This document shows, piece after piece, positions 1 through 64,000 of a stretch of DNA of 64,000 bases (the first letter of the stretch is position 1; the number at the start of each line of letters is the position of its first letter). The position numbers and the translations under genes were made by a program. Under the pieces are notes generated by a model. That model was not told the DNA's origin. It saw only the letters and a list, made by a program, of their open reading frames with translations, and did not search any database. Source of the DNA: Zavarzinia marina (GTDB lineage: Bacteria > Pseudomonadota > Alphaproteobacteria > Zavarziniales > Zavarziniaceae); assembly GCF_021568905.1 (NCBI RefSeq), contig NZ_JAKGSB010000003.1, positions 62,001 to 126,000 of the forward strand, in the 5' to 3' direction.

Positions 1-10
1 CGGCGCCTGA

Positions 11-66
11 CACCGACGGGAAAACCCGCCACCGACGGGAAAACCCGCCACCGACAGGAAAAAGCG
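11..66. repeat. Three tandem 19-bp repeats upstream of the AraC-type regulator
   Basis: Units CACCGACGGGAAAACCCGC lie at 11-29 and 30-48 and are identical. A third, degenerate copy occupies 49-66. Each unit carries a short GGG-AAAA-CCC dyad. The array ends about 70 bp before the regulator start, where operators or activator half-sites are usually found, but no function is shown. Confidence 0.75.
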
Positions 67-133
67 AATTCCGGCGTGGACGGTGCCGGGCCTAGAATTG
101 CCGGGCCCCTTGCGCCCCGACGATGGAGACGCG

Positions 134-1117
134 ATGACCGCCCGGCACCGCCCCGCCCCCGACGTCTTCTCCCTTTCCGAACTGATGCGGGAAGCGGCCG
201 AACTCGCGGTTCGGGTGGCGCCGGAGGTCCCGGCCGACATGGCGATGGAAACGCCGCTGTTTTCGGGCCGCATCGCGGCGACGGAAGTGCAGCCCGGCCT
301 TGTCGCCACCTGTCACGACATCACCTATGCCGACGACGGCGAAATGGCCATGGATGTCGACCGCTCCCTGGTCTTCGGCCTGCATCTGGGCGGGGCGGCG
401 GATCGGATGGAGATCAGGGGGCAGGGCACGGTCGAGCAGGAGAGGGGACAGGCCATGGTCATCGGCTTCGACGGGCCGGTGCGCTGCAGCCGGGCCTGGC
501 GCCAGGGCCAGCACAGCCGCCTGTCGGGCTTCGTGCTGGCGCCCGCCTTCTTCGATCGCTTCGGCGCCCTGGTGGACGACGACGGCATCGCCGGCCTCGG
601 CGATCTGCTGCGGGCGGGCGGCATCCGGCGTCTCGCGCCGTCGCCCCGTCTCGCCGATCTGGCGCGCCGGGGCCTGGACCATCCCTATGGCGGCCCGCTG
701 GGCCAGATGTTCCTGGAAAGCAACACGCTCTCCCTGGTGGTCGAGGTGGCGAGCCTGCTGGGCGAGGAGCGGCGCCATATCGCGCGGATCGGCCGGCGCT
801 CCTACGAACGGGTGGCGGCGGCCCGCGCCATCCTGGACGACTCTCTTGTGGCACCGCCCAAGACCCTGGACCTGGCGCGCCGGGTCGGGGTCAACGTCAC
901 CAGCCTGCAGGATCATTTCCGCGCCGTCCTCGGCACCACCATCTTCGGCTATGTCCGCCGCCGCCGGCTGGAGATCGCCTGCCTGCTGCTGACAGAACAC
1001 GGCCTCGGCGTCGCCGAGGCGGGCTATCGCGTCGGCTTCGCCAGCCCGGCCGCCTTCAGCGCCGCCTATCGCCGCCATTTCGGCCATCCGCCCGGACAGC
1101 ACGTCCGCCGCGCCTGA
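134..1117 (+). CDS. AraC family transcriptional regulator, PchR-like
   Basis: A 327-residue protein. The C-terminal third (about residues 230-325) is an AraC-type double helix-turn-helix, with the run DLARRVGVNVTSLQDHF followed by the VAEAGYRVGFASPAAFSAAYRRHFG second helix-turn-helix region. The N-terminal two thirds look like the effector-sensing half of PchR-type siderophore regulators. I chose ATG 134 because GGAG lies 5 nt upstream; in-frame GTG codons at 83 and earlier have no such site. It directly precedes a Fur-boxed TonB receptor, an esterase and a siderophore reductase on the same strand, so it probably activates that module when the ferric siderophore is sensed. Family is firm; ligand is unknown. 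Confidence 0.85.
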   Translation: MTARHRPAPDVFSLSELMREAAELAVRVAPEVPADMAMETPLFSGRIAATEVQPGLVATCHDITYADDGEMAMDVDRSLVFGLHLGGAADRMEIRGQGTVEQERGQAMVIGFDGPVRCSRAWRQGQHSRLSGFVLAPAFFDRFGALVDDDGIAGLGDLLRAGGIRRLAPSPRLADLARRGLDHPYGGPLGQMFLESNTLSLVVEVASLLGEERRHIARIGRRSYERVAAARAILDDSLVAPPKTLDLARRVGVNVTSLQDHFRAVLGTTIFGYVRRRRLEIACLLLTEHGLGVAEAGYRVGFASPAAFSAAYRRHFGHPPGQHVRRA

Positions 1118-1195
1118 CCTGCTTCTGGCGACAGTGTTTCTGTGTCCCGCGACAGGGCGCGGCGTTCCGCGCCGCGCCATCGCCCGCTAGACTTG

Positions 1196-1218
1196 CATCT
1201 GATAGTCATTATCAGATG
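1196..1218. promoter_or_regulatory. Candidate Fur box
   Basis: A perfect inverted repeat with 9-bp arms, CATCTGATA and TATCAGATG, around a 5-bp centre. The middle reads GATAGTCATTATC, one base from the GATAATCATTATC core of the classical Fur box. It ends 8 nt before the receptor start codon, so repressor binding would cover the leader and ribosome-binding region. Confidence 0.75.
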
Positions 1219-1226
1219 TTGCGTCC

Positions 1227-3440
1227 ATGGACCGATCGACCTTCCTCATCCTGATGTCGGGCACCGCCGTCGGCATCGTCCTCGGCGCCGGCGTCGCGGC
1301 ATGGGCCCAAAATGCGGTGGCCGAGAATGCGGTGGCCGGGGATGCGGTCACGGCGGAAGAGCCCACCGTCCTCGACGTGGTGACGGTCAGCGCGACGCGC
1401 CAGGATACGGCGGAAGACCGCATGCCGGCCTCCGTGACGATCCTGCCGCCCGAGCGGATTTCCCCCGCCGCGCTCGACCCCGGGGCCGAGATCATGCGCC
1501 AGTCGCCCACGGGCAATTTCGTCGACCTGTCACGGGCGGGGGAGGCCTATGCGACCATGCGGGGCGTCGCCAGTCTCGGCTCCCCGCTCAATTCCCTCGA
1601 CAATACGGTGGGATTTTCGGTCGACGGCGTCCCCAGCAGCCTTGCCGGTTTCGCGCCGGTGCTGATGGACGTGCAGCAGGTCGAAGTGCTGCATGGGCCT
1701 CAGGGCACGGCCTTCGGACGAAACGCCATGGCCGGCGGTATCAATGTCGTCACCATGCCGGCCGACGGTTTCGCCGAAAGCCGCATCGACCTCGAGACCG
1801 GCAGCGACGGCTACAGCCTGGTGCAGGCCATGACGGCGGGCTGGCTCATGGCCGACGTGCTGGCCGGGCGCGCGGTCGTGCGCTGGCAAAACTACGACGG
1901 CGACATTTCCAATGTGATCACCGGCGGTACCGAAGGCGGCGTCGAACTGGGCGCCGGCCGCGCCAGCCTGCGCTTCACGCCGGACGAGACGCTGACCATC
2001 GACATCACGGGCGGTTACAGCCGCGACGAGCGCGACAATCCCGCCTATCTGCTCTACGAGACGCCGGATTTCCCGGTCAGCGCCTCCGACACCGAATCCT
2101 ACGGCCGGCGCGAGATCGGCCACGGCACCCTGACGATCGAGAAGGTGCTGGAGGATCTGACCCTGACCGCCATCACCGGCCTGCAGAACATCGACATCCA
2201 GAACGACGGCGATTTCAGCGACACCCTGCTCTATTCCTCCTATCTGGGCCTGCCGCCGATCCTGGATTTCGTGCCGGAAGCCCTGTTCACCAACCCCGAT
2301 CAGGACAAGATCGCGACGGGCGAGACGGAACGGATCTTCTTTCAGGAATTCCGCGCCAATGCGCCCGACGGCGCCGGCCTGCAATGGGTGGTCGGCGCCA
2401 ATTACTTCCGCTCCGACTACGAGATCCACCGCGACATGCAGACCCTGCTGTTCGCGGTGCTGAACGGCACGGTCGACAACGACATCGACAGCGAGACCTG
2501 GGCCGGCTTCGCCGACGTCACCATCCCCCTGTTCGAGAGCTGGAGCCTTTCGGGCGGCATCCGCATCGCCCACGACAGCCAGCATCTGGTGGGCCGCTTT
2601 CGCGGCAACGGCTATCCCGGCACCGAGGACAGTTTCGATCAGGACGGCGAATTCTCCGACGACTACGTCACCGGCCGCATCGCCCTGGCGCGGCAATGGG
2701 GCGAGCGGGTGATGACCTATGCCTCGGTCGCCTGGGGTTACGCCTCCGGCGGATTCGAGCGTCTGACCCCCTATGCCGCCGAAGGGGCCGAAAGCGTGCC
2801 GTTTCGCCCGGCCCGGGCCGAGACCGTCGAGATCGGCGCCAAGCTCGGCCTGCTCGACTGGCTGCGCCTCGATCTCGGCCTGTTCCACAACGACGTGACC
2901 GACGGCCAGCTCGCCTCCTTCGATCCGGATACGATCCAGATCTTCTTCGCCAATCAGGACTATCGCAGCTATGGCTTCGAGGCGAGCCTGCTGGCGGAAC
3001 CGGTGCGGGGGCTGACCTTCCGGGCCGGCGCCGGCTTCACCGAGACGCGTCAGGGCGAGACCACGGCCGACTCCGCGGCGGCGGGGGCGGCCAAGGGCAA
3101 CAAGGTGCCGATGGTGCCGACCTGGACCGTCAATCTCGCCCTCGACTACAGAATGCCGCTCGGTTTCGCCGGCCTGCCCGGGGCCTTCGTCGTCGGCGCC
3201 GACTATCAATATGTCGGCTCGCGCCAGACCGATGCCGCCAACAGTGCCAAGCTCGATCCCTATACCATCGTCAATGCCCGCGCCGGCTGGCAGGGGGAAC
3301 ATCTGGGGTTCTATGCCTTCGGCCGCGACATGCTGGATTCCCGGCCGATCTCCTTCGCGGCGCCGTTCCGCGACGGCGTCACCGGGGTCTATGTCGGCCG
3401 GGGCCGGATGGTCGGTCTCGGCATGAACGTGAAATGGTGA
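1227..3440 (+). CDS. TonB-dependent outer-membrane siderophore receptor
   Basis: A 737-residue protein that starts with a signal-peptide-like segment (about residues 1-28, ending AAWAQ), followed by a TonB-box-like stretch DVVTVSATR. A plug domain follows, with motifs such as VEVLHGPQGTAFGRNAMAG. The beta-barrel ends in an aromatic residue (NVKW), as outer-membrane barrels do. It should import a ferric siderophore using TonB energy. Start ATG 1227 has no clear Shine-Dalgarno because the Fur-box palindrome occupies that space. Its stop overlaps the next gene start. Substrate cannot be read from sequence, but the flanking AraC regulator, esterase and SIP reductase fit a catecholate or similar ester siderophore. 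Confidence 0.9.
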   Translation: MDRSTFLILMSGTAVGIVLGAGVAAWAQNAVAENAVAGDAVTAEEPTVLDVVTVSATRQDTAEDRMPASVTILPPERISPAALDPGAEIMRQSPTGNFVDLSRAGEAYATMRGVASLGSPLNSLDNTVGFSVDGVPSSLAGFAPVLMDVQQVEVLHGPQGTAFGRNAMAGGINVVTMPADGFAESRIDLETGSDGYSLVQAMTAGWLMADVLAGRAVVRWQNYDGDISNVITGGTEGGVELGAGRASLRFTPDETLTIDITGGYSRDERDNPAYLLYETPDFPVSASDTESYGRREIGHGTLTIEKVLEDLTLTAITGLQNIDIQNDGDFSDTLLYSSYLGLPPILDFVPEALFTNPDQDKIATGETERIFFQEFRANAPDGAGLQWVVGANYFRSDYEIHRDMQTLLFAVLNGTVDNDIDSETWAGFADVTIPLFESWSLSGGIRIAHDSQHLVGRFRGNGYPGTEDSFDQDGEFSDDYVTGRIALARQWGERVMTYASVAWGYASGGFERLTPYAAEGAESVPFRPARAETVEIGAKLGLLDWLRLDLGLFHNDVTDGQLASFDPDTIQIFFANQDYRSYGFEASLLAEPVRGLTFRAGAGFTETRQGETTADSAAAGAAKGNKVPMVPTWTVNLALDYRMPLGFAGLPGAFVVGADYQYVGSRQTDAANSAKLDPYTIVNARAGWQGEHLGFYAFGRDMLDSRPISFAAPFRDGVTGVYVGRGRMVGLGMNVKW

Positions 3441-4369
3441 CCATGTTCGGACGGGTGCTGCGCGAAGCCGGGCGGACGCTGGTGCGCCGGCACCAGCACG
3501 CCGCCATCCGCCGCCGGGTCCGCAGCATCGCCGGCGACGGCCTGGTGCCGGCGGCGGACGTCGGGGCCGAGGATATCGCGTGTCATGAGATCGAAGGGCC
3601 GGGCGGGCCGCATCGGATCCACGTCATGCTGCCGCCGGCGCCGGTGCCGCCTGGCGGCTATCCCGTGCTCTATCTGCTGGACGGGGATGCCTGGATCGGC
3701 ACGGCGGCGGATGCGCTTCGGGCCCAGGCGCGTTTTCCGGCCTTCAGCGGCGTCGGCCCCATCGCCCTCGTCGCCATCGGCTATCCGGGGCGGGAGCCGG
3801 TGAACCTCGGCCGGCGCGCGCGCGATTTCCTACCGCCTCACACCTCGCCGAAGCTGGCCGACCGCTTCATGCAGGGCGCGCCCTGGCACCAGCCGGGCGG
3901 CGCCGACGCCTTCCTCGACTTCCTGACCGGGCCGCTGGCGGCGGCACTCTGTCGCCGCTATCCGCTCGACATGGCGCGCCGCAGCCTGTGCGGCCAATCC
4001 TTCGGCGGGTATTTCGCGCTTCACGCCTTTCTCGCGCGGCCGGACGCCTTTCGCCGCATCGCGGCGATCAGCCCCTCCCTCTGGTGGGATGCGGAAAGTC
4101 TCGTCCGTTCGGCGCCGGAACGGATCGCGGCGCTGGCGCCCGAAACTTCGCCCCACCTCTTCATCGCCGTCGCCGAACACGAAATGCCGGGGCGCGACGA
4201 TATCTGTCGCAAGATGATCGAACACACGCGCGATTTCGCCGCCCTGGCGACGGCACGCGGCTTGAACGCGGAATGGCGCGAGTTGAAGGGGGAAAACCAC
4301 CAATCCGCCCTGACCGCCGCGATCTCCGCCGTGCTCCGCTTCGCGGCACCAGTGGGGGTGGACGGCTGA
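3434..4369 (+). CDS. Alpha/beta hydrolase, enterochelin-esterase-like
   Basis: A 311-residue putative esterase of the Esterase_D / Fes-IroE type. The nucleophile elbow G-Q-S-F-G places Ser189, an acidic stretch AVAEHEMPGRDD follows, and ENHQSA supplies a likely catalytic His289. The segment PVLYLLDGDAWIG is typical of this family. It probably hydrolyses the ester backbone of an imported siderophore to release iron. ATG 3434 overlaps the receptor stop (ATGGTGA), with a second in-frame ATG at 3443, so translation is coupled. No signal peptide is evident. Substrate is inferred from neighbours. Confidence 0.8.
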   Translation: MVTMFGRVLREAGRTLVRRHQHAAIRRRVRSIAGDGLVPAADVGAEDIACHEIEGPGGPHRIHVMLPPAPVPPGGYPVLYLLDGDAWIGTAADALRAQARFPAFSGVGPIALVAIGYPGREPVNLGRRARDFLPPHTSPKLADRFMQGAPWHQPGGADAFLDFLTGPLAAALCRRYPLDMARRSLCGQSFGGYFALHAFLARPDAFRRIAAISPSLWWDAESLVRSAPERIAALAPETSPHLFIAVAEHEMPGRDDICRKMIEHTRDFAALATARGLNAEWRELKGENHQSALTAAISAVLRFAAPVGVDG

Positions 4370-5124
4370 TGGCGGCGCAACGGATGCTGACCGTGACCGG
4401 TGCCGAGGCCGTGACCCCGCGCATGCGCCGCATCGCCTTCGCCGGTGACGTGGCGGGTTTCATGCGCGACGATCAGATGCATCTGCGCCTGATGGTGCCG
4501 GTCGCGGGCGGGGGGATTGCGCCCCGGAAATATACCGTGCGCCGATTCGATGCAGCCGCCGGCCGGATCGAGATCGATTTCGCGCTCCACGACGAACCGG
4601 GGCCCGGTGCCGCCTGGGGGGCCGCGGCCCGGCCCGGCGACAGGATCGCCGCCATCGGACCCGGCGGCGGCGGCTTCACGGCGGCGCCCTGGTGCCTCCT
4701 GCTCGGCGACGAGGCGGGCCTGCCGGCGATCGGGCGCATCGTCGAGGGGCTGGCGCCGGGTGTCCGCGCCACGGCCCTGATCGAGGTCGACGGGCCGGCG
4801 GACGAACAGGCCTTCGACGTCGGCGCGGATGCGGCGATCCGCTGGCTGCATCGGAACGGGGCCGCGGCGGGGACGACGGATCTGCTGCTTCGGGGATTGC
4901 GCGACATTGCCTTTCCGGCCGATCCGGCGGAAATCTCGGTCTGGGCCGGGGTGGAGCATCAGGCCTTTCACGCCATCCGCGACCACCTGCGCGATGACCT
5001 GGGCCTGCCCCGCGCCTGCCACACCGTCGTCGCCTATTGGCGCCGCGACAGCGCGCAGAGGAGCCTGGCCGCATCCCTGGCCGGGCTCGGCCGGCGCCTG
5101 TTCGGCGCTCAGGCGGAAGGCTGA
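4369..5124 (+). CDS. Siderophore-interacting protein (ferric-siderophore reductase, ViuB/YqjH-like)
   Basis: A 251-residue flavin- and NAD(P)H-binding reductase of the SIP family. RKYTVRRFD is the FAD-binding motif, LLLGDEAGLPAIGRI forms the nucleotide-binding start of the second half, and VWAGVEHQAFHAIRDHL followed by a C-terminal VVAYWRR closes the domain. It should reduce Fe(III) in an imported siderophore so that iron is released in the cytoplasm. Start ATG 4369 overlaps the esterase stop by one base (TGATG). Its 3' end overlaps the convergent isomerase gene by 16 bp. Confidence 0.88.
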   Translation: MAAQRMLTVTGAEAVTPRMRRIAFAGDVAGFMRDDQMHLRLMVPVAGGGIAPRKYTVRRFDAAAGRIEIDFALHDEPGPGAAWGAAARPGDRIAAIGPGGGGFTAAPWCLLLGDEAGLPAIGRIVEGLAPGVRATALIEVDGPADEQAFDVGADAAIRWLHRNGAAAGTTDLLLRGLRDIAFPADPAEISVWAGVEHQAFHAIRDHLRDDLGLPRACHTVVAYWRRDSAQRSLAASLAGLGRRLFGAQAEG

Positions 5125-5888
5125 CGCCGGCGGAACCAGTCCAGCCCCGCCATCGTGCCGTCGCGCGGCACATATTCGCAGCCGACCCAACCCCGATAGT
5201 CCAGCCGGTCCAATTCGTCGAACAGAAAGGGGAAGTTCAACTCCTCCCCGTCCGGTTCGTGGCGGGAGGGGACCCCGGCGATCTGGACATGGCCGATGAT
5301 CGGCATCAGGCGGCGCAGCGCCATGGTCACGTCGCCGTGCAGGATCTGGCGGTGGAAGACGTCGAATTGAAGTCTGACGTTCGGCAGGCCGAGGCCATGG
5401 ATCAGGTCCTCGGCAAAGCCGAAATCGTCCAGGAAGTAACCCGGCATGGAACGCCGGTTGATCGGCTCCAGCATCAGGTCGATGTTCCTTTCGTGCAGCT
5501 TTTCGGCGGCATGGCCGACGGCGCGGCGATAGGCGTCGACGGCGGCGGGACTGCCGCGTTCGGCGATGCCGGCCATCATGTGGATACGGTGGACACCCGT
5601 CGCCTCGGCATAGGGCAGGGCGGTCTCGATCCCCCTGCGCACATCGTCGAACCGGCCGGGCAGGGCGGCGAGGCCCCGTTCGCCGGCCGCCCAGTCGCCG
5701 GGCGGCAGGTTGAACAAGGCCAGTGTCAGGCCGTTCCGCGCCAGCCGGCCGGCGATCGCGTCGGGCGCATGGTCATAGGGAAAGAGGCATTCGACCGCCT
5801 CGAAACCCGCATCCGCCGCCGCGTCGAAACGGTCCAGGAAATCCCATTCGCCGAACATCAGGGAGAGATTGGCGGCGAAGCGCGGCAT
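5109..5888 (-). CDS. hyi: Hydroxypyruvate isomerase-like TIM-barrel protein
   Basis: A 259-residue Hyi/OtnI-type sugar-phosphate-isomerase barrel. Family features include RFAANLSLMFGE at the start, the LMLEPINRRSMPGYFL metal-ligand strand, LQFDVFHRQI and the C-terminal WVGCEYVPRDGT. Homologs interconvert hydroxypyruvate and tartronate semialdehyde, or 2-oxo-tetronate isomers. I start at ATG 5888, 5 bp after the yejF stop, rather than at an upstream TTG (5897) that overlaps yejF. It is the last gene of the yej operon, an unexpected partner for a peptide importer. It converges on the siderophore reductase gene with a 16-bp overlap. Exact substrate is uncertain. Confidence 0.8.
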   Translation of the reverse strand: MPRFAANLSLMFGEWDFLDRFDAAADAGFEAVECLFPYDHAPDAIAGRLARNGLTLALFNLPPGDWAAGERGLAALPGRFDDVRRGIETALPYAEATGVHRIHMMAGIAERGSPAAVDAYRRAVGHAAEKLHERNIDLMLEPINRRSMPGYFLDDFGFAEDLIHGLGLPNVRLQFDVFHRQILHGDVTMALRRLMPIIGHVQIAGVPSRHEPDGEELNFPFLFDELDRLDYRGWVGCEYVPRDGTMAGLDWFRRRQPSA

Positions 5889-5893
5889 GGGTC

Positions 5894-7495
5894 TCAACCG
5901 TCCAGCATGGCGGCGTCGATCAGCGCCTTGGTATAGGCTTCGCGCGGGGCGGCGATGACGTCCTCCACCATGCCCTGTTCGACGATTTCGCCATGGTGCA
6001 GCACGATCATGCGGTGGCTCATGGCGCGGACCACCTTCAGATCGTGGGAGATGAACAGATAGGCGAAGCCGCGCCGTGCCTGAAGGCCGCGCAGCAGTTC
6101 GACGATCTGGCGCTGGATCGAGCGGTCGAGGGCGGAGGTCGGCTCGTCCAGCACCACGAGATCGGGATCGAGGGCCAGCGCCCGGGCGATCGCCACGCGC
6201 TGGCGCTGCCCGCCCGAGAATTCATGAGGGAAGCGGTCGATCATCTCGGGGTCCAGGCCGACTTCGGCCAGCGCCCCCTGAACCCGGGCACGCCGGGCCG
6301 CCCGGTCGGGCTCGATGCCATGGGCCGCAAGTCCCTCGCCCACCACCTCGCCGATGGTCATGCGCGGGCTGAGGCTGCCGTAGGGATCCTGGAACACGAC
6401 CTGGAAGGCCCGGCGCTTGTCGCGCAGCGCCCGGCCCGACAGCGCGCGCAGATCATGGCCGAGGAAGGTGATGCGCCCGCCGGACTTCAGGAGGCGCAGC
6501 AGGGCGAAACCCAGCGTCGACTTGCCCGAGCCGCTTTCGCCGACCACCGCCAGGGTCTCGCCCCGGCGGATGGCAAGGCCGACGCCCCGCACCGCGACCA
6601 GGGATTTCGTCGCGACACCGAAGAGGTTCCGCTTCAGCGGAAAGGAGACGGTGATGTCCGCCGCCTCGATCACCGTCGGGGCGTCCGCCGCCACCGGTTC
6701 CGGGCGGCCCGCCGGCTCCGCCGCGATCAGGTGGCGGGTGTAGTCGTGCGCGGGGGCGGCGAAGATCCGTTCCGTCGGGCCGTCCTCGACCAGGCGGCCC
6801 TCGTGCATCACCAGGACGCGGTGGGCGTGTTTGCGCACGATGTTGAGGTTATGGGTGATCAGAAGGAGGCCGAGGCCGCGCTCGCGCACCAGATGGTCCA
6901 GCAGTTCGAGGATCCTGGCCTCCACCGTCACGTCGAGGGCGGTGGTCGGCTCGTCGGCGATCAGCAGGCGGGGCTCGCCCGCCAGCGCCATGGCGATCAT
7001 CACGCGCTGGCGCTGGCCACCGGACAATTCGTGGGGAAAGGCGTCGAGCCGGCTGGCCAGCGCCTCCAGCCCGACTTCCGCCAGCAGTTCGACGATCCGT
7101 ACCCGCCGCTCCGACGCCGACAGTCTGGTGCGGAGCGCCAGCACCTCGTCGATCTGGCGGCCGATCCGGTGCAGGGGATTGAGCGCCGTCATCGGCTCCT
7201 GGAAGATCATGGCGGCGACGGCGCCGCGCATGGCGCGCAGAACCGTCTCGCCCGCGCCGACCATTTCCTGGCCGTCGAGCACGATGGAACCCGCCGGATT
7301 GCTGCCCAGCCCCTTGGGCAGCAGTTGCAGGACCGAAAGCGCGGTGACCGATTTGCCGGACCCGCTCTCCCCGACCAGGGCCACGACCTCGCCGGGGGCG
7401 ACGGTCAGGGATACGCCTTCGACCACGTCGCGTGGTCCCTTTTCCGTGCGAAAGCGCACCGAGAGGTCGCGGATCGAGAGGATGGGATCGCTCAT
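5894..7495 (-). CDS. yejF: Peptide ABC transporter ATP-binding protein, two fused cassettes (YejF-like)
   Basis: A 533-residue protein, close to the about 529 residues of E. coli YejF. It holds two complete ATPase cassettes in tandem. Each has a Walker A (GESGSGKS), a signature LSGGQRQRV (FSGGQRQRV in the second), a Walker B ending DEPT and a switch His. It powers import through YejB/YejE. Start ATG 7495 overlaps the yejE stop by 4 bp (ATGA), showing tight coupling. In enterobacteria and Brucella, Yej transporters import microcin C or influence resistance to antimicrobial peptides. Confidence 0.92.
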   Translation of the reverse strand: MSDPILSIRDLSVRFRTEKGPRDVVEGVSLTVAPGEVVALVGESGSGKSVTALSVLQLLPKGLGSNPAGSIVLDGQEMVGAGETVLRAMRGAVAAMIFQEPMTALNPLHRIGRQIDEVLALRTRLSASERRVRIVELLAEVGLEALASRLDAFPHELSGGQRQRVMIAMALAGEPRLLIADEPTTALDVTVEARILELLDHLVRERGLGLLLITHNLNIVRKHAHRVLVMHEGRLVEDGPTERIFAAPAHDYTRHLIAAEPAGRPEPVAADAPTVIEAADITVSFPLKRNLFGVATKSLVAVRGVGLAIRRGETLAVVGESGSGKSTLGFALLRLLKSGGRITFLGHDLRALSGRALRDKRRAFQVVFQDPYGSLSPRMTIGEVVGEGLAAHGIEPDRAARRARVQGALAEVGLDPEMIDRFPHEFSGGQRQRVAIARALALDPDLVVLDEPTSALDRSIQRQIVELLRGLQARRGFAYLFISHDLKVVRAMSHRMIVLHHGEIVEQGMVEDVIAAPREAYTKALIDAAMLDG

Positions 7496-8526
7496 GGCCC
7501 GCGCCTCGGGTCGAAGGCATCCCGCGTAGCCTCGCCGATGAAGACGAGGAGGCTGAGCAGGATCGCCACGGTGAAGAAGGCCGACAGCGGGATCCAGGGC
7601 GCCTGTACCGCCAGATCCTTGGCCTGGGACAGCAGCTTGCCGAGGGACGGCGCCGATTGCTCGAGGCCGAAGCGCAGATAGTCGAGGGAGGTGAGGGTGG
7701 CGATCGAACCGTTCATGACGAAGGGCATCATGGTCACGGTGGCGACCAGCGTATTGGGCAGCACATGGCGCAGCATGATCCGCGTGCTGGGCAGGCCCAG
7801 GGCCTTGGCGGCGCGGACATAGTCGAAATTCCGCGCCCGCAGCGCCTCCGCCCGGACGAGGCCGACCAGTTCCATCCAGGAGAACAGCAGCATGATGCCG
7901 AGCAGCCAGATGAAGGTGGGCTCGATCACCGCCGACAGGATGATGAGGAGATAGAGGACCGGCATGCCCGACCAGATCTCGATGAAGCGCTGGAGGAAGA
8001 GATCGGTCAGCCCACCCAGATAACCCTGCAGCAGACCGGCCAGCACGCCGATCACGCTGGAGGCGACGGTCAGGGCCAGGCCGAAGAGGATGGAGATCCG
8101 GAAACCGTAGATCAGGGTCGCGGTGATGTCGCGCCCGTCGTTGTCGGTGCCGAGCCAGTTGCGCGCGGAAGGCGCCGCCGGATAGGGCGCGGCGTCGCGC
8201 ACCACCGTGTCCCAGGAAAAGGGGATCAGGGGCCAGATCACGGTGGCGCCCTTCTCGGCGAAGAGATCGGCCATGAAGGGGGCGGTGTAATCGGCCGGCG
8301 TGTCGAAGTCGCCGCCCAGTTCCGTCTCGGTGTAATCCTGGAAGACCGGGAAATAGGCCTGCCCCTCCATCCCGATATAGAGCGGGCGGTCGTTGGCGAT
8401 GAATTCGGCGAAGAGGCTGAGACCGAACAGGCCAAGGAAGATCCACAGCGACCAGAAGCCCCGGCGGTTGGCGCGAAAGCGCGCGAGGCGGCGGCGTGTC
8501 AGGGGCGTGAGCTGGAAGCGGGCCAT
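7492..8526 (-). CDS. yejE: Peptide ABC transporter permease (YejE-like)
   Basis: A 344-residue inner-membrane permease. It has an N-terminal OppC-type segment (RRRLARFRANRRGFWSLWIF) leading into the first membrane helix, a large periplasmic insert, and then the binding-protein-dependent transport domain. The EAA-loop region reads VRAAKALGLPSTRIMLRHVLPNTL, as in DppC/YejE proteins. ATG 8526 follows the yejB stop by 4 bp. Forms the membrane pore with YejB. Confidence 0.9.
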   Translation of the reverse strand: MARFQLTPLTRRRLARFRANRRGFWSLWIFLGLFGLSLFAEFIANDRPLYIGMEGQAYFPVFQDYTETELGGDFDTPADYTAPFMADLFAEKGATVIWPLIPFSWDTVVRDAAPYPAAPSARNWLGTDNDGRDITATLIYGFRISILFGLALTVASSVIGVLAGLLQGYLGGLTDLFLQRFIEIWSGMPVLYLLIILSAVIEPTFIWLLGIMLLFSWMELVGLVRAEALRARNFDYVRAAKALGLPSTRIMLRHVLPNTLVATVTMMPFVMNGSIATLTSLDYLRFGLEQSAPSLGKLLSQAKDLAVQAPWIPLSAFFTVAILLSLLVFIGEATRDAFDPRRGP

Positions 8527-8530
8527 GGCG

Positions 8531-9622
8531 TCAGTCGCGCCGCTCGAAATCGATCCGGGGGTCGACCAGCGTATAGGTGAAGTCGGAGACGATGGAGGTC
8601 AAAAGCCCGATCAGGGAAAACAGATAGAGCGTGCCGAAGATGATCGGATAATCCCGCTTCTCCGCCGCCTGAAAGCCGAGGAGGCCGAGCCCGTCGAGGG
8701 AGAAGATCACCTCGGTCAGGAGGGACGACGTGAAGAAGATCGAGACGAAGGCGGCGGGAAAGCCGGCGATGACGATCAGCATGGCGTTGCGGAAGACGTG
8801 ACCATAGAGGATGCGCCGCTCCCCCAGGCCCTTGGCGCGGGCCGTCGTGACATATTGCTTGCCGATCTCGTCGATGAAGGAATTCTTGGTCAGCAGGGTC
8901 AGGGTGGCGAAACCGCCGATCACCATGGAGAGGACGGGCAGCGCCATGTGCCAGGCATAATCGAGGATCTGCCGGCCCAGCGGCATGTCGGCGAAACCGT
9001 CGGAGACGAGGCCGCGCAGCGGAAAGATTGACCAGAAGGAACCGCCGGCAAAGAGCACGATCAGGAAGACGGCGACCAGGAAACTCGGCACCGCATAGCC
9101 GACGACGACGACGCCGGAGGTCCAAACGTCGAAACGGCTGCCGTCCCGGACCGCCTTGGCGACGCCGAGCGGGATCGAGATGAGGTAGACCAGCAAGGTG
9201 GTCCACAGCCCCAGCGAAATCGAGACCGGCAGTTTTTCGAGCACGAGGTCGATCACCGGGCGGGCCTGGAAGAAACTGGAGCCGAGATCGAAGCGCAGGA
9301 AATCGCCGACCATCTTCAGGAAGCGTTCGCCCATCGGCCTGTCGTAGCCGAACTGCTTTTCCAGCTTCTCGATGAAGGCGGGATCGAGCCCGCGCGCACC
9401 GCGATAGCGTTCCGACGTGCCGCTGCTCGACGTCGACGAGAAGGTCTCGTTGCCGCCGGACGACAGGCGCCCCTGCATGCCGCTGTCGGCGGTCGTGTAA
9501 CGCGCGATGATCTGTTCCACCGGGCCGCCGGGTGCGAGCTGGACCACCAGGAAATTGATGGTGATGATGCCGAACAGGGTCGGCACGATCAGCAGCAGGC
9601 GGCGCAGCAGATAAATGCCCAT
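8531..9622 (-). CDS. yejB: Peptide ABC transporter permease (YejB-like)
   Basis: A 363-residue DppB/YejB permease, almost exactly the E. coli YejB length. It begins MGIYLLRRLLLIVPTLFGII, the usual first helix. An EAA loop TTARAKGLGERRILYGHVF and a final VDPRIDFE tail are typical of YejB. ATG 9622 overlaps the stop of the upstream binding protein by 1 bp (TGATG). Longer in-frame extensions toward 9790 lie inside that gene and are rejected. Confidence 0.92.
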   Translation of the reverse strand: MGIYLLRRLLLIVPTLFGIITINFLVVQLAPGGPVEQIIARYTTADSGMQGRLSSGGNETFSSTSSSGTSERYRGARGLDPAFIEKLEKQFGYDRPMGERFLKMVGDFLRFDLGSSFFQARPVIDLVLEKLPVSISLGLWTTLLVYLISIPLGVAKAVRDGSRFDVWTSGVVVVGYAVPSFLVAVFLIVLFAGGSFWSIFPLRGLVSDGFADMPLGRQILDYAWHMALPVLSMVIGGFATLTLLTKNSFIDEIGKQYVTTARAKGLGERRILYGHVFRNAMLIVIAGFPAAFVSIFFTSSLLTEVIFSLDGLGLLGFQAAEKRDYPIIFGTLYLFSLIGLLTSIVSDFTYTLVDPRIDFERRD

Positions 9623-11469
9623 CAAGGCGCCTTTCCGGCGTCGACGGCGGCGGAACGCGCGGCGTCGAACCACCAGGTGTCGATATGGCCGATGTCGAAG
9701 ACCGGCTCGGTCTCGGGCCGGCCGAAACGGTCCCACCAGGCGATGGTGCGGCCGCGCTTGTAGAACTGGGGAATGAAATAGTCGTTCCACATGATGACTC
9801 GGTCCAGGGCATGGGCGGCGGTCATGTAATCGCGCCGGTTGTCGGCGGCGATCATGCGTTCGATCAGGGCGTCGACCACGGGATCGCGGATACCGCCCAG
9901 ATTCTGGCTGCCCGGCACGTCGGCCATACCGGAACCCCAGAGATCGCGTAGCTCCGTCGTCGGCGTCGCATCGAGGATGAAACGCGCCGAGGTCACGTCG
10001 AAGTCGAAATCGTCGACGCGGGTCTGGAACGTGGTGATGTCGACCTCGCGGTAGCTCACGGCAATGCCGAGACGCTTCAGATTGTCCATGATCGGCTGGA
10101 TGATGCGGGCGAAGGCCGGCTCGAAGGTCAGGAATTCGAGCGCGAAAGGCTCGCCCGCGCCATTCACCAGGCGCTTGTCGACAACGGTCCAGCCGGCTTG
10201 GGCGAGAAGGTCGCGCGCTACCTTCAGGCGTTCGCGGATGACGCCGCTGCCGTCGGTCCGGGCCGGGCGGTAGGGACCGCCGAAGACGGCGTCGGGGATC
10301 CGGCCGCGATACATCTCGAGAAGCGACAATTCGGCCGGGGTCGGATTGTCGTGGGCGGCCAGCACCGAATTCTCGAAGATCGAGGCCATGCGTTCATAGG
10401 CGCCGAAGAACAGCGCCTTGTTCGACCATTCGAAATCGAAGGCGAGGCCGATCGCCCGGCGCACGCGGACGTCGGCGAATTTCCCGCGCCGCAGGTTGAG
10501 GAAGAAGGCCTGGATGCCGGTCGGGCGTTCGTCCGCCACCTGGTCGCGCCTGATCAGGCCGGCGTCCATGGCCGGCCCGACATAGCCGCGCGCCCAGATG
10601 CGCGCCGTGAATTCCTCGCGAAAATCATAGGCACCGGCCTTGAAGGCTTCGAACTGCACGTCGCGGTCGCGGTAATAGTCGACGGAAATCGTGTCGAAGT
10701 TGAAACGCCCCCGGTTCACCGGCAGGTCGCGGGCCCAATAGTCGGCGCGGCGCTCGAAGGTGATGGAACGGCCGGCGTCGACCCTGGCGACGCGATAGGG
10801 GCCGGAGCCGAGGGGCGCGTCGAGCCCCGGCATCTCGAAATCCCGGCCCCGCCACCAGGCGGCGGACATCACCGGCATGGTCGAAATGGCGATGGGCACG
10901 GTATGGAGATTGGCGGCCTTGAAATGGACATGGACCGTCAGGGGATCGGTCGCCTCGATGGCCGCGATGTCGGCGAGCCGCCGGCTCCAGTCCGGATCGC
11001 CGTGCTCGCGCATGGCGGTCGCGGTGAACACCACATCCGCGGCCGTCACCGGCGTGCCGTCGGCGAAGCGGGCGTCGGGGTTCAGGCGGAAGGTGACGGC
11101 GGAGAAATCGGGCGCGATGTCGATACTCTTCGCCAGCAGGGGGTAGAAGCTGTCGGGCTCGTCCCGGCTCGGCGTCAGCAGGCTGTCGAAGGTCAGCGCC
11201 ATGTGAGCGGGCACGACGGCGAGACCCCGGACGATATAGGGATTGAGCGAATCGAAGGTGCCGAGGCTGGCGAGGCGCAGCCGTCCACCCTTGGGCGCCT
11301 GCGGGTCGACATAGTCGAAATGCTCGAAGCCGGGCGGATATTTCGTGTCGCCGAAGGGCGAGAAGGCGGGCTGCGGCGCGGCGGCCAATGGCGCGGCGAC
11401 GGCCAGGGCGGTCACGAGGGACAGCAGGATGGCCGTGGTCCGAAACAGAATGGTCAGCAAGGACGACAT
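9622..11469 (-). CDS. yejA: Peptide-binding protein of the Yej transporter (second copy, Sec-type signal)
   Basis: A 615-residue SBP_bac_5 family extracellular binding protein. The N-terminus is hydrophobic (LLTILFRTTAILLSLVTALAV) with a likely signal-peptidase site near LAAAPQ. The mature part opens FGDTKYPPGFEHFDYVDPQAPKGG, diagnostic of YejA. It probably captures peptides in the periplasm for YejBE. I chose ATG 11469 because the annotated extension upstream adds 26 charged residues before the signal. It lies 38 bp downstream of a paralogous binding-protein gene. Confidence 0.88.
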   Translation of the reverse strand: MSSLLTILFRTTAILLSLVTALAVAAPLAAAPQPAFSPFGDTKYPPGFEHFDYVDPQAPKGGRLRLASLGTFDSLNPYIVRGLAVVPAHMALTFDSLLTPSRDEPDSFYPLLAKSIDIAPDFSAVTFRLNPDARFADGTPVTAADVVFTATAMREHGDPDWSRRLADIAAIEATDPLTVHVHFKAANLHTVPIAISTMPVMSAAWWRGRDFEMPGLDAPLGSGPYRVARVDAGRSITFERRADYWARDLPVNRGRFNFDTISVDYYRDRDVQFEAFKAGAYDFREEFTARIWARGYVGPAMDAGLIRRDQVADERPTGIQAFFLNLRRGKFADVRVRRAIGLAFDFEWSNKALFFGAYERMASIFENSVLAAHDNPTPAELSLLEMYRGRIPDAVFGGPYRPARTDGSGVIRERLKVARDLLAQAGWTVVDKRLVNGAGEPFALEFLTFEPAFARIIQPIMDNLKRLGIAVSYREVDITTFQTRVDDFDFDVTSARFILDATPTTELRDLWGSGMADVPGSQNLGGIRDPVVDALIERMIAADNRRDYMTAAHALDRVIMWNDYFIPQFYKRGRTIAWWDRFGRPETEPVFDIGHIDTWWFDAARSAAVDAGKAP

Positions 11470-11507
11470 CGTCCGGATGATAGCAAGCCGCCTCGTGCTT
11501 TGAAGGC

Positions 11508-13361
11508 CTATCCCCCGGCTTTGGCGGCTTTCTCGGGGTCGAACCACCAGGTATCGGGGAATCCGGTGCCATATTCGGGTGCCGTGTCGGGCCGGCCGAA
11601 GCGGTCCCAGGCGGCGATGCGGGTGACCGCGACATACCAGTGGGGCACGACGTAGAAGCCCCAGGACAGTACCCGGTCCAGCGCGCGGCAGGCGGTGACC
11701 AGGGCTTGCCGCGATTCGGCGAAGATCACCTCGTCGATCAGGGCATCCACCACCGGATCCTTCACCCCGATCAGATTGCGGCTGCCCTTGGCGTCGGCGG
11801 CGGCGCTGCCCCAGAAGTCGCGCTGTTCGTTGCCGGGCGACAGCGACTGCGGGAACGAGCCGACGACCATGTCGAAATCGAAATCGTTCAGCCGGTTGAT
11901 ATAGGCCGACTGGTCGACGCTGCGAACGCCGGCGGCGATGCCGAGGAATTGCAGGTTCTGGACGAAGGGATCGGTGATCCGGTCGAAGGTCACGTCGAAC
12001 AGCAGGAATTCGATCGAAAGCTGCTCGCCCGTCTCGTCCACCAGCTTCTTGTCGACGACGCGATAGCCCGCCTCGCGCAGCAGGTCGCGCGCCTTCAGCA
12101 GAAGCCGGCGGTCGCGGCCCGAACCGTCCGAGACCGGCAGTTCGAAGACCTCCGTGAACACTTCGCCCGGCAATCGGTCGCGGAACGGCTCGAGAAGGGC
12201 GAGTTCGTCACCTTCCGGCAGTCCGGTGGCGGCCATTTCCGAATTGGCGAAATAGCTGTCGTTCCGTGTGTAGGCGTCGAAGAACAGGGCCTTGTTCGAC
12301 CATTCGAAGTCGAAGCACAGACCGATCGCCTGACGCACGCGGCGGTCCTGGAACTTGGGCCGACGGGTGTTGATGACATAGGCCTGCATGCCGGCCGGCG
12401 TGTTGTCCGGCAGCTCCAGCTTCTTCACGCGGCCGTCGCGGACCGCCGGGAAGTCGTAGGCCGTCGCCCAGAGGCGGGCCACCCGTTCCTGCCGGACGTC
12501 GACGGCGCCCGCCTTGAAGGCTTCGAAGAGCGCGGTCTCGTCGCGGTAGTAGTCGTAGCGGATACGGTCGAAATTGTCCCGGCCGCGGTTCACGTTCAGG
12601 TCGCGGCCCCAATAGTCGGGCAGGCGCTCGATGGTGATGCCGCGCCCCGGCTCGACGGCGCCGATGCGATAGGCGCCGCTGCCCGGCGGCACGTCCAGGC
12701 TGGGCCGGCCGAAATCGCGTCCTTCCCACCAATGGGCCGGCAGCACCGGCAATTGGCCGAGAATCAGCGGCAATTCGCGATTGCCGCCGGTGCCGAAGGT
12801 GAAGCGGACGAGATGGTCGCCCGAGGTTTCGGCCTTGGCGACATTGGCGTAATAGGCGCCGTAGAAGGGGGCGCCCTTGTCGCGCAGGACGTTCAGGCTG
12901 AACACCGCGTCCGCCGCCGTCACCGGCGTGCCGTCGTGGAAACGCGCCTCGGGCCGAAGCGCGAATTCGACATAGGCGCGGTCCGGCCCGACGGTGATCG
13001 CTTCCGCCAGCAGGCCGTATTCGGAGAAGGGCTCGTCCGGCGACTGAACGGTCAGCGTGTCGTAGATGGCGGCGGCGGCAACGGCCGGATCGCCCAGATA
13101 TATGAAGGGATTGAGCGAATCGAAGCTGCCGATGGTGGCGAGTCGCAAATCGCCGCCTTTGGGCGCGTCCGGACGGACGAAGTCGAAATGCGGGAAACCG
13201 GCGGGATACTTCAGATCGCCGTAGATGGCGATGCCGTGGGTGGCGGCGGGGGCTGCGATGTCAGGCGGCGTTTGCGCGCGGGCGAAAAAGGGAAAGGCCC
13301 CCACGAGGGGGGCCGAACCCGCGAGGGCCAGGAAATGGCGACGGGAAAATCCGGTCATCAT
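11508..13361 (-). CDS. Peptide-binding protein of the Yej transporter (first copy, Tat signal)
   Basis: A 617-residue SBP_bac_5 protein paralogous to the next gene. Shared blocks include PHFDFVRPDAPKGGDLRLATIGSFDSLNPFI and the central AIGLCFDFEWSNKALFF. The N-terminus carries a textbook twin-arginine motif, SRRHFLALAG, followed by a hydrophobic stretch and the site FARAQ, so it is probably exported folded. ATG 13361 is followed directly by a second ATG at 13358. It is the first gene of the yej operon and starts 16 bp after the cytochrome c stop, so read-through from cycM is possible. Confidence 0.88.
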   Translation of the reverse strand: MMTGFSRRHFLALAGSAPLVGAFPFFARAQTPPDIAAPAATHGIAIYGDLKYPAGFPHFDFVRPDAPKGGDLRLATIGSFDSLNPFIYLGDPAVAAAAIYDTLTVQSPDEPFSEYGLLAEAITVGPDRAYVEFALRPEARFHDGTPVTAADAVFSLNVLRDKGAPFYGAYYANVAKAETSGDHLVRFTFGTGGNRELPLILGQLPVLPAHWWEGRDFGRPSLDVPPGSGAYRIGAVEPGRGITIERLPDYWGRDLNVNRGRDNFDRIRYDYYRDETALFEAFKAGAVDVRQERVARLWATAYDFPAVRDGRVKKLELPDNTPAGMQAYVINTRRPKFQDRRVRQAIGLCFDFEWSNKALFFDAYTRNDSYFANSEMAATGLPEGDELALLEPFRDRLPGEVFTEVFELPVSDGSGRDRRLLLKARDLLREAGYRVVDKKLVDETGEQLSIEFLLFDVTFDRITDPFVQNLQFLGIAAGVRSVDQSAYINRLNDFDFDMVVGSFPQSLSPGNEQRDFWGSAAADAKGSRNLIGVKDPVVDALIDEVIFAESRQALVTACRALDRVLSWGFYVVPHWYVAVTRIAAWDRFGRPDTAPEYGTGFPDTWWFDPEKAAKAGG

Positions 13362-13377
13362 CCCGGCCCGGCCGCGA

Positions 13378-13920
13378 TCAGGGCAGCGGCGCCGGATTGT
13401 CCGCCTGTTCGCGCAGATAGGCGATCAGGTCCGCGCGCTGTTCCGGCTTCTTCAGGCCGGCAAAGCCCATCTTGGTGCCCGGGGCATATTCCTTCGGGCT
13501 GCGCAGGAATTCGTAGAGCGAGTCGTAATCCCAGGGTTCCTGGATGTTCTTGATCGCGTCCGAATAGGCGAAGCCTTCCATGTGGCCGTGCTTCGCGCCG
13601 ACGACACCCCAGAGGTTCGGACCGACCTTGGCCGGACCACCCTTCTCGATGGTGTGGCAGGACGCGCATTTGACGAACTGCTTCTTGCCGGCCTCGGCGG
13701 AGGCGGAGGCGAGCAGGGTCTCGATCGGCGGGTCTTCCGGCGCGGCCTCGGCGACGGCCGCGCCGTCACTGCCCTCTTCCTCGACGCCTTCGACGACGTA
13801 GGCCGGCTTTTCCAGCTCCTCCGGCGCGACGAGCGCATTGCCGATGTTGCCGATGACCAGAAGAACCAGCACGCTGCCCAGCACCGCACCGGCGATTTTG
13901 TTGAATTCGAAGGAATCCAT
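13378..13920 (-). CDS. cycM: Membrane-anchored cytochrome c (CycM / c552-like)
   Basis: A 180-residue class I cytochrome c. The N-terminus is an uncleaved membrane anchor (about residues 10-32, [20 protein letters not shown]). An acidic/Ala-rich linker follows, then the heme site C-A-S-C-H at residues 85-89 and a probable axial Met in GTKMGFAG near residue 150. In alphaproteobacteria such proteins shuttle electrons from the bc1 complex to the cytochrome aa3 oxidase. A good Shine-Dalgarno (GAGGG) precedes ATG 13920. The gene is divergent from kdsB, a typical alphaproteobacterial arrangement. Confidence 0.9.
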
Positions 13921-14124
13921 GTGCCCTCGTCCCCTCTGTTCGGGCCAGAAACATCCCGACAGGCGCGCGGAGATTAGCCGCTTCCAAGCAATAGGTGCAA
14001 CCCGTATAAGGTCGCGCGATCGCCTCGGAAACTGACGGCAAGGCGCGCGATCTTCTCTGTGTCATGTTGCCGCAGTGCCGTCTTGCCGCCAAGGCGTTGT
14101 CGAATGGTCCCACAGGAATCCGTC

Positions 14125-14892
14125 ATGAGCGAAAATTCCCCCGCCCCAGCTCTTCCGGCGATGGTGGTGATTCCGGCGCGCATGGCCTCGACGCGCCTGC
14201 CGGGCAAGCCCCTGGCGGACATCTGCGGCGCGCCCATGATCGTTCAGGTGTGGCGCCGGGCGATGGAGGCGGATGTCGGCCCCGTGGTGGTCGCGGCGGC
14301 CGAACCCGAGATCGCGGATGCCGTGACCGCCGCCGGCGGCCGCGCGGTGCTGACCGCGCCCGACCTGCCCTCCGGCTCCGACCGCATCGCCGAGGCGCTG
14401 GCGATCGCCGATCCCGAGGGGCGGGCGCGGATCGTGGTCAACGTCCAGGGCGACCTGCCGACCATCGATCCGGGCGAGATCCGCGCCGCCCTTCGCCCCA
14501 TGGCCGATCCCGCGGTCGACATCGCCACCCTGGCGGCCGAGATCCGTATCGAGGAAGAGCGCACCAACCCCAATGTGGTGAAGGCCGTGGTCGCCTGGCA
14601 GGGCGCGACGGGGGTCGGCCGCGCACTCTATTTCACGCGGGCGACGGCGCCCCATGGCGCCGGCGCGCACTGGCATCACATCGGGCTTTACGCCTATCGT
14701 CGCGACGCGCTGACCCGATTCGTGCGGCTGCCGCCGTCGCCTCTGGAACAGCGCGAGAAACTGGAGCAATTGCGGGCGCTCGAGGCCGGCATGCGCATCG
14801 ACGTGGTGGCGGTCGATACCGTCCCCCTCGGCGTCGATACGCCGGAAGACCTCGCGCGGGCCCGCGCCATCATCGAAAGCCGCATCCGATGA
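14125..14892 (+). CDS. kdsB: 3-deoxy-manno-octulosonate cytidylyltransferase
   Basis: A 255-residue CMP-Kdo synthetase, the enzyme that activates Kdo for lipopolysaccharide inner-core assembly. Motifs include [20 protein letters not shown] near the start, the [11 protein letters not shown] nucleotide/metal loop, and [13 protein letters not shown] near the C-terminus. ATG 14125 is preceded by AGGAA at good spacing; an upstream ATG at 14104 lacks that. The stop overlaps pheA by 4 bp (ATGA). Confirms a Gram-negative organism with Kdo-containing LPS. Confidence 0.95.
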
Positions 14893-15752
14893 CCTTCGAT
14901 CCCGCCATCGTCGGCAATGCCGTGGTCGCCTATCAGGGCGCGCCCGCCGCCTTCTCCCATCAGGCGCTGAACGAATTGTTTCCGGACGCGACGCCGCTCG
15001 CCTGCCCGACCTTCGACGAGGCGCTTTCGGCGATCAAGGACGGCCGCGCCGATTATGGCGTGATCCCGATCGAGAACACGCTGGCCGGCCGCGTGGCCGA
15101 CATCCACCAACTCCTGCCCGGCGCCCATCTCTATATTGTCGGGGAATATTTCCTGCGCATCCGGCACCAGTTGGTGGCCCCGAAGGGCGCCACCCTCGAA
15201 GGCCTGAAGACGGTGCACAGCCATCAGATGGCCCTGGCGCAATGCCGCGACCTCCTGAACCGGCATCATCTGACGCCGGTGGTTCACGACGACACCGCCG
15301 GCGCCGCCCGCGACGTCGCGCTCTGGAACGACCCGACCGTCGGCGCCATCGCCTCCAGCCTGGCGGCCGAGACCTATGGCCTCGACACGCTGGCGGCGAA
15401 CGTCGAGGACGCGGCCCACAACACGACGCGTTTCATCGTGCTCTCGCGCAGCCGACACGATCCGCCCCAGGGCGCCGCCAGCGTCACCACCTTCGTCTTC
15501 CGGGTGCGCAACGTGCCGGCCGCCCTCTACAAGGCGCTGGGCGGCTTCGCCACCAACGGCATCAACATGACCAAGCTCGAGTCGTATCAGATCGAGGGCA
15601 GCTTCACCGCGACCCAGTTCTACGCCGATATCGAGGGCCATCCGAACGACCGCTCGGTCCAGCTCGCTTTCGAGGAACTGGCCTTCTTCTCGACCAATGT
15701 CACCGTGCTCGGCTGCTACCCGGCGCATCCCTTCCGGACCAAGAATTATTGA
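14889..15752 (+). CDS. pheA: Prephenate dehydratase
   Basis: A 287-residue monofunctional prephenate dehydratase. The catalytic domain spans roughly residues 10-190 and includes [18 protein letters not shown] and a HNTTRF motif with the catalytic Thr-Arg-Phe. A C-terminal ACT domain follows. The Phe-sensing ESRP motif is replaced by LESYQ, a form often seen in alphaproteobacterial enzymes. It converts prephenate to phenylpyruvate for phenylalanine synthesis. Translationally coupled to kdsB (ATG 14889 overlaps its TGA). Confidence 0.95.
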
Positions 15753-15783
15753 AGCGGCGCGCTCTCGCCGAAAGCTGTGTTTC

Positions 15784-15871
15784 GCCCCTCACCCAAGCCT
15801 CTCCCCGGAGGGGCGAGGGCTTTAGTGGGTTCCCTCGCCCCGCTTGCGGGGAGAGGGGTGGGGTGAGGGGC
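15784..15871. repeat. REP-like imperfect inverted repeat between convergent genes
   Basis: Left arm CCCCTCACCC...CTCTCCCC is mirrored by right arm GGGGAGAGG...GGGGTGAGGGG, with an inner pair CGAGGG / CCCTCGCCCC. It lies between the convergent pheA and nudC stops. The composition resembles the dispersed intergenic palindromes common in proteobacteria. It could fold as a long stem and act as a bidirectional terminator; other genomic copies cannot be checked here. Confidence 0.75.
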
Positions 15872-15878
15872 TTTACGG

Positions 15879-16814
15879 TCAGACCTCGCCTTCGACCCAG
15901 GCGCGGACCAGATGGTGCGCGATCGCCAGGGGCGGGGGCAGGGCGAGGTCCGGGTTGCGGCCTTCGAGGGCGGCGGCGCAGGCCGCGCGGTCGAACCAGC
16001 CCGCATCGTCCAATTCGTCGCCGTCGACCGTGATCGCCTCGGTCTTCGCCTCGGCGAAGCAGCCGACCATCAGGGACGAGGGGAAGGGCCAGGGCTGGGT
16101 GGCGTGATAGGTGACGGTGCCGACGTCGATTCCGGCTTCCTCCTTCACCTCGCGGCGCACCGCCTCTTCGATGGTCTCGCCCGGCTCGACGAAACCGGCG
16201 AGCGCCGAATAGAAGCCGGGCGGGAATTTCGGCTGGCGGCCGAGCAGGCAGCGGTCGCCATGGATCGCCAGCATGATCACCACCGGATCGGTGCGCGGGA
16301 AATGCTCCGCCCCGCAGTCGGGATTGGTGCAGCGGCGCGACCAGCCGGCCGCTTCCATCGCGCTCGGCGCGCCGCATTGGGCGCAGAAGCGGTGGCGGGC
16401 GTGCCAGTCGACCATGGCCTTGGCCTGGGCGGCGATGGCGGCGTCGCGCGGGTCGATGGTCATGGCGGCGGCGCGCATGTCCTGAAAGCGGCCGAAGCCC
16501 GCGAGGGTGCCGCCCCGGGCCGGATCGGGTCCGGCGGAGACATCCACCGCGAAGACCGCCGAATCACCCTCGGTGCCCAGAAACACGGGCGGCGGGGCCG
16601 CCGCCACCAGGTCGTCGATCAGGCCGGGCCGCAGCAGGCCGAGCTGATGGGTGCCGCCGTCCTCGATGATGAAGGGGCGGGTGCGCCACAGCGGCAGGAA
16701 CAGCGAATCGGCGGATTTCAGCTTCGCCGCCAGCCAGGCTTCGTCCTTCCGCCGTTCGGCGGCCCGGTCGAGGGGATTGCCGGCGAAGGTGGTCGCGGCG
16801 CTGGGTTCTGTCAT
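15879..16814 (-). CDS. nudC: NADH pyrophosphatase / NAD-capped RNA hydrolase
   Basis: A 311-residue Nudix enzyme. An N-terminal domain is followed by a zinc ribbon (CAQCG ... CTNPDCG) at about residues 150-175. The Nudix box GFVEPGETIEEAVRREVKEEAGI then matches GX5EX7REUXEEXGU, and the SQPWPFPxS-type motif (TQPWPFPSSLM) that defines NudC follows. It cleaves NADH and NAD-capped RNA. ATG 16814 has GGAGG about 10 nt upstream; the longer 16859 start lacks one. It follows a secreted protein gene by 22 bp and may be co-transcribed with it. Confidence 0.93.
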   Translation of the reverse strand: MTEPSAATTFAGNPLDRAAERRKDEAWLAAKLKSADSLFLPLWRTRPFIIEDGGTHQLGLLRPGLIDDLVAAAPPPVFLGTEGDSAVFAVDVSAGPDPARGGTLAGFGRFQDMRAAAMTIDPRDAAIAAQAKAMVDWHARHRFCAQCGAPSAMEAAGWSRRCTNPDCGAEHFPRTDPVVIMLAIHGDRCLLGRQPKFPPGFYSALAGFVEPGETIEEAVRREVKEEAGIDVGTVTYHATQPWPFPSSLMVGCFAEAKTEAITVDGDELDDAGWFDRAACAAALEGRNPDLALPPPLAIAHHLVRAWVEGEV

Positions 16815-16836
16815 GACGGCTGGACCTCCGGCGGGT

Positions 16837-17436
16837 TCAATCGCCGGCAGTCGAAGCACGCCCGGGCGGTGCGCGCAAGGTCCGTTCGCATTCCGACGCC
16901 TTGAACTGCAGATCGCGCAGGGCCGTGCCCTCGTCCGGCAGGTCCGGATCGCAGCGCCGCGCCAGGGTCAGCCACATGCGATAGCGCGCCGCCTGGGACG
17001 CGCCGGCGGCGGCATCCGGCGCGGGCAGGGGCGGGGCGTCGACGGCGGGGCGCAGCGGCGGCGGATCGGCCGGGGCCAGGATCAGGGCGGCCTGGGTCAC
17101 GTCGGCCGGCTGGCGCGCCACGATCCAGCTTTCGCCGCCGTCGTCGGACTGATAGAGGCCGGTGCCGTCGCTCGCCAGCAAGGTGTCGCCCCAGAGGGCA
17201 AGCTTGTAGCCATTCTCGTCATAAGGCGAGGGGGAGCCGGCGAGGCGGTCGAGACAGCCTTCGAGATCGAGGGTGCGGGGGATCTCCCACTTCTCCTTGA
17301 CGAGGCGGCGGCAGGCGGCGGTATCGCCGTCGTCGGCCGTCACGGCAGCTTGGCCGGGGGTGGGCGCGAGCAGGGCCATGGCGACGGCAAAAGCCGGCGC
17401 CAGCGGGATCGTCGCGATGCCTCGGGCCTTCTTCAT
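16837..17436 (-). CDS. Hypothetical secreted protein
   Basis: A 199-residue protein I do not recognise. It starts MKKARGIATIPLAPAFAVAMALL, a good signal peptide with a likely cleavage after GQAA. The mature part has paired cysteines (AACRRLVK, LEGCLDRL, ARRCDPDL, ASECERTL) that could form disulfides. A segment LALWGDTLLASDGTGLYQSDDGGESWIV resembles a short beta-propeller (BNR-like) blade, and a Pro/Ala-rich linker lies in the middle. A longer start at 17472 is possible. It sits directly upstream of nudC. Confidence 0.6.
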   Translation of the reverse strand: MKKARGIATIPLAPAFAVAMALLAPTPGQAAVTADDGDTAACRRLVKEKWEIPRTLDLEGCLDRLAGSPSPYDENGYKLALWGDTLLASDGTGLYQSDDGGESWIVARQPADVTQAALILAPADPPPLRPAVDAPPLPAPDAAAGASQAARYRMWLTLARRCDPDLPDEGTALRDLQFKASECERTLRAPPGRASTAGD

Positions 17437-17561
17437 GGTGCCAATGTCGTCCCTCTGGATGCCCCCGTCCACCGGGATCGCACCCGAAACCGTTGATATG
17501 CAAGGGCTTTCCGGGAAATTTGCGCGACCCCCTTGCCGAATGGCGCGGCTTGGTCGATATA

Positions 17562-17667
17562 GGGGGCGGGAGGTTGGCGGTGGACAGGTCCCTCGCCAAC
17601 CCGGTCAGGTCCGGAAGGAAGCAGCCGTAACGAATTCGATCTGGGTCGTTGTCCAGCCTCCCACCCC
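17562..17667 (+). ncRNA. ffs: Signal recognition particle RNA (4.5S type)
   Basis: The invariant apical-loop/domain IV sequence GGTCAGGTCCGGAAGGAAGC lies at 17602-17621. The ends GGGGGCGGGAGG and CCTCCCACCCC pair as the long terminal stem. Placement immediately before dnaX is the usual alphaproteobacterial order. The RNA binds Ffh and targets membrane proteins to the translocon. Ends are estimated from pairing. Confidence 0.95.
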
Positions 17668-17672
17668 GAAGA

Positions 17673-17697
17673 AGCCGCGTTTCGACGCGGCTTTTTT
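17673..17697 (+). terminator. ffs: Intrinsic terminator of the SRP RNA gene
   Basis: Stem AGCCGCG / CGCGGCT (17673-17679 and 17686-17692) with a 6-nt loop, running into six T residues. It starts 5 nt after the predicted SRP RNA end. Confidence 0.85.
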
Positions 17698-17769
17698 CGT
17701 GGCCCCGCCGTGCCTGGGCGCGGCTTTTTTCATGGCAAGCGGGCAGTGCAGCGGCCACAATCGCCCGCG

Positions 17770-19611
17770 ATGACGGACAATCCGATTCCGATGGACACCC
17801 CGGCCGAGCCCTATCGCGTCCTGGCCCGGAAATACCGCCCCTCGACCTTCGCCGAACTGATCGGTCAGGAGGCGATGGTGCGTACCCTGACCAATGCCAT
17901 CGCGGCGGGGCGGCTGGCCCATGCCTTCATGCTGACCGGCGTGCGTGGCGTCGGCAAGACGACGACGGCGCGAATCATCGCCAAGGGCCTGAACTGCATC
18001 GGCCCGGACGGCAGGGGCGGCCCCACGGTCGAGCCCTGCGGCACCTGCGCCAATTGCATCGCCATCGCCGAGAGCCGGCACATCGACGTCCAGGAAATGG
18101 ACGCCGCCAGCCGCACCGGCGTCAACGACATCCGCGAGATCATCGAGGGCGTGCGCTTCGCCGCCGTCCAGGCACGCTTCAAGATCTACATCATCGACGA
18201 AGTGCACATGCTCTCGACCAGCGCCTTCAACGCGCTCTTGAAGACGCTGGAAGAACCGCCGCCCCATGTGAAGTTCATCTTCGCGACGACCGAGATCCGC
18301 AAGGTGCCGGTAACCGTGCTGTCGCGCTGCCAGCGTTTCGACCTGCGCCGTATCGATCAGGACCGGCTGATCGCCCATCTGGGCGGAATCGCGGCCAGGG
18401 AGGGGGCGAACGTCAGCCCGGCGGCGCTGGCGCTGCTGGCGCGGGCAGCCGAAGGTTCGGTGCGCGATGCCCTTTCGCTGCTCGATCAGGCGATCGCCCA
18501 TGCCGCCGGCGAGGTCGGGGAAGAGGCGGTGCGCGACATGCTCGGCCTCGCCGACCGCGCCCGCGTTTTCGATCTCTTCGAGATGGTGATGCGCGGCGAC
18601 GCCAAGGCGGCGCTGACCGAATTGGGCGATCAATATGACACCGGGGCCGATCCCGCCGTGGTGCTGCAGGACCTGCTGGAACTGTCCCACTGGCTGACGC
18701 GCCTCAAGATCGTGCCCGAGGCGGCGGCGGAGGCGACAGCTTCCGAACACGACCGCAACCGGGGCCTCGAACTCTCACGTGCCCTGTCGATGCCGGTGCT
18801 GGCACGGAGCTGGCAGATGCTGCTCAAGGGCCTGGGCGAGGTCCGGGTGGCGCCCAGTCCGCTGTCGGCCGCCGAAATGATCCTGATCCGCCTTGCCTAT
18901 GCCGCCGATCTGCCGCCGCCGGCCGATGTGGTGAAGCAATATGTCGAGGAACGGGACGGCAGGACGCCGCCGCGCGGCCCCCAGGGCGGCGGCGGGGGCG
19001 GACCCGCCGCCTATGGCGGCGCGCCGGCCGTGGCCCGTCAGCCCGTGCCGGCGGAAGCGCCCGGCCGTGCCCCGATGGCCAGCCGGGACCACCAGCCCCG
19101 GGCGGAAGGCAATGTCGTCTATCTGAACCAGGAAGAGACGGCGCCGGCCGTGCCCGACAGTTTCGCGGCGGTCGTCGCCCTGTTCGAGCGCCACCGCGAG
19201 ATCATGCTGTCGGCCCATCTCTCCAACGATGCCCATCTGGTCGAATTCGCGCCGGGACGGATCATCCTGCGCCTCGCCCCCGGCGCCCAGAACCGCCTGC
19301 GCGAGGTCGCGGCCAAGCTCGACGCCTGGACCGGCATGCGCTGGACCATCGACACCTCGACCGAGACCGGCGCCGACACCCTGGGCAACCAGGCGCGGGA
19401 GGCGCGCAATGCCCTGGTCGAGCGCCTGAAGGCCTCGGCCCCGGTGCGCGCGCTGGAGACGGCGTTTCCCGGCATCCGCCTGCTGGACGTCCGGCCCCTG
19501 CCGAAACAGGGCATGACCGGCCCGCTTGACGACGAGGCCGAGGAAACCGACATGGACGACGAGGATGCCCCCATCCTGGACATCTTCGATTTCGACACCG
19601 ACGACGATTGA
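17770..19611 (+). CDS. dnaX: DNA polymerase III subunits gamma/tau
   Basis: A 613-residue clamp-loader ATPase. It has an AAA+ domain with Walker A GVRGVGKTTTAR at about residues 57-68, a four-cysteine zinc module ending CGTCANC, Walker B IIDEVHML and an SRC motif (VLSRCQRFD). The C-terminal tau region binds the polymerase and helicase. The extreme C-terminus is strongly acidic. I see no A-rich slippery heptamer, so a gamma product by programmed frameshift is not evident. It lies between ffs and ybaB. Confidence 0.95.
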   Translation: MTDNPIPMDTPAEPYRVLARKYRPSTFAELIGQEAMVRTLTNAIAAGRLAHAFMLTGVRGVGKTTTARIIAKGLNCIGPDGRGGPTVEPCGTCANCIAIAESRHIDVQEMDAASRTGVNDIREIIEGVRFAAVQARFKIYIIDEVHMLSTSAFNALLKTLEEPPPHVKFIFATTEIRKVPVTVLSRCQRFDLRRIDQDRLIAHLGGIAAREGANVSPAALALLARAAEGSVRDALSLLDQAIAHAAGEVGEEAVRDMLGLADRARVFDLFEMVMRGDAKAALTELGDQYDTGADPAVVLQDLLELSHWLTRLKIVPEAAAEATASEHDRNRGLELSRALSMPVLARSWQMLLKGLGEVRVAPSPLSAAEMILIRLAYAADLPPPADVVKQYVEERDGRTPPRGPQGGGGGGPAAYGGAPAVARQPVPAEAPGRAPMASRDHQPRAEGNVVYLNQEETAPAVPDSFAAVVALFERHREIMLSAHLSNDAHLVEFAPGRIILRLAPGAQNRLREVAAKLDAWTGMRWTIDTSTETGADTLGNQAREARNALVERLKASAPVRALETAFPGIRLLDVRPLPKQGMTGPLDDEAEETDMDDEDAPILDIFDFDTDDD

Positions 19612-19621
19612 GGCTTCGGCA

Positions 19622-19942
19622 ATGAAGATCATGGACATGATGAAGCAGGCCCAGGCCATGCAGGCCAAGATGGCCGAGATGCAGAACAGCCTGGACGAGG
19701 TCGAGGTCGAGGGCCGTTCGGGCGGCGGCCTGCTGACAGTCACCATGACCGGCAAGGGCGACGTGAAGGGGGTGAAGATCGACCCCAGCCTGATCGTGCC
19801 CGAGGATGCCGAGGTGCTGGAGGATCTGGTGGTCGCCGCCGTGCGCGACGCCAAATCCAAGGCCGAAGCCCGCATGGCCGAGGAAATGCAGAAGGCGACC
19901 GCCGGCCTCGGCCTGCCCGCCGGCTTCAAGATGCCGTTCTGA
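19622..19942 (+). CDS. ybaB: YbaB/EbfC family nucleoid-associated protein
   Basis: A 106-residue protein with an N-terminal amphipathic helix ([20 protein letters not shown]), a central beta-sheet core and a Gly/Pro-ending tail ([10 protein letters not shown]). It forms a tweezer-like dimer that binds DNA. Start ATG 19622 lies 10 bp after dnaX; the longer in-frame extension lies inside dnaX. The dnaX-ybaB-recR operon order is conserved across bacteria. Confidence 0.95.
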
Positions 19943-19964
19943 CGGCGATCGGGCGACGGGCGGC

Positions 19965-20582
19965 ATGGCGGTCGGCGGCCCCGAGCCGGGCGGCGCGCTC
20001 GACCGGCTGATCCAGCTCCTCGCCCGGCTGCCGGGCCTGGGGCCGCGGTCGGCCCGGCGCGTGGCGCTGCATCTGCTCGCCCGGCGCGAAAGCCTGATGG
20101 CGCCCCTGGCGGCGGCCATGGCCGAGACCCTGGAGAAGGTCCGTCCCTGTCCGGTCTGCGGCAACCTCGATACGGTCGAACCCTGCGCCATCTGCCGCGA
20201 TGCAGGGCGCGACGGCAGCGTGCTCTGCGTCGTCGAGAATGTCGGCGATCTCTGGGCGATCGAACGTTCCGCCGCCTTTCGCGGGCGCTATCACGTGCTG
20301 GGCGGCCATCTCTCGGCGATCGACGGCGTCGGCCCCGGCGATCTGCGCATCGACGGGCTGATCGGGCGTCTCGGCGACGGCATGGTGCGCGAGGTGGTGC
20401 TGGCGCTGAACGCCACGGTCGACGGCCAGACCACGGCCCATTACATCGCCGACATCCTGGCCGACCGGCCGATCGCCGTCACCCGCCTTGCCCATGGCGT
20501 GCCCGTCGGCGGCGAACTCGATTATCTGGACGACGGTACGCTTGCCGCCGCCCTTCGCGCGCGTCGGCCGTCGGAAGGCTGA
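19965..20582 (+). CDS. recR: Recombination mediator protein RecR
   Basis: A 205-residue protein with an N-terminal helix-hairpin-helix ([20 protein letters not shown]), a four-cysteine zinc finger (CPVCGN ... CAIC) and a Toprim domain ([16 protein letters not shown] ... [16 protein letters not shown]). With RecO it loads RecA at single-strand gaps. Start ATG 19965 follows ybaB by 22 bp. It ends 6 bp before the convergent DUF924 gene. Confidence 0.95.
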
Positions 20583-20588
20583 GGGGCG

Positions 20589-21152
20589 TCAGCCCGAAAA
20601 GCCGCCCTTCGCCAGGAATTCGCGTTCCGCCGCCGTGGTTTCGCGGCCCAGTGCCGGGTTGCGGTGGGGGAAGCGGCCGAAACGGGCGATGATGTCGCGG
20701 TGGATTTCGGCATAGGTCTCCACCTCCCGGCCGAGGGGGCGCATCAGCTCGACCGAGAGATCCTGGTCGGCCAGATCCTCGGAATGCTCGAAGGGCAGGT
20801 AGAAGAAGCCGCGCAGTTCCGGCGCCACCACCTTGTCGTGGCCGAGCGCCAGGGCGCGCCGGGCGAAATGGCGGGCCAGCCCGTCGGTCGCGAACATATG
20901 TGCCGTATCGCGGAAGGCGTTGCGCGGAAACTGGTCGAGCAGGATGATCAGCGCCAGGGCGCCGTCGGGCGTCATGGCCCAGGAATCCAGGCGGCGCGCG
21001 GCGGCGGCCAGATGCCGGTCGAGGAAGCGGTCGCGAAAGTCCGTGTCGAAGGCTTCGTCCTTCGAGAACCATTTGTCCGGGCCGGCGGCGCGCCAGAACG
21101 CGATGATCGCTTCGGCGTCCGAGACAGGCTGGAGCGGAACGGCCTTGAGCAT
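20589..21152 (-). CDS. DUF924 family protein
   Basis: A 187-residue cytoplasmic protein of the DUF924 (YPO1495-like) family. Recognisable features are FWRAAGPDKWFSKDEAFDTDFRDRF near the start, ALIILLDQFPRNAFRDTAHMFATD in the middle, and FYLPFEHSEDLADQ with PHRNPALGRETTAAEREFL at the end. The family folds like tetratricopeptide-type helical proteins and has no established reaction. It converges on recR with 6 bp between stops. Its own leader, 21153-21257, contains a small dyad GTCTGC / GCAGAC. Confidence 0.85.
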   Translation of the reverse strand: MLKAVPLQPVSDAEAIIAFWRAAGPDKWFSKDEAFDTDFRDRFLDRHLAAAARRLDSWAMTPDGALALIILLDQFPRNAFRDTAHMFATDGLARHFARRALALGHDKVVAPELRGFFYLPFEHSEDLADQDLSVELMRPLGREVETYAEIHRDIIARFGRFPHRNPALGRETTAAEREFLAKGGFSG

Positions 21153-21257
21153 GGCGTTGGTGTCCTTGTGGCAAGATCCCGTGGATCGTCTGCCGCCTTT
21201 CTAGCAGACAACTTCTTAACATGACGCGAACGCGGCATTTCCCCGTTCCGGAGAGTC

Positions 21258-21737
21258 TCAGTAGCGGATGGCCACCACTTCGAGGCTCTCCGGCCCCTGG
21301 GGCGTGCGGACTTCGACCACGTCGCCGACCTCGGCCTTCAGGAGGGCGCGGGCGACCGGCGAGATCCAGGAGATTTCGCCCCGGTCGGTGCGGGCCTCGT
21401 CGGTGCCGACGATGCGCACGGTCTTCTCCACGTCGTCGTCGCCGACATAGGTGACATGGGCACCGAAGAAGACGCGGGACTTCACCTTCTGGGCGGCGGG
21501 GTCGACCACGGTCGCGCCTTCGAGGCGCTTGATCAGGAAACGCAGGCGGCGGTCGATCTCGCGCAGGCGCTTCTTGCCGTAGATATAGTCGCCGTTCTCA
21601 GAACGGTCGCCGTTGCCGGCGGCCCAGGACACCACCTCCACCACCTTCGGCCGCTCCACCCGCGTCAGGTGGCGCAATTCGTCCGCCAGGCGGGCGTAGC
21701 CTTCGGGGGTGATGTAGTTTTTCGGTCCTTCGCTCAA
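21258..21737 (-). CDS. greB: Transcription elongation factor GreB
   Basis: A 159-residue Gre factor. It has an N-terminal coiled coil with the basic/acidic tip region (GDRSENGDYIYGKKRLREIDRR) and a C-terminal FKBP-like domain (EISWISPVARALLKAEVGD). It rescues backtracked RNA polymerase by stimulating transcript cleavage. The only start that gives the full coiled coil is a TTG at 21737; an in-frame TGA lies just upstream. It is 26 bp downstream of panD and likely co-transcribed. Confidence 0.92.
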   Translation of the reverse strand: MSEGPKNYITPEGYARLADELRHLTRVERPKVVEVVSWAAGNGDRSENGDYIYGKKRLREIDRRLRFLIKRLEGATVVDPAAQKVKSRVFFGAHVTYVGDDDVEKTVRIVGTDEARTDRGEISWISPVARALLKAEVGDVVEVRTPQGPESLEVVAIRY

Positions 21738-21763
21738 TGGGGCCGTCGCTCAGTCGGGGACCA

Positions 21764-22168
21764 TCACTCGGCGGCGGCGCCCCAGCCGGCGGCCGGCTGC
21801 ACCGCGATGTCGGTCGCCGTCTTCTTGATCCGGTTCTCGTCGTCGACATAGACCAGCCTGGCCTCGAAGGACGGCAGTTCCGCCTCCTCGACCTCGACAT
21901 AGGCGGCGATGATCAGGATGTCGTTCTTCTGGGCGAGACGGGCGGCGGCGCCGTTCAGCGAGATCACGCGCGAACCGCGCTCGGCCCGGATGATGTAGGT
22001 CGAGAACCGCTCGCCATTGTTGACGTTGTAGATGTCGATCTTCTGCAGCGGCAGCAGGCCCGAGGCTTCGAGCAGATCCTCGTCGATGGCGCAGGAGCCC
22101 TCGTAGTCGAGTTCGCAATGGGTGACCTTCACCCGGTGCAGCTTGGCCTGCAGCATGGTCCGGCGCAT
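21764..22168 (-). CDS. panD: Aspartate 1-decarboxylase (pyruvoyl enzyme)
   Basis: A 134-residue proenzyme. The self-cleavage site Gly24-Ser25 sits in DYEGSCAID and generates the pyruvoyl group. [18 protein letters not shown] is the family start and the [16 protein letters not shown] block is also conserved. It makes beta-alanine for pantothenate and CoA. ATG 22168 (giving MRRTML) has GAGGGGAG at 6-nt spacing, better than the internal ATG at 22156. Divergent from def. Confidence 0.95.
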
Positions 22169-22297
22169 GGCTTTCTCCCCTCGGCATGAAAGTTGGCGCC
22201 GGTCCTAGCATCGGGTGGATCCGGAGACAAGAAGGGTATGTGCCGCGCGCATCGCCGCCGCCTTGACGCCGCCCGCCGGACATCATACCTGTGGCCC

Positions 22298-22816
22298 ATG
22301 GCCATGCGACCCATCCTCATCGCGCCCGATCCGCGCCTGAAACAGAAATCGACACCGGTCGAGGTGTTCGATGCCGATCTGCAATGCCTGATCGACGACA
22401 TGTTCGAGACCATGTATGCGGCGCCCGGCATCGGCCTCGCCGCGATCCAGGTCGGCGTCGCCAAGCGCCTGCTGGTCATCGACATCTCGCGCGAGGACGA
22501 GGAGAAGGCGCCACGCGTCTTCATCAATCCCGAGATCGTCTGGACCTCGGAGGGCGAATTGTCGACCTATGAGGAAGGCTGTCTCTCGGTGCCGGAGCAA
22601 TATGCCGAGGTGCAGCGCCCGTCCCGCGTCCGCGTTTCCTATCGCGACCGCGACGGCGAAGCGCACGAGGAAGAGATGGAGGGCCTGCTGGCCACCTGCA
22701 TCCAGCACGAGATGGATCACCTCGAAGGCATTCTCTTCGTCGACCATCTCTCGCTCGCGCGGCGCTCCATGCTGATGCGCAAGCTCGCCAAGTCGCGCAA
22801 GTTCGCCCGGGTCTGA
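22298..22816 (+). CDS. def: Peptide deformylase
   Basis: A 172-residue metalloprotease with all three motifs: [10 protein letters not shown] near residue 44, EGCLSVP supplying the metal-binding Cys, and QHEMDHLEG supplying the two His ligands and catalytic Glu. It removes the N-formyl group from nascent proteins. ATG 22298 is followed by another ATG at 22304; upstream in-frame codons extend into the intergenic region shared with panD. fmt follows at 16 bp. Confidence 0.95.
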
Positions 22817-22832
22817 CCCGGTTCCGCCACCC

Positions 22833-23807
22833 ATGTCCGCTGCGCCCCACCGGCTCCGTCTCGCCTTCATGGGCACGCCCGATTTCGCCGTGCCGACCCT
22901 GGAGGCGCTGATCGCCGCAGGCCATGACGTCGCCGCCGTCTACAGCCAGCCGCCGCGCCCGGCCAATCGCGGCCACAAGCTCACCCCCTCGCCGGTCCAC
23001 AAGGCGGCGGAGGCGGCGGGTATCGAGGTGCGCACGCCGAAGAGCCTTAAGGGTGTGGAGGAGCAGAAGGCTTTCGCCGATCTCGGCCTCGACGCCGCCG
23101 TCGTTGTCGCCTATGGCCTGATCCTGCCGGCGGCCGTCCTCTGGGCGCCGCGTCTCGGCTGCTTCAATCTCCATGCCTCCCTGCTGCCGCGCTGGCGCGG
23201 CGCGGCGCCGATCCAGCGCGCCATCTGGGCCGGCGACGACGAGACCGGCGTCGCCGTCATGGCCATGTCGGAGGGGCTCGACGAAGGACCGATCGTGCTC
23301 GAGGAAAAGATCGACATCGGGCCGGACGACAATGCCGGCACGATCCACGACCGTCTCGCGGCGCTGGGCGGCCCCTTGATGGTCGACGGCCTCGCCCTGA
23401 TCGCGACGGGCCGGGTGACGCCCCGCGCCCAGGAGGCGGAGGGCGTGACCTATGCCCGCAAGATCGCCAAGGACGAGGCGCGCATCGACTTCACCCAGTC
23501 GGCGGAAGCGGTGGATTGCCAGATCCGCGCCCTGGCGCCGAGCCCCGGGGCCTTCACCGAAATCCTGGGCGAACGCTGCAAGATCCTGCGGGCCGAAGCC
23601 CTGCCGGAGGATGGTGGCGATGCCGTGCCCGGCACGGTCATCGACGCCAATTTGACCATCGCCTGCGGCACGGGCGCGATCCGGCCCCTTCTGGTGCAGC
23701 GCGCGGGCCGCGGCGCCCAGCCCGTCGCCGAGTTCCTGCGCGGTTTCGCGGTGCCCGCCGGCACGATCGCCGGCTTCCCGGTCGCCGCCGGCACGATCGC
23801 CGGCTGA
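22833..23807 (+). CDS. fmt: Methionyl-tRNA formyltransferase
   Basis: A 324-residue enzyme that formylates initiator Met-tRNA. The N-terminal Rossmann domain contains LRLAFMGTPDFAVPTLEAL, the folate-binding SLLPRWRGAAPIQRAI motif and the catalytic Asn-His pair in CFNLHAS. The C-terminal tRNA-binding domain follows. The protein ends in a tandem ten-residue duplication (FAVPAGTIAG, FPVAAGTIAG), unusual for Fmt. It sits in a def-fmt-truA operon, with truA starting 9 bp later. Confidence 0.94.
   Translation: MSAAPHRLRLAFMGTPDFAVPTLEALIAAGHDVAAVYSQPPRPANRGHKLTPSPVHKAAEAAGIEVRTPKSLKGVEEQKAFADLGLDAAVVVAYGLILPAAVLWAPRLGCFNLHASLLPRWRGAAPIQRAIWAGDDETGVAVMAMSEGLDEGPIVLEEKIDIGPDDNAGTIHDRLAALGGPLMVDGLALIATGRVTPRAQEAEGVTYARKIAKDEARIDFTQSAEAVDCQIRALAPSPGAFTEILGERCKILRAEALPEDGGDAVPGTVIDANLTIACGTGAIRPLLVQRAGRGAQPVAEFLRGFAVPAGTIAGFPVAAGTIAG
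23745..23804 (+). repeat. 30-bp in-frame tandem duplication at the 3' end of fmt
   Basis: Units 23745-23774 and 23775-23804 share a 19-bp identical core (CGCCGGCACGATCGCCGGC). They encode two similar decapeptides immediately before the fmt stop. Confidence 0.9.
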
Positions 23808-23816
23808 GGGCCGGCC

Positions 23817-24587
23817 ATGGCGCGCTATCGCCTGACCATCGAATATGACGGCGGCGCCTTTTCCGGCTGGCAGCGCCAGGAGGAGGGGCGCGCCTCGATT
23901 CAGGGCGCGATCGAGGCGGCGGCGGCCCATTTGAACGACGGCGCGGCGCCCACCCTGCATGCCGCCGGACGGACCGATGCGGGCGTCCATGCCACGGGCC
24001 AGGTCGCCCATTTCGACATGGCGCGCGATATCGACGGCGTCGGTCTGCGCAACGCCCTGAACTTCCACCTGAAGCCCCTGCCGATCTCGATCCTGGAAGC
24101 GGCGCGGGTGCGCGACGATTTCCACGCGCGCTTCTCCGCCATCGGGCGGCGCTATCGCTATCGCATCCTCGACCGCCGGCCGCCGCCGGCCCTCGATCTC
24201 GGCCGGGTGTGGCATACCTGTCGGAGGCTGGACGTCGAGGCCATGGCGGCGGCGGCCCGCGTCCTGGTCGGGCATCACGACTTCGAGAGTTTCCGCGCCA
24301 CCGGCTGTCAGTCGAAATCGCCCGTCAAGACCCTCGACGCGCTCGACGTGCTGCGGGTCGGGGAAGAGATCCATGTCCATGCCGCGGCACGCTCGTTCCT
24401 GCATAACCAGGTGCGGATCATGGTCGGCACGCTCCGGCTGGTGGGCGAGGGCAAATGGGGGCCGGCGGATGTCGCGGCGGCGCTGGCCGCCCGGCGGCGC
24501 GACGCGGCGGGGCCGACGGCCCCGCCCGAAGGCCTGGTGCTGACCGCCGTCGACTACGACGACCGGGGCGATCTGCCGGGTCCGTAG
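23817..24587 (+). CDS. truA: tRNA pseudouridine(38-40) synthase
   Basis: A 256-residue pseudouridine synthase. The catalytic Asp54 lies in [17 protein letters not shown]. Other family blocks are [32 protein letters not shown] and [13 protein letters not shown]. It modifies positions 38-40 of tRNA anticodon stems. Last gene of the def-fmt-truA set; a 13-bp repeat array begins 3 bp after its stop. Confidence 0.95.
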
Positions 24588-24589
24588 CA

Positions 24590-24628
24590 CCGGCACAGGA
24601 ATCCGGCACAGGAAACCGGCACGCCGAA
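24590..24628. repeat. Three tandem 13-bp repeats between truA and the first CigR-like gene
   Basis: Units CCGGCACAGGAAT (24590-24602), CCGGCACAGGAAA (24603-24615) and a diverged CCGGCACGCCGAA (24616-24628). The last runs into a GAACGTTC palindrome at 24626-24633. The same octamer stands in front of the second paralog, at 25186-25193. Confidence 0.8.
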
Positions 24629-24677
24629 CGTTCCAGAGGTGAATGTTCGCCAGTCGAATGGCTGAAGGAGACGTGCC

Positions 24678-25142
24678 GTGAACAAGACACTCGCGACGAT
24701 TCTCGCCCTTTCCGTCGCCCTGACGGCGCCGCTCGCCGCCATGGCCCAGGGCGGGCCGCAACCCTATCCCCAACAGCACCAGGACAACCCGCACCAGGAC
24801 AACCCGCACCAGGGCAGCCCGCATCGGAGCGGCCAGCGCCACGACGATCGCGGCCATGACAGGCGTCCGGTCGTGACCATCGACCACAGCCGCCAGGAAC
24901 AGGTGCGGCAATGGCAGCAGCACCATCGGGGCTGGCATCAGCCGGTGCCCCAGAGCGTCAGCCGGACCGTGGTGGTGAACAGCCGGCTGGTGAAGGGGCA
25001 CTATCGCCGCCCGCCCCATGATCTGGTCGACATCCTGCCCCGCCCGCCCGCCGGCTATGCCTATTTCGCGGTCGGCGGCGATGTCGTGCTGGCGGCGATC
25101 GCGACCGGCATCATCGCCCAGATCGTGCTTTCCGGGCATTGA
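24678..25142 (+). CDS. Secreted CigR/RcnB-like protein, paralog 1
   Basis: A 154-residue exported protein. A signal peptide (MNKTLATILALSVALTAPLAAMAQ) is followed by a Gln/His/Asn-rich segment with imperfect repeats of the type HQDNP. A C-terminal domain ends DLVDILPRPPAGYAYFAVGGDVVLAAIATGIIAQIV, the block shared by RcnB and CigR families. Start is GTG 24678 with GAAGGAG 7 nt upstream. RcnB acts in nickel/cobalt homeostasis in E. coli and CigR is an inner-membrane antivirulence factor in Salmonella. Which role applies here is unknown. The His-rich stretch could bind metal. Confidence 0.75.
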   Translation: MNKTLATILALSVALTAPLAAMAQGGPQPYPQQHQDNPHQDNPHQGSPHRSGQRHDDRGHDRRPVVTIDHSRQEQVRQWQQHHRGWHQPVPQSVSRTVVVNSRLVKGHYRRPPHDLVDILPRPPAGYAYFAVGGDVVLAAIATGIIAQIVLSGH

Positions 25143-25159
25143 CCGCGGCGCCGGCCATG

Positions 25160-25185
25160 GGAACCCTTGTGGCTTCGGATGCGTT
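25160..25185 (+). promoter_or_regulatory. Candidate EcfG (general stress sigma factor) promoter, paralog 2
   Basis: GGAAC at 25160-25164, 17-nt spacer, CGTT at 25182-25185. This matches the alphaproteobacterial EcfG consensus GGAAC-N16/17-CGTT exactly. It ends 33 nt before the start codon. Confidence 0.7.
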
Positions 25186-25218
25186 GAACGTTCCGAAGGC
25201 AGAAGGAGCACAGCAACC

Positions 25219-25653
25219 ATGGTCGGAACCGGAAACCGCGCCGGTGCGGGACTTGCCGCCGCCTGGCTCGGGCTTTCCCTGGGTCTGGCGGTCGCCCTGA
25301 CGGCGCCGGCCGCCCAGGCCGACACCGGCAGGAAAAGCGGCTACGGCGGCGCCCGTGTCGTGACCGTCGCGGCCGACCTCGGCTTTTCGGCGACCGATCG
25401 CCAGATCGTCTCCAATTTCTTCCTGCGCAATTCGGGCTATTACAGCAGCCTTCCGCCGGGGCTGCGCCGACAGCTCGTGACCAAGGGGCGCCTGCCGCCG
25501 GGCATCGCCAGGAAGGCGCTGCCGCCCGGCCTGTCGAACGCCCTGCCGCCGGCGCCCCGGGGCTATCAGCGCATGATCGTCGGGCCCGACGTGCTGCTGG
25601 TCGAGACCGCGACCGGGATCATCCTCGACATCATCCGTGACGTCGTTCGCTGA
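25219..25653 (+). CDS. Secreted CigR-like protein, paralog 2
   Basis: A 144-residue protein with a signal sequence ending PAAQA. The mature part includes LPPGLRRQL, GRLPPGIARKALPPGL and a final PRGYQRMIVGPDVLLVETATGIILDIIRDVV. Repeated LPPG turns plus the VGxDVxLxxxxTGII ending are characteristic of CigR-family proteins. Start ATG 25219 has AGAAGGAG upstream. It lies behind an EcfG-type promoter, so expression is probably stress induced. Function of the family outside Salmonella is not known. Confidence 0.78.
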   Translation: MVGTGNRAGAGLAAAWLGLSLGLAVALTAPAAQADTGRKSGYGGARVVTVAADLGFSATDRQIVSNFFLRNSGYYSSLPPGLRRQLVTKGRLPPGIARKALPPGLSNALPPAPRGYQRMIVGPDVLLVETATGIILDIIRDVVR

Positions 25654-25660
25654 CGGCGAC

Positions 25661-25685
25661 GGAACCCGGGGCCCCGCACCGGGTT
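25661..25685 (+). promoter_or_regulatory. Candidate EcfG promoter, paralog 3
   Basis: GGAAC at 25661-25665, 16-nt spacer, GGTT at 25682-25685. One mismatch (C to G) from GGAAC-N16/17-CGTT. It begins 8 bp after the paralog 2 stop, which argues for a separate promoter for paralog 3. Confidence 0.55.
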
Positions 25686-25718
25686 TATCCGACAGTTCCC
25701 CGATGGGAGGATACGACG

Positions 25719-26246
25719 ATGGGTATCAGCAAGACACTGACGATCGCCGCCCTGGCCGCGGCGCTGACGCTGCCCGCCGCCGGGGCTTTCGCCCGCGATC
25801 GCGGACATCACGACGATGGTGGTTACAACCGGTATTCGTATCAGAACGGACATGGTCACGGCTACGACGACGGCCGGCGCTACGGCGACCGCGACCATCG
25901 CCATCCGTCCCAGGCCTATGCCCGGGGTTACGGCCGTGGTTACGACAAGGGCTATGGCGGCGGCTACCGCGACGGCGTGCGCTTCGAACAGCGCGAGCGC
26001 CAGCATTTCCATCACTGGTACAAGCGTTATCCGGCCTATTACCGGCCGATCCCGCCGGGTCATTATCATGGGCCGGTGCGCGGCGCCCATCTGCCGCGCG
26101 GCTACTACCAGCCGCTGCATCCGGTCCTGGTGGCGCAGCTTCGCCCGCTGCCCTACGGCTACCGCTACTATTCCGTGGGCGCCGACGTGGTCATCGCCTC
26201 GATCGCCACGGGCATCATTCTGGACGTGATCCTGGGCGGCCGCTGA
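25719..26246 (+). CDS. Secreted Gly/His/Tyr-rich CigR/RcnB-like protein, paralog 3
   Basis: A 175-residue protein. A signal peptide ends near GAFARDR. The middle is rich in Gly, His, Tyr and Arg (for example GHGHGYDDGRRYGDRDH), then RPIPPGHYHGP leads into the shared C-terminal block PYGYRYYSVGADVVIASIATGIILDVIL. Strong Shine-Dalgarno GGGAGGA precedes ATG 25719. It shares the C-terminal signature with the two genes before it. Metal binding or envelope-stress function is possible but unproven. Confidence 0.75.
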   Translation: MGISKTLTIAALAAALTLPAAGAFARDRGHHDDGGYNRYSYQNGHGHGYDDGRRYGDRDHRHPSQAYARGYGRGYDKGYGGGYRDGVRFEQRERQHFHHWYKRYPAYYRPIPPGHYHGPVRGAHLPRGYYQPLHPVLVAQLRPLPYGYRYYSVGADVVIASIATGIILDVILGGR

Positions 26247-26277
26247 ACGGTCCGCCCGTGATGTGATCTTGTGGATC

Positions 26278-26631
26278 TCATTGCCGGCGGCGCGCGCCGA
26301 AGCGAAAGCCCGGGACGCGGACGACCACGCGGGCGACGATCTGGCATTCCGACACGCCGCCGAGGTCGATCGACGGCGCCGAGGCGGGGCCGTCGCCCGA
26401 AAGCCGGAAGCGGCCGTCCGCCGCGCGCGGGCCGAGGCGCTTGATCATCTGAAGCTCGCCCGGCCGCCGGACGCAGACGACGTCGCCGGGACGCGGCGGC
26501 CGGCCATGTCCCGGCAGGCGCCCGACGGCGATGTCGCCGTCGCGGAAGGTCGGCGCCATGCTCCGCCCCCGGACGCGGAACAGGCGCCAGCCCGACCACG
26601 GCGTGCCCATCGCCGGCGCGCGGAACGTCAA
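26278..26631 (-). CDS. sodX: Nickel-type superoxide dismutase maturation protease (SodX-like)
   Basis: A 117-residue S24/S26-type serine protease. The catalytic pair is Ser24 in VRGRSMAPTF and Lys64 in LQMIKRLG. The PGDVV spacer and GDGP motif are typical of SodX. Such proteases remove the N-terminal propeptide of NiSOD so that the nickel hook can form. It starts 10 bp after the sodN stop in the same orientation, exactly the expected partner. No membrane anchor is visible. Confidence 0.85.
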   Translation of the reverse strand: MTFRAPAMGTPWSGWRLFRVRGRSMAPTFRDGDIAVGRLPGHGRPPRPGDVVCVRRPGELQMIKRLGPRAADGRFRLSGDGPASAPSIDLGGVSECQIVARVVVRVPGFRFGARRRQ

Positions 26632-26641
26632 GGCGCGGGCA

Positions 26642-27139
26642 TCAAAGCACGGGGTAGACGACGTCCAGCTTGGGCGGATAGGGGCAGGGCCTGCGCATGG
26701 TCTCGATCCCCTTGGTCGTCCAGAAGATCTCCGCGAAACGATTGACCAGGTCGACCAGCTTCTCGCCGTCGGCCCGATGGACGTCCTGGCGGCAGGCGCT
26801 CGCGGCCTGCATGATCTTCTGGGTCAGGTCATGGATCTCGGGGTGTTTCTCGACCAGCGGCGCCTTGAAATAGTCGCCCCAGATGATGCGGATCTCGGCC
26901 TTCACCTTTTCCGCCTCGCTCTCCTTGGCCGCGATGTTGCGCACCAGCGTATTGAGGCGCGACGCCTCGTCGACCCCGGTCTTGGCCGCGACCTCGTGGA
27001 TGATGTCCATCATGCGCACCACCGAGACGGCGGCGATCAGGGCGGGGCCGGGGTCGTAGATGCCGCAGGGGATGTCGCAATGGGCGTGCGCGTCCTCGAT
27101 CGCCGGCAGGCGGCCGATCAGTCTGTCGAGCAGGGTCAT
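26642..27139 (-). CDS. sodN: Nickel superoxide dismutase
   Basis: A 165-residue precursor. The nickel-hook motif HCDIPCGIYDP begins at His20, so cleavage after Ala19 would expose His1 with Cys2 and Cys6 (precursor Cys21 and Cys25), the known Ni ligands. The rest is a four-helix bundle. It disproportionates superoxide, probably as a hexamer. No Sec or Tat signal is evident in the short propeptide, so it is likely cytoplasmic. Its maturation protease follows in the operon, and a Fur-like box lies about 47 bp upstream of the start. No other SOD gene is in the window. Confidence 0.95.
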   Translation of the reverse strand: MTLLDRLIGRLPAIEDAHAHCDIPCGIYDPGPALIAAVSVVRMMDIIHEVAAKTGVDEASRLNTLVRNIAAKESEAEKVKAEIRIIWGDYFKAPLVEKHPEIHDLTQKIMQAASACRQDVHRADGEKLVDLVNRFAEIFWTTKGIETMRRPCPYPPKLDVVYPVL

Positions 27140-27185
27140 CCTGTCTTCCTTCGGTTGCGGAATGCCGCCTCGAAGCTAGATCAGA

Positions 27186-27200
27186 TGATATTGATTCTCA
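27186..27200. promoter_or_regulatory. Candidate Fur/Nur box upstream of sodN
   Basis: TGATATTGATTCTCA. Read on the minus strand it is TGAGAATCAATATCA, with a good Fur half-site TGAGAAT and a partly matching second half (5 of 7 symmetric positions). Located 46-61 bp upstream of the sodN start. It could bind Fur (iron) or Nur (nickel), both of the same superfamily. Confidence 0.5.
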
Positions 27201-27221
27201 ATGTCGACAATGGCAGCCGGC

Positions 27222-28400
27222 TCAGCGCGCCGTCCGGAAGAAGTGACGCAGCATGTCGTGATAGATCCGGGTCAGGCGCTCCAGATCCTCGACCCGGACC
27301 TTTTCGTCCGCCTTGTGCATGGTTTCGCCGACCATGCCGAATTCGATCACCGGGCAATGGCGCGCGATGAAGCGGGCGTCCGATGTGCCGCCGCTGGTCG
27401 AGAGCTCGGGGATCGTGCCGGTCTCCGCCTGGACCGCGGCGGTGACGATCTCCGACAGGGCGCCGGGCTCGGTCAGGAAGGCTTCGCCCGAGACCCGGGT
27501 CTCCAGATCATAGGCAAGGCCGGTCCCGTCCAGGGTTCGCCGCAGCAGGGCGTCGAGCGAGGCGCCGGTGTGGCGGTCGTTGAAGCGGATGTTGAAACGG
27601 GCCGTCGCCACGCGGGGGATGACGTTGGTCGCCGCATTGCCGACGTCGATGGTGGTGATTTCCAGATTCGAAGGCTGGAAATGCTCGGTGCCGTCGTCGA
27701 GATGCAGGGCGTCCAGCGCCCCGAGCAGGCGCACCAGCCCGGGGATCGGATTGTCGGCCAGATGCGGATAGGCGACATGACCCTCGACGCCGGTGACCGT
27801 CAGCACGCCGTTGATCGAGCCGCGGCGCCCGATCTTGGCCATTTCGCCGAGACGGCGGGGATTGGTCGGCTCGCCGACGACGCAGGCGTGCCAGACTTCG
27901 CCCCGGGCCGTCAGGGTCTCCAGCATCTTCACGGTGCCGTTGATCGCCGGGCCCTCCTCGTCGCCGGTGATCAGCAGGGAGATGGCGCCGCCGCGCGGCA
28001 CCTTGCCGTTGTGATCCGCGAGGAAGGCGCTGGCGGCGGCGGTAAAACAGGCGATCGCGGCCTTCATGTCGGCGGCGCCCCGGCCCAGCAGATAGCCCTG
28101 ATCGACCGTCGCCTCGAAGGGATCGACGGTCCAGCGCGCCCGCTCGCCCACCGGCACCACGTCGGTATGGCCGGCGAAGCAGAAATGCGGGCCGGCGCCC
28201 GAACCGTCGCCGATCCTCGCATAGAGATTGTCGACGTCGGGCGTGCCGGGTTCCGAAAAGGGCAGATGCTCGACGCTGAAGCCCAGCGCCTTCAGGACCC
28301 CGCCCAACGTGTCCAGCGCGCCGGCGTCATCGGGCGTCACGCTGGGGCAGCGGATCAGTTCGATCGCCAGCGGCAGGGCATCCAGCACCGGGGGCTTCAT
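27222..28400 (-). CDS. dapE: Succinyl-diaminopimelate desuccinylase
   Basis: A 392-residue M20-family metallohydrolase. The zinc ligand His is in [11 protein letters not shown], the bridging Asp in [12 protein letters not shown], and the catalytic Glu pair in [12 protein letters not shown]. It releases LL-diaminopimelate in the succinylase branch of lysine and peptidoglycan synthesis. It follows dapD by 13 bp, and the two form an operon. Its stop lies close to the sodN control region but sodN is read as a separate unit. Confidence 0.95.
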
Positions 28401-28413
28401 CGCCGTCGCCGCC

Positions 28414-29247
28414 TCAGTCGCGCAGCAGTTCGTTGATCGAGGTCTTGGAGCGGGTCTGCTCGTCGACGCGCTTCACGATCACGGCGGCGTAGAGGCCGGG
28501 TTCGCCCTGGCCCTTGCCGGGGATGGTGCCGGGCACCACCACCGAATAGGCCGGCACGCGGCCCCGGAACACTTCGCCCGTGGCACGGTCGACGATCTTG
28601 GTCGAGGCGCCGATATAGACGCCCATGGACAGCACCGCGCCGGTCTCGACCACCACGCCCTCGGCCACTTCCGACCGGGCGCCGATGAAGCAATTGTCCT
28701 CGATCACCACGGGGCCCGCCTGCAGGGGCTCCAGCACGCCGCCGATGCCGGCGCCGCCCGAGATGTGGCAATTGGCGCCGATCTGGGCGCAGGAACCGAC
28801 GGTCGCCCAGGTGTCGACCATGGTGCCCTTGCCGACATGGGCGCCGACGTTGACGAAGCTCGGCATCAGCACGACACCGGGGGCGACATAGGCGGACTTC
28901 CGCACGAAGCAGCCGGGCACGGCCCGAAAGCCGGCGGCCTTGAAGCGGGCATCGTCCCAGCCGTCGAACTTGCTCGGCACCTTGTCGTACCAGGCGCCGG
29001 CGGCACCGGGCCCGCCCGGCACGGCGACGGAATCGTTCAGGCGGAACGACAGCAGCACCGCCTTCTTCAGCCATTGGTTGACGACCCAGCCCGTGGGCCC
29101 GGGTTCCGCCACACGCGCCTTGCCCCCATCCAGCAGTTCCAGCGCGGCATCGACGGCCTCGCGCACCACGCCCGTGGTGGCGGCATTGATGCCGTCGCGC
29201 GCCTCCCAGGCGGCTTCGATGGTGGCTTCGAGTTCGCTTGCGGCCAT
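28414..29247 (-). CDS. dapD: Tetrahydrodipicolinate N-succinyltransferase
   Basis: A 277-residue left-handed beta-helix acyltransferase. The middle carries hexapeptide repeats, including [47 protein letters not shown], which fix the call. It adds succinyl from succinyl-CoA in the diaminopimelate pathway. ATG 29247 has GGGAG 9 nt upstream, and that site forms part of a small hairpin (see separate entry). Operon with dapE. Confidence 0.95.
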
Positions 29248-29258
29248 TGTCGTCGACT

Positions 29259-29274
29259 CCCGATCAAAATCGGG
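29259..29274 (-). promoter_or_regulatory. Hairpin overlapping the dapD ribosome-binding site
   Basis: Perfect 6-bp arms CCCGAT and ATCGGG with a TTTG loop, read on the minus strand. The right arm contributes the GGG of the Shine-Dalgarno GGGAG, 9 nt before ATG 29247. Folding would mask the ribosome-binding site. Confidence 0.45.
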
Positions 29275-29305
29275 TGGACATTAGGGGCCCGTCCGCCCAA
29301 GTCAA

Positions 29306-29321
29306 CCGCCGCCTGCGGCGG
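29306..29321 (-). terminator. GC-rich hairpin after the HAD gene
   Basis: Arms CCGCCGC / GCGGCGG at 29306-29312 and 29315-29321, just beyond the HAD gene stop on the minus strand. Only a weak T-rich tail (TTGACTT) follows, so termination is tentative. Confidence 0.35.
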
Positions 29322-29333
29322 CGACGCCCGCGT

Positions 29334-29993
29334 TCAGGCGTGTCCGGCGAGGAAGGCGGCCAGATCCTCGGCGACATGGTGGACATGGTCGCCGCCGCCC
29401 TGGGCCCCCCAGTCGGTGCCGTTGGGGATCCACACCGTGGCCATGCCGAGATCGGCCGCCGGCTTCAAGTTGCGGGCCATGTCCTCGACCATGGTGGCGC
29501 GGCGCGGATCGAAGTCGAGGGCGGCGATCATGTCGGCATAGGGCACGGGTTCGGGCTTGGGCACGAAATTGGCGGCGACGATGTCGAAGATGCCGTCGAA
29601 ATGGCGCTCGATGCCGAGCCGGGCCACCACCCGTTCGGCATGGCGCCGCGAGCCGTTGGTGAAGATCACCTTCCGCCCCGGCAGCGCGGCGAGAACGTCA
29701 TCCAGCCGGGGGGCGGCGTCCAGCGGCCCGAGGTCGATTTCATGGACGAAGCGGAGGAATTGATGTGGGTCAACGCCGTGTTCCTCCACCAGACCTTTCA
29801 TGGTCGTGCCGTGTCGTTGGAACAATTCGCGTTTGAGCGCGCCCGCCGCCCCGTCGTCCATGGCCAGATGGTGACGGATGAATTCACGCATGCGCGCCTC
29901 GATCTGATCGAACAGCCTGCACGACGCGGGGTAGAGGGTGTTGTCGAGGTCGAACACCCAGGTTTCCGTCTGTTTGCTTCGGGAGCGTGCCAT
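29334..29993 (-). CDS. HAD-family pyrimidine 5'-nucleotidase-like phosphatase
   Basis: A 219-residue HAD hydrolase with all four motifs: nucleophile WVFDLDNTLYPAS, motif II VIFTNGS, a lysine in VPKPEP, and acidic motif IV ATMVEDMARN. The NTLYP and FTN signatures mark the SDT1/pyrimidine 5'-nucleotidase subgroup. ATG 29993 is preferred to an extension to 30029. In alphaproteobacteria this gene regularly lies beside dapD, as here. Substrate is inferred only. Confidence 0.85.
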   Translation of the reverse strand: MARSRSKQTETWVFDLDNTLYPASCRLFDQIEARMREFIRHHLAMDDGAAGALKRELFQRHGTTMKGLVEEHGVDPHQFLRFVHEIDLGPLDAAPRLDDVLAALPGRKVIFTNGSRRHAERVVARLGIERHFDGIFDIVAANFVPKPEPVPYADMIAALDFDPRRATMVEDMARNLKPAADLGMATVWIPNGTDWGAQGGGDHVHHVAEDLAAFLAGHA

Positions 29994-30105
29994 GACGGGG
30001 AGAGTGGGCGGAAAGCCGGTGGCCGGCAAGGGGCGTCAACGATTTCTTGACGAAGGCGTTCTAGCCTCGGTGGTCGTCAATACCGCCGGGACGGAATCCA
30101 CCGCA

Positions 30106-31785
30106 ATGTCGCGTGAGGCCATGGAAGAAAAAGTACCGTTCAGCCGCCCCAGTGCCGCGGCGGTACTCGACCGTCTGGTGGAAAGCCACCCCGGTCCCGC
30201 GCTGATCGTCGGCCAGGGAATTCGGGTCGTCGAATCCAATGACGCCGCCCGCCCCCTGATCGAGGCGCTGCGCGCCGGCCACGGCGAACTCATCGATCTC
30301 CTGGACCAGACCCGCAACGGCACCGAAGGCCATCGCGCCGAGATCGTCCTGGTCTCGGGCAAGGTCTTCGACGTCGCCGCCACCCCGATCGGCGCCGCCG
30401 TCCTGTTGACCGCCCGGGATCTGACGGGCGAGCGCCAGCGCATCGGCCGTTTCGCCGAACAGGCGGCGCGCCTCGCCGACATCATGGACTGCCTGTCCGA
30501 CTTCGCCTTCGAGACCGACCGCGAGGGGCGTTTCGTCTTCTGCGCGCCCGACGTCGCCTTCGGCTACCGGACGTCATCCCTGATCGGGCATTACGCCGTC
30601 GACCTTCTCGACGGCGACTGGCTGGAAGGGCGGAGCGATCCCTTCATCGGCGAACGCGCCCTCGCGGGCGTCGAAGTCTGGCTGGCGGGGGCGGATGGAA
30701 CCCGGGTGGTGACGCAAATGTCGGCCCGGCCGGTGCTCGACGATCTCGGCCGCTGCGTCGGCCTGCGCGGCTTTCTGCGCGATCTTTCCGGTGTCCGCGC
30801 GCGCGAGACGGCACTGACCCAGGCCCTCGACCGCGAACGTCTGCGCGGGGCCGTGGTCGATGCCATGCGTGGCGCCGGCGGGCCCGAGCGGGCGATCCGT
30901 GTCGCCGCCGAAGCCTCTCTCGCCTCGCTTCACGCCCAGGGCGCCCTGGTCATGGCGCGCGATGCCGACAGGCGGATGAATGCCGTCCTCGGGCTCGGCG
31001 ACGCGGGCGCCGCGCTCGGCGCCGAGGTTTCCGACGCGGTGACCCGCATCGCCGCCCAGGACCAGGTGGCCGGCCGGGTCGAGACCCGCGCCGTGGGCGC
31101 CATGTCGGCCCTGATCGCACTGGCGGTCGAGGGCGGCGTGGCGGTCGGCGCCATCGTCCTGCTGCGGCCGCGCCATCTGCCGTGGACCGGCATCCAGGCG
31201 GGCATTCTCAGCGCCGTGGCGGATCAGCTCGGCCTCGTCCTCGGCATCCGCGAGCGCGTCGGCCAGCTCGAACGCCTGTCCCGCATCGATGCCCTGACCG
31301 GCATCCTGAACCGCCGCGCCTTCGACAACGAAATGCCCGGCCGCCTGCGCCAGGCCGACCGCGACGCCGGCGGCGTGCTGCTGCTCGTCGACCTCGACGA
31401 CTTCAAGCCGGTGAACGACCGTTTCGGCCATGCCATGGGCGACAAGGCGCTGAGCCTGATGGGCGCCGCCTTCCGCGGCCTGGTCGGCCGGCACGAGATG
31501 GTGGCGCGCCTCGGCGGCGACGAATTCGCCTTCTGGCTGCCGGGCTGCGACGGCCAGCAGGCCTTCGCGCGGGCGGACGCATTCCACGGCGTGCTCTACG
31601 ATCTCGACCGCCGGCCGGACATGCCGTCGCTCGGTCTCGGCATGTCGATCGGCATCGCCGAGGTCCGCACCGGCAGCGGCGAGAATCTGGACAATCTGAT
31701 GGCGCGCGCGGATGCCGCGCTCTATCGCGCGAAGCAAGGCGGGCGCAACCGCACGGAACTGGCGCCCCGCACCGGGAAGGATTGA
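30106..31785 (+). CDS. Diguanylate cyclase with PAS-like and GAF-like sensor regions
   Basis: A 559-residue protein. A PAS-like domain (about 120-230, CLSDFAFETDREGRFVF ... GYRTSSLIG) is followed by a GAF-like segment (about 240-380). The GGDEF domain begins LSRIDALTGILNRRAFDNE and has an intact active site GGDEF at residues 470-474. The inhibitory RxxD site five residues before it is absent (RHEM). It should make c-di-GMP. No membrane helix is evident, so sensing is cytoplasmic. ATG 30106 is my choice; ATG 30121 with GAGG is also possible. The 3' end overlaps the next gene by one base. Confidence 0.85.
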   Translation: MSREAMEEKVPFSRPSAAAVLDRLVESHPGPALIVGQGIRVVESNDAARPLIEALRAGHGELIDLLDQTRNGTEGHRAEIVLVSGKVFDVAATPIGAAVLLTARDLTGERQRIGRFAEQAARLADIMDCLSDFAFETDREGRFVFCAPDVAFGYRTSSLIGHYAVDLLDGDWLEGRSDPFIGERALAGVEVWLAGADGTRVVTQMSARPVLDDLGRCVGLRGFLRDLSGVRARETALTQALDRERLRGAVVDAMRGAGGPERAIRVAAEASLASLHAQGALVMARDADRRMNAVLGLGDAGAALGAEVSDAVTRIAAQDQVAGRVETRAVGAMSALIALAVEGGVAVGAIVLLRPRHLPWTGIQAGILSAVADQLGLVLGIRERVGQLERLSRIDALTGILNRRAFDNEMPGRLRQADRDAGGVLLLVDLDDFKPVNDRFGHAMGDKALSLMGAAFRGLVGRHEMVARLGGDEFAFWLPGCDGQQAFARADAFHGVLYDLDRRPDMPSLGLGMSIGIAEVRTGSGENLDNLMARADAALYRAKQGGRNRTELAPRTGKD

Positions 31786-33056
31786 TGTTCAAGCGGCTTT
31801 TCGGACGCAATCGGCAGGCCGCGATGGAGGTCCTGCCCTATGAGGCGCAGCGCGACCGGCTCGAATCGGGCCAGACCCGGGACCGCCGGACGCTCGCCGC
31901 GCGCGAGGACACGCGCCCGGAAATCCTGTTCTATCTCGCGGACGACGAGGATGTGGACGTGCGCCGCGCCGTCGCCTCGAACGTCTCCACACCCCACCAG
32001 GCCGACCGCCGCCTGACCGCCGATCCGAGCGAGGACGTGCGCTGCGACCTGGCGCGCAAGGTCGCCCGCCTCCTGCCCGACCTGCCGCCCGAGGAACAGA
32101 GCCGGATGCGCGACCGGGTGATCGAACTGATCGACATCCTGGCGCGGGACCAATTGCCGGCGGTGCGCCGCGTGCTGGCCGACGAGTTGAAGACCAGCCG
32201 CAACGTGCCGAAGCGCGTCGTGCAGCAGCTCGCCGCCGATCTCGATCTGATCGTGGCGGCGCCGATCCTCGAGTATTCGCCCCTTCTGAACGACGACGAC
32301 CTTCTCGAGATCATCGCCACCTGCCGGGTCGAAGGGGCGCTGGCCGCGATTTCGCGCCGCCGCAACCTGCCGGACAAGGTGTCGGAGGCGATCGTCGCCA
32401 CCCTCGACATTCCGGCCGTCGCCGCGCTGCTCGCCAATCCGAGCGCGGCGCTGCGCGACGACGTGCTCGACCGTGTGATCGATGCCGCGGCCTCGGTCGA
32501 CGCCTGGCACCAGCCGCTCGTGCTCCGGACCGAATTGTCCATGCGCGCGATCCGCCGCATCGCCGGCTTCGTCGCGTCGTCGCTGGTCGATCAGCTGATG
32601 TCGCGGAACGATCTGGACGAAGAGACGGCGGCCACCCTGGCGCGCCGCGTGCGCGAGCGCGTCGCCGCCGGCGCCCACGAGAATCCGCAGCAGGAATTCG
32701 AAAGCCTGGTCGCCGCGATCCAGGCGCAATACCGCAAGGGCGAGCTGGAGGAATCGGAGATCGAGGCCGCGGTCGACGGCGGGCGCCGCGATTATGTCGT
32801 CGCCGCCCTTTCGGTCTGCGCCGGCCTGCGGCCCGTCGCCGTCCGCCAGATCCTGGGCTCGCGCCTGCCGAAGCCGGTGGTGGCGCTGATCTGGCGCGCC
32901 GGCCTTTCGATGCGTCTCGCGGTCAAGATCCAGCGCCAGTTCGCCCTGATCCCGCAGTCGTCGATCCTGCACGCGCGGGGCGGCACCGCCTATCCGCTGT
33001 CGCCCGACGAAATGGCCTGGCACCTCGAATTCTTCGCCCTCGACGGCAACCGCTGA
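31785..33056 (+). CDS. DUF2336 domain protein
   Basis: A 423-residue all-helical protein. DUF2336 features include LFYLADDEDVDVRRAVASNVSTPHQADRRLTADPSEDVRCDLARKV, a HEAT-like repeat pattern. The family is largely confined to alphaproteobacteria and has no proven activity. ATG 31785 overlaps the cyclase stop (TGATG), so the two are made together, which suggests that it acts in the same c-di-GMP output. It converges on argB with 18 bp between stops. Confidence 0.8.
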   Translation: MFKRLFGRNRQAAMEVLPYEAQRDRLESGQTRDRRTLAAREDTRPEILFYLADDEDVDVRRAVASNVSTPHQADRRLTADPSEDVRCDLARKVARLLPDLPPEEQSRMRDRVIELIDILARDQLPAVRRVLADELKTSRNVPKRVVQQLAADLDLIVAAPILEYSPLLNDDDLLEIIATCRVEGALAAISRRRNLPDKVSEAIVATLDIPAVAALLANPSAALRDDVLDRVIDAAASVDAWHQPLVLRTELSMRAIRRIAGFVASSLVDQLMSRNDLDEETAATLARRVRERVAAGAHENPQQEFESLVAAIQAQYRKGELEESEIEAAVDGGRRDYVVAALSVCAGLRPVAVRQILGSRLPKPVVALIWRAGLSMRLAVKIQRQFALIPQSSILHARGGTAYPLSPDEMAWHLEFFALDGNR

Positions 33057-33074
33057 GCGAGGATTCGCTGGGCC

Positions 33075-34016
33075 TCAGTCGGCCTGGCGCTCGATCATGG
33101 TGCCGGCGCCGTGGGAGGTGAAGGTTTCCAGCAGCAGGGCGTGGGGTGTGCGGCCGTCCAGGATGACCGCCGCCTCGACCCCGTTCTCGACCGCTTCGAG
33201 GCAGGTCTCGACCTTGGGGATCATGCCGCCGTGAATGGTCCCGTCCTCGATCAGGGCACGGGCCTGGCCGGCCGTCATGCGGTCGATCAGCTTGCCTTCC
33301 TTGTCGAGCACGCCGGGGACGTCGGTCAGCAGCAGGAAGCGCGAGGCGCGCATGGCGGACGCGATGGCGCCGGCCGCCGTGTCGGCATTGATGTTGTAGG
33401 TGTGGCCGTCCTCGCTGATGCCGATGGGCGCGACCACGGGAATGAAGTCCGAACGCTCGAACAGATAGAGGATGCGCGGATCGACCGAATCCGGTTCGCC
33501 GACGAAGCCGAAGTCCAGCACCTTCTCGATGTTGCTGTCGGGATCGCGCTTGGTCTTGGTCAGCTTGCGGGCGCGGATCAGCGGGCCGTCCTTGCCCGAC
33601 AGGCCGACGGCATTGCCGCCGGCCGCGTTGATCGAGCCGACGATCTGCTTGTTGATGGAGCCGGCAAGGACCATCTCGACCACTTCGACCGCCGCCTGAT
33701 CGGTGACCCGCAGCCCGTCGATGAAGGACGATTTGATCGCCAGGCGTTCCAGCATCTTGCCGATCTGCGGCCCGCCGCCGTGAACCACGATGGGATTGAT
33801 GCCGACCTGCTTCAGAAGGACGATGTCCCGCGCGAAGGCCTTGCCCGCCGTGTCGTCGCCCATGGCGTGACCGCCGTATTTGACGACGAAGCTGCGGTCG
33901 GCATAGCGCCGCATGTAGGGCAGGGCTTCGGTGATGGTGGCGGCCGTGTGCAGCCAGCGGGTGCGCAGCTTCAGGTCCGCGCGCTCGGCGGCGCTGATCT
34001 CGGGCTTGTCGCTCAT
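33075..34016 (-). CDS. argB: Acetylglutamate kinase
   Basis: A 313-residue amino-acid kinase. Motifs are [11 protein letters not shown] at the N-terminus, [14 protein letters not shown], the [11 protein letters not shown] loop and the C-terminal [18 protein letters not shown]. It phosphorylates N-acetylglutamate in arginine synthesis. An N-terminal helix before the kinase core suggests an arginine-sensitive hexamer, by analogy with known enzymes. ATG 34016 has GAGGAAG; an upstream extension to 34088 is rejected. engB-argB adjacency is typical of alphaproteobacteria. Confidence 0.95.
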
Positions 34017-34062
34017 CACTTCCTCTTCCTGCTCGGGCCTTACGGGCGGTGGCGGGCCTCGC

Positions 34063-34734
34063 TTAACGCGAAACGGGCGGTTTGCCAAGGGCGGCGAGGG
34101 CGGCGCGCAATTCGGGAATGCCGGCGCCGCTCTCGCTCGAGGTCGGCATGATCACCGGATGCGCGGCGACATGGGGGCGGATCTCCTCGGCCACGCGCTT
34201 CATCATGGCGTCGAGTTCCGCCGGCTTCAGCTTGTCGGTCTTGGTCAGCACCACCTGGAACGACACCGCGGCCTTGTCGAGCTGGGTCATGGCGGCGTGG
34301 TCCGGTGCCTTGGGCCCGTGGCGGCTGTCGATCAGGACGAGGACGCGCTGCAGGTTGGGGCGGCCGGCCAGATAGGTCTCGGTCAGGTAGACCCATTGCG
34401 CCACCTTGTCCTTCGAGACCTTGGCGAAACCGTAGCCCGGCAGGTCGACGAGGGCGAGGCGCCCGGCCAGATCGAAGAAGTTGAGCTGCTGGGTGCGCCC
34501 CGGGGTGTTGGAGACGCGGGCCAGGGTATTGCGCCCGGTGAGCGCATTGACCAGGGACGACTTGCCGACGTTGGAGCGCCCGGCGAAGGCGACCTCGGGC
34601 AGGCCCGGCGGCGGCAGTTCGGAAAGTTTCGCCGCCGCCCAGGTGAATTTGCATTCACCGGCGAAGAGAAGGCGCCCCGCCTCGATCGTCTCGGGGGTCG
34701 GGGCGCCGTCCTCGGCGCGGAGCGCGTCGCTCAC
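34063..34734 (-). CDS. engB: Ribosome biogenesis GTP-binding protein
   Basis: A 223-residue small GTPase of the YihA/YsxC type. It has G1 [13 protein letters not shown]2/G3 [12 protein letters not shown] and [12 protein letters not shown], and G4 LTKTDKL. It helps assemble the large ribosomal subunit. I take GTG 34734 as start, 25 bp after the yidC stop; the longer reading would lie inside yidC. Confidence 0.92.
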
Positions 34735-34759
34735 GATGGGCGCTTTCGGGCCCGTCCGG

Positions 34760-36631
34760 TCAGCGCTTGCCCGGAGGGCGGCCGCCGGTCGGATTGCCCG
34801 AGCGGCCGGGGGTCGGGGCCTTGGCCTTCCTGCCCGCCTTGTCGCCGTTGGCGGCACCCGCCTCGACGGGCGCGGCGGCGGTGATCATCGGCGGCGTCTG
34901 GCGCCGGATCATCCATTGCTGGGCGATCGACAGCAGGTTGTTCCACGTCCAGTAGATCACCAGGCCGGCCGGGAAGCTGGCCAGGAAGAAGGTGAAGACG
35001 ATCGGCAGGAACATGAAGATGCGCTGCTGCACCGGATCGGGCGGCGCCGGATTCATCTTCTGCTGCATCCACATGGAAATGCCCATGAGGATCGGCCAGA
35101 CGCCGAGCGCCAGGAAGCCCGGCGGATCCCAGGGGATCGCGCCGAAGAGATTCAGCACATGGGTCGGATCGGGCGCCGAAAGATCCTGGATCCAGCCGAA
35201 GAAGGGGGCATGGCGCATCTCGATGGTGACGTAGAGCACCTTGTAGAGCGAGAAGAACACCGGGATCTGCACCAGGATCGGCAGGCAGCCGGCCAGCGGG
35301 TTGATCTTCTCGCGCTTGTAGAGCGCCATCAGTTCCTGTTGCTGGCGCGCCTTGTCGTCGGCGAAACGCTCGCGCAGGCGCTGCATCTCGGGCTGCACGT
35401 CCTTCATCTTGTTCATCGCCCGGTAGGATTTGTTGGCCAGCGGGTAGAACAGGCCCTTGATGATCAGGGTCAGGATCAGGATGGCGACGCCGAAATTGCC
35501 GACCATGCGGTAGAGGAAGTCGAGGATCAGGAAGATCGGCTTCGTCAGGAAGAAGAACCAGCCGAAATCGACGGCATATTCGAACATGGCGATGCCGAGA
35601 TCGTCGCGATAGGCCTGCAGCAGGTCGACGATCTTGGCGCCGGCGAACAGCCGATGGGTGGCGACGCCGATGGTGCCGGGCACGACCGTGGTCGCGTCGC
35701 CGACATAGGACACTTCATAGCGGTCGCGATTGCCGTAATGGACGTGGTCGAAGGTGCCGGTGATGGCGGCATCCTGGGCCGGGATCACGGCCGCCAGCCA
35801 GTATTTGTCGGTGATGCCGATCCAGCCGCCGGTCGATTTGGTGGCGGGCGGGTTCTCTTCGCGCAGGTCCTTGTAGTCGTGTTCCTGGACCTTGCCGTTC
35901 AGGACGCCGATCGGGCCTTCGTGCAGGATGAACAGGCCTTCGGTCTCGGGCGTCTCGATGCGCACCACGTCGGCGCGGGGATAGAGGGCGACGGCGCCGC
36001 CGGTCCTGTTCTCGACCCGGTCCTCGATCGTGAACATGTAGTTGGCGTCGAGGCCGATGACGCGGGTGAAGATCAGGCCTTCGCCATTGTCCCAGGTCAG
36101 GGTCACGGGCGTCGTCTCGGTCAGCTTGCCCGAACCTGTCCAGAGCGTATCGGGCCCCGGCAGCTTCACCGTGGCGCCGGCCGGCGCCGACCAGCCGAAA
36201 TCGGCGAAATAGGGGGCGAGCGAGGCGAGCGGCGAGAGCAGCTTGATCTCAGGGCTGTCGGGATCGACGGTCTCGCGGTAGTCGCGCAGGGTGACGTCGT
36301 CGATGCGCGCGCCGCGCAGCGCGATCGAGCCGTGCAGCTTTCCGGTCTCGATGGCGATCCGGGGCGACAGCGCCAGCGCATCGGCGCGCTCCATCAGCAC
36401 GTCGGGGCCGACCAGCTCGCCGTTGCCGGCGGGGGCCGCCGGGCTGCCGGGCGCGGGCGCCGCTGCCGGCGTGGCGGGGGTCGCGGGCGCGGCGGCCGGG
36501 GTGCCCGACGTCGCTGTCGCCGTTTCGGGCGCGGGCGCCGGCGGCATGATGACGTCCGAGAAATACTGGAAGCCCAGCATGATCACGAGCGAAAGGCCGA
36601 GTGCGAGAAGAAGATTGCGGTTTTCGAACAT
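34760..36631 (-). CDS. yidC: Membrane protein insertase YidC
   Basis: A 623-residue insertase. FENRNLLLALGLSLVIMLGFQYF is the first membrane helix. A long Ala/Pro-rich linker (about 32-65) and a periplasmic beta-rich domain follow. The conserved C-terminal core includes the helix pair with LKGLFYPLANKSYRAMNKMKDVQPEMQRLRERF. The tail is basic and Gly-rich. It inserts inner-membrane proteins, alone or with SecYEG. ATG 36631 (AGGTG upstream) overlaps the yidD stop by one base; a GTG at 36640 is less likely. Confidence 0.95.
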   Translation of the reverse strand: MFENRNLLLALGLSLVIMLGFQYFSDVIMPPAPAPETATATSGTPAAAPATPATPAAAPAPGSPAAPAGNGELVGPDVLMERADALALSPRIAIETGKLHGSIALRGARIDDVTLRDYRETVDPDSPEIKLLSPLASLAPYFADFGWSAPAGATVKLPGPDTLWTGSGKLTETTPVTLTWDNGEGLIFTRVIGLDANYMFTIEDRVENRTGGAVALYPRADVVRIETPETEGLFILHEGPIGVLNGKVQEHDYKDLREENPPATKSTGGWIGITDKYWLAAVIPAQDAAITGTFDHVHYGNRDRYEVSYVGDATTVVPGTIGVATHRLFAGAKIVDLLQAYRDDLGIAMFEYAVDFGWFFFLTKPIFLILDFLYRMVGNFGVAILILTLIIKGLFYPLANKSYRAMNKMKDVQPEMQRLRERFADDKARQQQELMALYKREKINPLAGCLPILVQIPVFFSLYKVLYVTIEMRHAPFFGWIQDLSAPDPTHVLNLFGAIPWDPPGFLALGVWPILMGISMWMQQKMNPAPPDPVQQRIFMFLPIVFTFFLASFPAGLVIYWTWNNLLSIAQQWMIRRQTPPMITAAAPVEAGAANGDKAGRKAKAPTPGRSGNPTGGRPPGKR

Positions 36632-36945
36632 CACCGGCACCTGTGGGCGTGATGGGGGGCTCCGCCGCCCTTGGACGACGCGGGACTGGGAGAATGGCCT
36701 GGGGACCGGCGCGGCGGCACCGGGTCATAGCCGTGACCGCCCCAGGGATGGCAGCGGCACAGCCGGCGCACTGTCAGGGTGCTGCCCCGGACCGGGCCGT
36801 GGACCCGCAGCGCCTCGAGGGCATATTCGGAACAGCTCGGCATGTAGCGGCAGGCCGGCGGCATGGCGGGCGAGATCAGATAGCGCCAGACCAGGACCGG
36901 CAGGCTGAGGATCCGCGCCAGAAGCCGGGACAGCGAGGCGGTCAT
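36631..36945 (-). CDS. yidD: Membrane protein insertion efficiency factor YidD
   Basis: A 104-residue protein. An amphipathic N-terminus (ILSLPVLVWRYLIS) is followed by the conserved cysteine motif ACRYMPSCSEYALEALRVHG and LCRCHPWGGHGYDPVP, which define the family. It assists YidC-dependent insertion. It overlaps rnpA by 4 bp (ATGA) and yidC by 1 bp, in the classic rpmH-rnpA-yidD-yidC order. Confidence 0.95.
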   Translation of the reverse strand: MTASLSRLLARILSLPVLVWRYLISPAMPPACRYMPSCSEYALEALRVHGPVRGSTLTVRRLCRCHPWGGHGYDPVPPRRSPGHSPSPASSKGGGAPHHAHRCR

Positions 36946-37376
36946 GGCCGCGCCTCCCGCAGCAGCCGCAGACGACCGAGCGCGGTCGTCAGATCCTCGC
37001 GCAGCAGCGCGAACGACCGGGTCGCTGTTTCCTGGCGGGCGATGAGAACATAGTCGATGCCGCCCTGGGCCCGGCGGGCGACGACATCGGCCGCCAGTGC
37101 GCGCAGCCGGCGCTTGGCCCTGTTGCGGGTGACGGCATTGCCGACCTTGCGCGAGGCCGTGAAGCCGACGCGGGCGGCGGCGGGATCGGAATCGGGGCGG
37201 GCCATGGCCTGCAGCATCAGGCCCGGGGTCGTGAACTTTCGCCTTGCCCCTGCCACCGCCAAGAACTCCTGCCGTGTCTTCAGGCGAACGAGCCGCAGCG
37301 GCGCCACCGTCCCTTGCGCGGGGCCGGCTTGCGGCTGCGGCTGATCCTCAGAGGCCGGCCCCTGCATGGCCGGCAC
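36942..37376 (-). CDS. rnpA: Ribonuclease P protein component
   Basis: A 144-residue basic protein that aids RNase P RNA in maturing tRNA 5' ends. RVGFTASRKVGNAVTRNRAKRRLRALA contains the RNR RNA-binding signature. The N-terminus has an extra Gln/Pro-rich stretch before LKTRQEFLAV; starts at 37376 or 37367 are both possible. It begins 4 bp after rpmH and overlaps yidD. Confidence 0.93.
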   Translation of the reverse strand: MPAMQGPASEDQPQPQAGPAQGTVAPLRLVRLKTRQEFLAVAGARRKFTTPGLMLQAMARPDSDPAAARVGFTASRKVGNAVTRNRAKRRLRALAADVVARRAQGGIDYVLIARQETATRSFALLREDLTTALGRLRLLREARP

Positions 37377-37380
37377 GCCG

Positions 37381-37515
37381 TCAGGCCGAGAGACGCTTGC
37401 GACCCTTGGCGCGACGGCGCGCGATCACGACACGGCCGCCGACGGTCGACATGCGCGCACGAAAACCATGGCGGCGCTTGCGCACGATGGCGCTGGGTTG
37501 ATAGGTCCGCTTCAC
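37381..37515 (-). CDS. rpmH: Ribosomal protein bL34
   Basis: A 44-residue, highly basic protein. It begins [20 protein letters not shown] after the initiator and ends [12 protein letters not shown], the full bL34 pattern. Start is GTG 37515 with TGGAG 8 nt upstream. A longer in-frame reading to 37623 adds unrelated residues and is wrong. First gene of the rnpA-yidD-yidC cluster. Confidence 0.97.
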
Positions 37516-37822
37516 CGGATGACTCCATTGCTCAAGGGGGCGCGCGGGAGGGCGCCGCCGCCGAAAAACGAGCCCCGGTCTATACGAGGGCTTGGCGCCG
37601 AAGTCAACCGGAGTCCCCGGCACCGTCCTGTATCGCAGGGAACAGGTGCTTTCTCCTGCCTGCTGATATCAAATCCAGGCACCCGGAGATTGCGGTGGCG
37701 AGTCGCCCAAGGCGCGGCAGTCATCACCACAGGCCCCCGGGATGCGTGATCGGTGTCTTCCCGTTCAATGGGCCGAGGGGGTCCCAGGGCGGGTTACGGG
37801 GCCGGTGGCCCAGGGGGACGAT
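37516..37822. other. Intergenic region between divergent rpmH and the RTX gene
   Basis: It holds the rpmH leader and the RTX promoter region. A dyad GCAGGGAACAGG / CCTGCCTGC lies near 37635-37663. I see no gene, and no strong consensus promoter can be assigned. Confidence 0.5.
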
Positions 37823-40800
37823 ATGGCTGACATTCGTGGTACCACTTCCGGCGAGACGCTGGACGGCGCCGATGGCGTCACCAGCAAGCCCGACGACATC
37901 TATGGTCGCGGCGGCAGCGACAGGATCTTCGGCCTCGGCGGCGACGATTTCATCGCCGACGGCGCCTGGAGCAGCGGCCCGGCCCGCACCGTCTTCAATT
38001 TCGCCACCCACGGCTTCGCCGACTGGAGCAGCGGCGGCAACGACGAATTCCATGGCGGCTCCGGCGACGACGTGATCTTCGGCGACGGCGGCAACGACAA
38101 ACTCTTCGGCGACGCCGACGACGACATCCTGCACGGCGGCGCGGGCAACGACACGCTCGACGGCGGCTCGGGCGACGACATCCTGTTCGACGACAGCGGC
38201 AATGAAATCATCATCGGCGGCTCCGGCACCGACACGGTACGCTTCGACGGCGGTACCGGCGACGCGGAGCCGAATGATTCCGAGCCCCTCTTCCCGGCGG
38301 GCCTGAAGGGCATCTTCGTCGACATGGAGGCGGGCCGCTCCGGCTTTGCCTTCACCAACAGCGCGAACAACAGCCTTTTCGACGTCAGCTACGACAGCGT
38401 CGAAATCTTCGAGATGAGCAAGACCTTCGACCATGACGACGAATTCCATGGCGACGATACGGCTCAGATCGTGCGCGGCTTCGGCGGCGACGACGTTCTG
38501 GAGGGCCGGGGCGGCGCCGACACGCTCGATGGCGGCGAAGGCAACGACACCGCCTCCTACGAAAGCGCGCCGCGCGGCGTGACGGTCTCCATCCGCAGCA
38601 CCGATCTGCGGCAGATCTCGGGCAATTCCGACGAATTCCTCGACCGCCTGATCAGCATCGAGAATCTGACCGGCTCGAAATTCGACGACAGGCTCTTCGG
38701 CGGCGACGGCGCCAATATCTTGAAGGGTCTCGGCGGCGACGATCTCCTCGGCACCGATAAGGGCGCCGACCGGCTCGACGGCGGCAGCGGGCGGGACACC
38801 GCCGACTATCAGGGCTCGACCGCCGCGATCACCATTTCGACCGACGGCTCGGCCGGCACCGGCGGCTTCGCCGCGGGCGACCGCCTGACCTCCATCGAAA
38901 ACATCATCGGCTCGGCCTTCAACGACCTGATCTCGGGCGACAGCCGCGCCATCGACAATGTCCTCGAGGGCCGCGACGGCAACGACACCCTGCGCGGCTT
39001 CGCCGGCGACGACACCCTGGCCGGCGGCCTCGGCGCCAATCAGCTCGAAGGCGGCACGGGCACCGACACCGCCAGCTACCGCGACCTGACCAGCGCGGTC
39101 AGCGTCGTGCTGCAGGATTTCGGCAGCGGCGGCAGTGCCTCCGCCACCGGCGTCAGCGACCGCATCTTCGAGGTCGAGAACGTCGACGGCACCGATTTCG
39201 ACGATTTCGTCCTGGCCGACGACGGCGTCAACCGCCTGCGCGGCTTCGACGGCGACGACGACCTGCGCGGCCTCGCGGGCGAGGACACGCTAGAGGGCGG
39301 CGACGGCGACGACATCCTGATGGGCGGCGAGAACGGCGACGTCATCGACGGCGGCGCCGGCATCGACACCGCGACCTATCGCCTGTCGGTGAAGCCGGTC
39401 CACGTCGACCTCACCCTCGGCGCCGGCTTCACCGGCGAGGCGCGGAACGACACGCTGTTCTCGATCGAAAACCTGATCGGCTCCGGCGGGGACGACATCC
39501 TGATCGGCAACAAGGGCGCCAACGACCTCAGCGGCCTGAACGGCGACGACCTGCTGATCGGCGGGGCCGGCGGCGACAGGCTGATCGGCGGCAGCGGCTT
39601 CGATACCGCGTCCTACGAGACGGCGTCGAGCGGCATCACCCTCGATCTCGTCGATCCGACGGTAAACCGGGGCGACGCCGCGGGCGACACATTCTCCTCG
39701 ATCGAGCGTTTCGTCGGCTCGGACTTCGGCGACTTCATGGGCGGCAACGACGACGCCAACACCTTCGACGGCGGCGCCGGCGACGACAAGATCTTCGGGC
39801 GCTGGGGCGACGATGTCGTCCACGGCGGCGACGGCAACGACGTGATCGACGGCGGCGGCTGGAACGACACGCTGTTCGGCGACGCCGGCAACGACGTGCT
39901 GATCGGCGGCGCCGGCGCGGATGCCATGGACGGCGGCGAGGGTACCGACTTCGCCTCCTACGAGACCGCGACCGGGCCGGTCGCCGTCGACATGAACGAT
40001 CCCGGCTTCGGCCGGGGCGATGCCGCCGGCGACACCTTCACTTCGATCGAAGTCGTCGTCGGCTCGGCCTCGAACGACGAGATCCGGGGCCTGCGGGACC
40101 AGTCCATGATGCTGCAGGGCGGCGGCGGCGACGACATCCTGGTCGGCGGCGATCGCGCCGACGTGCTGGAGGGCAATTCGGGCGACGACGTGCTGATCGG
40201 CGGCGCCGGTGGCGACACGCTGCGCGGCGGCTCCGGCACCGACGTGGCGTCCTACGAGAATTCGACCCGCAGCGTGATCCTCGATCTCCATGCTCCCGGC
40301 CTCAACGGCGGCGACGCCCAGGGCGACACTTTCGATTCGATCGAGATCTTCCGGGGCTCGAACAACATCGACATCTTCATCGGCAACGACCAGAACCTGA
40401 GCTTCGAGGGGCTGGCCGGCAACGACCTCTTCCTCGCCGGCAGCGGCAAGGAGAGCTTCTCGGGCGGGCTCGGCTTCGATGCCGTCTCCTACGCGCTGGC
40501 CGATCAGGGCGTGCTCATCGATTTCGGCAATCCGGCTGCCAACACCGGCTTTGCCGCCGGCGACAGCTTTTCCTCGATCGAGGTCGTCCGTGGTTCCAAT
40601 TTCGCCGACGAGATGCGCGGCGGCGCCGGCGACGATTCCTTCGAAGGTGCGGACGGCGACGATCTGCTGGTGGGCGGCGCCGGTGACGACACGCTGGTGG
40701 GCGCCGGCGGCGACGATACGCTGGTCGGCGGCGAAGGGGCCGATACGCTCAATGGCGACGAGGGCGTGGACACGGCCTCCTATGCCGACTCCGCCGGTGT

Positions 40801-41431
40801 CACCGTCGCCCTCGACGGCAGCCTGGCCGGGACCGGCGACGCGGCCGGCGACACGTTCATCGACGTCGAGAATCTGATCGGCTCGCGCACCGGCGCCAAC
40901 AACCTGCGCGGCGATGCCGGCGCCAACCTGCTGATCGGCGGCGACGCCGTCGACAAGATCGAGGGCGGCGGCGGGCGGGACACGCTCGACGGCGGCGCCG
41001 GCAACGACCGTCTCTTCGGCCTGGCGGACCAGGACACCCTGCGCGGCGGCGCCGGCGACGATCGCCTGTTCGGTGGCGGCGAGAACGACATCCTGCTGGG
41101 CGGCGACGGCGACGACGAACTGTCGGGCGGCAACAACCGCGACACCCTGCGCGGCGATGCCGGCAACGACATCCTGATCGGCGGCGGTCACGAGGACCGC
41201 TTCCTGTTCGCGACACGCAATTTCGGCCACGACACGATCGCGGACTGGCAGGACGGCATCGATACGCTGCAGGTCAGGTCGGCCGTGGCCGACGACATCG
41301 CGGATTTCGCGATCACCGGCAACGGCACCGATGTGGTGACCCTGACCCTGATCGCGGACCCGAGCAGCGTGATCGAAATCCACGGCGCCGCGCCCTTCAC
41401 GATCACGGCGGGCGACTTCGATTTCGTCTGA
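37823..41431 (+). CDS. RTX calcium-binding repeat protein
   Basis: A 1202-residue acidic protein. Blocks of GGxGxDxL nonapeptides that bind Ca2+ alternate with about nine copies of a 45-residue module. The module starts S/T/D-Y-E/x and ends IExxxGSxxxDxxxG (for example TASYETASSGITL ... SSIERFVGSDFGDFMGG). The protein ends with a short hydrophobic acidic tail (TAGDFDFV), as in type I secretion substrates. There is no N-terminal signal. It is probably secreted and folds on binding calcium. No catalytic domain is visible and no type I secretion genes are nearby. ATG 37823 has AGGGGGA upstream. Confidence 0.88.
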   Translation: MADIRGTTSGETLDGADGVTSKPDDIYGRGGSDRIFGLGGDDFIADGAWSSGPARTVFNFATHGFADWSSGGNDEFHGGSGDDVIFGDGGNDKLFGDADDDILHGGAGNDTLDGGSGDDILFDDSGNEIIIGGSGTDTVRFDGGTGDAEPNDSEPLFPAGLKGIFVDMEAGRSGFAFTNSANNSLFDVSYDSVEIFEMSKTFDHDDEFHGDDTAQIVRGFGGDDVLEGRGGADTLDGGEGNDTASYESAPRGVTVSIRSTDLRQISGNSDEFLDRLISIENLTGSKFDDRLFGGDGANILKGLGGDDLLGTDKGADRLDGGSGRDTADYQGSTAAITISTDGSAGTGGFAAGDRLTSIENIIGSAFNDLISGDSRAIDNVLEGRDGNDTLRGFAGDDTLAGGLGANQLEGGTGTDTASYRDLTSAVSVVLQDFGSGGSASATGVSDRIFEVENVDGTDFDDFVLADDGVNRLRGFDGDDDLRGLAGEDTLEGGDGDDILMGGENGDVIDGGAGIDTATYRLSVKPVHVDLTLGAGFTGEARNDTLFSIENLIGSGGDDILIGNKGANDLSGLNGDDLLIGGAGGDRLIGGSGFDTASYETASSGITLDLVDPTVNRGDAAGDTFSSIERFVGSDFGDFMGGNDDANTFDGGAGDDKIFGRWGDDVVHGGDGNDVIDGGGWNDTLFGDAGNDVLIGGAGADAMDGGEGTDFASYETATGPVAVDMNDPGFGRGDAAGDTFTSIEVVVGSASNDEIRGLRDQSMMLQGGGGDDILVGGDRADVLEGNSGDDVLIGGAGGDTLRGGSGTDVASYENSTRSVILDLHAPGLNGGDAQGDTFDSIEIFRGSNNIDIFIGNDQNLSFEGLAGNDLFLAGSGKESFSGGLGFDAVSYALADQGVLIDFGNPAANTGFAAGDSFSSIEVVRGSNFADEMRGGAGDDSFEGADGDDLLVGGAGDDTLVGAGGDDTLVGGEGADTLNGDEGVDTASYADSAGVTVALDGSLAGTGDAAGDTFIDVENLIGSRTGANNLRGDAGANLLIGGDAVDKIEGGGGRDTLDGGAGNDRLFGLADQDTLRGGAGDDRLFGGGENDILLGGDGDDELSGGNNRDTLRGDAGNDILIGGGHEDRFLFATRNFGHDTIADWQDGIDTLQVRSAVADDIADFAITGNGTDVVTLTLIADPSSVIEIHGAAPFTITAGDFDFV

Positions 41432-41536
41432 TCGCGTGCAAAGGCCTCCGATTCGCCTGTTTCGCTTCATTCTCCCGGGAACGCGTCCTATTCTGCATTG
41501 CAACCAGGAGACAAAGCGGCGAATCGGGGGCACGGC

Positions 41537-42175
41537 ATGGCGAAGGTTGTAACGGTCGCGCAGCAGAAGGGTGGTGCCGGCAAGACCACCGTGGCCGCCC
41601 ATCTGGCGGTGGCCCTGGCCGAAAAGGGCCACAGGGTGGTGGTGGTCGACACCGACCCGCAGCAGAGTCTGGCGGCATGGGTCCGGGTCCGTGCCGCCTT
41701 CGGCGTCGGCGACGTGCCGATGACCGTGAAGGCGGCGCCGGGCTGGAAGGCGGGCCCGGAGATCGATCGGGCGAAGCGCGAGGCCGACATCGTCGTGGTC
41801 GACAGTCCGCCCCATACCGAAAGCACGGCGAAGACCGCGATCCGCGCCGCCGACCTGATGCTCGTCCCGCTCCAGCTTTCGCCCATGGACATGTGGGCGA
41901 CCAAGCCGACGCTCGATCTCGCCGCCTCCAGCAAGGTCGCCTTCATGCTGGTGCTGAACCGGGTGGCGCCACGCGGCAATCTGAACGAACAGGTGATGAA
42001 GGAAATCGCCAAGGCCGGCTATCCGGTCGCCATGGCCCGTCTCGGCAATCGCACCGCCTTCGCCGCCAGCCTGCTCGACGGCGTCGGCGTGACCGAGGCG
42101 CAGTCGCGCAGCACGGCGGCGGAAGAGATCCGCGCCCTCGCCCTCGAAGTGGCGGAGCGCCTGGGCTTCTCGTGA
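41537..42175 (+). CDS. ParA/MinD-like ATPase
   Basis: A 212-residue P-loop ATPase. The deviant Walker A is QQKGGAGKTT, with both signature lysines, followed by VVVDTDPQQSLAAW and a Walker B-like ADIVVVDSPPH. Homologs position plasmids, chromosomes or protein clusters on the nucleoid. There is no ParB partner here, so it is an orphan. ATG 41537 is preceded by GGGGG. It overlaps the next gene by 4 bp, which links it to an aminopeptidase rather than to segregation genes. Confidence 0.85.
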   Translation: MAKVVTVAQQKGGAGKTTVAAHLAVALAEKGHRVVVVDTDPQQSLAAWVRVRAAFGVGDVPMTVKAAPGWKAGPEIDRAKREADIVVVDSPPHTESTAKTAIRAADLMLVPLQLSPMDMWATKPTLDLAASSKVAFMLVLNRVAPRGNLNEQVMKEIAKAGYPVAMARLGNRTAFAASLLDGVGVTEAQSRSTAAEEIRALALEVAERLGFS

Positions 42176-43209
42176 CGGGCCATCCCGTGCCGGGCCTTCC
42201 TGCCCCGGGTCGGCGCAATCTGATCACCGACGTCGCCGGGCTGCGGGTCGGCAATGCCGAGGATGCGGCGGTGCGCAGCGGCTGCACCGTGCTGCTGCCC
42301 GACCGGCCGGCGGTCATGGCCGTCGATCAGCGCGGCGGCGCCCCCGGCACGCGCGAGACGGACAGTCTCGATCCCGCCAATTTCCTCGAGAGTTTCCATG
42401 CCCTGGTGCTGTCCGGCGGTTCCGTCTTCGGGCTCGGGGCGGCGGACGGGGTGACGGCGGCGCTTTCGGCGGCCGGCACCGGCATCGCCATCGGCGGCGC
42501 GCCCATGGCGGTGCCCGTGGTGCCCTCCGCCATTCTCTTCGATCTCGGCAATGGCGGCGACAAGGCCTGGGGCGTGGAGCCGCCCTATCGCCGGCTCGGC
42601 ATGGCGGCGCTGGCGAAGGCCGGTGGCGATTTCGCGCTGGGCAATGCGGGCGCCGGCTTCGGCGCGATCTGCGGCCGCCTGAAGGGCGGGCTCGGCTCCG
42701 CCTCCGTGGTGGTCGACGGGATCGAGGTCGGCGCCCTGGTCGCGGACAATGCGGTCGGCAGTGCCCTGATGCCGGAAAGCCCGGTGTTCTGGTCCCATGC
42801 CCTCGAATGGCAGGGCGAATTCGGCGGCCGCAAGCCGGGCCCGGAAGAGGCGGCGCGCCCGCCCGCCTACGACCTGCCGGCGGATGGCAAGATCGTCATG
42901 GGCGGCCATACCACGATCGCCGTGGTGGCGACCAATGTCGCACTGACCAAGGCCCAGGCGAAACGCTTCGCCATGATGGCGCAGGACGGCCTGGCCCGGG
43001 CCCTGCGCCCGAGCCACACGCCGTTCGACGGCGATACGGTCTTCGCCGTCTCGACCGGGGCGGTGCCGCTCGACGGCCCGCCGGCGCTCGCCATCGCCCG
43101 TCTCGGCCATCTGGCGGCCGATTGTCTGGCCCGCGCCGTGGCGCGCGGCGTCTATGAAGCGGAGAGTCTCGGCGGCGTGCCGAGCTATCGCGAGCGCTGG
43201 GCCCTATAG
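42172..43209 (+). CDS. P1 family peptidase (DmpA/NylC-like, N-terminal nucleophile hydrolase)
   Basis: A 345-residue protein. Family blocks are DVAGLRVGNAED, VLSGGSVFGLGAADGV, GGLGSASVV and VVATNVALTKAQAKRFAMMAQDGLARALRPSHTPFDGDT. In NylC-type members self-cleavage occurs before a Thr that becomes the N-terminal nucleophile. The equivalent here is probably Thr247 in GGHTTIAVVATN, although the preceding residue is His246 instead of Asn. Substrate may be beta-peptides, D-amino esters or oligoamides. GTG 42172 overlaps the ParA stop (GTGA). Converges on a lipoprotein gene, 10 bp apart. Confidence 0.85.
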   Translation: MTGHPVPGLPAPGRRNLITDVAGLRVGNAEDAAVRSGCTVLLPDRPAVMAVDQRGGAPGTRETDSLDPANFLESFHALVLSGGSVFGLGAADGVTAALSAAGTGIAIGGAPMAVPVVPSAILFDLGNGGDKAWGVEPPYRRLGMAALAKAGGDFALGNAGAGFGAICGRLKGGLGSASVVVDGIEVGALVADNAVGSALMPESPVFWSHALEWQGEFGGRKPGPEEAARPPAYDLPADGKIVMGGHTTIAVVATNVALTKAQAKRFAMMAQDGLARALRPSHTPFDGDTVFAVSTGAVPLDGPPALAIARLGHLAADCLARAVARGVYEAESLGGVPSYRERWAL

Positions 43210-43219
43210 GCCGAAACGA

Positions 43220-44386
43220 TCAGCGGATATAGAGGCGGACTTCCGGCACCGAGGCTTCGCCGCTGGTGGTCGCGGCGACCGAGACCCGGTCGGACGGCAG
43301 GCCCATGTCGGTCAGGGTGCGCAGCACGCCCTGGGCGTTCTGCTTCGACTTGGTCTGGTTCAGGGCGACCTCGGCGGCGGTACCGCCCGACGGCGTGACC
43401 GCGATCAGGTCGAAGCCGGTCTGCGGGCGCTGTTCCAGCACCTTGGAGACGGCGTTGTAGAGCGCCTGCTGATAGGCGACGTTCGGATTGTCGAAGCGGA
43501 TCACCACCAGCGGGCGGCGTTCGTCCAGGATCGCGCTGGCCGAGGCGCCGGGGCGATAGGCCGGTGCGTCCTGATAATAGGTCGGCGTCGCCGAGACGCG
43601 GCTCGGGGTGAAGGTCCGGGTCGCGATCGAATCGCCGTAGAGTTCGCCGTTCTTGATCGCCAGCGCCATGGTGGTCAGATTGCCGCGCTCGCCGGCGACA
43701 TAGACGGTCTGGCGCGAGATCTGGTCCGAAAGGGCGGTCAGCAGGCGGTCGATGCGGACGACGAGGCGCGCCGTATCGTCCTCGATCATGTTGAGGGCGA
43801 CCCGGTCCTGATCGATACCGCCGGAGAGGCCGAGGGCGGCCTGGGTCGATTCGAGCAGATAGGCGGCGGAGGTCGAGGACGAGGCGACCGCATTGGCGAG
43901 CTGGCCGAGGGCGGTGACGTTGCCGGTGACCGAATCGAGCTCGCGCTGGGCCTGGTTCCACTGCTGCACGAGAAGCGGGTTGCCCGGCGTGGTGCCGAGC
44001 TGGAGGCGCGCCTGGATGGCGGCGACCACGCCGTGATAAGCCTCGGACGAGCGCACGGTCTGGGCGATCAGCGAATCGAAGTTGGTGCGCTGGGCTTCGA
44101 CATTGGCGTTCAGGCGTTGCAGGTCGCCGCGCAACTGCTCGACCTTGCGGCCGACCACGGTACCGGTGGAGCCGACGTTGAAGCCGCTGAAGACGCCGCC
44201 GCTGCCGCCCGACGCCTCTTCATAGCTCCGCGACGGCGGAGAGGAGAGCCAGCTGCAGCCGCCGAGCCCGGAAACCGCCAGGATCAGAAGGGTGACGGGA
44301 AGGACGCGACCGCGCCCGGTTGAAGCCGTTCTGCCGTCCACGGGTGCCGTGGCGGTTTCGAAAGCACGATCGGTCGCGAAAGCCAT
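43220..44386 (-). CDS. Putative lipoprotein of unknown function
   Basis: A 388-residue protein. After about 28 polar residues comes a hydrophobic stretch and a lipobox SGLGGC, so it is probably a lipoprotein with Cys near position 44. A coiled-coil-like segment (KVEQLRGDLQRLNANVEAQRTNF) follows. The C-terminal third (VVIRFDNPNVAYQQALYNAVSKVLEQRPQTGFDLIAVTP) resembles a periplasmic OmpA-like alpha/beta fold, ending SVPEVRLYIR. I do not recognise a named family. The long n-region before the lipobox is odd, but no later start codon is available. Confidence 0.6.
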   Translation of the reverse strand: MAFATDRAFETATAPVDGRTASTGRGRVLPVTLLILAVSGLGGCSWLSSPPSRSYEEASGGSGGVFSGFNVGSTGTVVGRKVEQLRGDLQRLNANVEAQRTNFDSLIAQTVRSSEAYHGVVAAIQARLQLGTTPGNPLLVQQWNQAQRELDSVTGNVTALGQLANAVASSSTSAAYLLESTQAALGLSGGIDQDRVALNMIEDDTARLVVRIDRLLTALSDQISRQTVYVAGERGNLTTMALAIKNGELYGDSIATRTFTPSRVSATPTYYQDAPAYRPGASASAILDERRPLVVIRFDNPNVAYQQALYNAVSKVLEQRPQTGFDLIAVTPSGGTAAEVALNQTKSKQNAQGVLRTLTDMGLPSDRVSVAATTSGEASVPEVRLYIR

Positions 44387-44741
44387 CCCGTTTCACTCGT
44401 CATTATGGGGCGGGGCGCACGAGCCCTGTGACGCGCCTAACGACGTCTGCCTCGCCCAGCCGATCCGCACCTAGTCGTCCCCTTAAGCCAGGGCGATACT
44501 AGCCACAGCGGGGAAAGGCCACAAGCGGACAAAGCCAAAGAATTCAGTCCGTTGCATATCGGTCGCGCTTCGGTGGCGCCCCGATCGCGCCCCAGCCGCC
44601 CCAAGGCGGCGCCGGGGCCCCCGTGGCGCGCGTCCGCCGCCGCCGCCGGCCAGCCATGTTTTTCGCATTTCCCTGTTGCAAGCCCGAACCCCTTCGGTTA
44701 GGTTCCCGGCCTCCGAAGCGGCCCCGCCGCATCAGGACAGC
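44387..44741. other. Intergenic region before tRNA-Arg
   Basis: It contains the lipoprotein leader and the tRNA promoter (separate entry). The central part (44570-44650) is very GC rich with CCGCCGCCGCC runs. No gene is supported. Confidence 0.5.
44676..44704 (+). promoter_or_regulatory. Sigma-70-type promoter of tRNA-Arg
   Basis: TTGCAA at 44676-44681, a 17-nt spacer, then TAGGTT at 44699-44704. The mature tRNA begins 37 nt further on. Confidence 0.5.
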
Positions 44742-44818
44742 GCGCCCGTAGCTCAGCTGGATAGAGCATCAGACTACGAATCTGAGGGTCAGGAGTTCGA
44801 ATCTCTTCGGGCGCGCCA
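44742..44818 (+). tRNA. tRNA-Arg (anticodon ACG)
   Basis: Acceptor arms GCGCCCG and CGGGCGC pair fully, the discriminator is G and the CCA end is encoded (44816-44818). The D-arm reads GCTCAGCTGGATAGAGC, the anticodon loop contains ACG flanked by CT and AA, and the T-loop is TTCGAAT. The anticodon A is normally edited to inosine by TadA. It borders an AT-richer patch, and tRNA-Arg genes are common integration targets. Confidence 0.96.
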
Positions 44819-44951
44819 ATCCTTCCTTTTTAAATCGATGGGTTAGGAAACGGTCTTTTGGCCGTTGGCCAGGTCGAGCTAGGCCGTTAAGCGTACCGTA
44901 AGCGGGGTAGGGGCGCCGGCCCGATTCCTCATTGCAATCGCCTGCGGCCTA

Positions 44952-45470
44952 CTAGGCGGGTTCGAGGAAAAATCGCACCTCTTCCAACGTATCGATTAAC
45001 CCTCCAAAGAAGCCCTGTGAGGTAACGTTAACAAGCCCTTCAGGCTCGCTTATGTCTCCCTCATCGAAAAAACTGTCACCGGGCCGCTTCACCTCGAACG
45101 GGAGGTTGGGGATGTTCAGCAGTTGATTGTAGCTGTCGCCTTGCCCGTGCTTCAGCACGTTTACGGCAAGATAGTAAGAGTGAAGTCGCTCCGCGAGATT
45201 GTTCCGGCCGGCAGCATTCAGTCGTTGCTTGAGTTGGCCAAAGAACGATCCTTGCGGAATGTGCTGCTGCATCCGCGATTCAAAAAGTGAAAATATGCCC
45301 ACGGCGGCAACCTCGATCTCGACAGTGACCGTCCGCAATCTGTTGACGAAGACGGTCTGCCCACCCTCTCTGTCCATTTGCTCCACAATTGCGGAAGCTT
45401 CCGCATGGGCCTTGTTCGCAATTACCTGCGCCGCTCTCAATAGAAGCGGTATGCCACCCAGCGCGCCCAT
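44952..45470 (-). CDS. Hypothetical helical protein, possibly HEPN-like
   Basis: A 172-residue protein I cannot assign. It looks mostly helical. The segment VAAVGIFSLFESRMQQHI followed by ERLHSYYLAVNVLKHGQGDSYNQL, with its conserved-looking KHG, is reminiscent of HEPN-type RNase or abortive-infection proteins, though the match is weak. Base composition is more AT rich than neighbours and codon use is less biased, which suggests recent acquisition. It stands alone just downstream of tRNA-Arg, in the opposite orientation. Confidence 0.6.
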   Translation of the reverse strand: MGALGGIPLLLRAAQVIANKAHAEASAIVEQMDREGGQTVFVNRLRTVTVEIEVAAVGIFSLFESRMQQHIPQGSFFGQLKQRLNAAGRNNLAERLHSYYLAVNVLKHGQGDSYNQLLNIPNLPFEVKRPGDSFFDEGDISEPEGLVNVTSQGFFGGLIDTLEEVRFFLEPA

Positions 45471-46000
45471 TCTCGTCCCCTCCTATCAACGATATTCGAG
45501 GGTAGCGGATGACGACGGTCCCTCAAAGCAACAGCCCCGCCGTTGGGCAGGGCTGCGTATAGGGTACGGCTGGAGACATCAGCCTATGCAGGCCGCCATA
45601 CCCCATTGTCTTCCCAACCCCGCAAGGCGTTGATCACAACTGCCATGTCGCGGCGGTCTAGCCTGTCGGCCCGCACCTCGGCCTGCGCATGAGCCGCAAA
45701 GGCGCCGAGCTGCCATTGGCTCGCGTCAGCATGGCACCGCTGTCCATGTGCTCAGCTCTGCTCTTAAGCTGTCGCAGGGCAGGACCGACAATTCTCATCG
45801 CGCTCGGTTCAGGAGCACTCGGCGATGGCCTCGGGTTCCGCGTTGCCTGCACCCAAAACGGTTACATGATGGTTGTTTTGACGATTGACCAGACATATCC
45901 GGGTTGTCGACTATGGATAATAAGAATCATGAAAAAATTAACCATATTGGGAAAGCGCACGCGGATGGCATTGGGTCACTTAAGTTGCCGCGAGGTAAAT
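45471..46000. other. Gene-poor accessory stretch with an AT-rich core
   Basis: It contains a possible decayed reading frame (45584-45751 minus, listed separately). The segment 45855-45985 is clearly AT richer than the surroundings, with TTGACG, TTGACC and GGATAATAAG elements that could be promoter parts for the receiver gene downstream. No complete gene is convincing. Confidence 0.5.
45584..45751 (-). pseudogene. Possible gene remnant
   Basis: An open frame of 55 codons without a clear start reads WQLGAFAAHAQAEVRADRL, then DRRDMAVVINALRGWEDNG, ending VWRPA. It looks like the C-terminus of a real small protein. A plausible N-terminal part (MRIVGPALRQLKSRAEHMD, upstream to about 45800) lies in another frame, so a frameshift may have broken the gene. 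Family not recognised. Confidence 0.3.
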
Positions 46001-46426
46001 GTGTCTATCAATATGGACGAAATGGAAGAAAAGCCGAAGGTCCTGGTGATCGATGGCGACGCCGACCGCCGTTCCGTGCTTCTCCATTATATCTCGTCTT
46101 GGGGCTTCGAAGTCGAAGGCGCCTATGACGGGTACTCGGGCATGCGCTGCGTGCTTCATGGCCGGCCGGACGTCATCGTGGTCGACGGCGGGCTGCGCGG
46201 CTGGGCGCCGGCGCGGGTGATCGACGGCGTCGCCAGGCTCGGGTCCCGGGCCAAGGTGATCATGCTGAACGAGCCGGCGCTTTCCACGGTCGAGCGAAAG
46301 GGGCCGCGCCGCGTCTTCGGGGTCGTCGGCGACGACATGCCGTTCTCCAGCATGCGGCAATTGATCGCCGCCGCTCTCGACCGGCGCGCGCCGCAACCGG
46401 CGGCCTCGCGCATGCAGGCGCTCTAG
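46001..46426 (+). CDS. Degenerate single-domain response regulator
   Basis: About 141 residues, mostly one receiver-like domain: KVLVIDGDADRRSVLLHYISSWGFEVEGAYDG, then the phospho-acceptor strand DVIVVDGGLRG. The Asp equivalent is kept, but the usual Thr/Ser after the fourth strand is Asn (VIMLNEP) and the lysine strand is altered (ERKGPRR). Phosphorylation chemistry may be impaired. Start GTG 46001 has GAGGT close by; ATG 46013 is an alternative. No histidine kinase is adjacent. It converges on hmuV. Confidence 0.65.
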   Translation: MSINMDEMEEKPKVLVIDGDADRRSVLLHYISSWGFEVEGAYDGYSGMRCVLHGRPDVIVVDGGLRGWAPARVIDGVARLGSRAKVIMLNEPALSTVERKGPRRVFGVVGDDMPFSSMRQLIAAALDRRAPQPAASRMQAL

Positions 46427-46447
46427 GCGGATCCGGTCGACGGCCGA

Positions 46448-47254
46448 TCAGGGGCAACGGGCGGCGCGGGGCGCGATCAGAACCCCGCCGCCGACCGGAT
46501 TGGCGATCACTTCCGCGTCGATGCCATAGACAGCGGCGATCAGGCCGCGATCGAGGGTCGCGCCCGGCGGCCCGTCGGCGACGATGCGCCCGCCCGCCAT
46601 CACCACCAGACGATCGCAGACCGACGCCGCGAGGCCGAGGTCGTGCAGCACCGCCAGCACGCCGAGGCCGCGCCGCGAAAGATCGCGGGCCAGCGTCATG
46701 ACGGCCAGCTGATGCGCCGGATCGAGGCTGGCGGTCGGTTCGTCGAGCAACAGATAGCGCGCCCGGTCCGGCCGTTCCCCGGCCAGGAGGTCGAGCTGGG
46801 CGAGGCAGCGCGCGAGCTGCACCCGCTGCTGTTCGCCGCCGGAGAGCGTGGTGTAGAGCCTGTCGCCGTAATCGGCGAGATCCACCTGCGCCAGGGCGGC
46901 GGCGACCACGGCCCGGCCGCGTCCCCGCGTCTCGTCGTCGCCATGGGGCAGACGGCCCAGGCCCACGACTTCCGAGACCCTGAAGGCGAAATCGAGATGG
47001 GTGCTCTGGGGCAGGACGGCGATGCGTCGCGCCCGCTCCCGCCCCCGCAGGCGGGCAAGCGGCGTCTCGTCCAGGTCGGCGCGGCCTTCCGCCGGCCGCG
47101 CCTCGCCCGCCAGCAGGCGCAGCAGGCTGGACTTGCCGGCGCCGTTCGGGCCGATCACGGCGGTCAGTTGCCCGGGTGCGACCGAGAGTGAGGCACGGTC
47201 GAGAATGCGCCGGCCCGACGGCAGGATCAACGACAGCTCACGCGCGGCCAGCAC
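46448..47254 (-). CDS. hmuV: Heme ABC transporter ATP-binding protein
   Basis: A 268-residue FecE-type ATPase with Walker A GPNGAGKSS, signature LSGGEQQRVQLARCL and Walker B LLLDEPTASLD, then the switch His in AVLHDLGLA. The HmuV-like segment TLSGGEQQRVQLARCLAQL with the D-rich insert GERPDRARYLL is typical of heme importers. GTG 47254 gives a normal length and overlaps hmuU by 17 bp. It powers heme import through HmuU. Confidence 0.9.
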   Translation of the reverse strand: MLAARELSLILPSGRRILDRASLSVAPGQLTAVIGPNGAGKSSLLRLLAGEARPAEGRADLDETPLARLRGRERARRIAVLPQSTHLDFAFRVSEVVGLGRLPHGDDETRGRGRAVVAAALAQVDLADYGDRLYTTLSGGEQQRVQLARCLAQLDLLAGERPDRARYLLLDEPTASLDPAHQLAVMTLARDLSRRGLGVLAVLHDLGLAASVCDRLVVMAGGRIVADGPPGATLDRGLIAAVYGIDAEVIANPVGGGVLIAPRAARCP

Positions 47255-48296
47255 GGCGATGCACCAGAAGCCAGAGGAAGAAGGGCCCGCCGATACAGCC
47301 GGTGACGATGCCGACCGGCAGTTCGGCCGGGGCAACGGCGAGGCGGGCGGTGATATCGGCCAGCAGCATCAGGAAGGCGCCGATCAGCGCCGCCGCCGGC
47401 AGCAGCAGGCGATGCCCGGGCCCGAGCGCGAGGCGGGCGAGATGGGGCGCCATCAGGCCGATGAAGCCGATCACCCCGGCAAGCGCCACCGCCGCGCCGA
47501 CGCCGATGCTGGTGGCGACGACGACGATCCGCTTCAGGCGCACGACGTCGAGCCCGAGGTGATGGGCCTCGCGCTCGCCGAGCAGCATGGCGTCGAGCGC
47601 GCGCGCCAGCCAGGGCAGGGCGACGAGGGGCGCCAGCAGGGCCGGCAGGCCCCAGAGGATGCCGTCGATCGGCGCCGCCGACAGGCTGCCCATGGTCCAG
47701 AACACCAGGGCGCGCAATTGCTGGTCGTCGCCGACGAAGACGAGAAGGCCGGTGCCGGCGGCGGCGAGTGCCGCGATGGCGATCCCGGCGAGCAGCAGGG
47801 CGGCGGTCGAGCCGCCGGCCAGCGCCGCGATCCGGGCGACGAGAAGGGTCGCGCCCAGGGCCCCGGCGAAAGCGGCCAGCGGCAGGGCATGGATACCGGC
47901 GAAATCGAGGCCCAGCGCGGGGCCGAGCACGATGAAGCCGACGGCGCCCAGCGTGCCGCCCGACGAGACGCCGATGATCCCGGGATCGGCCAGCGGGTTG
48001 CGGAACAGGCCCTGGAAGGCGGCGCCCGCGACCGCGAGGCCGGCCCCGACCAGAATGCCCAGAATCACGCGCGGCAGGCGGATGGCGAAGAGCACGGCGC
48101 CATGGGTGGGATCCGCCGGGGCCTGGCCGAACAGCATGGCCAGAATCTCGCCGGGCGGAATCGGCACCGGGCCGAGGCCGAGGCCGGCGATGGCGGCACC
48201 GCCGACGGCCAGTCCCAGCAGGCCCAGCACCAGGCCGCGCAGGCGGCGCCGGGCACTCACGTCCTGCCCCGGCGCCGCGACCGTGCCCACGGTCAT
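47238..48296 (-). CDS. hmuU: Heme ABC transporter permease (FecCD family)
   Basis: A 352-residue inner-membrane permease with about ten hydrophobic segments. Family motifs are RLPRVILGILVGAGLAVAGAAFQGLFRNPLADPGIIGVSSGG and the C-terminal GVIGFIGLMAPHLARLALGPGHRLLLPAAALIGA. It moves heme from the periplasm with HmuV and HmuT. ATG 48296 overlaps the hmuT stop by 4 bp. Confidence 0.93.
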   Translation of the reverse strand: MTVGTVAAPGQDVSARRRLRGLVLGLLGLAVGGAAIAGLGLGPVPIPPGEILAMLFGQAPADPTHGAVLFAIRLPRVILGILVGAGLAVAGAAFQGLFRNPLADPGIIGVSSGGTLGAVGFIVLGPALGLDFAGIHALPLAAFAGALGATLLVARIAALAGGSTAALLLAGIAIAALAAAGTGLLVFVGDDQQLRALVFWTMGSLSAAPIDGILWGLPALLAPLVALPWLARALDAMLLGEREAHHLGLDVVRLKRIVVVATSIGVGAAVALAGVIGFIGLMAPHLARLALGPGHRLLLPAAALIGAFLMLLADITARLAVAPAELPVGIVTGCIGGPFFLWLLVHRRAGRA

Positions 48297-49144
48297 GGGG
48301 CGGCCAGTTCGGGATGGATGTGGCGGGCGAGTTCCAGCACCGCCGCCGGGGTGCGCGGCCCGAAGCCGAGAAGAAACAGCCCGTCCATCACCACGATGTC
48401 GCCGTTCCGGCCCGCCGGGGTCTGATCCAGGGGGGCGAGGGCGGCGATCGCGGCGGGGCCGCCCAGGCGCTCGGCGACGTGATCCATCAGTACGATATAG
48501 TCGGGGGCGGCGGCGACGATCGCCTCGGTGCTGACGGGGCGAAAGCCGGTGACGCCCGACACGGCGTTGATGCCGCCGGCCATGGCGATCATGGCGTCGG
48601 CCGAGGTCCTGTCGCCGCCGGCGAGCGGCGCGCCCTTGCCGAGGTCGAGGAGGAAGAGCACGCGGGGCCGGCTGGTCGCCCGGCCGACGGTGGCGAAGGT
48701 TTCGGCGAAGGCGGCGGTAACCTCGGCGGCCAGGGCATCCCCCGCCGCCTCGGCATCGACCAGGGCGGCGACGGCGCGGATCTTCTCGGCGATGCCGTCG
48801 GGGCGGGGATCGTCGGGCAGGGTGCGGATGGGAATGCCCGCGCTCTCGATCTGCGCGATCGCATTGGCGGGACCGGCGTCCGGCGGCGCGATGATCAGAT
48901 CGGGCGAGAAGGCGATGACGCCTTCCGCCGTCAGGGCGCGGACATAGCCGACCTTGGGCAGGGCGAAGACCGCCGGCGGATAGGTGCTGGTCAGATCGGT
49001 CGCGACCAGATCCGTCTCCTTGCCGAGACGGTAGAGAATTTCCGTCGCCGAGCCGTCGAGGGAGACGATGCGGCCCGGCTCGGCCATCGCCGGCGCGGCG
49101 AGGGCGGAGAGGATGAGGGCGGCGGCGAGAAGGCGGCGCGGCAT
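48293..49144 (-). CDS. hmuT: Periplasmic heme-binding protein
   Basis: A 283-residue class III binding protein. It has a signal peptide (PRRLLAAALILSALAAPAMA) and then RIVSLDGSATEILYRLGKETDLVATDLTSTYPP, the usual HmuT/ShuT heme-pocket opening with a candidate Tyr ligand. It delivers heme to HmuUV. ATG 49144 overlaps the hmuS stop by one base; a GTG at 49147 is equally possible. Confidence 0.9.
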   Translation of the reverse strand: MPRRLLAAALILSALAAPAMAEPGRIVSLDGSATEILYRLGKETDLVATDLTSTYPPAVFALPKVGYVRALTAEGVIAFSPDLIIAPPDAGPANAIAQIESAGIPIRTLPDDPRPDGIAEKIRAVAALVDAEAAGDALAAEVTAAFAETFATVGRATSRPRVLFLLDLGKGAPLAGGDRTSADAMIAMAGGINAVSGVTGFRPVSTEAIVAAAPDYIVLMDHVAERLGGPAAIAALAPLDQTPAGRNGDIVVMDGLFLLGFGPRTPAAVLELARHIHPELAAP

Positions 49145-50214
49145 CACGCCCGGCCCGGCAGGCCGTCGACCAGATGGCGCCAGGCGTCCAGTTCGATCTC
49201 GCCGGGCTTGCGCTTGCCGAACAGCATGGCGATCAGATCGCCCTCGGCGTCGAACAGTTCGACCGAGGTGACGGTGCCGTCGCGCGTGGGCTTCTTCACC
49301 ACGTAACTGCTGGCGATCCGGTCCAGACGCAGATGCAGGTTGAAGCCCGGGTCCATCACGTTGATCCAGGGCCCCATCTCGACGATGTTGGCGACGGGGC
49401 CGGTGTGGATCTGGATCACGCCTGCACTGCCGACGAAGATCATGATCGGCAGGGCCTCGCCCGATGCGGTTTCCAGCAAGGGGCGGATGGCGGCCCTGTC
49501 GAGCGGGCGGCAGAATTCGTCGCCGATCAGGCGCAGCGCCTGTTCGCGGCGGACGTCGAAACGGCGCAGCAGGGCGAAGAACTCGTGGGTATCCTCCAGG
49601 GCGCGCCAGGCGGCGGCGAAGCCGCCGACGTCGATCGCCGCATCGGGGCGTTCCGCCGGCTTCGGCGCGACGGCGAAGACCGGCTGTTCCGGGCCCTGGC
49701 CGTCGGCGGTGAAATCAGCGACGAGGCGGTCGAAGGCGGCAATGTCGCTGCCGGCCCGCAGATAGACCTTGTGAACCGCCGTGCCGTCCTTGTCGAAGAA
49801 TTGCAGGCTGCGGCGGATGCCGTCCTTGGTGTCTTCGCGAAGGGCGAAACCCATGGCCCAATGGCCGAAAAAGATGCGCAGGTCGATGTCGGGATCGAGC
49901 ACGAGGCCGATATGGCCTTCGAGGGAGAGCTTGTCGTAGCGCCCGACCTTCTCGTGGACGCAGGATTCGTTCCGGGTCAGGGCCATGACCTCGCCCAGTT
50001 CGGGCAGCCGGGCGACGATCGCCGTGAAGCGTGGGGCCAGGCGGACCGTCGCGGCCGTGCCGCAGCCCAGCGCGACCAGTTCCCCCTCGCTGATGCCGAG
50101 GCGGGCGGCGGCCTCGCGGGCACGAAGCGCCGGCTCCGCCGCGCGCAGGTCGGCGAGGCGCCGGGCGAGGGCGGCAACATCGGTGGGCTGGGGCGGGGCG
50201 AGATCGTCGGGCAT
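49144..50214 (-). CDS. hmuS: Hemin-degrading / heme-trafficking protein HmuS
   Basis: A 356-residue cytoplasmic protein with two HemS-type halves: the first includes RNESCVHEKVGRYDKLSLEGHIGLVLDPDIDLRIFFGHW and the second WINVMDPGFNLHLRLDRI. It binds incoming heme and releases iron or passes heme on. ATG 50214 has GGAA upstream, whereas the longer 50271 reading overlaps a candidate operator. First gene of hmuSTUV, all overlapping by 1-17 bp. Confidence 0.9.
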   Translation of the reverse strand: MPDDLAPPQPTDVAALARRLADLRAAEPALRAREAAARLGISEGELVALGCGTAATVRLAPRFTAIVARLPELGEVMALTRNESCVHEKVGRYDKLSLEGHIGLVLDPDIDLRIFFGHWAMGFALREDTKDGIRRSLQFFDKDGTAVHKVYLRAGSDIAAFDRLVADFTADGQGPEQPVFAVAPKPAERPDAAIDVGGFAAAWRALEDTHEFFALLRRFDVRREQALRLIGDEFCRPLDRAAIRPLLETASGEALPIMIFVGSAGVIQIHTGPVANIVEMGPWINVMDPGFNLHLRLDRIASSYVVKKPTRDGTVTSVELFDAEGDLIAMLFGKRKPGEIELDAWRHLVDGLPGRA

Positions 50215-50253
50215 GGCTGTTTCCGTCGGAGCCGGGCAGATTTTAAGAGTCAC

Positions 50254-50265
50254 TTGCATTTGCAA
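50254..50265. promoter_or_regulatory. Palindromic element upstream of hmuS
   Basis: TTGCATTTGCAA, arms TTGCA / TGCAA, 40-51 bp before the hmuS start. It may be an iron-regulator site, but it does not match the classical Fur box closely. Confidence 0.35.
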
Positions 50266-50315
50266 TCGCATGGTGCCGCCGGGCTGTCAACCGGCAGCCC
50301 GGCGGCGGCGCGGCA

Positions 50316-52535
50316 TCAGAAACGATAGGTCGCGGTGACCCGGAAGTTCCGGCCCGGCTCGGAATAGAAGTCGTCCGGCTGGGTCGCGGTGTCGGGCACG
50401 CCCACGGCATTGCGATATTTCTCGTCGAAGACGTTGAACAGGCCGACTTCCAGCTTGGCCCCGGGCAGGAACCCGGGTTCCCACCAGCCGGTCAGATCGA
50501 AGACTTCGTAGGACGGGGTCTGCAGGTGGGTCACGCTCTGCGGGAAACCACGCACCATCGGCGGGTTCTCCACCTTCTCGCGCCCTGAAGCGATGGTCGC
50601 CGAGCCGGCGACGCCCCAGGTTGCCGCGTCATAGGACAGGCCGAGGATCGTCTTGGTCGGGGGGATCGAGTTCAGATGTTCCCCGACATCGACATCCTTG
50701 CCGCTCTGGACGGCCAGGCTGGCCCAGGTCCGCCAGCCCGGCGCGAAGCGCCACTGGCCGGACAATTCGACGCCCTGGATATGGACCTTGGCGCGGTTGA
50801 CATATTCGGTGACCCCGAGGGGGTAGTTCGCGGTGGCACCGGTATCCACCTCGTCGATAAAGTTCCGATAGAAGTTCTTATAGGCCGTGATCTTGCCGCC
50901 CAGATCCTCGTCGCCGAAACTGGCGCCGACTTCATAGCCGTTGCTGGTCTCGGGCTTCAGGTCCGGATTGCCGATCACCTGATAGGAACCGACCGAACCA
51001 TAGGTCAGATAGAGTTCCGTCGGGCTCGGAGCCCGGAACGCCTGCGCCCATTGGGCGAACAGCGTGACATTGTCGGTGGGATACCATTCGAGGAGAACCT
51101 TGGGGCTCAGCTTCGAATCGGATGAACCGGCGATCGGGCCGCTGTAGTTGGCATTGCCCTGATAGGCGGCATTGTCCTGCGGTTTCTGTTCGTACCAATC
51201 GTAGCGAAGACCCGGAGTCACCGCGACCGCGCCGCCGGCGACCGTGATCTTGTCCTCGATGTAGAGGCCGACGGTCTTACCCTCGGCATCCGGAGCATCG
51301 GCCTGATCGTCGTGCAGGAAATAGCAGGTGGAGAAGGGGATCGCGAAGGCCGGGCAGTTGTTCACGCTGTCGCTGAACTGCCTCGTCTCGTCGGCGATGA
51401 ATTCGCCGCCGTAACGCAGCGTGTTGCCGATGCCGCCGATATCGAAACGGCTGACCGCATTGCCGACGACGCCGAAGGCCTCCACCTGGTTGGTGTTGGT
51501 CTGGTCGAAGACGCCGACCGGGCTGGTCTGGCGTTCCGCGTCGCGAAAGCTGGTCAGCTTCACCTTCTGCCAATAGGCGATCGCCTCCGCCTCGTCGATC
51601 CAGCCGCCTGCGGCGGGGGCGGTGAACTTGTAATCGAGGGAGACACGCTGGCGCTCGCTTTCCTCCGTCTGCCGATAGTCGCCCGGCGCGAAATTCGTGT
51701 TGCCGGACAGGCTGTGGGCATCGATGTCTTCCTCCCGATCGAAGATCTCGGCCGTCAGGCCCAGGCGATGACCGGCCGCCAGATATTGATGCACGGTGAT
51801 CATCGCGTTGTAGCGGTCGTAATCCGCGGGATCCGCCTTGGTCCGGGTGGTGCCGTAGGTGTCGACCGACCCCTGGCTCGCGAGCTCGTTGCCCCGGCGG
51901 TAACCGCCCTGCGCCAGGAACCAGGTGTCACCGTGGCGGCCGGCCAGCGCCAGATTGCCGCGCCAGCTCTCGTCGGCGGAACTGTAGCCGCCCTTCAGGA
52001 GACCGCCGAAGACCTTGTCGCCCGTCAATATGTCCTCGGGCTGGAGGCTGCGCAGCGCCAGCACGCCGCCGAGCGCGCCCGAGCCGAAGAGGGAGGAATC
52101 CGCGCCCTTCTGGATGTCGAGGGACGAGAGGCCGCCGAAATCGAAGGTATCGGTGCCGCCGCGCTTGGCGCTGCCCGAACCGCTGGCGTCCCGCGCGCCA
52201 TAGACCAGATGGGGCAGGCGGATGCCGTCCAGCGTGGTCCGCACGCGGCTTTCCGAAAGGCCGCGGATATTGATGCTGCGGGTATCCCGGTCATAGGTGA
52301 TGGAAGGATCGACGCGCTGGCCGAGGTCCTCGATGCTCTCCACCTGGCGCCGGTCGAGGGTTTCGCGGTCGACGGTGGTCACGGTCGGGGCCTTGGGGGC
52401 CTGGGCTTCGACCAGCACCGGGTCGAGCACGACCGGTGCCGCGCCCTCTTCCGCGAAAGCCCGCAGACCGAAACCCGCCGTCATCACCGCGCCGAGGGCG
52501 ACGCCCCGCAACAGAAGTCCACGATCTCGAAACAT
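50316..52535 (-). CDS. hmuR: TonB-dependent heme/hemoglobin receptor
   Basis: A 739-residue outer-membrane receptor. A signal peptide ends near RAFAEEG. The plug includes DRRQVESIEDLGQRVDPSITYDRDTRSINIRGL and a glycine-rich GSGSAKRGGTDTFDFGG. The barrel has the heme-receptor signatures FRAPSPTELYLTYGS and VIGNPDLKPETS (the FRAP/NPDL boxes) and ends FRVTATYRF. It imports heme or heme from hemoproteins. ATG 52535 is preceded by a purine-rich GAGAGGGGCGAG, though spacing is long. A Fur box lies about 80 bp upstream. The hmuSTUV genes follow on the same strand. Confidence 0.92.
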   Translation of the reverse strand: MFRDRGLLLRGVALGAVMTAGFGLRAFAEEGAAPVVLDPVLVEAQAPKAPTVTTVDRETLDRRQVESIEDLGQRVDPSITYDRDTRSINIRGLSESRVRTTLDGIRLPHLVYGARDASGSGSAKRGGTDTFDFGGLSSLDIQKGADSSLFGSGALGGVLALRSLQPEDILTGDKVFGGLLKGGYSSADESWRGNLALAGRHGDTWFLAQGGYRRGNELASQGSVDTYGTTRTKADPADYDRYNAMITVHQYLAAGHRLGLTAEIFDREEDIDAHSLSGNTNFAPGDYRQTEESERQRVSLDYKFTAPAAGGWIDEAEAIAYWQKVKLTSFRDAERQTSPVGVFDQTNTNQVEAFGVVGNAVSRFDIGGIGNTLRYGGEFIADETRQFSDSVNNCPAFAIPFSTCYFLHDDQADAPDAEGKTVGLYIEDKITVAGGAVAVTPGLRYDWYEQKPQDNAAYQGNANYSGPIAGSSDSKLSPKVLLEWYPTDNVTLFAQWAQAFRAPSPTELYLTYGSVGSYQVIGNPDLKPETSNGYEVGASFGDEDLGGKITAYKNFYRNFIDEVDTGATANYPLGVTEYVNRAKVHIQGVELSGQWRFAPGWRTWASLAVQSGKDVDVGEHLNSIPPTKTILGLSYDAATWGVAGSATIASGREKVENPPMVRGFPQSVTHLQTPSYEVFDLTGWWEPGFLPGAKLEVGLFNVFDEKYRNAVGVPDTATQPDDFYSEPGRNFRVTATYRF

Positions 52536-52612
52536 GCCTTGCTCGCCCCTCTCGCACGAAATCGGCCGTCTCATCGAGATGATCGGCCGTTGAGGGACAG
52601 GGGTATTTGCGA

Positions 52613-52623
52613 ATGATTATCAT
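52613..52623. promoter_or_regulatory. Fur box of the heme receptor
   Basis: Perfect palindrome ATGATTATCAT within GCGAATGATTATCATAGTC (52609-52627), close to the Fur consensus GATAATGATTATCATTATC. It lies 77 bp upstream of the receptor start. Confidence 0.8.
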
Positions 52624-52734
52624 AGTCAATGCCGGAGGGCCGATCCAAGCCCTTCATTCGAAAGAAACAATCACCGCACGGGCCGGACCCCTCCGCCGTC
52701 ACCCGGGGCCCCCCCGCCCATACCCCTCGACATT

Positions 52735-52752
52735 TCCCCCCGATCGGGGGGA
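52735..52752. promoter_or_regulatory. 18-bp perfect palindrome, candidate operator or terminator stem
   Basis: TCCCCCCGATCGGGGGGA reads identically on both strands. It lies 178 bp before the first carboxylase gene and 199 bp before the heme receptor start. It could bind a dimeric regulator, such as the MalT-like protein, or form a stem. Confidence 0.5.
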
Positions 52753-52930
52753 GAGGCCGGGCGCGGTCGAGGCAAAGATGCATCCAACGAAACGAGGAAA
52801 CGTCGGGCAGAGCCTGTTCCCCCAACTGGGCGGTGATCGTCGGAATGGCGGCGCGTCCAACGACGGGAGAATTGCGCCCTGAGCGGGCCGCAAGCCCATC
52901 CGCGTGGCCTCAGAACACGAGGGAGTGGGC

Positions 52931-54862
52931 ATGGGTCTCCTCATCAATATCGACAACGGCGGCACCCTGACGGACATCTGCGTCATCGACGGGGCCAAGG
53001 TTCATCACACCAAGACGATCACCACGCCCTACGACCTTTCGAAATGCTTCTTCGAGGGGCTGAAGAAAGCCTCGGTTGCGCTCTATGGCGAGGAGAAGCT
53101 GGTCGATCTGCTGCTGGCGACGGACCACATCCGCTATTCGACGACCCAGGGCACCAATGCCATCGTGGAGAAGAAGGGGCCGCGCCTCGGCCTGATCGTC
53201 GCCGCCGGCGACGATACCGCGGGCCTGACGGCGAACGGCGCCACCGCCGACATGTTCTCGGTGCTGGTCGGGCCCCGTCTCCAGAGGGTCGACCTCGCCC
53301 TCGAGGGCGGCGACTTCGATACCGCTCTGGTCTCGGCGGTCAACGCGCTGACCAACGACGGCGCCAACCGCATCGTCATCGCCTTCGCCGGCGACGACTA
53401 TCGCACCGCCGAGAAGGCGGTGAAGAAGGCGATCCTGCGCAAGTTTCCCCGTCACCTGCTGGGCGTCGTGCCGACCCTCTGCGCATCCGACCTGGTGGAC
53501 GACAGCGACGCCGTGCGCCGCACCTGGTCCGCCCTGATCAATGCCTTCCTGCATCCGGCGATGGAGACCTTCCTCTATAACGCCGAGGCCATTCTTCGCG
53601 AATACAAGCACCAGAACCCGCTGCTGATCTTCCGCAACGACGGGGATTCGTCCCGCGTCGCCCGCACCATCGCGGTGAAGACCTATGGCTCGGGCCCGCA
53701 GGGCGGCATGGAAGGCGCACGCGCCCTGGCCGGGCACTACGGTTTCAAGCGCCTGCTGACCATGGACATCGGCGGCACCACCACCGACATCGGCCTGGTC
53801 GAGGGCGGCATGCCCCGCGCCAACCGCCGCGGCGAGGTGGAGGACATCGAGATTTCCTTCCCGCTGTCGGAAATCGTCAGTGTCGGCGTCGGCGGTTCGT
53901 CGATCCTGAAGGTGGTCGACGGCGCCATCCAGGCCGGCCCCGAATCCGCCGGCGGCGCGCCGGGCCCGGCCTGCTTCGGCCTGGGCGGCACGCGGCCGAC
54001 CATCACCGACGTCTTCCTGCTGACCGGCCTGATCGATCCCGCCACCTATTTCGGCGGCGCCATGTCCCTCGACAAGGCCCGGGCCGAAGCGGCGGTGCGC
54101 AGCGAATTGGCGGAACCCCTCGGCGTCGATCTCGAAACCGCCCTGGCGGCGGCGGAAAAGGCCTGGGTGGGCAAGGTCGCCGACAGCCTGAAGGCCTTCA
54201 CCCGGATCGACCAGGACACGGTACTGGCGGCCTTCGGCGGCGCCGGTCCCTTCGTCGTCACCGCGATCGCCGAGGCGGCGGGTATCAAGCGGGTGATCAT
54301 CCCCGGTCTCGCCGCCGTCTTCTCGGCCTTCGGCATCGGCTTTTCCGATATCGCGCAGGGTTACAACCGGTCGGTCGGCAGGGGCGACGCGGCGGTGATC
54401 GAGGCGGCGGTCGCCGAACTGACCGCCCAGGCCAATCGCGACATGTTCGCCGAAGGTTTCGCGCTCTCCGACTGCCGCCTGGACTGGAGCCTGTCGCGTG
54501 ACGGCGGCAACGACACGGAGGGACAGCCCTGGAGCCCGGGGGCGCCGCTGCCGGCCGCCTTCGCGGGCGCGGACGACCTGGTTCTCGGCCTGCGCGCGGT
54601 CCGGGCCATCAATCACGCCAAGCTCGTCAACGGCGCGGCACCGCCCAGAACGGCGGCCGGCAGCGCCGGCAGCCGCCGCCTGGTCCTGCCCGGCGACGGC
54701 GAGGCGGAACTCGCCGTCCACCGCCTGGAGGACCAGATCCCGGGCGCCGAGGCGACCGGTCCCTGCATCCTCGAGGAAGCCTTCTTCACGGCGCGTATCG
54801 GCCGGGGGTGGCGCTTCGACGTCAATTCCAACCGCGACACCATGCTCGCCCGCGACAATTGA
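52931..54862 (+). CDS. Ketone carboxylase subunit, HyuA-like (ApcA-like, about 69 kDa)
   Basis: A 643-residue protein of the hydantoinase/oxoprolinase A family. Nucleotide-binding motifs are LINIDNGGTLTDICVID at the start and TMDIGGTTTDIGLVEGG in the middle. Later come GGSSILKVVDG, GPACFGLGGTRPTITD and FGGAGPFVVTAIAEAAGI. Subunits of this type activate bicarbonate or ketone with ATP in acetone and acetophenone carboxylases. It has a Gly-Asn substitution (DNGGT for the usual DIGGT) in the first phosphate loop. ATG 52931 has GAGGGAG upstream. First of six genes transcribed together. Confidence 0.85.
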   Translation: MGLLINIDNGGTLTDICVIDGAKVHHTKTITTPYDLSKCFFEGLKKASVALYGEEKLVDLLLATDHIRYSTTQGTNAIVEKKGPRLGLIVAAGDDTAGLTANGATADMFSVLVGPRLQRVDLALEGGDFDTALVSAVNALTNDGANRIVIAFAGDDYRTAEKAVKKAILRKFPRHLLGVVPTLCASDLVDDSDAVRRTWSALINAFLHPAMETFLYNAEAILREYKHQNPLLIFRNDGDSSRVARTIAVKTYGSGPQGGMEGARALAGHYGFKRLLTMDIGGTTTDIGLVEGGMPRANRRGEVEDIEISFPLSEIVSVGVGGSSILKVVDGAIQAGPESAGGAPGPACFGLGGTRPTITDVFLLTGLIDPATYFGGAMSLDKARAEAAVRSELAEPLGVDLETALAAAEKAWVGKVADSLKAFTRIDQDTVLAAFGGAGPFVVTAIAEAAGIKRVIIPGLAAVFSAFGIGFSDIAQGYNRSVGRGDAAVIEAAVAELTAQANRDMFAEGFALSDCRLDWSLSRDGGNDTEGQPWSPGAPLPAAFAGADDLVLGLRAVRAINHAKLVNGAAPPRTAAGSAGSRRLVLPGDGEAELAVHRLEDQIPGAEATGPCILEEAFFTARIGRGWRFDVNSNRDTMLARDN

Positions 54863-54873
54863 GGAGAAGAGCC

Positions 54874-55311
54874 GTGAAGGTTCTCGTGACCGAATATCTG
54901 CGCATCGATCTCGACACCGAGAAATGGGAATGCCGCAGCTGCAACCATGAAATCGGCAACGCGCGGGGCAACTACAAGGAAGGCCTGCTCGTCTACGACC
55001 GCGAGCCCGCCGAAATCCACAAGCCCCTGCTGGATCCGAAGCGTTACAGCCATACCTATACGCCGAATCCGAAATGGTGCCGCATCCTCGAATTCTACTG
55101 CCCGAACTGCGGCACGATGGTCGAGACCGAATATACCGTCCCCGGTCACCCGCCGGTGCATGACATCGAATTCGACATCGACGCCCTGAAGGCGCAATGG
55201 GCGACGCGGAAGCCCGTCACCGAACGTACCCCCGGCAAGGAACCGCCGCGCCACGAGCACCACCACCACGGCCACGGCCACGGCGCGGCCCACGCCCCGC
55301 AGAAGGACTGA
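54874..55311 (+). CDS. Small zinc-binding ketone carboxylase subunit (ApcB / AcxC-like)
   Basis: A 145-residue protein (about 17 kDa). Two CxxC pairs, WECRSCNHEIG and FYCPNCGTMVETEY, make a likely zinc site. The HPPVHDIEFDIDAL segment is shared with acetone carboxylase gamma. It ends in a His-rich tail, HEHHHHGHGHG, that could hold another metal. GTG 54874 has a strong GAGGAGA; an upstream ATG at 54808 lies inside the previous gene. The size fits the 15-kDa alpha-prime subunit of acetophenone carboxylase better than the 20-kDa gamma subunit of acetone carboxylase. Confidence 0.8.
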   Translation: MKVLVTEYLRIDLDTEKWECRSCNHEIGNARGNYKEGLLVYDREPAEIHKPLLDPKRYSHTYTPNPKWCRILEFYCPNCGTMVETEYTVPGHPPVHDIEFDIDALKAQWATRKPVTERTPGKEPPRHEHHHHGHGHGAAHAPQKD

Positions 55312-55315
55312 CCCG

Positions 55316-57451
55316 ATGAAGCGCGTCTCTGTCGATATCGGCGGCACGTTCACCGATTGCTTCGTGATCTGGGGTGATCGCTACGTCCAGTCCAAGGCCC
55401 TGACCACCAAGCACAATCTGGCGCTCGGCTTCAACGAGGCGCTGGACTTCGCCTGCCGCGAGGTCGGTACCACCCGCGAGACCATGCTGGCCGAGGTCGA
55501 TTCGGTCCGCTACGCGACCACCCTCGGCACCAATGCCCTGATCGAACGCCAGGGCCCGCGCATCGGCCTCATCACCACGGCGGGCTTCAAGTCGACCGTG
55601 CCGCTGTCGCGCGGCCGCGGCTACGGCGAAGGCCTGTCGATGAAGGCCCAGCAGGACATTCCGAACGCCGAACGGCCCCTGCCGCTGGTGCCGATCGAGA
55701 TGATCCGCATCGTGCGCGAGCGGATCGACTATCGGGGCGACGTGGTCATTCCGCTGGACGAGAACGACCTGCGCGTCCAGATCCGCGACCTGGTGGATGC
55801 CGGCGCCGAGGCGATCGTCGTCGCCCTGACCAACGCCGTGGTCAATCCGGCCCACGAGTTGCGTATCCAGGAAATCTTCGTCGAGGATTATCCCGAGCAC
55901 ATGCTGGGCGCGCTGCCGCTTCTCCTGTCCCATCAGGTGGCGGGGCGGAAGGGCGAATACGTCCGTTCCATGTCGACCATCATGGACGCCTTCCTGCACA
56001 AGGTGATGTATTTCGGCCTGTCGTCGCTGGAGCGCAACCTGCGCGGTTCCGGCTACGACAAGCCGATGCTGGTCGTCCACAATTCGGGCGGCATGGCCCA
56101 GCTGAACTCGACCGACGCGCTGCAGACCGTCCATTCCGGGCCGGTCTCGGGTATCGCGGCGGCGGAACATCTGGCGAAACAGGCCGGGCTCGGCAATGTC
56201 GTCGCCACCGACATGGGCGGCACCTCCTACGACATCGGCCTCGTCGTCGACGGCGGCGTGAAGTTCTACGACTTCCAGCCGACCATCGAACGCTGGCTGG
56301 TGACCGTGCCGATGGTCCATCTGGCCACGCTCGGCTCCGGCGGCGGCTCCATCGCCCAGCACAACCGCATGTACGACACGGTGCAATGCGGGCCGAAGAG
56401 CGCGGGGTCGGATCCGGGCCCGGCCTGCTACGACCGCGGCGGCATGAAGCCGACGGTGACCGATGCCGATCTCGTCCTCGGCTATCTCGATCCGGGCAAT
56501 TACGCCAACGGTTACATCAAGCTGAACCCGAAGCGCGCCCGCCAGGTCATGGAGGACGAGATCTGCGATCCGCTCGATCTCGATCTGATCGATGCGGCCA
56601 AGCTGATCAAGAGCACGGTCGACCTCGACATGGCGAACGGCGTCGCGACGGAGCTGCGCAGCTTCGGTTACGAGCCGAGCGAGTTCACGCTGCTCACCTA
56701 TGGCGGCAACGGCCCGCTCCATGCCTGCGGCATCGCGCGCGGTCTCGGCATCGGCCGCATCCTGGCACCGCCCTTCGCCTCGGTCTTCTCGGCCTGCGGC
56801 GCCGGCAACCTCAGCCAGCTCCACATCCACGAGATGTCGACCTTCACCGTCCTGTTCGACAGCAACACGAAGCAGCTCTTCACCGACTTCCCGGCCTTCA
56901 ACGCCATGGTGGAGGAACTGGAGCGGCGCGGGCGCGAGGATCTGCTGCGCCAGGGCATGCCGGAAGACAAGATCCAGTATCGCCTGGAGCTCGACATGCG
57001 CTACGGCAACCAGCGCGTCCAGACGACGGTGGTGACCGATCTGACCCGCCTGTCCTCGATCGCGGACGTGGTGAAGCTGATCGGGCAATTCCACAAATCC
57101 TATGGCGACCGTTTCGGCGAGGGCAGCCAGGCGGCGGAGGCGGGGGTTCGCATCAACACCATCCGCGTCTGTTCCTTCGTCGAGGTCGATGCGGTGGATT
57201 TCCAGAACATCCATCCCGGCGACAAGCGTGTCGCGACCCCGGCGCCGGTCGGCTCCCGCGCGTGCCACTTCGTCGATCACGACGGCGCGATCGAGACCGC
57301 GATCTACGACGAGGCGGCGCTGGAACACGGCGTCGTCATCGACGGCCCGGCCATCGTGACCACCAGTCACACCACCTATCTGGTCGAACCCGGCTGGCGC
57401 TATGAAGCGGCGGCCCAGGGCGCGGTGTGGTTCACCCGCATCGACGCCTGA
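55316..57451 (+). CDS. Ketone carboxylase subunit, HyuA-like (AcxA / second ATPase subunit)
   Basis: A 711-residue protein. VSVDIGGTFTDCFVIW and VATDMGGTSYDIGLVVDGG are the two phosphate-binding motifs, with SGGMAQLNSTDAL, GSGGGSIAQHN and GPACYDRGGMKPTVTDADL between and after. Size (about 78 kDa) matches acetone carboxylase beta and the 75-kDa acetophenone carboxylase subunit. It differs from the first HyuA-like subunit of the operon, so the enzyme has two distinct ATPase subunits, as acetophenone carboxylase does. AAGGA precedes ATG 55316. The 5' neighbour is 4 bp away. Confidence 0.9.
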   Translation: MKRVSVDIGGTFTDCFVIWGDRYVQSKALTTKHNLALGFNEALDFACREVGTTRETMLAEVDSVRYATTLGTNALIERQGPRIGLITTAGFKSTVPLSRGRGYGEGLSMKAQQDIPNAERPLPLVPIEMIRIVRERIDYRGDVVIPLDENDLRVQIRDLVDAGAEAIVVALTNAVVNPAHELRIQEIFVEDYPEHMLGALPLLLSHQVAGRKGEYVRSMSTIMDAFLHKVMYFGLSSLERNLRGSGYDKPMLVVHNSGGMAQLNSTDALQTVHSGPVSGIAAAEHLAKQAGLGNVVATDMGGTSYDIGLVVDGGVKFYDFQPTIERWLVTVPMVHLATLGSGGGSIAQHNRMYDTVQCGPKSAGSDPGPACYDRGGMKPTVTDADLVLGYLDPGNYANGYIKLNPKRARQVMEDEICDPLDLDLIDAAKLIKSTVDLDMANGVATELRSFGYEPSEFTLLTYGGNGPLHACGIARGLGIGRILAPPFASVFSACGAGNLSQLHIHEMSTFTVLFDSNTKQLFTDFPAFNAMVEELERRGREDLLRQGMPEDKIQYRLELDMRYGNQRVQTTVVTDLTRLSSIADVVKLIGQFHKSYGDRFGEGSQAAEAGVRINTIRVCSFVEVDAVDFQNIHPGDKRVATPAPVGSRACHFVDHDGAIETAIYDEAALEHGVVIDGPAIVTTSHTTYLVEPGWRYEAAAQGAVWFTRIDA

Positions 57452-57468
57452 GAAGAAGGAGAGCAACC

Positions 57469-59736
57469 ATGAACGTCATGCCCGGGATCGCCACGCTCAG
57501 CGTCGGCGAGCGCAAGATCCTGCAGGATTTCGTGGACGAGCATCAGCTCTTCTACGGCCCCGATCCCGCGATCATGCGCAACCACCATCTCGAGCCGCGG
57601 ACCGATATGGAAGACGCGGCGATGAAGAAGCACGACGACCCGCACCTCCTGAACCAGGTGCGCGGGCGGGTGATCTCCGCCCTGTCGGAAAGCTTCCGCA
57701 TGGTCGAGCAGATGGGCGCCGCCCCGGGCGCCAAATGGGGCGATCTGGTCACGGCGATCTTCACCGCGAGCGGCGATCTTTCGGAAATCTCGCCCGCCGG
57801 CATCGTCACCTTCGCCGGCGTCTGCCAGTATCCGATCAAGTTCATCAACAAGTACTGGACCGACGATCCGTCGGTCGGCGTGCGCCACGGCGACGGCTTC
57901 ATCCATAACGACTCGCGTTACGGCGGAATCCACAACACCGACCAGTCGATGATGATGCCCGTGTTCCACGAGGGCGAACTGGTGTGCTGGGTCTCGTCCA
58001 CCATCCACGAGGGCGAGAACGGCGCGATCGAGCCGGGCGGCATGCCCGCCAAGGCCGAATCCCGCTTCGACGAAGGGCTGAAGATGAGCCCGTTCAGGAT
58101 CGTCGAGGACTTCCAGGTCAAGCGCGACATCCTCACCTTCCTGCAGAATTCGGTGCGCGATCCGAAGCTGCAGTACGAGGACGTGAAGGTGAAGCTGCAC
58201 GCCTGCATCCGACTGATGGAGCGCGTGCGCTCGGTCATCGCGGAATTCGGCAAGGATGCGCTGGTCGCCTATCTGCGCCGGAACCTCGAGGATACCGAGG
58301 CCGAGGTGCACCGCCGCATCGCGGAGCTGCCGGATGGCGTGGTGCGCTTCAACACCTGGATCGACTCGACCCTGCGGGAGCCCGCGCTGGTCAAGATCGC
58401 CTGCGCCGCCCGGGTGAAGGGCGACCGCATGTGCATGGACTTCCGGGGCTCATCGCCCCAATTGTCCAACCGATCGATCAATGCGGTGATCGGCTCGACC
58501 AAGGTCTGTTTCCTCACCGGCGTCCTGCAGAACATCTGGCCGGACCTGCCGCACAACCTCGGCGTTCTCGCCGCCTTCGACTTCGAGACGGACCCCAATT
58601 CCCTGATCGACGCCAACAACGACGCGCCCTGCGCCATGAGCCTTCTGCCCATGTTCAGGACCATCACCGTGGCGACGGTTTCCTTCCCGAAGTTCATCTA
58701 CGGCCTGCCGGACGGCGCCAAGGCGCGGGCGACCGTGACCATCGCCGGCCAGTACAACCAGCCCGCCACCTTCGTCTACGGCGGCCTGACCCAGCACATG
58801 GACGTGACCGGCAATTTCTGCGCCGACATCAACGGCAACGGCCAGGGTGCCCGCGAGAACCGCGATGGCGAACATTCCGTCTCGCCGCTGTTCGGCTTCA
58901 TGTGCGACACCGGCGAGCACGAGCTGGCGGAAGAGGAACTGCCCATGGTGCGCCTGATCGCCCAGCATCTGGCGCGGGACCGCGTGGGCTGGGGCAAGTA
59001 TCGCGGCGGCCTCGGCTACGAGCAGATGGTGACCGTGCGCGGCACCAACATGTGGGGCTTCATGACCGGTCAGTCCGGCTCGTGGTTCTGTTCCGCCCCC
59101 GGCCTGTTCGGCGGCTACAACTGCCCGGCCTATCCGATCGGCAAGGTCAAGGACGTCAACGTCTTCGACTGGTTCGCGAAGGAAGGCAACGCCGCGCGCT
59201 TCCCCTATGGCATCGTCGAGCTGATGAACGAGCAGCCGATCGAGGGTGCCCGCTACCTGACGGCCGACGCCGGCATGACCTTCGAACTGGTGGAGGAAGG
59301 CGAGATCTACATGATCTGCCAGGGCGCCGGTGCCGGTTACGGCGACGTCCTGGAGCGCGATCCCGAAGCGGTGATGCAGGATCTGCGCGAAGACCTGATC
59401 AGCCATGAATCGGCTCGGGACATCTACCACGTCGTCTACGACGAGCGGACCCTGATCGTCGACGTCGCGGCGACCGAAAAGGCGCGCGCCGGCGAGCGGG
59501 CGGCCCGCAAGGCGCGGGGCCGGAAATATGCCGACTTCGTCGCCGACTGGGTGACCGAGGCACCGGCCGAGGACCTGCCCTACTATGGCTCCTGGGGTGA
59601 TCCGGCGACGGTCTACACCGGCGCCGGCGCCGCCCGTCAGATGCTGGACGCCGGCACGATCCAGCCGATCTTCATGGCGGACCCGCGCGACGTCCGTATC
59701 GCCGAACTCGAAGCGCAACTGGCGGCGAAGGGCTGA
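57469..59736 (+). CDS. Ketone carboxylase subunit, HyuB-like (catalytic/carboxylating type)
   Basis: A 755-residue hydantoinase B family protein (about 85 kDa). Recognisable stretches are GDGFIHNDSRYGGIHNTDQSMMMPVFHEGELVCWVSSTIHEGENG and later CMDFRGSSPQLSNRSINAV, typical of acetone carboxylase alpha. This subunit holds the site where ketone enol and carboxyl donor meet. It probably binds metal through the HND and H/E-rich loops. ATG 57469 has GAAGGAGAG upstream; extension to 57427 overlaps the previous gene. A 4-bp gap to the next gene indicates one transcript. Confidence 0.9.
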   Translation: MNVMPGIATLSVGERKILQDFVDEHQLFYGPDPAIMRNHHLEPRTDMEDAAMKKHDDPHLLNQVRGRVISALSESFRMVEQMGAAPGAKWGDLVTAIFTASGDLSEISPAGIVTFAGVCQYPIKFINKYWTDDPSVGVRHGDGFIHNDSRYGGIHNTDQSMMMPVFHEGELVCWVSSTIHEGENGAIEPGGMPAKAESRFDEGLKMSPFRIVEDFQVKRDILTFLQNSVRDPKLQYEDVKVKLHACIRLMERVRSVIAEFGKDALVAYLRRNLEDTEAEVHRRIAELPDGVVRFNTWIDSTLREPALVKIACAARVKGDRMCMDFRGSSPQLSNRSINAVIGSTKVCFLTGVLQNIWPDLPHNLGVLAAFDFETDPNSLIDANNDAPCAMSLLPMFRTITVATVSFPKFIYGLPDGAKARATVTIAGQYNQPATFVYGGLTQHMDVTGNFCADINGNGQGARENRDGEHSVSPLFGFMCDTGEHELAEEELPMVRLIAQHLARDRVGWGKYRGGLGYEQMVTVRGTNMWGFMTGQSGSWFCSAPGLFGGYNCPAYPIGKVKDVNVFDWFAKEGNAARFPYGIVELMNEQPIEGARYLTADAGMTFELVEEGEIYMICQGAGAGYGDVLERDPEAVMQDLREDLISHESARDIYHVVYDERTLIVDVAATEKARAGERAARKARGRKYADFVADWVTEAPAEDLPYYGSWGDPATVYTGAGAARQMLDAGTIQPIFMADPRDVRIAELEAQLAAKG

Positions 59737-59740
59737 CGGC

Positions 59741-60553
59741 ATGGGGGCGTTTCGCGATCTCCTCTCGAAGGGCGGGCGGCGCCCCCGCTGGCTCGACGCC
59801 ACGGACTATTGCGGGCGCCTGCTCGCCGCGGGCGACATTCCCTGGGGGGATGTCACCCGTCTCGTCGACTGGCACCGCAAGGCGCAGGGCCTGCTTCGGC
59901 CCGACGTCGCGGTGCTGCCGTTGGCGCCCATGCTGACGGCCTGGGTGGCGGCGCATCCCGCGCTCGGCGAGGCGATGTCGGCCCGCCGCCGCCTGCTCTA
60001 CCCGCTGAAGACCCTGCTGTCGGACGAGGGCGCGCGCGATCACATCCGCGCGACCCTGGCCGGGCTCCGGGCGTCCCACGCGGGGCTTCCGCTGGCCCTC
60101 GTCCTGCCGGCGCCGGCGGATTTCGTCGCGCTGGCGGCGGATCTCGCTGGGACGGAAGCGGGCGAGGTCGATGCCGAGGACGCGGACAGCGCGGCCATGT
60201 ATATGGCCGACTTCCTGCGTGCCTTCGGCGACAGCGGGCTCGACGCCCTGCTGCTCGAAACCGCCAGCGCCGCCGCCGATGCTGTGGTCGCCGCCTGCGG
60301 TCCGGTGCTGAACATCGCCGGCCACTATCGCTGGGACGTCGGCCTGCGGCACGGCGGCGAGGCGGTGCCGGCGGGCATCGACTTCCAGGTCGCCGCCACG
60401 CCGGCGCCGGGCGTTCCGACCGGCATCGCCCTTGCCGCCGATTTCTGGCGCGACGGCGCGCCGCCGCCCCAGGGGGGCGATTTCATCTTCGCGGCCGTTC
60501 CGGCGGACGCCCAGCCCGAGGCCGTGCTCGCGCGGCTTCAGGCCCTGAACTGA
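59741..60553 (+). CDS. Fifth operon subunit, ApcE-like, unknown role
   Basis: A 270-residue protein (about 28 kDa) with no motif I can assign firmly. Segments LYPLKTLLSDEGARDHIRATLAGLRASHAGLPLALVLPAPADF and NIAGHYRWDVGLRHGGEAVPAGIDFQV suggest an alpha/beta (TIM-barrel-like, UroD/MetE-type) fold. Its position after the HyuA/HyuB genes and before the ligase equals that of the 34-kDa epsilon subunit of acetophenone carboxylase, which is needed for activity but dissociates from the core. The call rests on position and size. ATG 59741 follows the previous stop by 4 bp. Confidence 0.55.
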   Translation: MGAFRDLLSKGGRRPRWLDATDYCGRLLAAGDIPWGDVTRLVDWHRKAQGLLRPDVAVLPLAPMLTAWVAAHPALGEAMSARRRLLYPLKTLLSDEGARDHIRATLAGLRASHAGLPLALVLPAPADFVALAADLAGTEAGEVDAEDADSAAMYMADFLRAFGDSGLDALLLETASAAADAVVAACGPVLNIAGHYRWDVGLRHGGEAVPAGIDFQVAATPAPGVPTGIALAADFWRDGAPPPQGGDFIFAAVPADAQPEAVLARLQALN

Positions 60554-60569
60554 TTATGAGACTGGGGGA

Positions 60570-62576
60570 ATGACCATGGTGAAGGAAGGCGATCTGCTGT
60601 GGACGCCGTCGAAGCAATTCGTCGAATCCTCGAACGTCATGCTCTTCATGAACTGGCTGCGCGCGACGCGGGGCCTGGACTTCCCTGATTACGACGCCCT
60701 CTGGCGCTGGTCGGTCGAGGACACGGAAGGCTTCTGGACGGCGCTCTGGGCCTATTTCGAAGTGGCGTCCTCCACCCCCTATCTGCGTGCCGTCGACCGT
60801 CTCGACATGGCGCCGGGGGTTCGATGGTTCGAAGGCTCCCACGTCAATTACGCCGAGCACATGCTGCGCCACGAGGGCGAGGGGGACGAGGTCGCGCTCC
60901 ACCACCTCTCGGAGATCCGCCCCCTCGGCGCCATGACAAGACGCGAACTGGGACGCCAGGTGCGGATCGTCGCCACCCAGTTGCGGGCGCTGGGCGTGAA
61001 GCCGGGCGACCGCGTCGTCTCCTACATGCCGAACATCCCGGAGACGGCGGTGGCCATGCTGGCGGCGACGGCGATCGGCGCCATCTGGTCCAGCGCCGCA
61101 CCCGAATTCGGCGTGAAGACGGTGATCGAGCGTTTCTCGCAGATCGAGCCCAAGGTCCTGTTCGCGGCCGACGGCTATCGCTTCGGCGGCAAGGATTTCG
61201 ACCGGACGGAGGAAGTGCGCTCCATCGTCGCCGCCCTGCCGTCCCTGAAGACCGTCGTCTGGCTGCCCTATCTGAACGAGACGCGGGAGACGCCGCCGGT
61301 CGCGGACGCCATGCTGTGGCGCGAATTGCTGGACCATTCCGAGGTGCCGCGCCATCTCTTCGTCTACGAGCGCGTGCCCTTCGACCATCCGCTGTGGATC
61401 GTCTTTTCCTCCGGCACCACGGGCTTGCCCAAGGCGATCGCCCACAGCCACGTCGGCGCCCTGATGGAGCATCTGAAGCTCGCCCATTTCCACCTGAACC
61501 TGAAGCCGGAATCGGTGATCTTCTTCTATACGACCACCGGATGGGTGATGTGGAACATCGTGCTGGCCGGCCTGCTGATGGGCTCGGCCGTGGTCGCCTA
61601 TGACGGCAGCCCGGTGCATCCGGCGCCCGACGTGCTCTGGAAGATGGCGGCGGATACGGGCACCACCTGCTTCGGCGCCAGCCCGACCTATGTCCAGATC
61701 CTCGAGCGCCAGGGTCTCGAGCCCGGCAAGACCTTCGACCTGTCGCGCCTCGATTCGATCCTGCTGGGCGGCTCGCCCGCGACGCCGGAGAGCTTCGCCT
61801 GGTTCTACCGCTCGGTGAAATCGGATCTCTGGCTGACCTCGCAGAGCGGCGGCACGGAGATCGCCTCCGGCTTCGTCGGCGCCTCGCCGACCCTGCCGGT
61901 CCATGCCGGCGAGATCCAGACCCGGATGCTCGGCATGGACGTCCACGCCTTCGACGACGACGGCAAGGAAATACTCGACGCGGTCGGCGAACTGGTGGTG
62001 ACCCGGCCCTTCCCCTCCATGCCCGTCTTCTTCTGGGGCGACAAGGACGGGCGGCGCTATCACGAATCCTATTTCGACGTCTATCCGGGCGTCTGGCGCC
62101 ATGGCGACTTCATCAAGATCAACGACCGCGGCGGCTGTTACATCTACGGTCGTTCCGACTCGACCCTGAACCGCTATGGCGTGCGCATCGGCACCTCCGA
62201 GATCTATCGCGCGGTCGAACAGGTGGAAGGCGTCGCCGACAGTCTGATCGTTTGTTGTGAATTGTCGGGCGGAACCTTCTACATGCCGCTGTTCGTCAAG
62301 ACGGCGCCCGGCGTAACGCTTGACGATCAGATGCGGAAATCCATCAACTCGAAGTTGCGTCAGGATTACAGCCCGCGGCACGTGCCCGACGAAATCCATC
62401 AGGTCCCGGACATTCCCTATACGCTGACCGGCAAGAAGATGGAGATCCCGGTGCGCAAGATCCTCATGGATTGGGCGCCGGAACGCGCCGCGAGCCGCGA
62501 TGCCATGACCAATCCGCCCGCGCTGGACTGGTACATCGGCCTCGCGACCCGGCGGCGGGTGAATGCTGTCGCCTGA
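60570..62576 (+). CDS. Acetoacetyl-CoA synthetase / benzoylacetate-CoA ligase-like
   Basis: A 668-residue ANL-superfamily ligase. Adenylation motif IVFSSGTTGLPKAIAHSHVG is near residue 276, GCYIYGRSDSTLNRYGVRIGTSEIYRA contains the hinge, and PYTLTGKKMEIPVRKI provides the catalytic Lys. Overall it matches acetoacetyl-CoA synthetases, the group that also includes the benzoylacetate ligase of acetophenone degradation. It should activate the beta-keto acid made by the carboxylase. ATG 60570 is preceded by GGGGGA; ATG 60576 is an alternative. Confidence 0.88.
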   Translation: MTMVKEGDLLWTPSKQFVESSNVMLFMNWLRATRGLDFPDYDALWRWSVEDTEGFWTALWAYFEVASSTPYLRAVDRLDMAPGVRWFEGSHVNYAEHMLRHEGEGDEVALHHLSEIRPLGAMTRRELGRQVRIVATQLRALGVKPGDRVVSYMPNIPETAVAMLAATAIGAIWSSAAPEFGVKTVIERFSQIEPKVLFAADGYRFGGKDFDRTEEVRSIVAALPSLKTVVWLPYLNETRETPPVADAMLWRELLDHSEVPRHLFVYERVPFDHPLWIVFSSGTTGLPKAIAHSHVGALMEHLKLAHFHLNLKPESVIFFYTTTGWVMWNIVLAGLLMGSAVVAYDGSPVHPAPDVLWKMAADTGTTCFGASPTYVQILERQGLEPGKTFDLSRLDSILLGGSPATPESFAWFYRSVKSDLWLTSQSGGTEIASGFVGASPTLPVHAGEIQTRMLGMDVHAFDDDGKEILDAVGELVVTRPFPSMPVFFWGDKDGRRYHESYFDVYPGVWRHGDFIKINDRGGCYIYGRSDSTLNRYGVRIGTSEIYRAVEQVEGVADSLIVCCELSGGTFYMPLFVKTAPGVTLDDQMRKSINSKLRQDYSPRHVPDEIHQVPDIPYTLTGKKMEIPVRKILMDWAPERAASRDAMTNPPALDWYIGLATRRRVNAVA

Positions 62577-62646
62577 TCGGGAACAAGTCCGCTCGCGCCG
62601 GACAAACGAATAGTGCATAGTTTTAAATGCGACGGGGAGGAAACGG

Positions 62647-62662
62647 CCGGCGACAACGCCGG
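62647..62662 (+). terminator. Hairpin after the ketone carboxylase operon
   Basis: Perfect 6-bp arms CCGGCG / CGCCGG with loop ACAA, 70 bp after the ligase stop. No T run follows, so it is a weak terminator or a structured leader of the regulator gene. Confidence 0.35.
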
Positions 62663-62741
62663 GGTTGATGAGCGTAACGCGCATCGACGTCGCGACAGGC
62701 AACTATAACGATAACGGGCCAAAGCCCGGGGTGGTGCCGAT

Positions 62742-64000
62742 ATGTTGGTCAGAACCAAATTTCTGCCGCCAAGTCTGCTTACCAATATCGTGCGGCGTAA
62801 GAATCTCGACGATTATTTCGAGAACCTGCCGGCTCACACTGTCACCATGGTGCGGGCGCCCGCTGGCTTCGGCAAGACGACGCTTCTCGCGGATTGGCGA
62901 AAGCGTCTTCTTTTCGATGGCGCCCGGGTCGCCTGGCTCAGTCTGGATTTCCACGACAACGAGCCGACGCAACTGCTGACATATCTGCTCGGCGCCCTCG
63001 ACCAGGCTTTCGAGAACGACCGGCAGACGGGCACCTCCTTCCTGTCGGCGTCGGGCAACATGGCGCCGTCCCAGGTCGCGGGCTTCATCGTCAACGAAGT
63101 GCAGCAACTCGGCGACGACATCTACGTCTTCCTCGACGACGTGCACGAGCTCAATTCGGCGCCCGTGCTCTCGGTGCTCTACGACCTGCTGCATTACGCG
63201 CCGCCGAACCTGCATTTCGTGCTCGCCGGGCGGCCCGCCATGTGGCTCGGCCTGTCGCGGCTGAAGCTGCAGGGCCGGGTGCAGGAAACCGACATCGGCG
63301 AAATGCGCTTCGACATCGCCGAGGCGATCGAATTCTTCCGCCTGCGCGGCCACAACCTGCTGCGCCTCACCGACATCGACACCCTGAACCAGGCGACCGA
63401 AGGCTGGGTCGCCGGTCTCTGCCTCGCCGCGCAGTCGCTGAACCGCAAGCGCAACGTCTCCGAATTCGTCGAGACCTTCTGCGGCGAGACCAAGGAGATC
63501 ACGGACTACATCCGCGAAACCGTATTCCGCCAGATCGGCGAGGAAGACCGTCGCTGGCTGGTGCGGGTCTCGATCCTGTCGCGCTTCTGTCCCAATCTCT
63601 GCGACACGCTGCTGGACACCACCGATTCCGAGGCGCGCATCCACCGCCTGATCGAGGAAGTGCCCTTCATCATCCCCCTCGAGGGGACGGAGGGATGGGC
63701 CCGGCTGCATCCCCTGCTGCGGGAATTCCTGGCGGGCGAGGTCGGCCAGATGGAGGCGGAGGAGTTGCGCGCCCTGCACAAGCGCGCCGCCACCTGGTTT
63801 TCCTCCCGGGGCGAGATATCGGAGGCGATCCACCACGCGATCGAGGAGGGCGATACCGCGCGTGCCATCGGCATGATCGCCCGCCAGTCGCGTCACCTGG
63901 TCGAGACGGCGCAGATCCTCCTTCTCATGAGCTGGTACGAACGCCTGCCCAAGAGCCTGTTCGTCGAGCGCCTGGATCTTTCGGTCGACGTCGGCTGGGC
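62742..64000 (+). CDS. MalT-like LuxR-family ATP-dependent regulator (partial, runs off the right edge)
   Basis: 419 codons are visible, open to the end of the window. The N-terminal STAND-type NTPase has Walker A VRAPAGFGKTTLLADW (residues 41-48 at its core) and Walker B DIYVFLDDVHEL (about 128-135). Further features are FVLAGRP and FDIAEAIEFFRLRGHNLL. Later, AIHHAIEEGDTARAIGMIARQS begins a tetratricopeptide-like region. The LuxR DNA-binding domain expected at the C-terminus lies outside. Such proteins sense a ligand or protein and bind DNA when ATP-loaded. It follows the carboxylase-ligase operon on the same strand, so it is the likely regulator of that pathway. ATG 62742 chosen; Shine-Dalgarno is weak. 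Confidence 0.85.
   Translation, partial: MLVRTKFLPPSLLTNIVRRKNLDDYFENLPAHTVTMVRAPAGFGKTTLLADWRKRLLFDGARVAWLSLDFHDNEPTQLLTYLLGALDQAFENDRQTGTSFLSASGNMAPSQVAGFIVNEVQQLGDDIYVFLDDVHELNSAPVLSVLYDLLHYAPPNLHFVLAGRPAMWLGLSRLKLQGRVQETDIGEMRFDIAEAIEFFRLRGHNLLRLTDIDTLNQATEGWVAGLCLAAQSLNRKRNVSEFVETFCGETKEITDYIRETVFRQIGEEDRRWLVRVSILSRFCPNLCDTLLDTTDSEARIHRLIEEVPFIIPLEGTEGWARLHPLLREFLAGEVGQMEAEELRALHKRAATWFSSRGEISEAIHHAIEEGDTARAIGMIARQSRHLVETAQILLLMSWYERLPKSLFVERLDLSVDVGW

Follow-up and report, generated by a model that had tools for sequence, protein, structure and literature searches.

An Apc-type, five-subunit carboxylase operon of Zavarzinia marina, most likely acting on a non-aromatic ketone

In the window, namely the 64,000-nucleotide stretch of Zavarzinia marina DNA analyzed here (contig NZ_JAKGSB010000003.1, positions 62,001 to 126,000), six genes lie contiguously on the + strand at positions 52931-62576 in the order A-B-C-D-E-ligase, with intergenic gaps of 11, 4, 17, 4, and 16 bp. 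A first-pass annotation had proposed a six-gene operon with this span and order, and the proposal is borne out: all six open reading frames are present, and the homology of A to D is far above chance. Three further genomes of the genus share the six-gene order, at about 61–91% identity. While a scan for promoters gave nothing above chance, that for terminators gave a signal weakly above chance. Further along the same strand, a gene for a MalT-type LuxR regulator of 922 amino acids (62742..64000, continuing beyond the end of the window; PF17874 and PF00196) is a candidate regulator of the operon; a gene of this type also accompanies the operon in the genus and in Arthrobacter, Sphingopyxis, Thalassovita, Cupriavidus N-1, and the genomes G033, G326, and G626. 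Just beyond the window are found an SDR, a medium-chain reductase, and an SCPx-type thiolase, of which the latter two are outside the operon and transcribed towards it.

When the PDB was searched with phmmer, the first match of A, B, C, and D was in each case the corresponding subunit of acetophenone carboxylase (Apc), with far better scores than against acetone carboxylase (Acx). Subunit A (52931..54862; 643 amino acids) is a HyuA-like protein of the ApcA (alpha-prime) type, matching ApcA in 5l9w best (E = 2.7e-82) and carrying the ASKHA motifs DNGGTLTD, DIGGTT, and GGAPGP; by analogy with Apc, it is predicted to activate bicarbonate in an ATP-dependent manner. Subunit B (54874..55311; 145 amino acids from an inferred GTG start) is of the ApcB (gamma) type (Acetone_carb_G, PF08882, E = 2.8e-39) and scores E = 2.9e-31 against ApcB versus 2e-11 against Acx gamma. 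The four conserved Cys residues of Apc-type gamma are present in B as a Cys4 zinc site made of the CRSC and CPNC pairs, the second of which is followed by a His-rich C-terminal tail with 10 His residues. Subunit C (55316..57451; 711 amino acids), again HyuA-like but of the ApcC (alpha) type (E = 2.7e-156 against ApcC versus 2.4e-80 against Acx beta), has intact ATP motifs; the PHOSPHATE 1, PHOSPHATE 2, and ADENOSINE motifs occur in A and C alike, giving two ASKHA ATP sites. Furthermore, the fingerprint of Apc alpha, R/KERiDsxG, is found as RERIDYRG at residue 134 of C and not in A, as expected for alpha-prime, and C is predicted from the Apc precedent to convert the ketone to an enol phosphate at the expense of ATP. 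Subunit D (57469..59736; 755 amino acids) is HyuB-like and of the ApcD (beta) type (E = 4e-78 against ApcD versus 6e-36 against Acx alpha); it has the conserved D/H/D/H at the positions of the metal-site residues D65, H123, D126, and H148 of Apc and would be the dimer core carrying the metal site. By length, where the Apc type is marked by a beta subunit about 50 amino acids shorter than in Acx and a gamma subunit without the N-terminal extension, B is Apc-like, whereas D is closer to Acx alpha (776 amino acids) than to ApcD (684).

Subunit E (59741..60553; 270 amino acids, about 28 kDa) has no match in Pfam or NCBIfam, and the search of the PDB with its sequence profile was also empty. Its AlphaFold2 model (pLDDT 95.1, pTM 0.92) is predicted to be a degenerate uroporphyrinogen-decarboxylase (UroD)-like barrel. 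When this model was compared with the PDB by Foldseek, the top three matches were ApcE in 9fou (E = 2.5e-7 to 1.9e-6, TM 0.62–0.67, 15–18% identity), and UroD ranked next, matching by fold at 10–17% identity with no detectable sequence match. Judging from the model, the fifth gene, listed in the first-pass annotation as that of a protein of about 28 kDa, is an ApcE-fold (epsilon) subunit recognized by fold only. Given that A to D are Apc-like and that the model of E finds ApcE first, the operon is therefore considered to encode a full five-subunit carboxylase of the Apc type. Cupriavidus was at first thought to lack E but has it after an SDR; at the TMED61 locus, no E was found.

The last gene (60570..62576; 668 amino acids) encodes an AMP-forming ligase of the acetoacetate-CoA ligase (AACS) type, which scores well over the curated cut-offs of TIGR01217 (802.8 versus 520.9 bits) and NF002937 (915.4 versus 639 bits) and has no second copy in the genome at E ≤ 1e-60. 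This ligase is predicted to activate a beta-keto acid. Its place in the tree is among other carboxylase-linked AACSs (SH-aLRT 99), apart from most alphaproteobacterial AACSs.

The gene order of alpha-prime, gamma, alpha, beta, and epsilon is that of apcABCD(E) (PMC5214803), and the earlier view that Apc is a better fit than three-subunit Acx is upheld by composition, gene order, and phylogeny. Indeed, clustering of the large subunits with Acx, which would have spoken against that view, was rejected in their phylogeny: the set of five subunits, the tree, and the AU test (p = 1.2e-5) rule out membership in Acx. The large subunits instead form a separate, well-supported clade (99/96) spanning Proteobacteria, Actinobacteria, and one haloarchaeon. 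Placement inside the Aromatoleum clade, and hence orthology to Apc of strain EbN1, is also rejected (AU p = 2.2e-7). All the NCBIfam equivalog cut-offs for Apc are missed widely (A, 328 of 1250 bits; B, 133 of 250; C, 552 of 1500; D, 307 of 1500), and identity to the EbN1 subunits is 31% for A, 37% for C, and 29% for D. The Aromatoleum-like reading of the operon has accordingly held for the subunit plan but not for orthology, and the proposed ketone pocket also differs. In C, the pocket signature is T-V-H-P-I-H-L, within a clade core that is almost invariant (T-[VIL]-H-P-I-H-L), while EbN1 ApcC has L-F-N-P-I-Q-T and thus differs at five of the seven positions. Both the consensus of the EbN1 clade, [LM]-[FY]-N-P-I-[QK]-[TS], and the Acx pocket, L-I-V-P-M-A-M, are unlike that of the operon's clade, in which F281 of Apc (F/Y throughout the EbN1 clade) is V/I/L and both N282 and Q344 are His; these residues were assigned a role in ketone binding only tentatively by the Apc authors. 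The operon is hence a full Apc-type carboxylase and yet not acetophenone carboxylase proper, and no characterized member of its clade was found in the open-access papers searched.

Genes beside the operon in other lineages bear on the route. An SCPx-type thiolase (62–68% identical) and a medium-chain reductase (51–76%) are repeated neighbors of the carboxylase in the genus and Sphingopyxis; Thalassovita has the thiolase alone in this position, and G326 has just the reductase. In Cupriavidus and G626, the operon itself contains SDRs resembling secondary-alcohol dehydrogenases. An AACS adjoins the operon in Cupriavidus and G326, while the ligase is replaced by 3-oxoacid CoA-transferases in Neorhizobium and Arthrobacter. 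In G033, furthermore, Acx directly adjoins the ABCDE operon. These neighbors fit a path from a ketone through a beta-keto acid and its CoA ester to thiolytic cleavage. In the genome of Z. marina, no three-subunit Acx was found, and, apart from the operon, a HyuB-like sequence occurs at one locus only, as a 5-oxoprolinase-like fusion. A search with Phenol_Hydrox revealed three diiron monooxygenase systems, which no NCBIfam model names but which, loosely typed, look aromatic-type, with a MobR-like phenol regulator and a 2-hydroxymuconic semialdehyde dehydrogenase as neighbors; the host thus probably meets aromatic compounds. No propane-type monooxygenase was identified, and a propane-to-acetone route was set aside. 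Of the benzoyl-CoA enzymes, two (BoxB and BcrC) were searched and are absent from the genome, which rules out a benzoyl-CoA route via either.

We consider it very probable that the operon encodes a ketone carboxylase of some kind, and a non-aromatic ketone, either acetone or a larger one, is the most likely substrate; the caution of the first-pass annotation in not fixing the substrate was right. Our preferred reading, to which we give a probability of about 0.4, is a biotin-free, ATP-dependent Apc-type carboxylase of five subunits that feeds a dedicated degradation route and takes a non-aromatic ketone above acetone in size, be it aliphatic, branched, or alicyclic. By analogy with Apc, C would phosphorylate the enolized ketone with one ATP and A would phosphorylate bicarbonate to carboxyphosphate with a second, D and B would form the core where the carbon–carbon bond is made, and E would dock transiently to complete the cycle. 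The ligase would then turn the beta-keto acid into a CoA ester, which the linked thiolase would cut to acetyl-CoA and an acyl-CoA, while the linked SDR and medium-chain reductase may generate the ketone by acting on a secondary alcohol or an enone. The Apc-type architecture with E, the ATP motifs in both HyuA-like subunits, and a pocket with V/I/L-H-H-L instead of the F/Y-N-(Q/K)-(T/S) of the EbN1 clade are all in favor of the larger ketone, as are the recurring thiolase and reductase, the in-operon SDRs, the lineage of the ligase, and the lack of BoxB and BcrC. The Acx next to ABCDE in G033 is another such point, because ABCDE is then not needed there for acetone; nonetheless, both operons could serve acetone under different conditions. 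Also on the other side, the thiolase and reductase lie outside the operon, and the comparison of pockets depends on residues tentatively assigned in Apc.

Alternatively, and somewhat less probably, the substrate might be acetone or butanone; the enzyme would then function as an acetone carboxylase while having the five-subunit plan, and acetoacetate would be activated by AACS and cut to two acetyl-CoA. The AACS-type ligase over its curated cut-offs and the 3-oxoacid CoA-transferases fit acetoacetate and so acetone, weighing against a larger ketone; the AACSs adjoining the operon in Cupriavidus and G326 and the lack of Acx in the genome are also in favor of acetone. For acetoacetate, however, the recurring thiolase and reductase would be superfluous; the case of G033, the pocket unlike that of Acx, the separate lineage of operon-linked AACSs, and the lack of an identified propane-type monooxygenase are also unfavorable. 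It is unlikely that the operon, like that of Aromatoleum, carboxylates acetophenone or another aryl ketone and that its ligase is a benzoylacetate-CoA ligase. While Apc provides the best solved relatives for every subunit and the genome has aromatic-type monooxygenases, such a reading conflicts with the AU test, the replacements of F281, N282, and Q344, and the absence of two routes for the product benzoyl-CoA; nor were genes for 1-phenylethanol or ethylbenzene noticed at this locus. As the large subunits share one superfamily with 5-oxoprolinase and hydantoinase, and the clade has no known activity, an ATP-dependent lactam/hydantoin hydrolase or a carboxylase of a non-ketone substrate was also considered; this is very improbable, given that hydrolases of the family have alpha and beta only (PMC5214803), the operon has gamma, alpha-prime, and epsilon in addition, and enzymes for the activation of beta-keto acids are found repeatedly at this locus, in several lineages.

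In the 2017 structure paper, the Apc branch had a single characterized enzyme, and the role of epsilon was left open. The present operon marks a second clade of that branch, found in a dozen lineages or more and frequently plasmid-borne, in which the five subunits and the two ATP sites are retained and the ketone pocket is different and almost fixed. Once its substrate is identified, it should be clear whether a plan of five subunits and two ATP is general for inert ketones or confined to aryl ketones. Because E is recognizable here by fold only, the operon is also a divergent set for probing the role of epsilon. We might further speculate, with rather less conviction, that this widely transferred clade serves bulky non-aromatic ketones not known to be carboxylated (e.g., methyl ketones of branched, terpenoid, or alicyclic type) and that its epsilon, a UroD-like protein put to a new use, takes part in forming the carbon–carbon bond.

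Among known systems, ApcABCDE-Bal of Aromatoleum aromaticum EbN1 (core, 5l9w; epsilon, 9fou) has the same five-subunit order followed by a CoA ligase, and it shares with the operon the two ATP-binding HyuA-like subunits, Cys4 gamma, D/H/D/H in the HyuB-like subunit, and, as modeled, the epsilon fold. In contrast, the alpha-prime pocket is E/D/K there and S/G-D-D here, D is about 70 amino acids longer here, the gamma tail is His-rich in the genus, and a MalT/LuxR gene is found in place of the AdiRS two-component system reported for EbN1 (PMC4729919). AcxABC of Xanthobacter autotrophicus (5svb, 5m45) has homologous alpha, beta, and gamma subunits but neither alpha-prime nor epsilon, with identities of 26.5% for C and 25% for D. 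Of its metal ligands, His150, Asp153, and His175 are kept here, whereas Glu89 is Asp, as in Apc. Hydantoinases and oxoprolinases share only the alpha and beta parts. The ligase matches acetoacetate-CoA ligase of Streptomyces lividans (4wd1, E = 3e-202) over its full length, but with the motif FGASPTY in place of FGTSAKY; it is 57–60% identical to members of its own lineage, rich in carboxylase-linked copies, and mostly 39–51% identical to other alphaproteobacterial AACSs.

Six consecutive genes on the + strand (window 52931-62576) are separated by intergenic gaps of 4-17 bp and thus most likely form one operon, which encodes five carboxylase subunits (A-E) and a ligase. When compared with solved structures by phmmer, A, B, C and D each hit first the corresponding subunit of the acetophenone carboxylase (Apc) of Aromatoleum (5l9w); the E-values for Apc versus acetone carboxylase were 2.7e-156 vs 2.4e-80 (C), 4e-78 vs 6e-36 (D) and 2.9e-31 vs 2e-11 (B). 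The NCBIfam equivalog models of Apc rank first for the window subunits, yet all scores are far under the cut-off. The three ASKHA ATP motifs are intact in both A and C, C carries the alpha fingerprint RERIDYRG, and D retains the D/H/D/H metal-binding set of ApcD, the first position of which is Glu in the three-subunit acetone carboxylase (Acx). The sole other HyuB-like locus in the source genome is a 1217-aa fusion frame of the 5-oxoprolinase type, and our search for such loci therefore found no three-subunit acetone carboxylase in this genome.

Subunit E had no match in Pfam or NCBIfam, and its 19-sequence profile had none in the PDB. The top three Foldseek PDB matches of its AlphaFold2 model (16 relatives; mean pLDDT 95.1, pTM 0.92) were ApcE chains (9fou; E 2.5e-7 to 1.9e-6, 15-18% identity, TM 0.62-0.67), followed by uroporphyrinogen decarboxylases and then by cobalamin-dependent methionine synthase. 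Given this ranking and its place in the gene order, E is, as judged from the predicted fold and gene position, the epsilon subunit. Close orthologues of ApcE were noted in only two other genomes, together with its strong divergence, in the 2017 structure paper (PMC5214803); our data on E show how far that divergence extends. In Haloterrigena, the gene lying between the A-like and B genes (L131:10629-11597) is annotated to the uroporphyrinogen decarboxylase family and perhaps encodes the UroD-fold epsilon subunit there.

In quick trees, the window subunits C and D fell into one and the same clade of 25 rows (SH-aLRT 99 each), separate from the Apc clade of strain EbN1, Acx and hydantoinases, and a careful tree of C recovered this window clade (23 rows) as a single group (support 99/96). 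For C, grouping of the window clade with Acx (AU p 1.2e-5) and placement of Zavarzinia inside the EbN1 Apc clade (AU p 2.2e-7) were rejected, these p values being somewhat optimistic in that the groups were named only once a first tree was seen. Together with the phmmer ranking, the former result bears out the first-pass annotation, in which gene content and order matched Apc better than Acx. The window clade is rare. The E profile hit 3 of 399 Proteobacteria genomes, the source genome included, and of 385 genomes from the class, 8 had a match to C at >=60% identity, four being Zavarzinia; the distribution, drawn from the best 80 loci of a genome scan, is a lower bound. Among the matches listed, members belong to Alpha-, Beta- and Gammaproteobacteria, Actinobacteria (Gordonia, Arthrobacter, Rhodococcus, Prauserella) and Halorientalis, and several are plasmid-borne.

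The gamma subunit B ends in a His-rich tail (window 55221-55308), with 9-13 His beyond the last Cys pair in four Zavarzinia members; short HxH-type tails occur in most of the window clade and are absent from the three EbN1-type loci checked. This tail possibly serves metal acquisition. In five loci the carboxylase is adjoined by CobW-type (G3E) GTPases, whose family has metallochaperones among its members (L045:15341-16651, L047:17956-19149, L053:15234-16220, L126:22095-23210 and L143:14956-16080). Immediately upstream, divergent genes (window 46448-52574, - strand) include a TonB-dependent heme/hemoglobin receptor (50316-52574), whose adjoining genes look like heme uptake; since the upstream region differs in other Zavarzinia members, they are probably unrelated to the operon.

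The sixth gene scores above the curated cut-offs for acetoacetate-CoA ligase (AACS), matches the Streptomyces AACS structure across its full length, and is the sole copy in the source genome at E <= 1e-60. It clusters (SH-aLRT 99) with AACSs of three other carboxylase-carrying genomes and of G187, a genome in which no carboxylase was found, apart from the main alphaproteobacterial AACS group. In genome G033, the AACS of this group is on a different contig from the carboxylase, with no carboxylase part nearby. In other genomes, where genes were called by a simple codon-usage caller and neighbours assigned by BLAST to window proteins, the window-clade carboxylase adjoins an enzyme able to activate a beta-keto acid, some contigs ending too early to judge: namely, AACS in Zavarzinia, Cupriavidus and genome G326, 3-oxoacid CoA-transferase in Neorhizobium and Arthrobacter, and a FadD-like ligase in Sphingopyxis, Thalassovita, Gammaproteobacteria, Prauserella, Halorientalis and genome G626. 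An SCPx-type thiolase and a curcumin-reductase-like medium-chain reductase adjoin the MalT-type regulator in Zavarzinia and Sphingopyxis; the thiolase is also present in Thalassovita and the reductase in G326. Cupriavidus and G626 carry an SDR that is either part of the operon or follows it immediately; in Cupriavidus necator N-1 it is inserted between D and E (L129:18411-19184). Shortly beyond the end of the window, a + strand gene between the SDR and medium-chain reductase genes (L043:8578-9042) encodes a protein of 154 aa that has no NCBIfam match and presumably resembles a DUF3237-type protein.

Composition, motifs, fold and neighbours make it well supported, at a probability of roughly 0.9, that ABCDE would carboxylate a ketone in the ATP-dependent manner of Apc. 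We found no characterised member of the window clade in the open-access full texts searched. The source organism probably degrades aromatic compounds, given its three soluble diiron monooxygenase systems, two flanking a second MalT-type regulator (C13:326001-344026) and the third near 2-hydroxymuconic semialdehyde dehydrogenase (C10:643001-662000). There is no support for ABCDE being acetophenone carboxylase proper: it is not orthologous to the EbN1 enzyme, its proposed ketone pocket is different, and the source genome lacks the benzoyl-CoA enzymes BoxB and BcrC. Between acetone or butanone and a larger non-aromatic ketone as the substrate, the evidence is mixed; the AACS and CoA-transferase partners favour acetone, but a larger ketone is favoured by the thiolase and reductase partners, by the separate AACS lineage and by G033, in which an acetone-carboxylase-like gene set (L037:16420-19729, running into the contig end) directly adjoins the ABCDE operon. 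We lean slightly to the larger non-aromatic ketone.

Seven positions of ApcC have tentatively been proposed as the ketone pocket (PMC5214803), and because that assignment is itself tentative, comparison at the sequence level shows a different site in the window clade and not a known substrate. The pocket stretches are gap-free in the alignment at the positions inspected and read T-[VIL]-H-P-I-H-L in nearly all members, the second His being replaced by Tyr in Gammaproteobacteria and Halorientalis and by Asp in Prauserella; in contrast, the same positions are [LM]-[FY]-N-P-I-[QK]-[TS] in the EbN1 clade and L-I-V-P-M-A-M in Acx.
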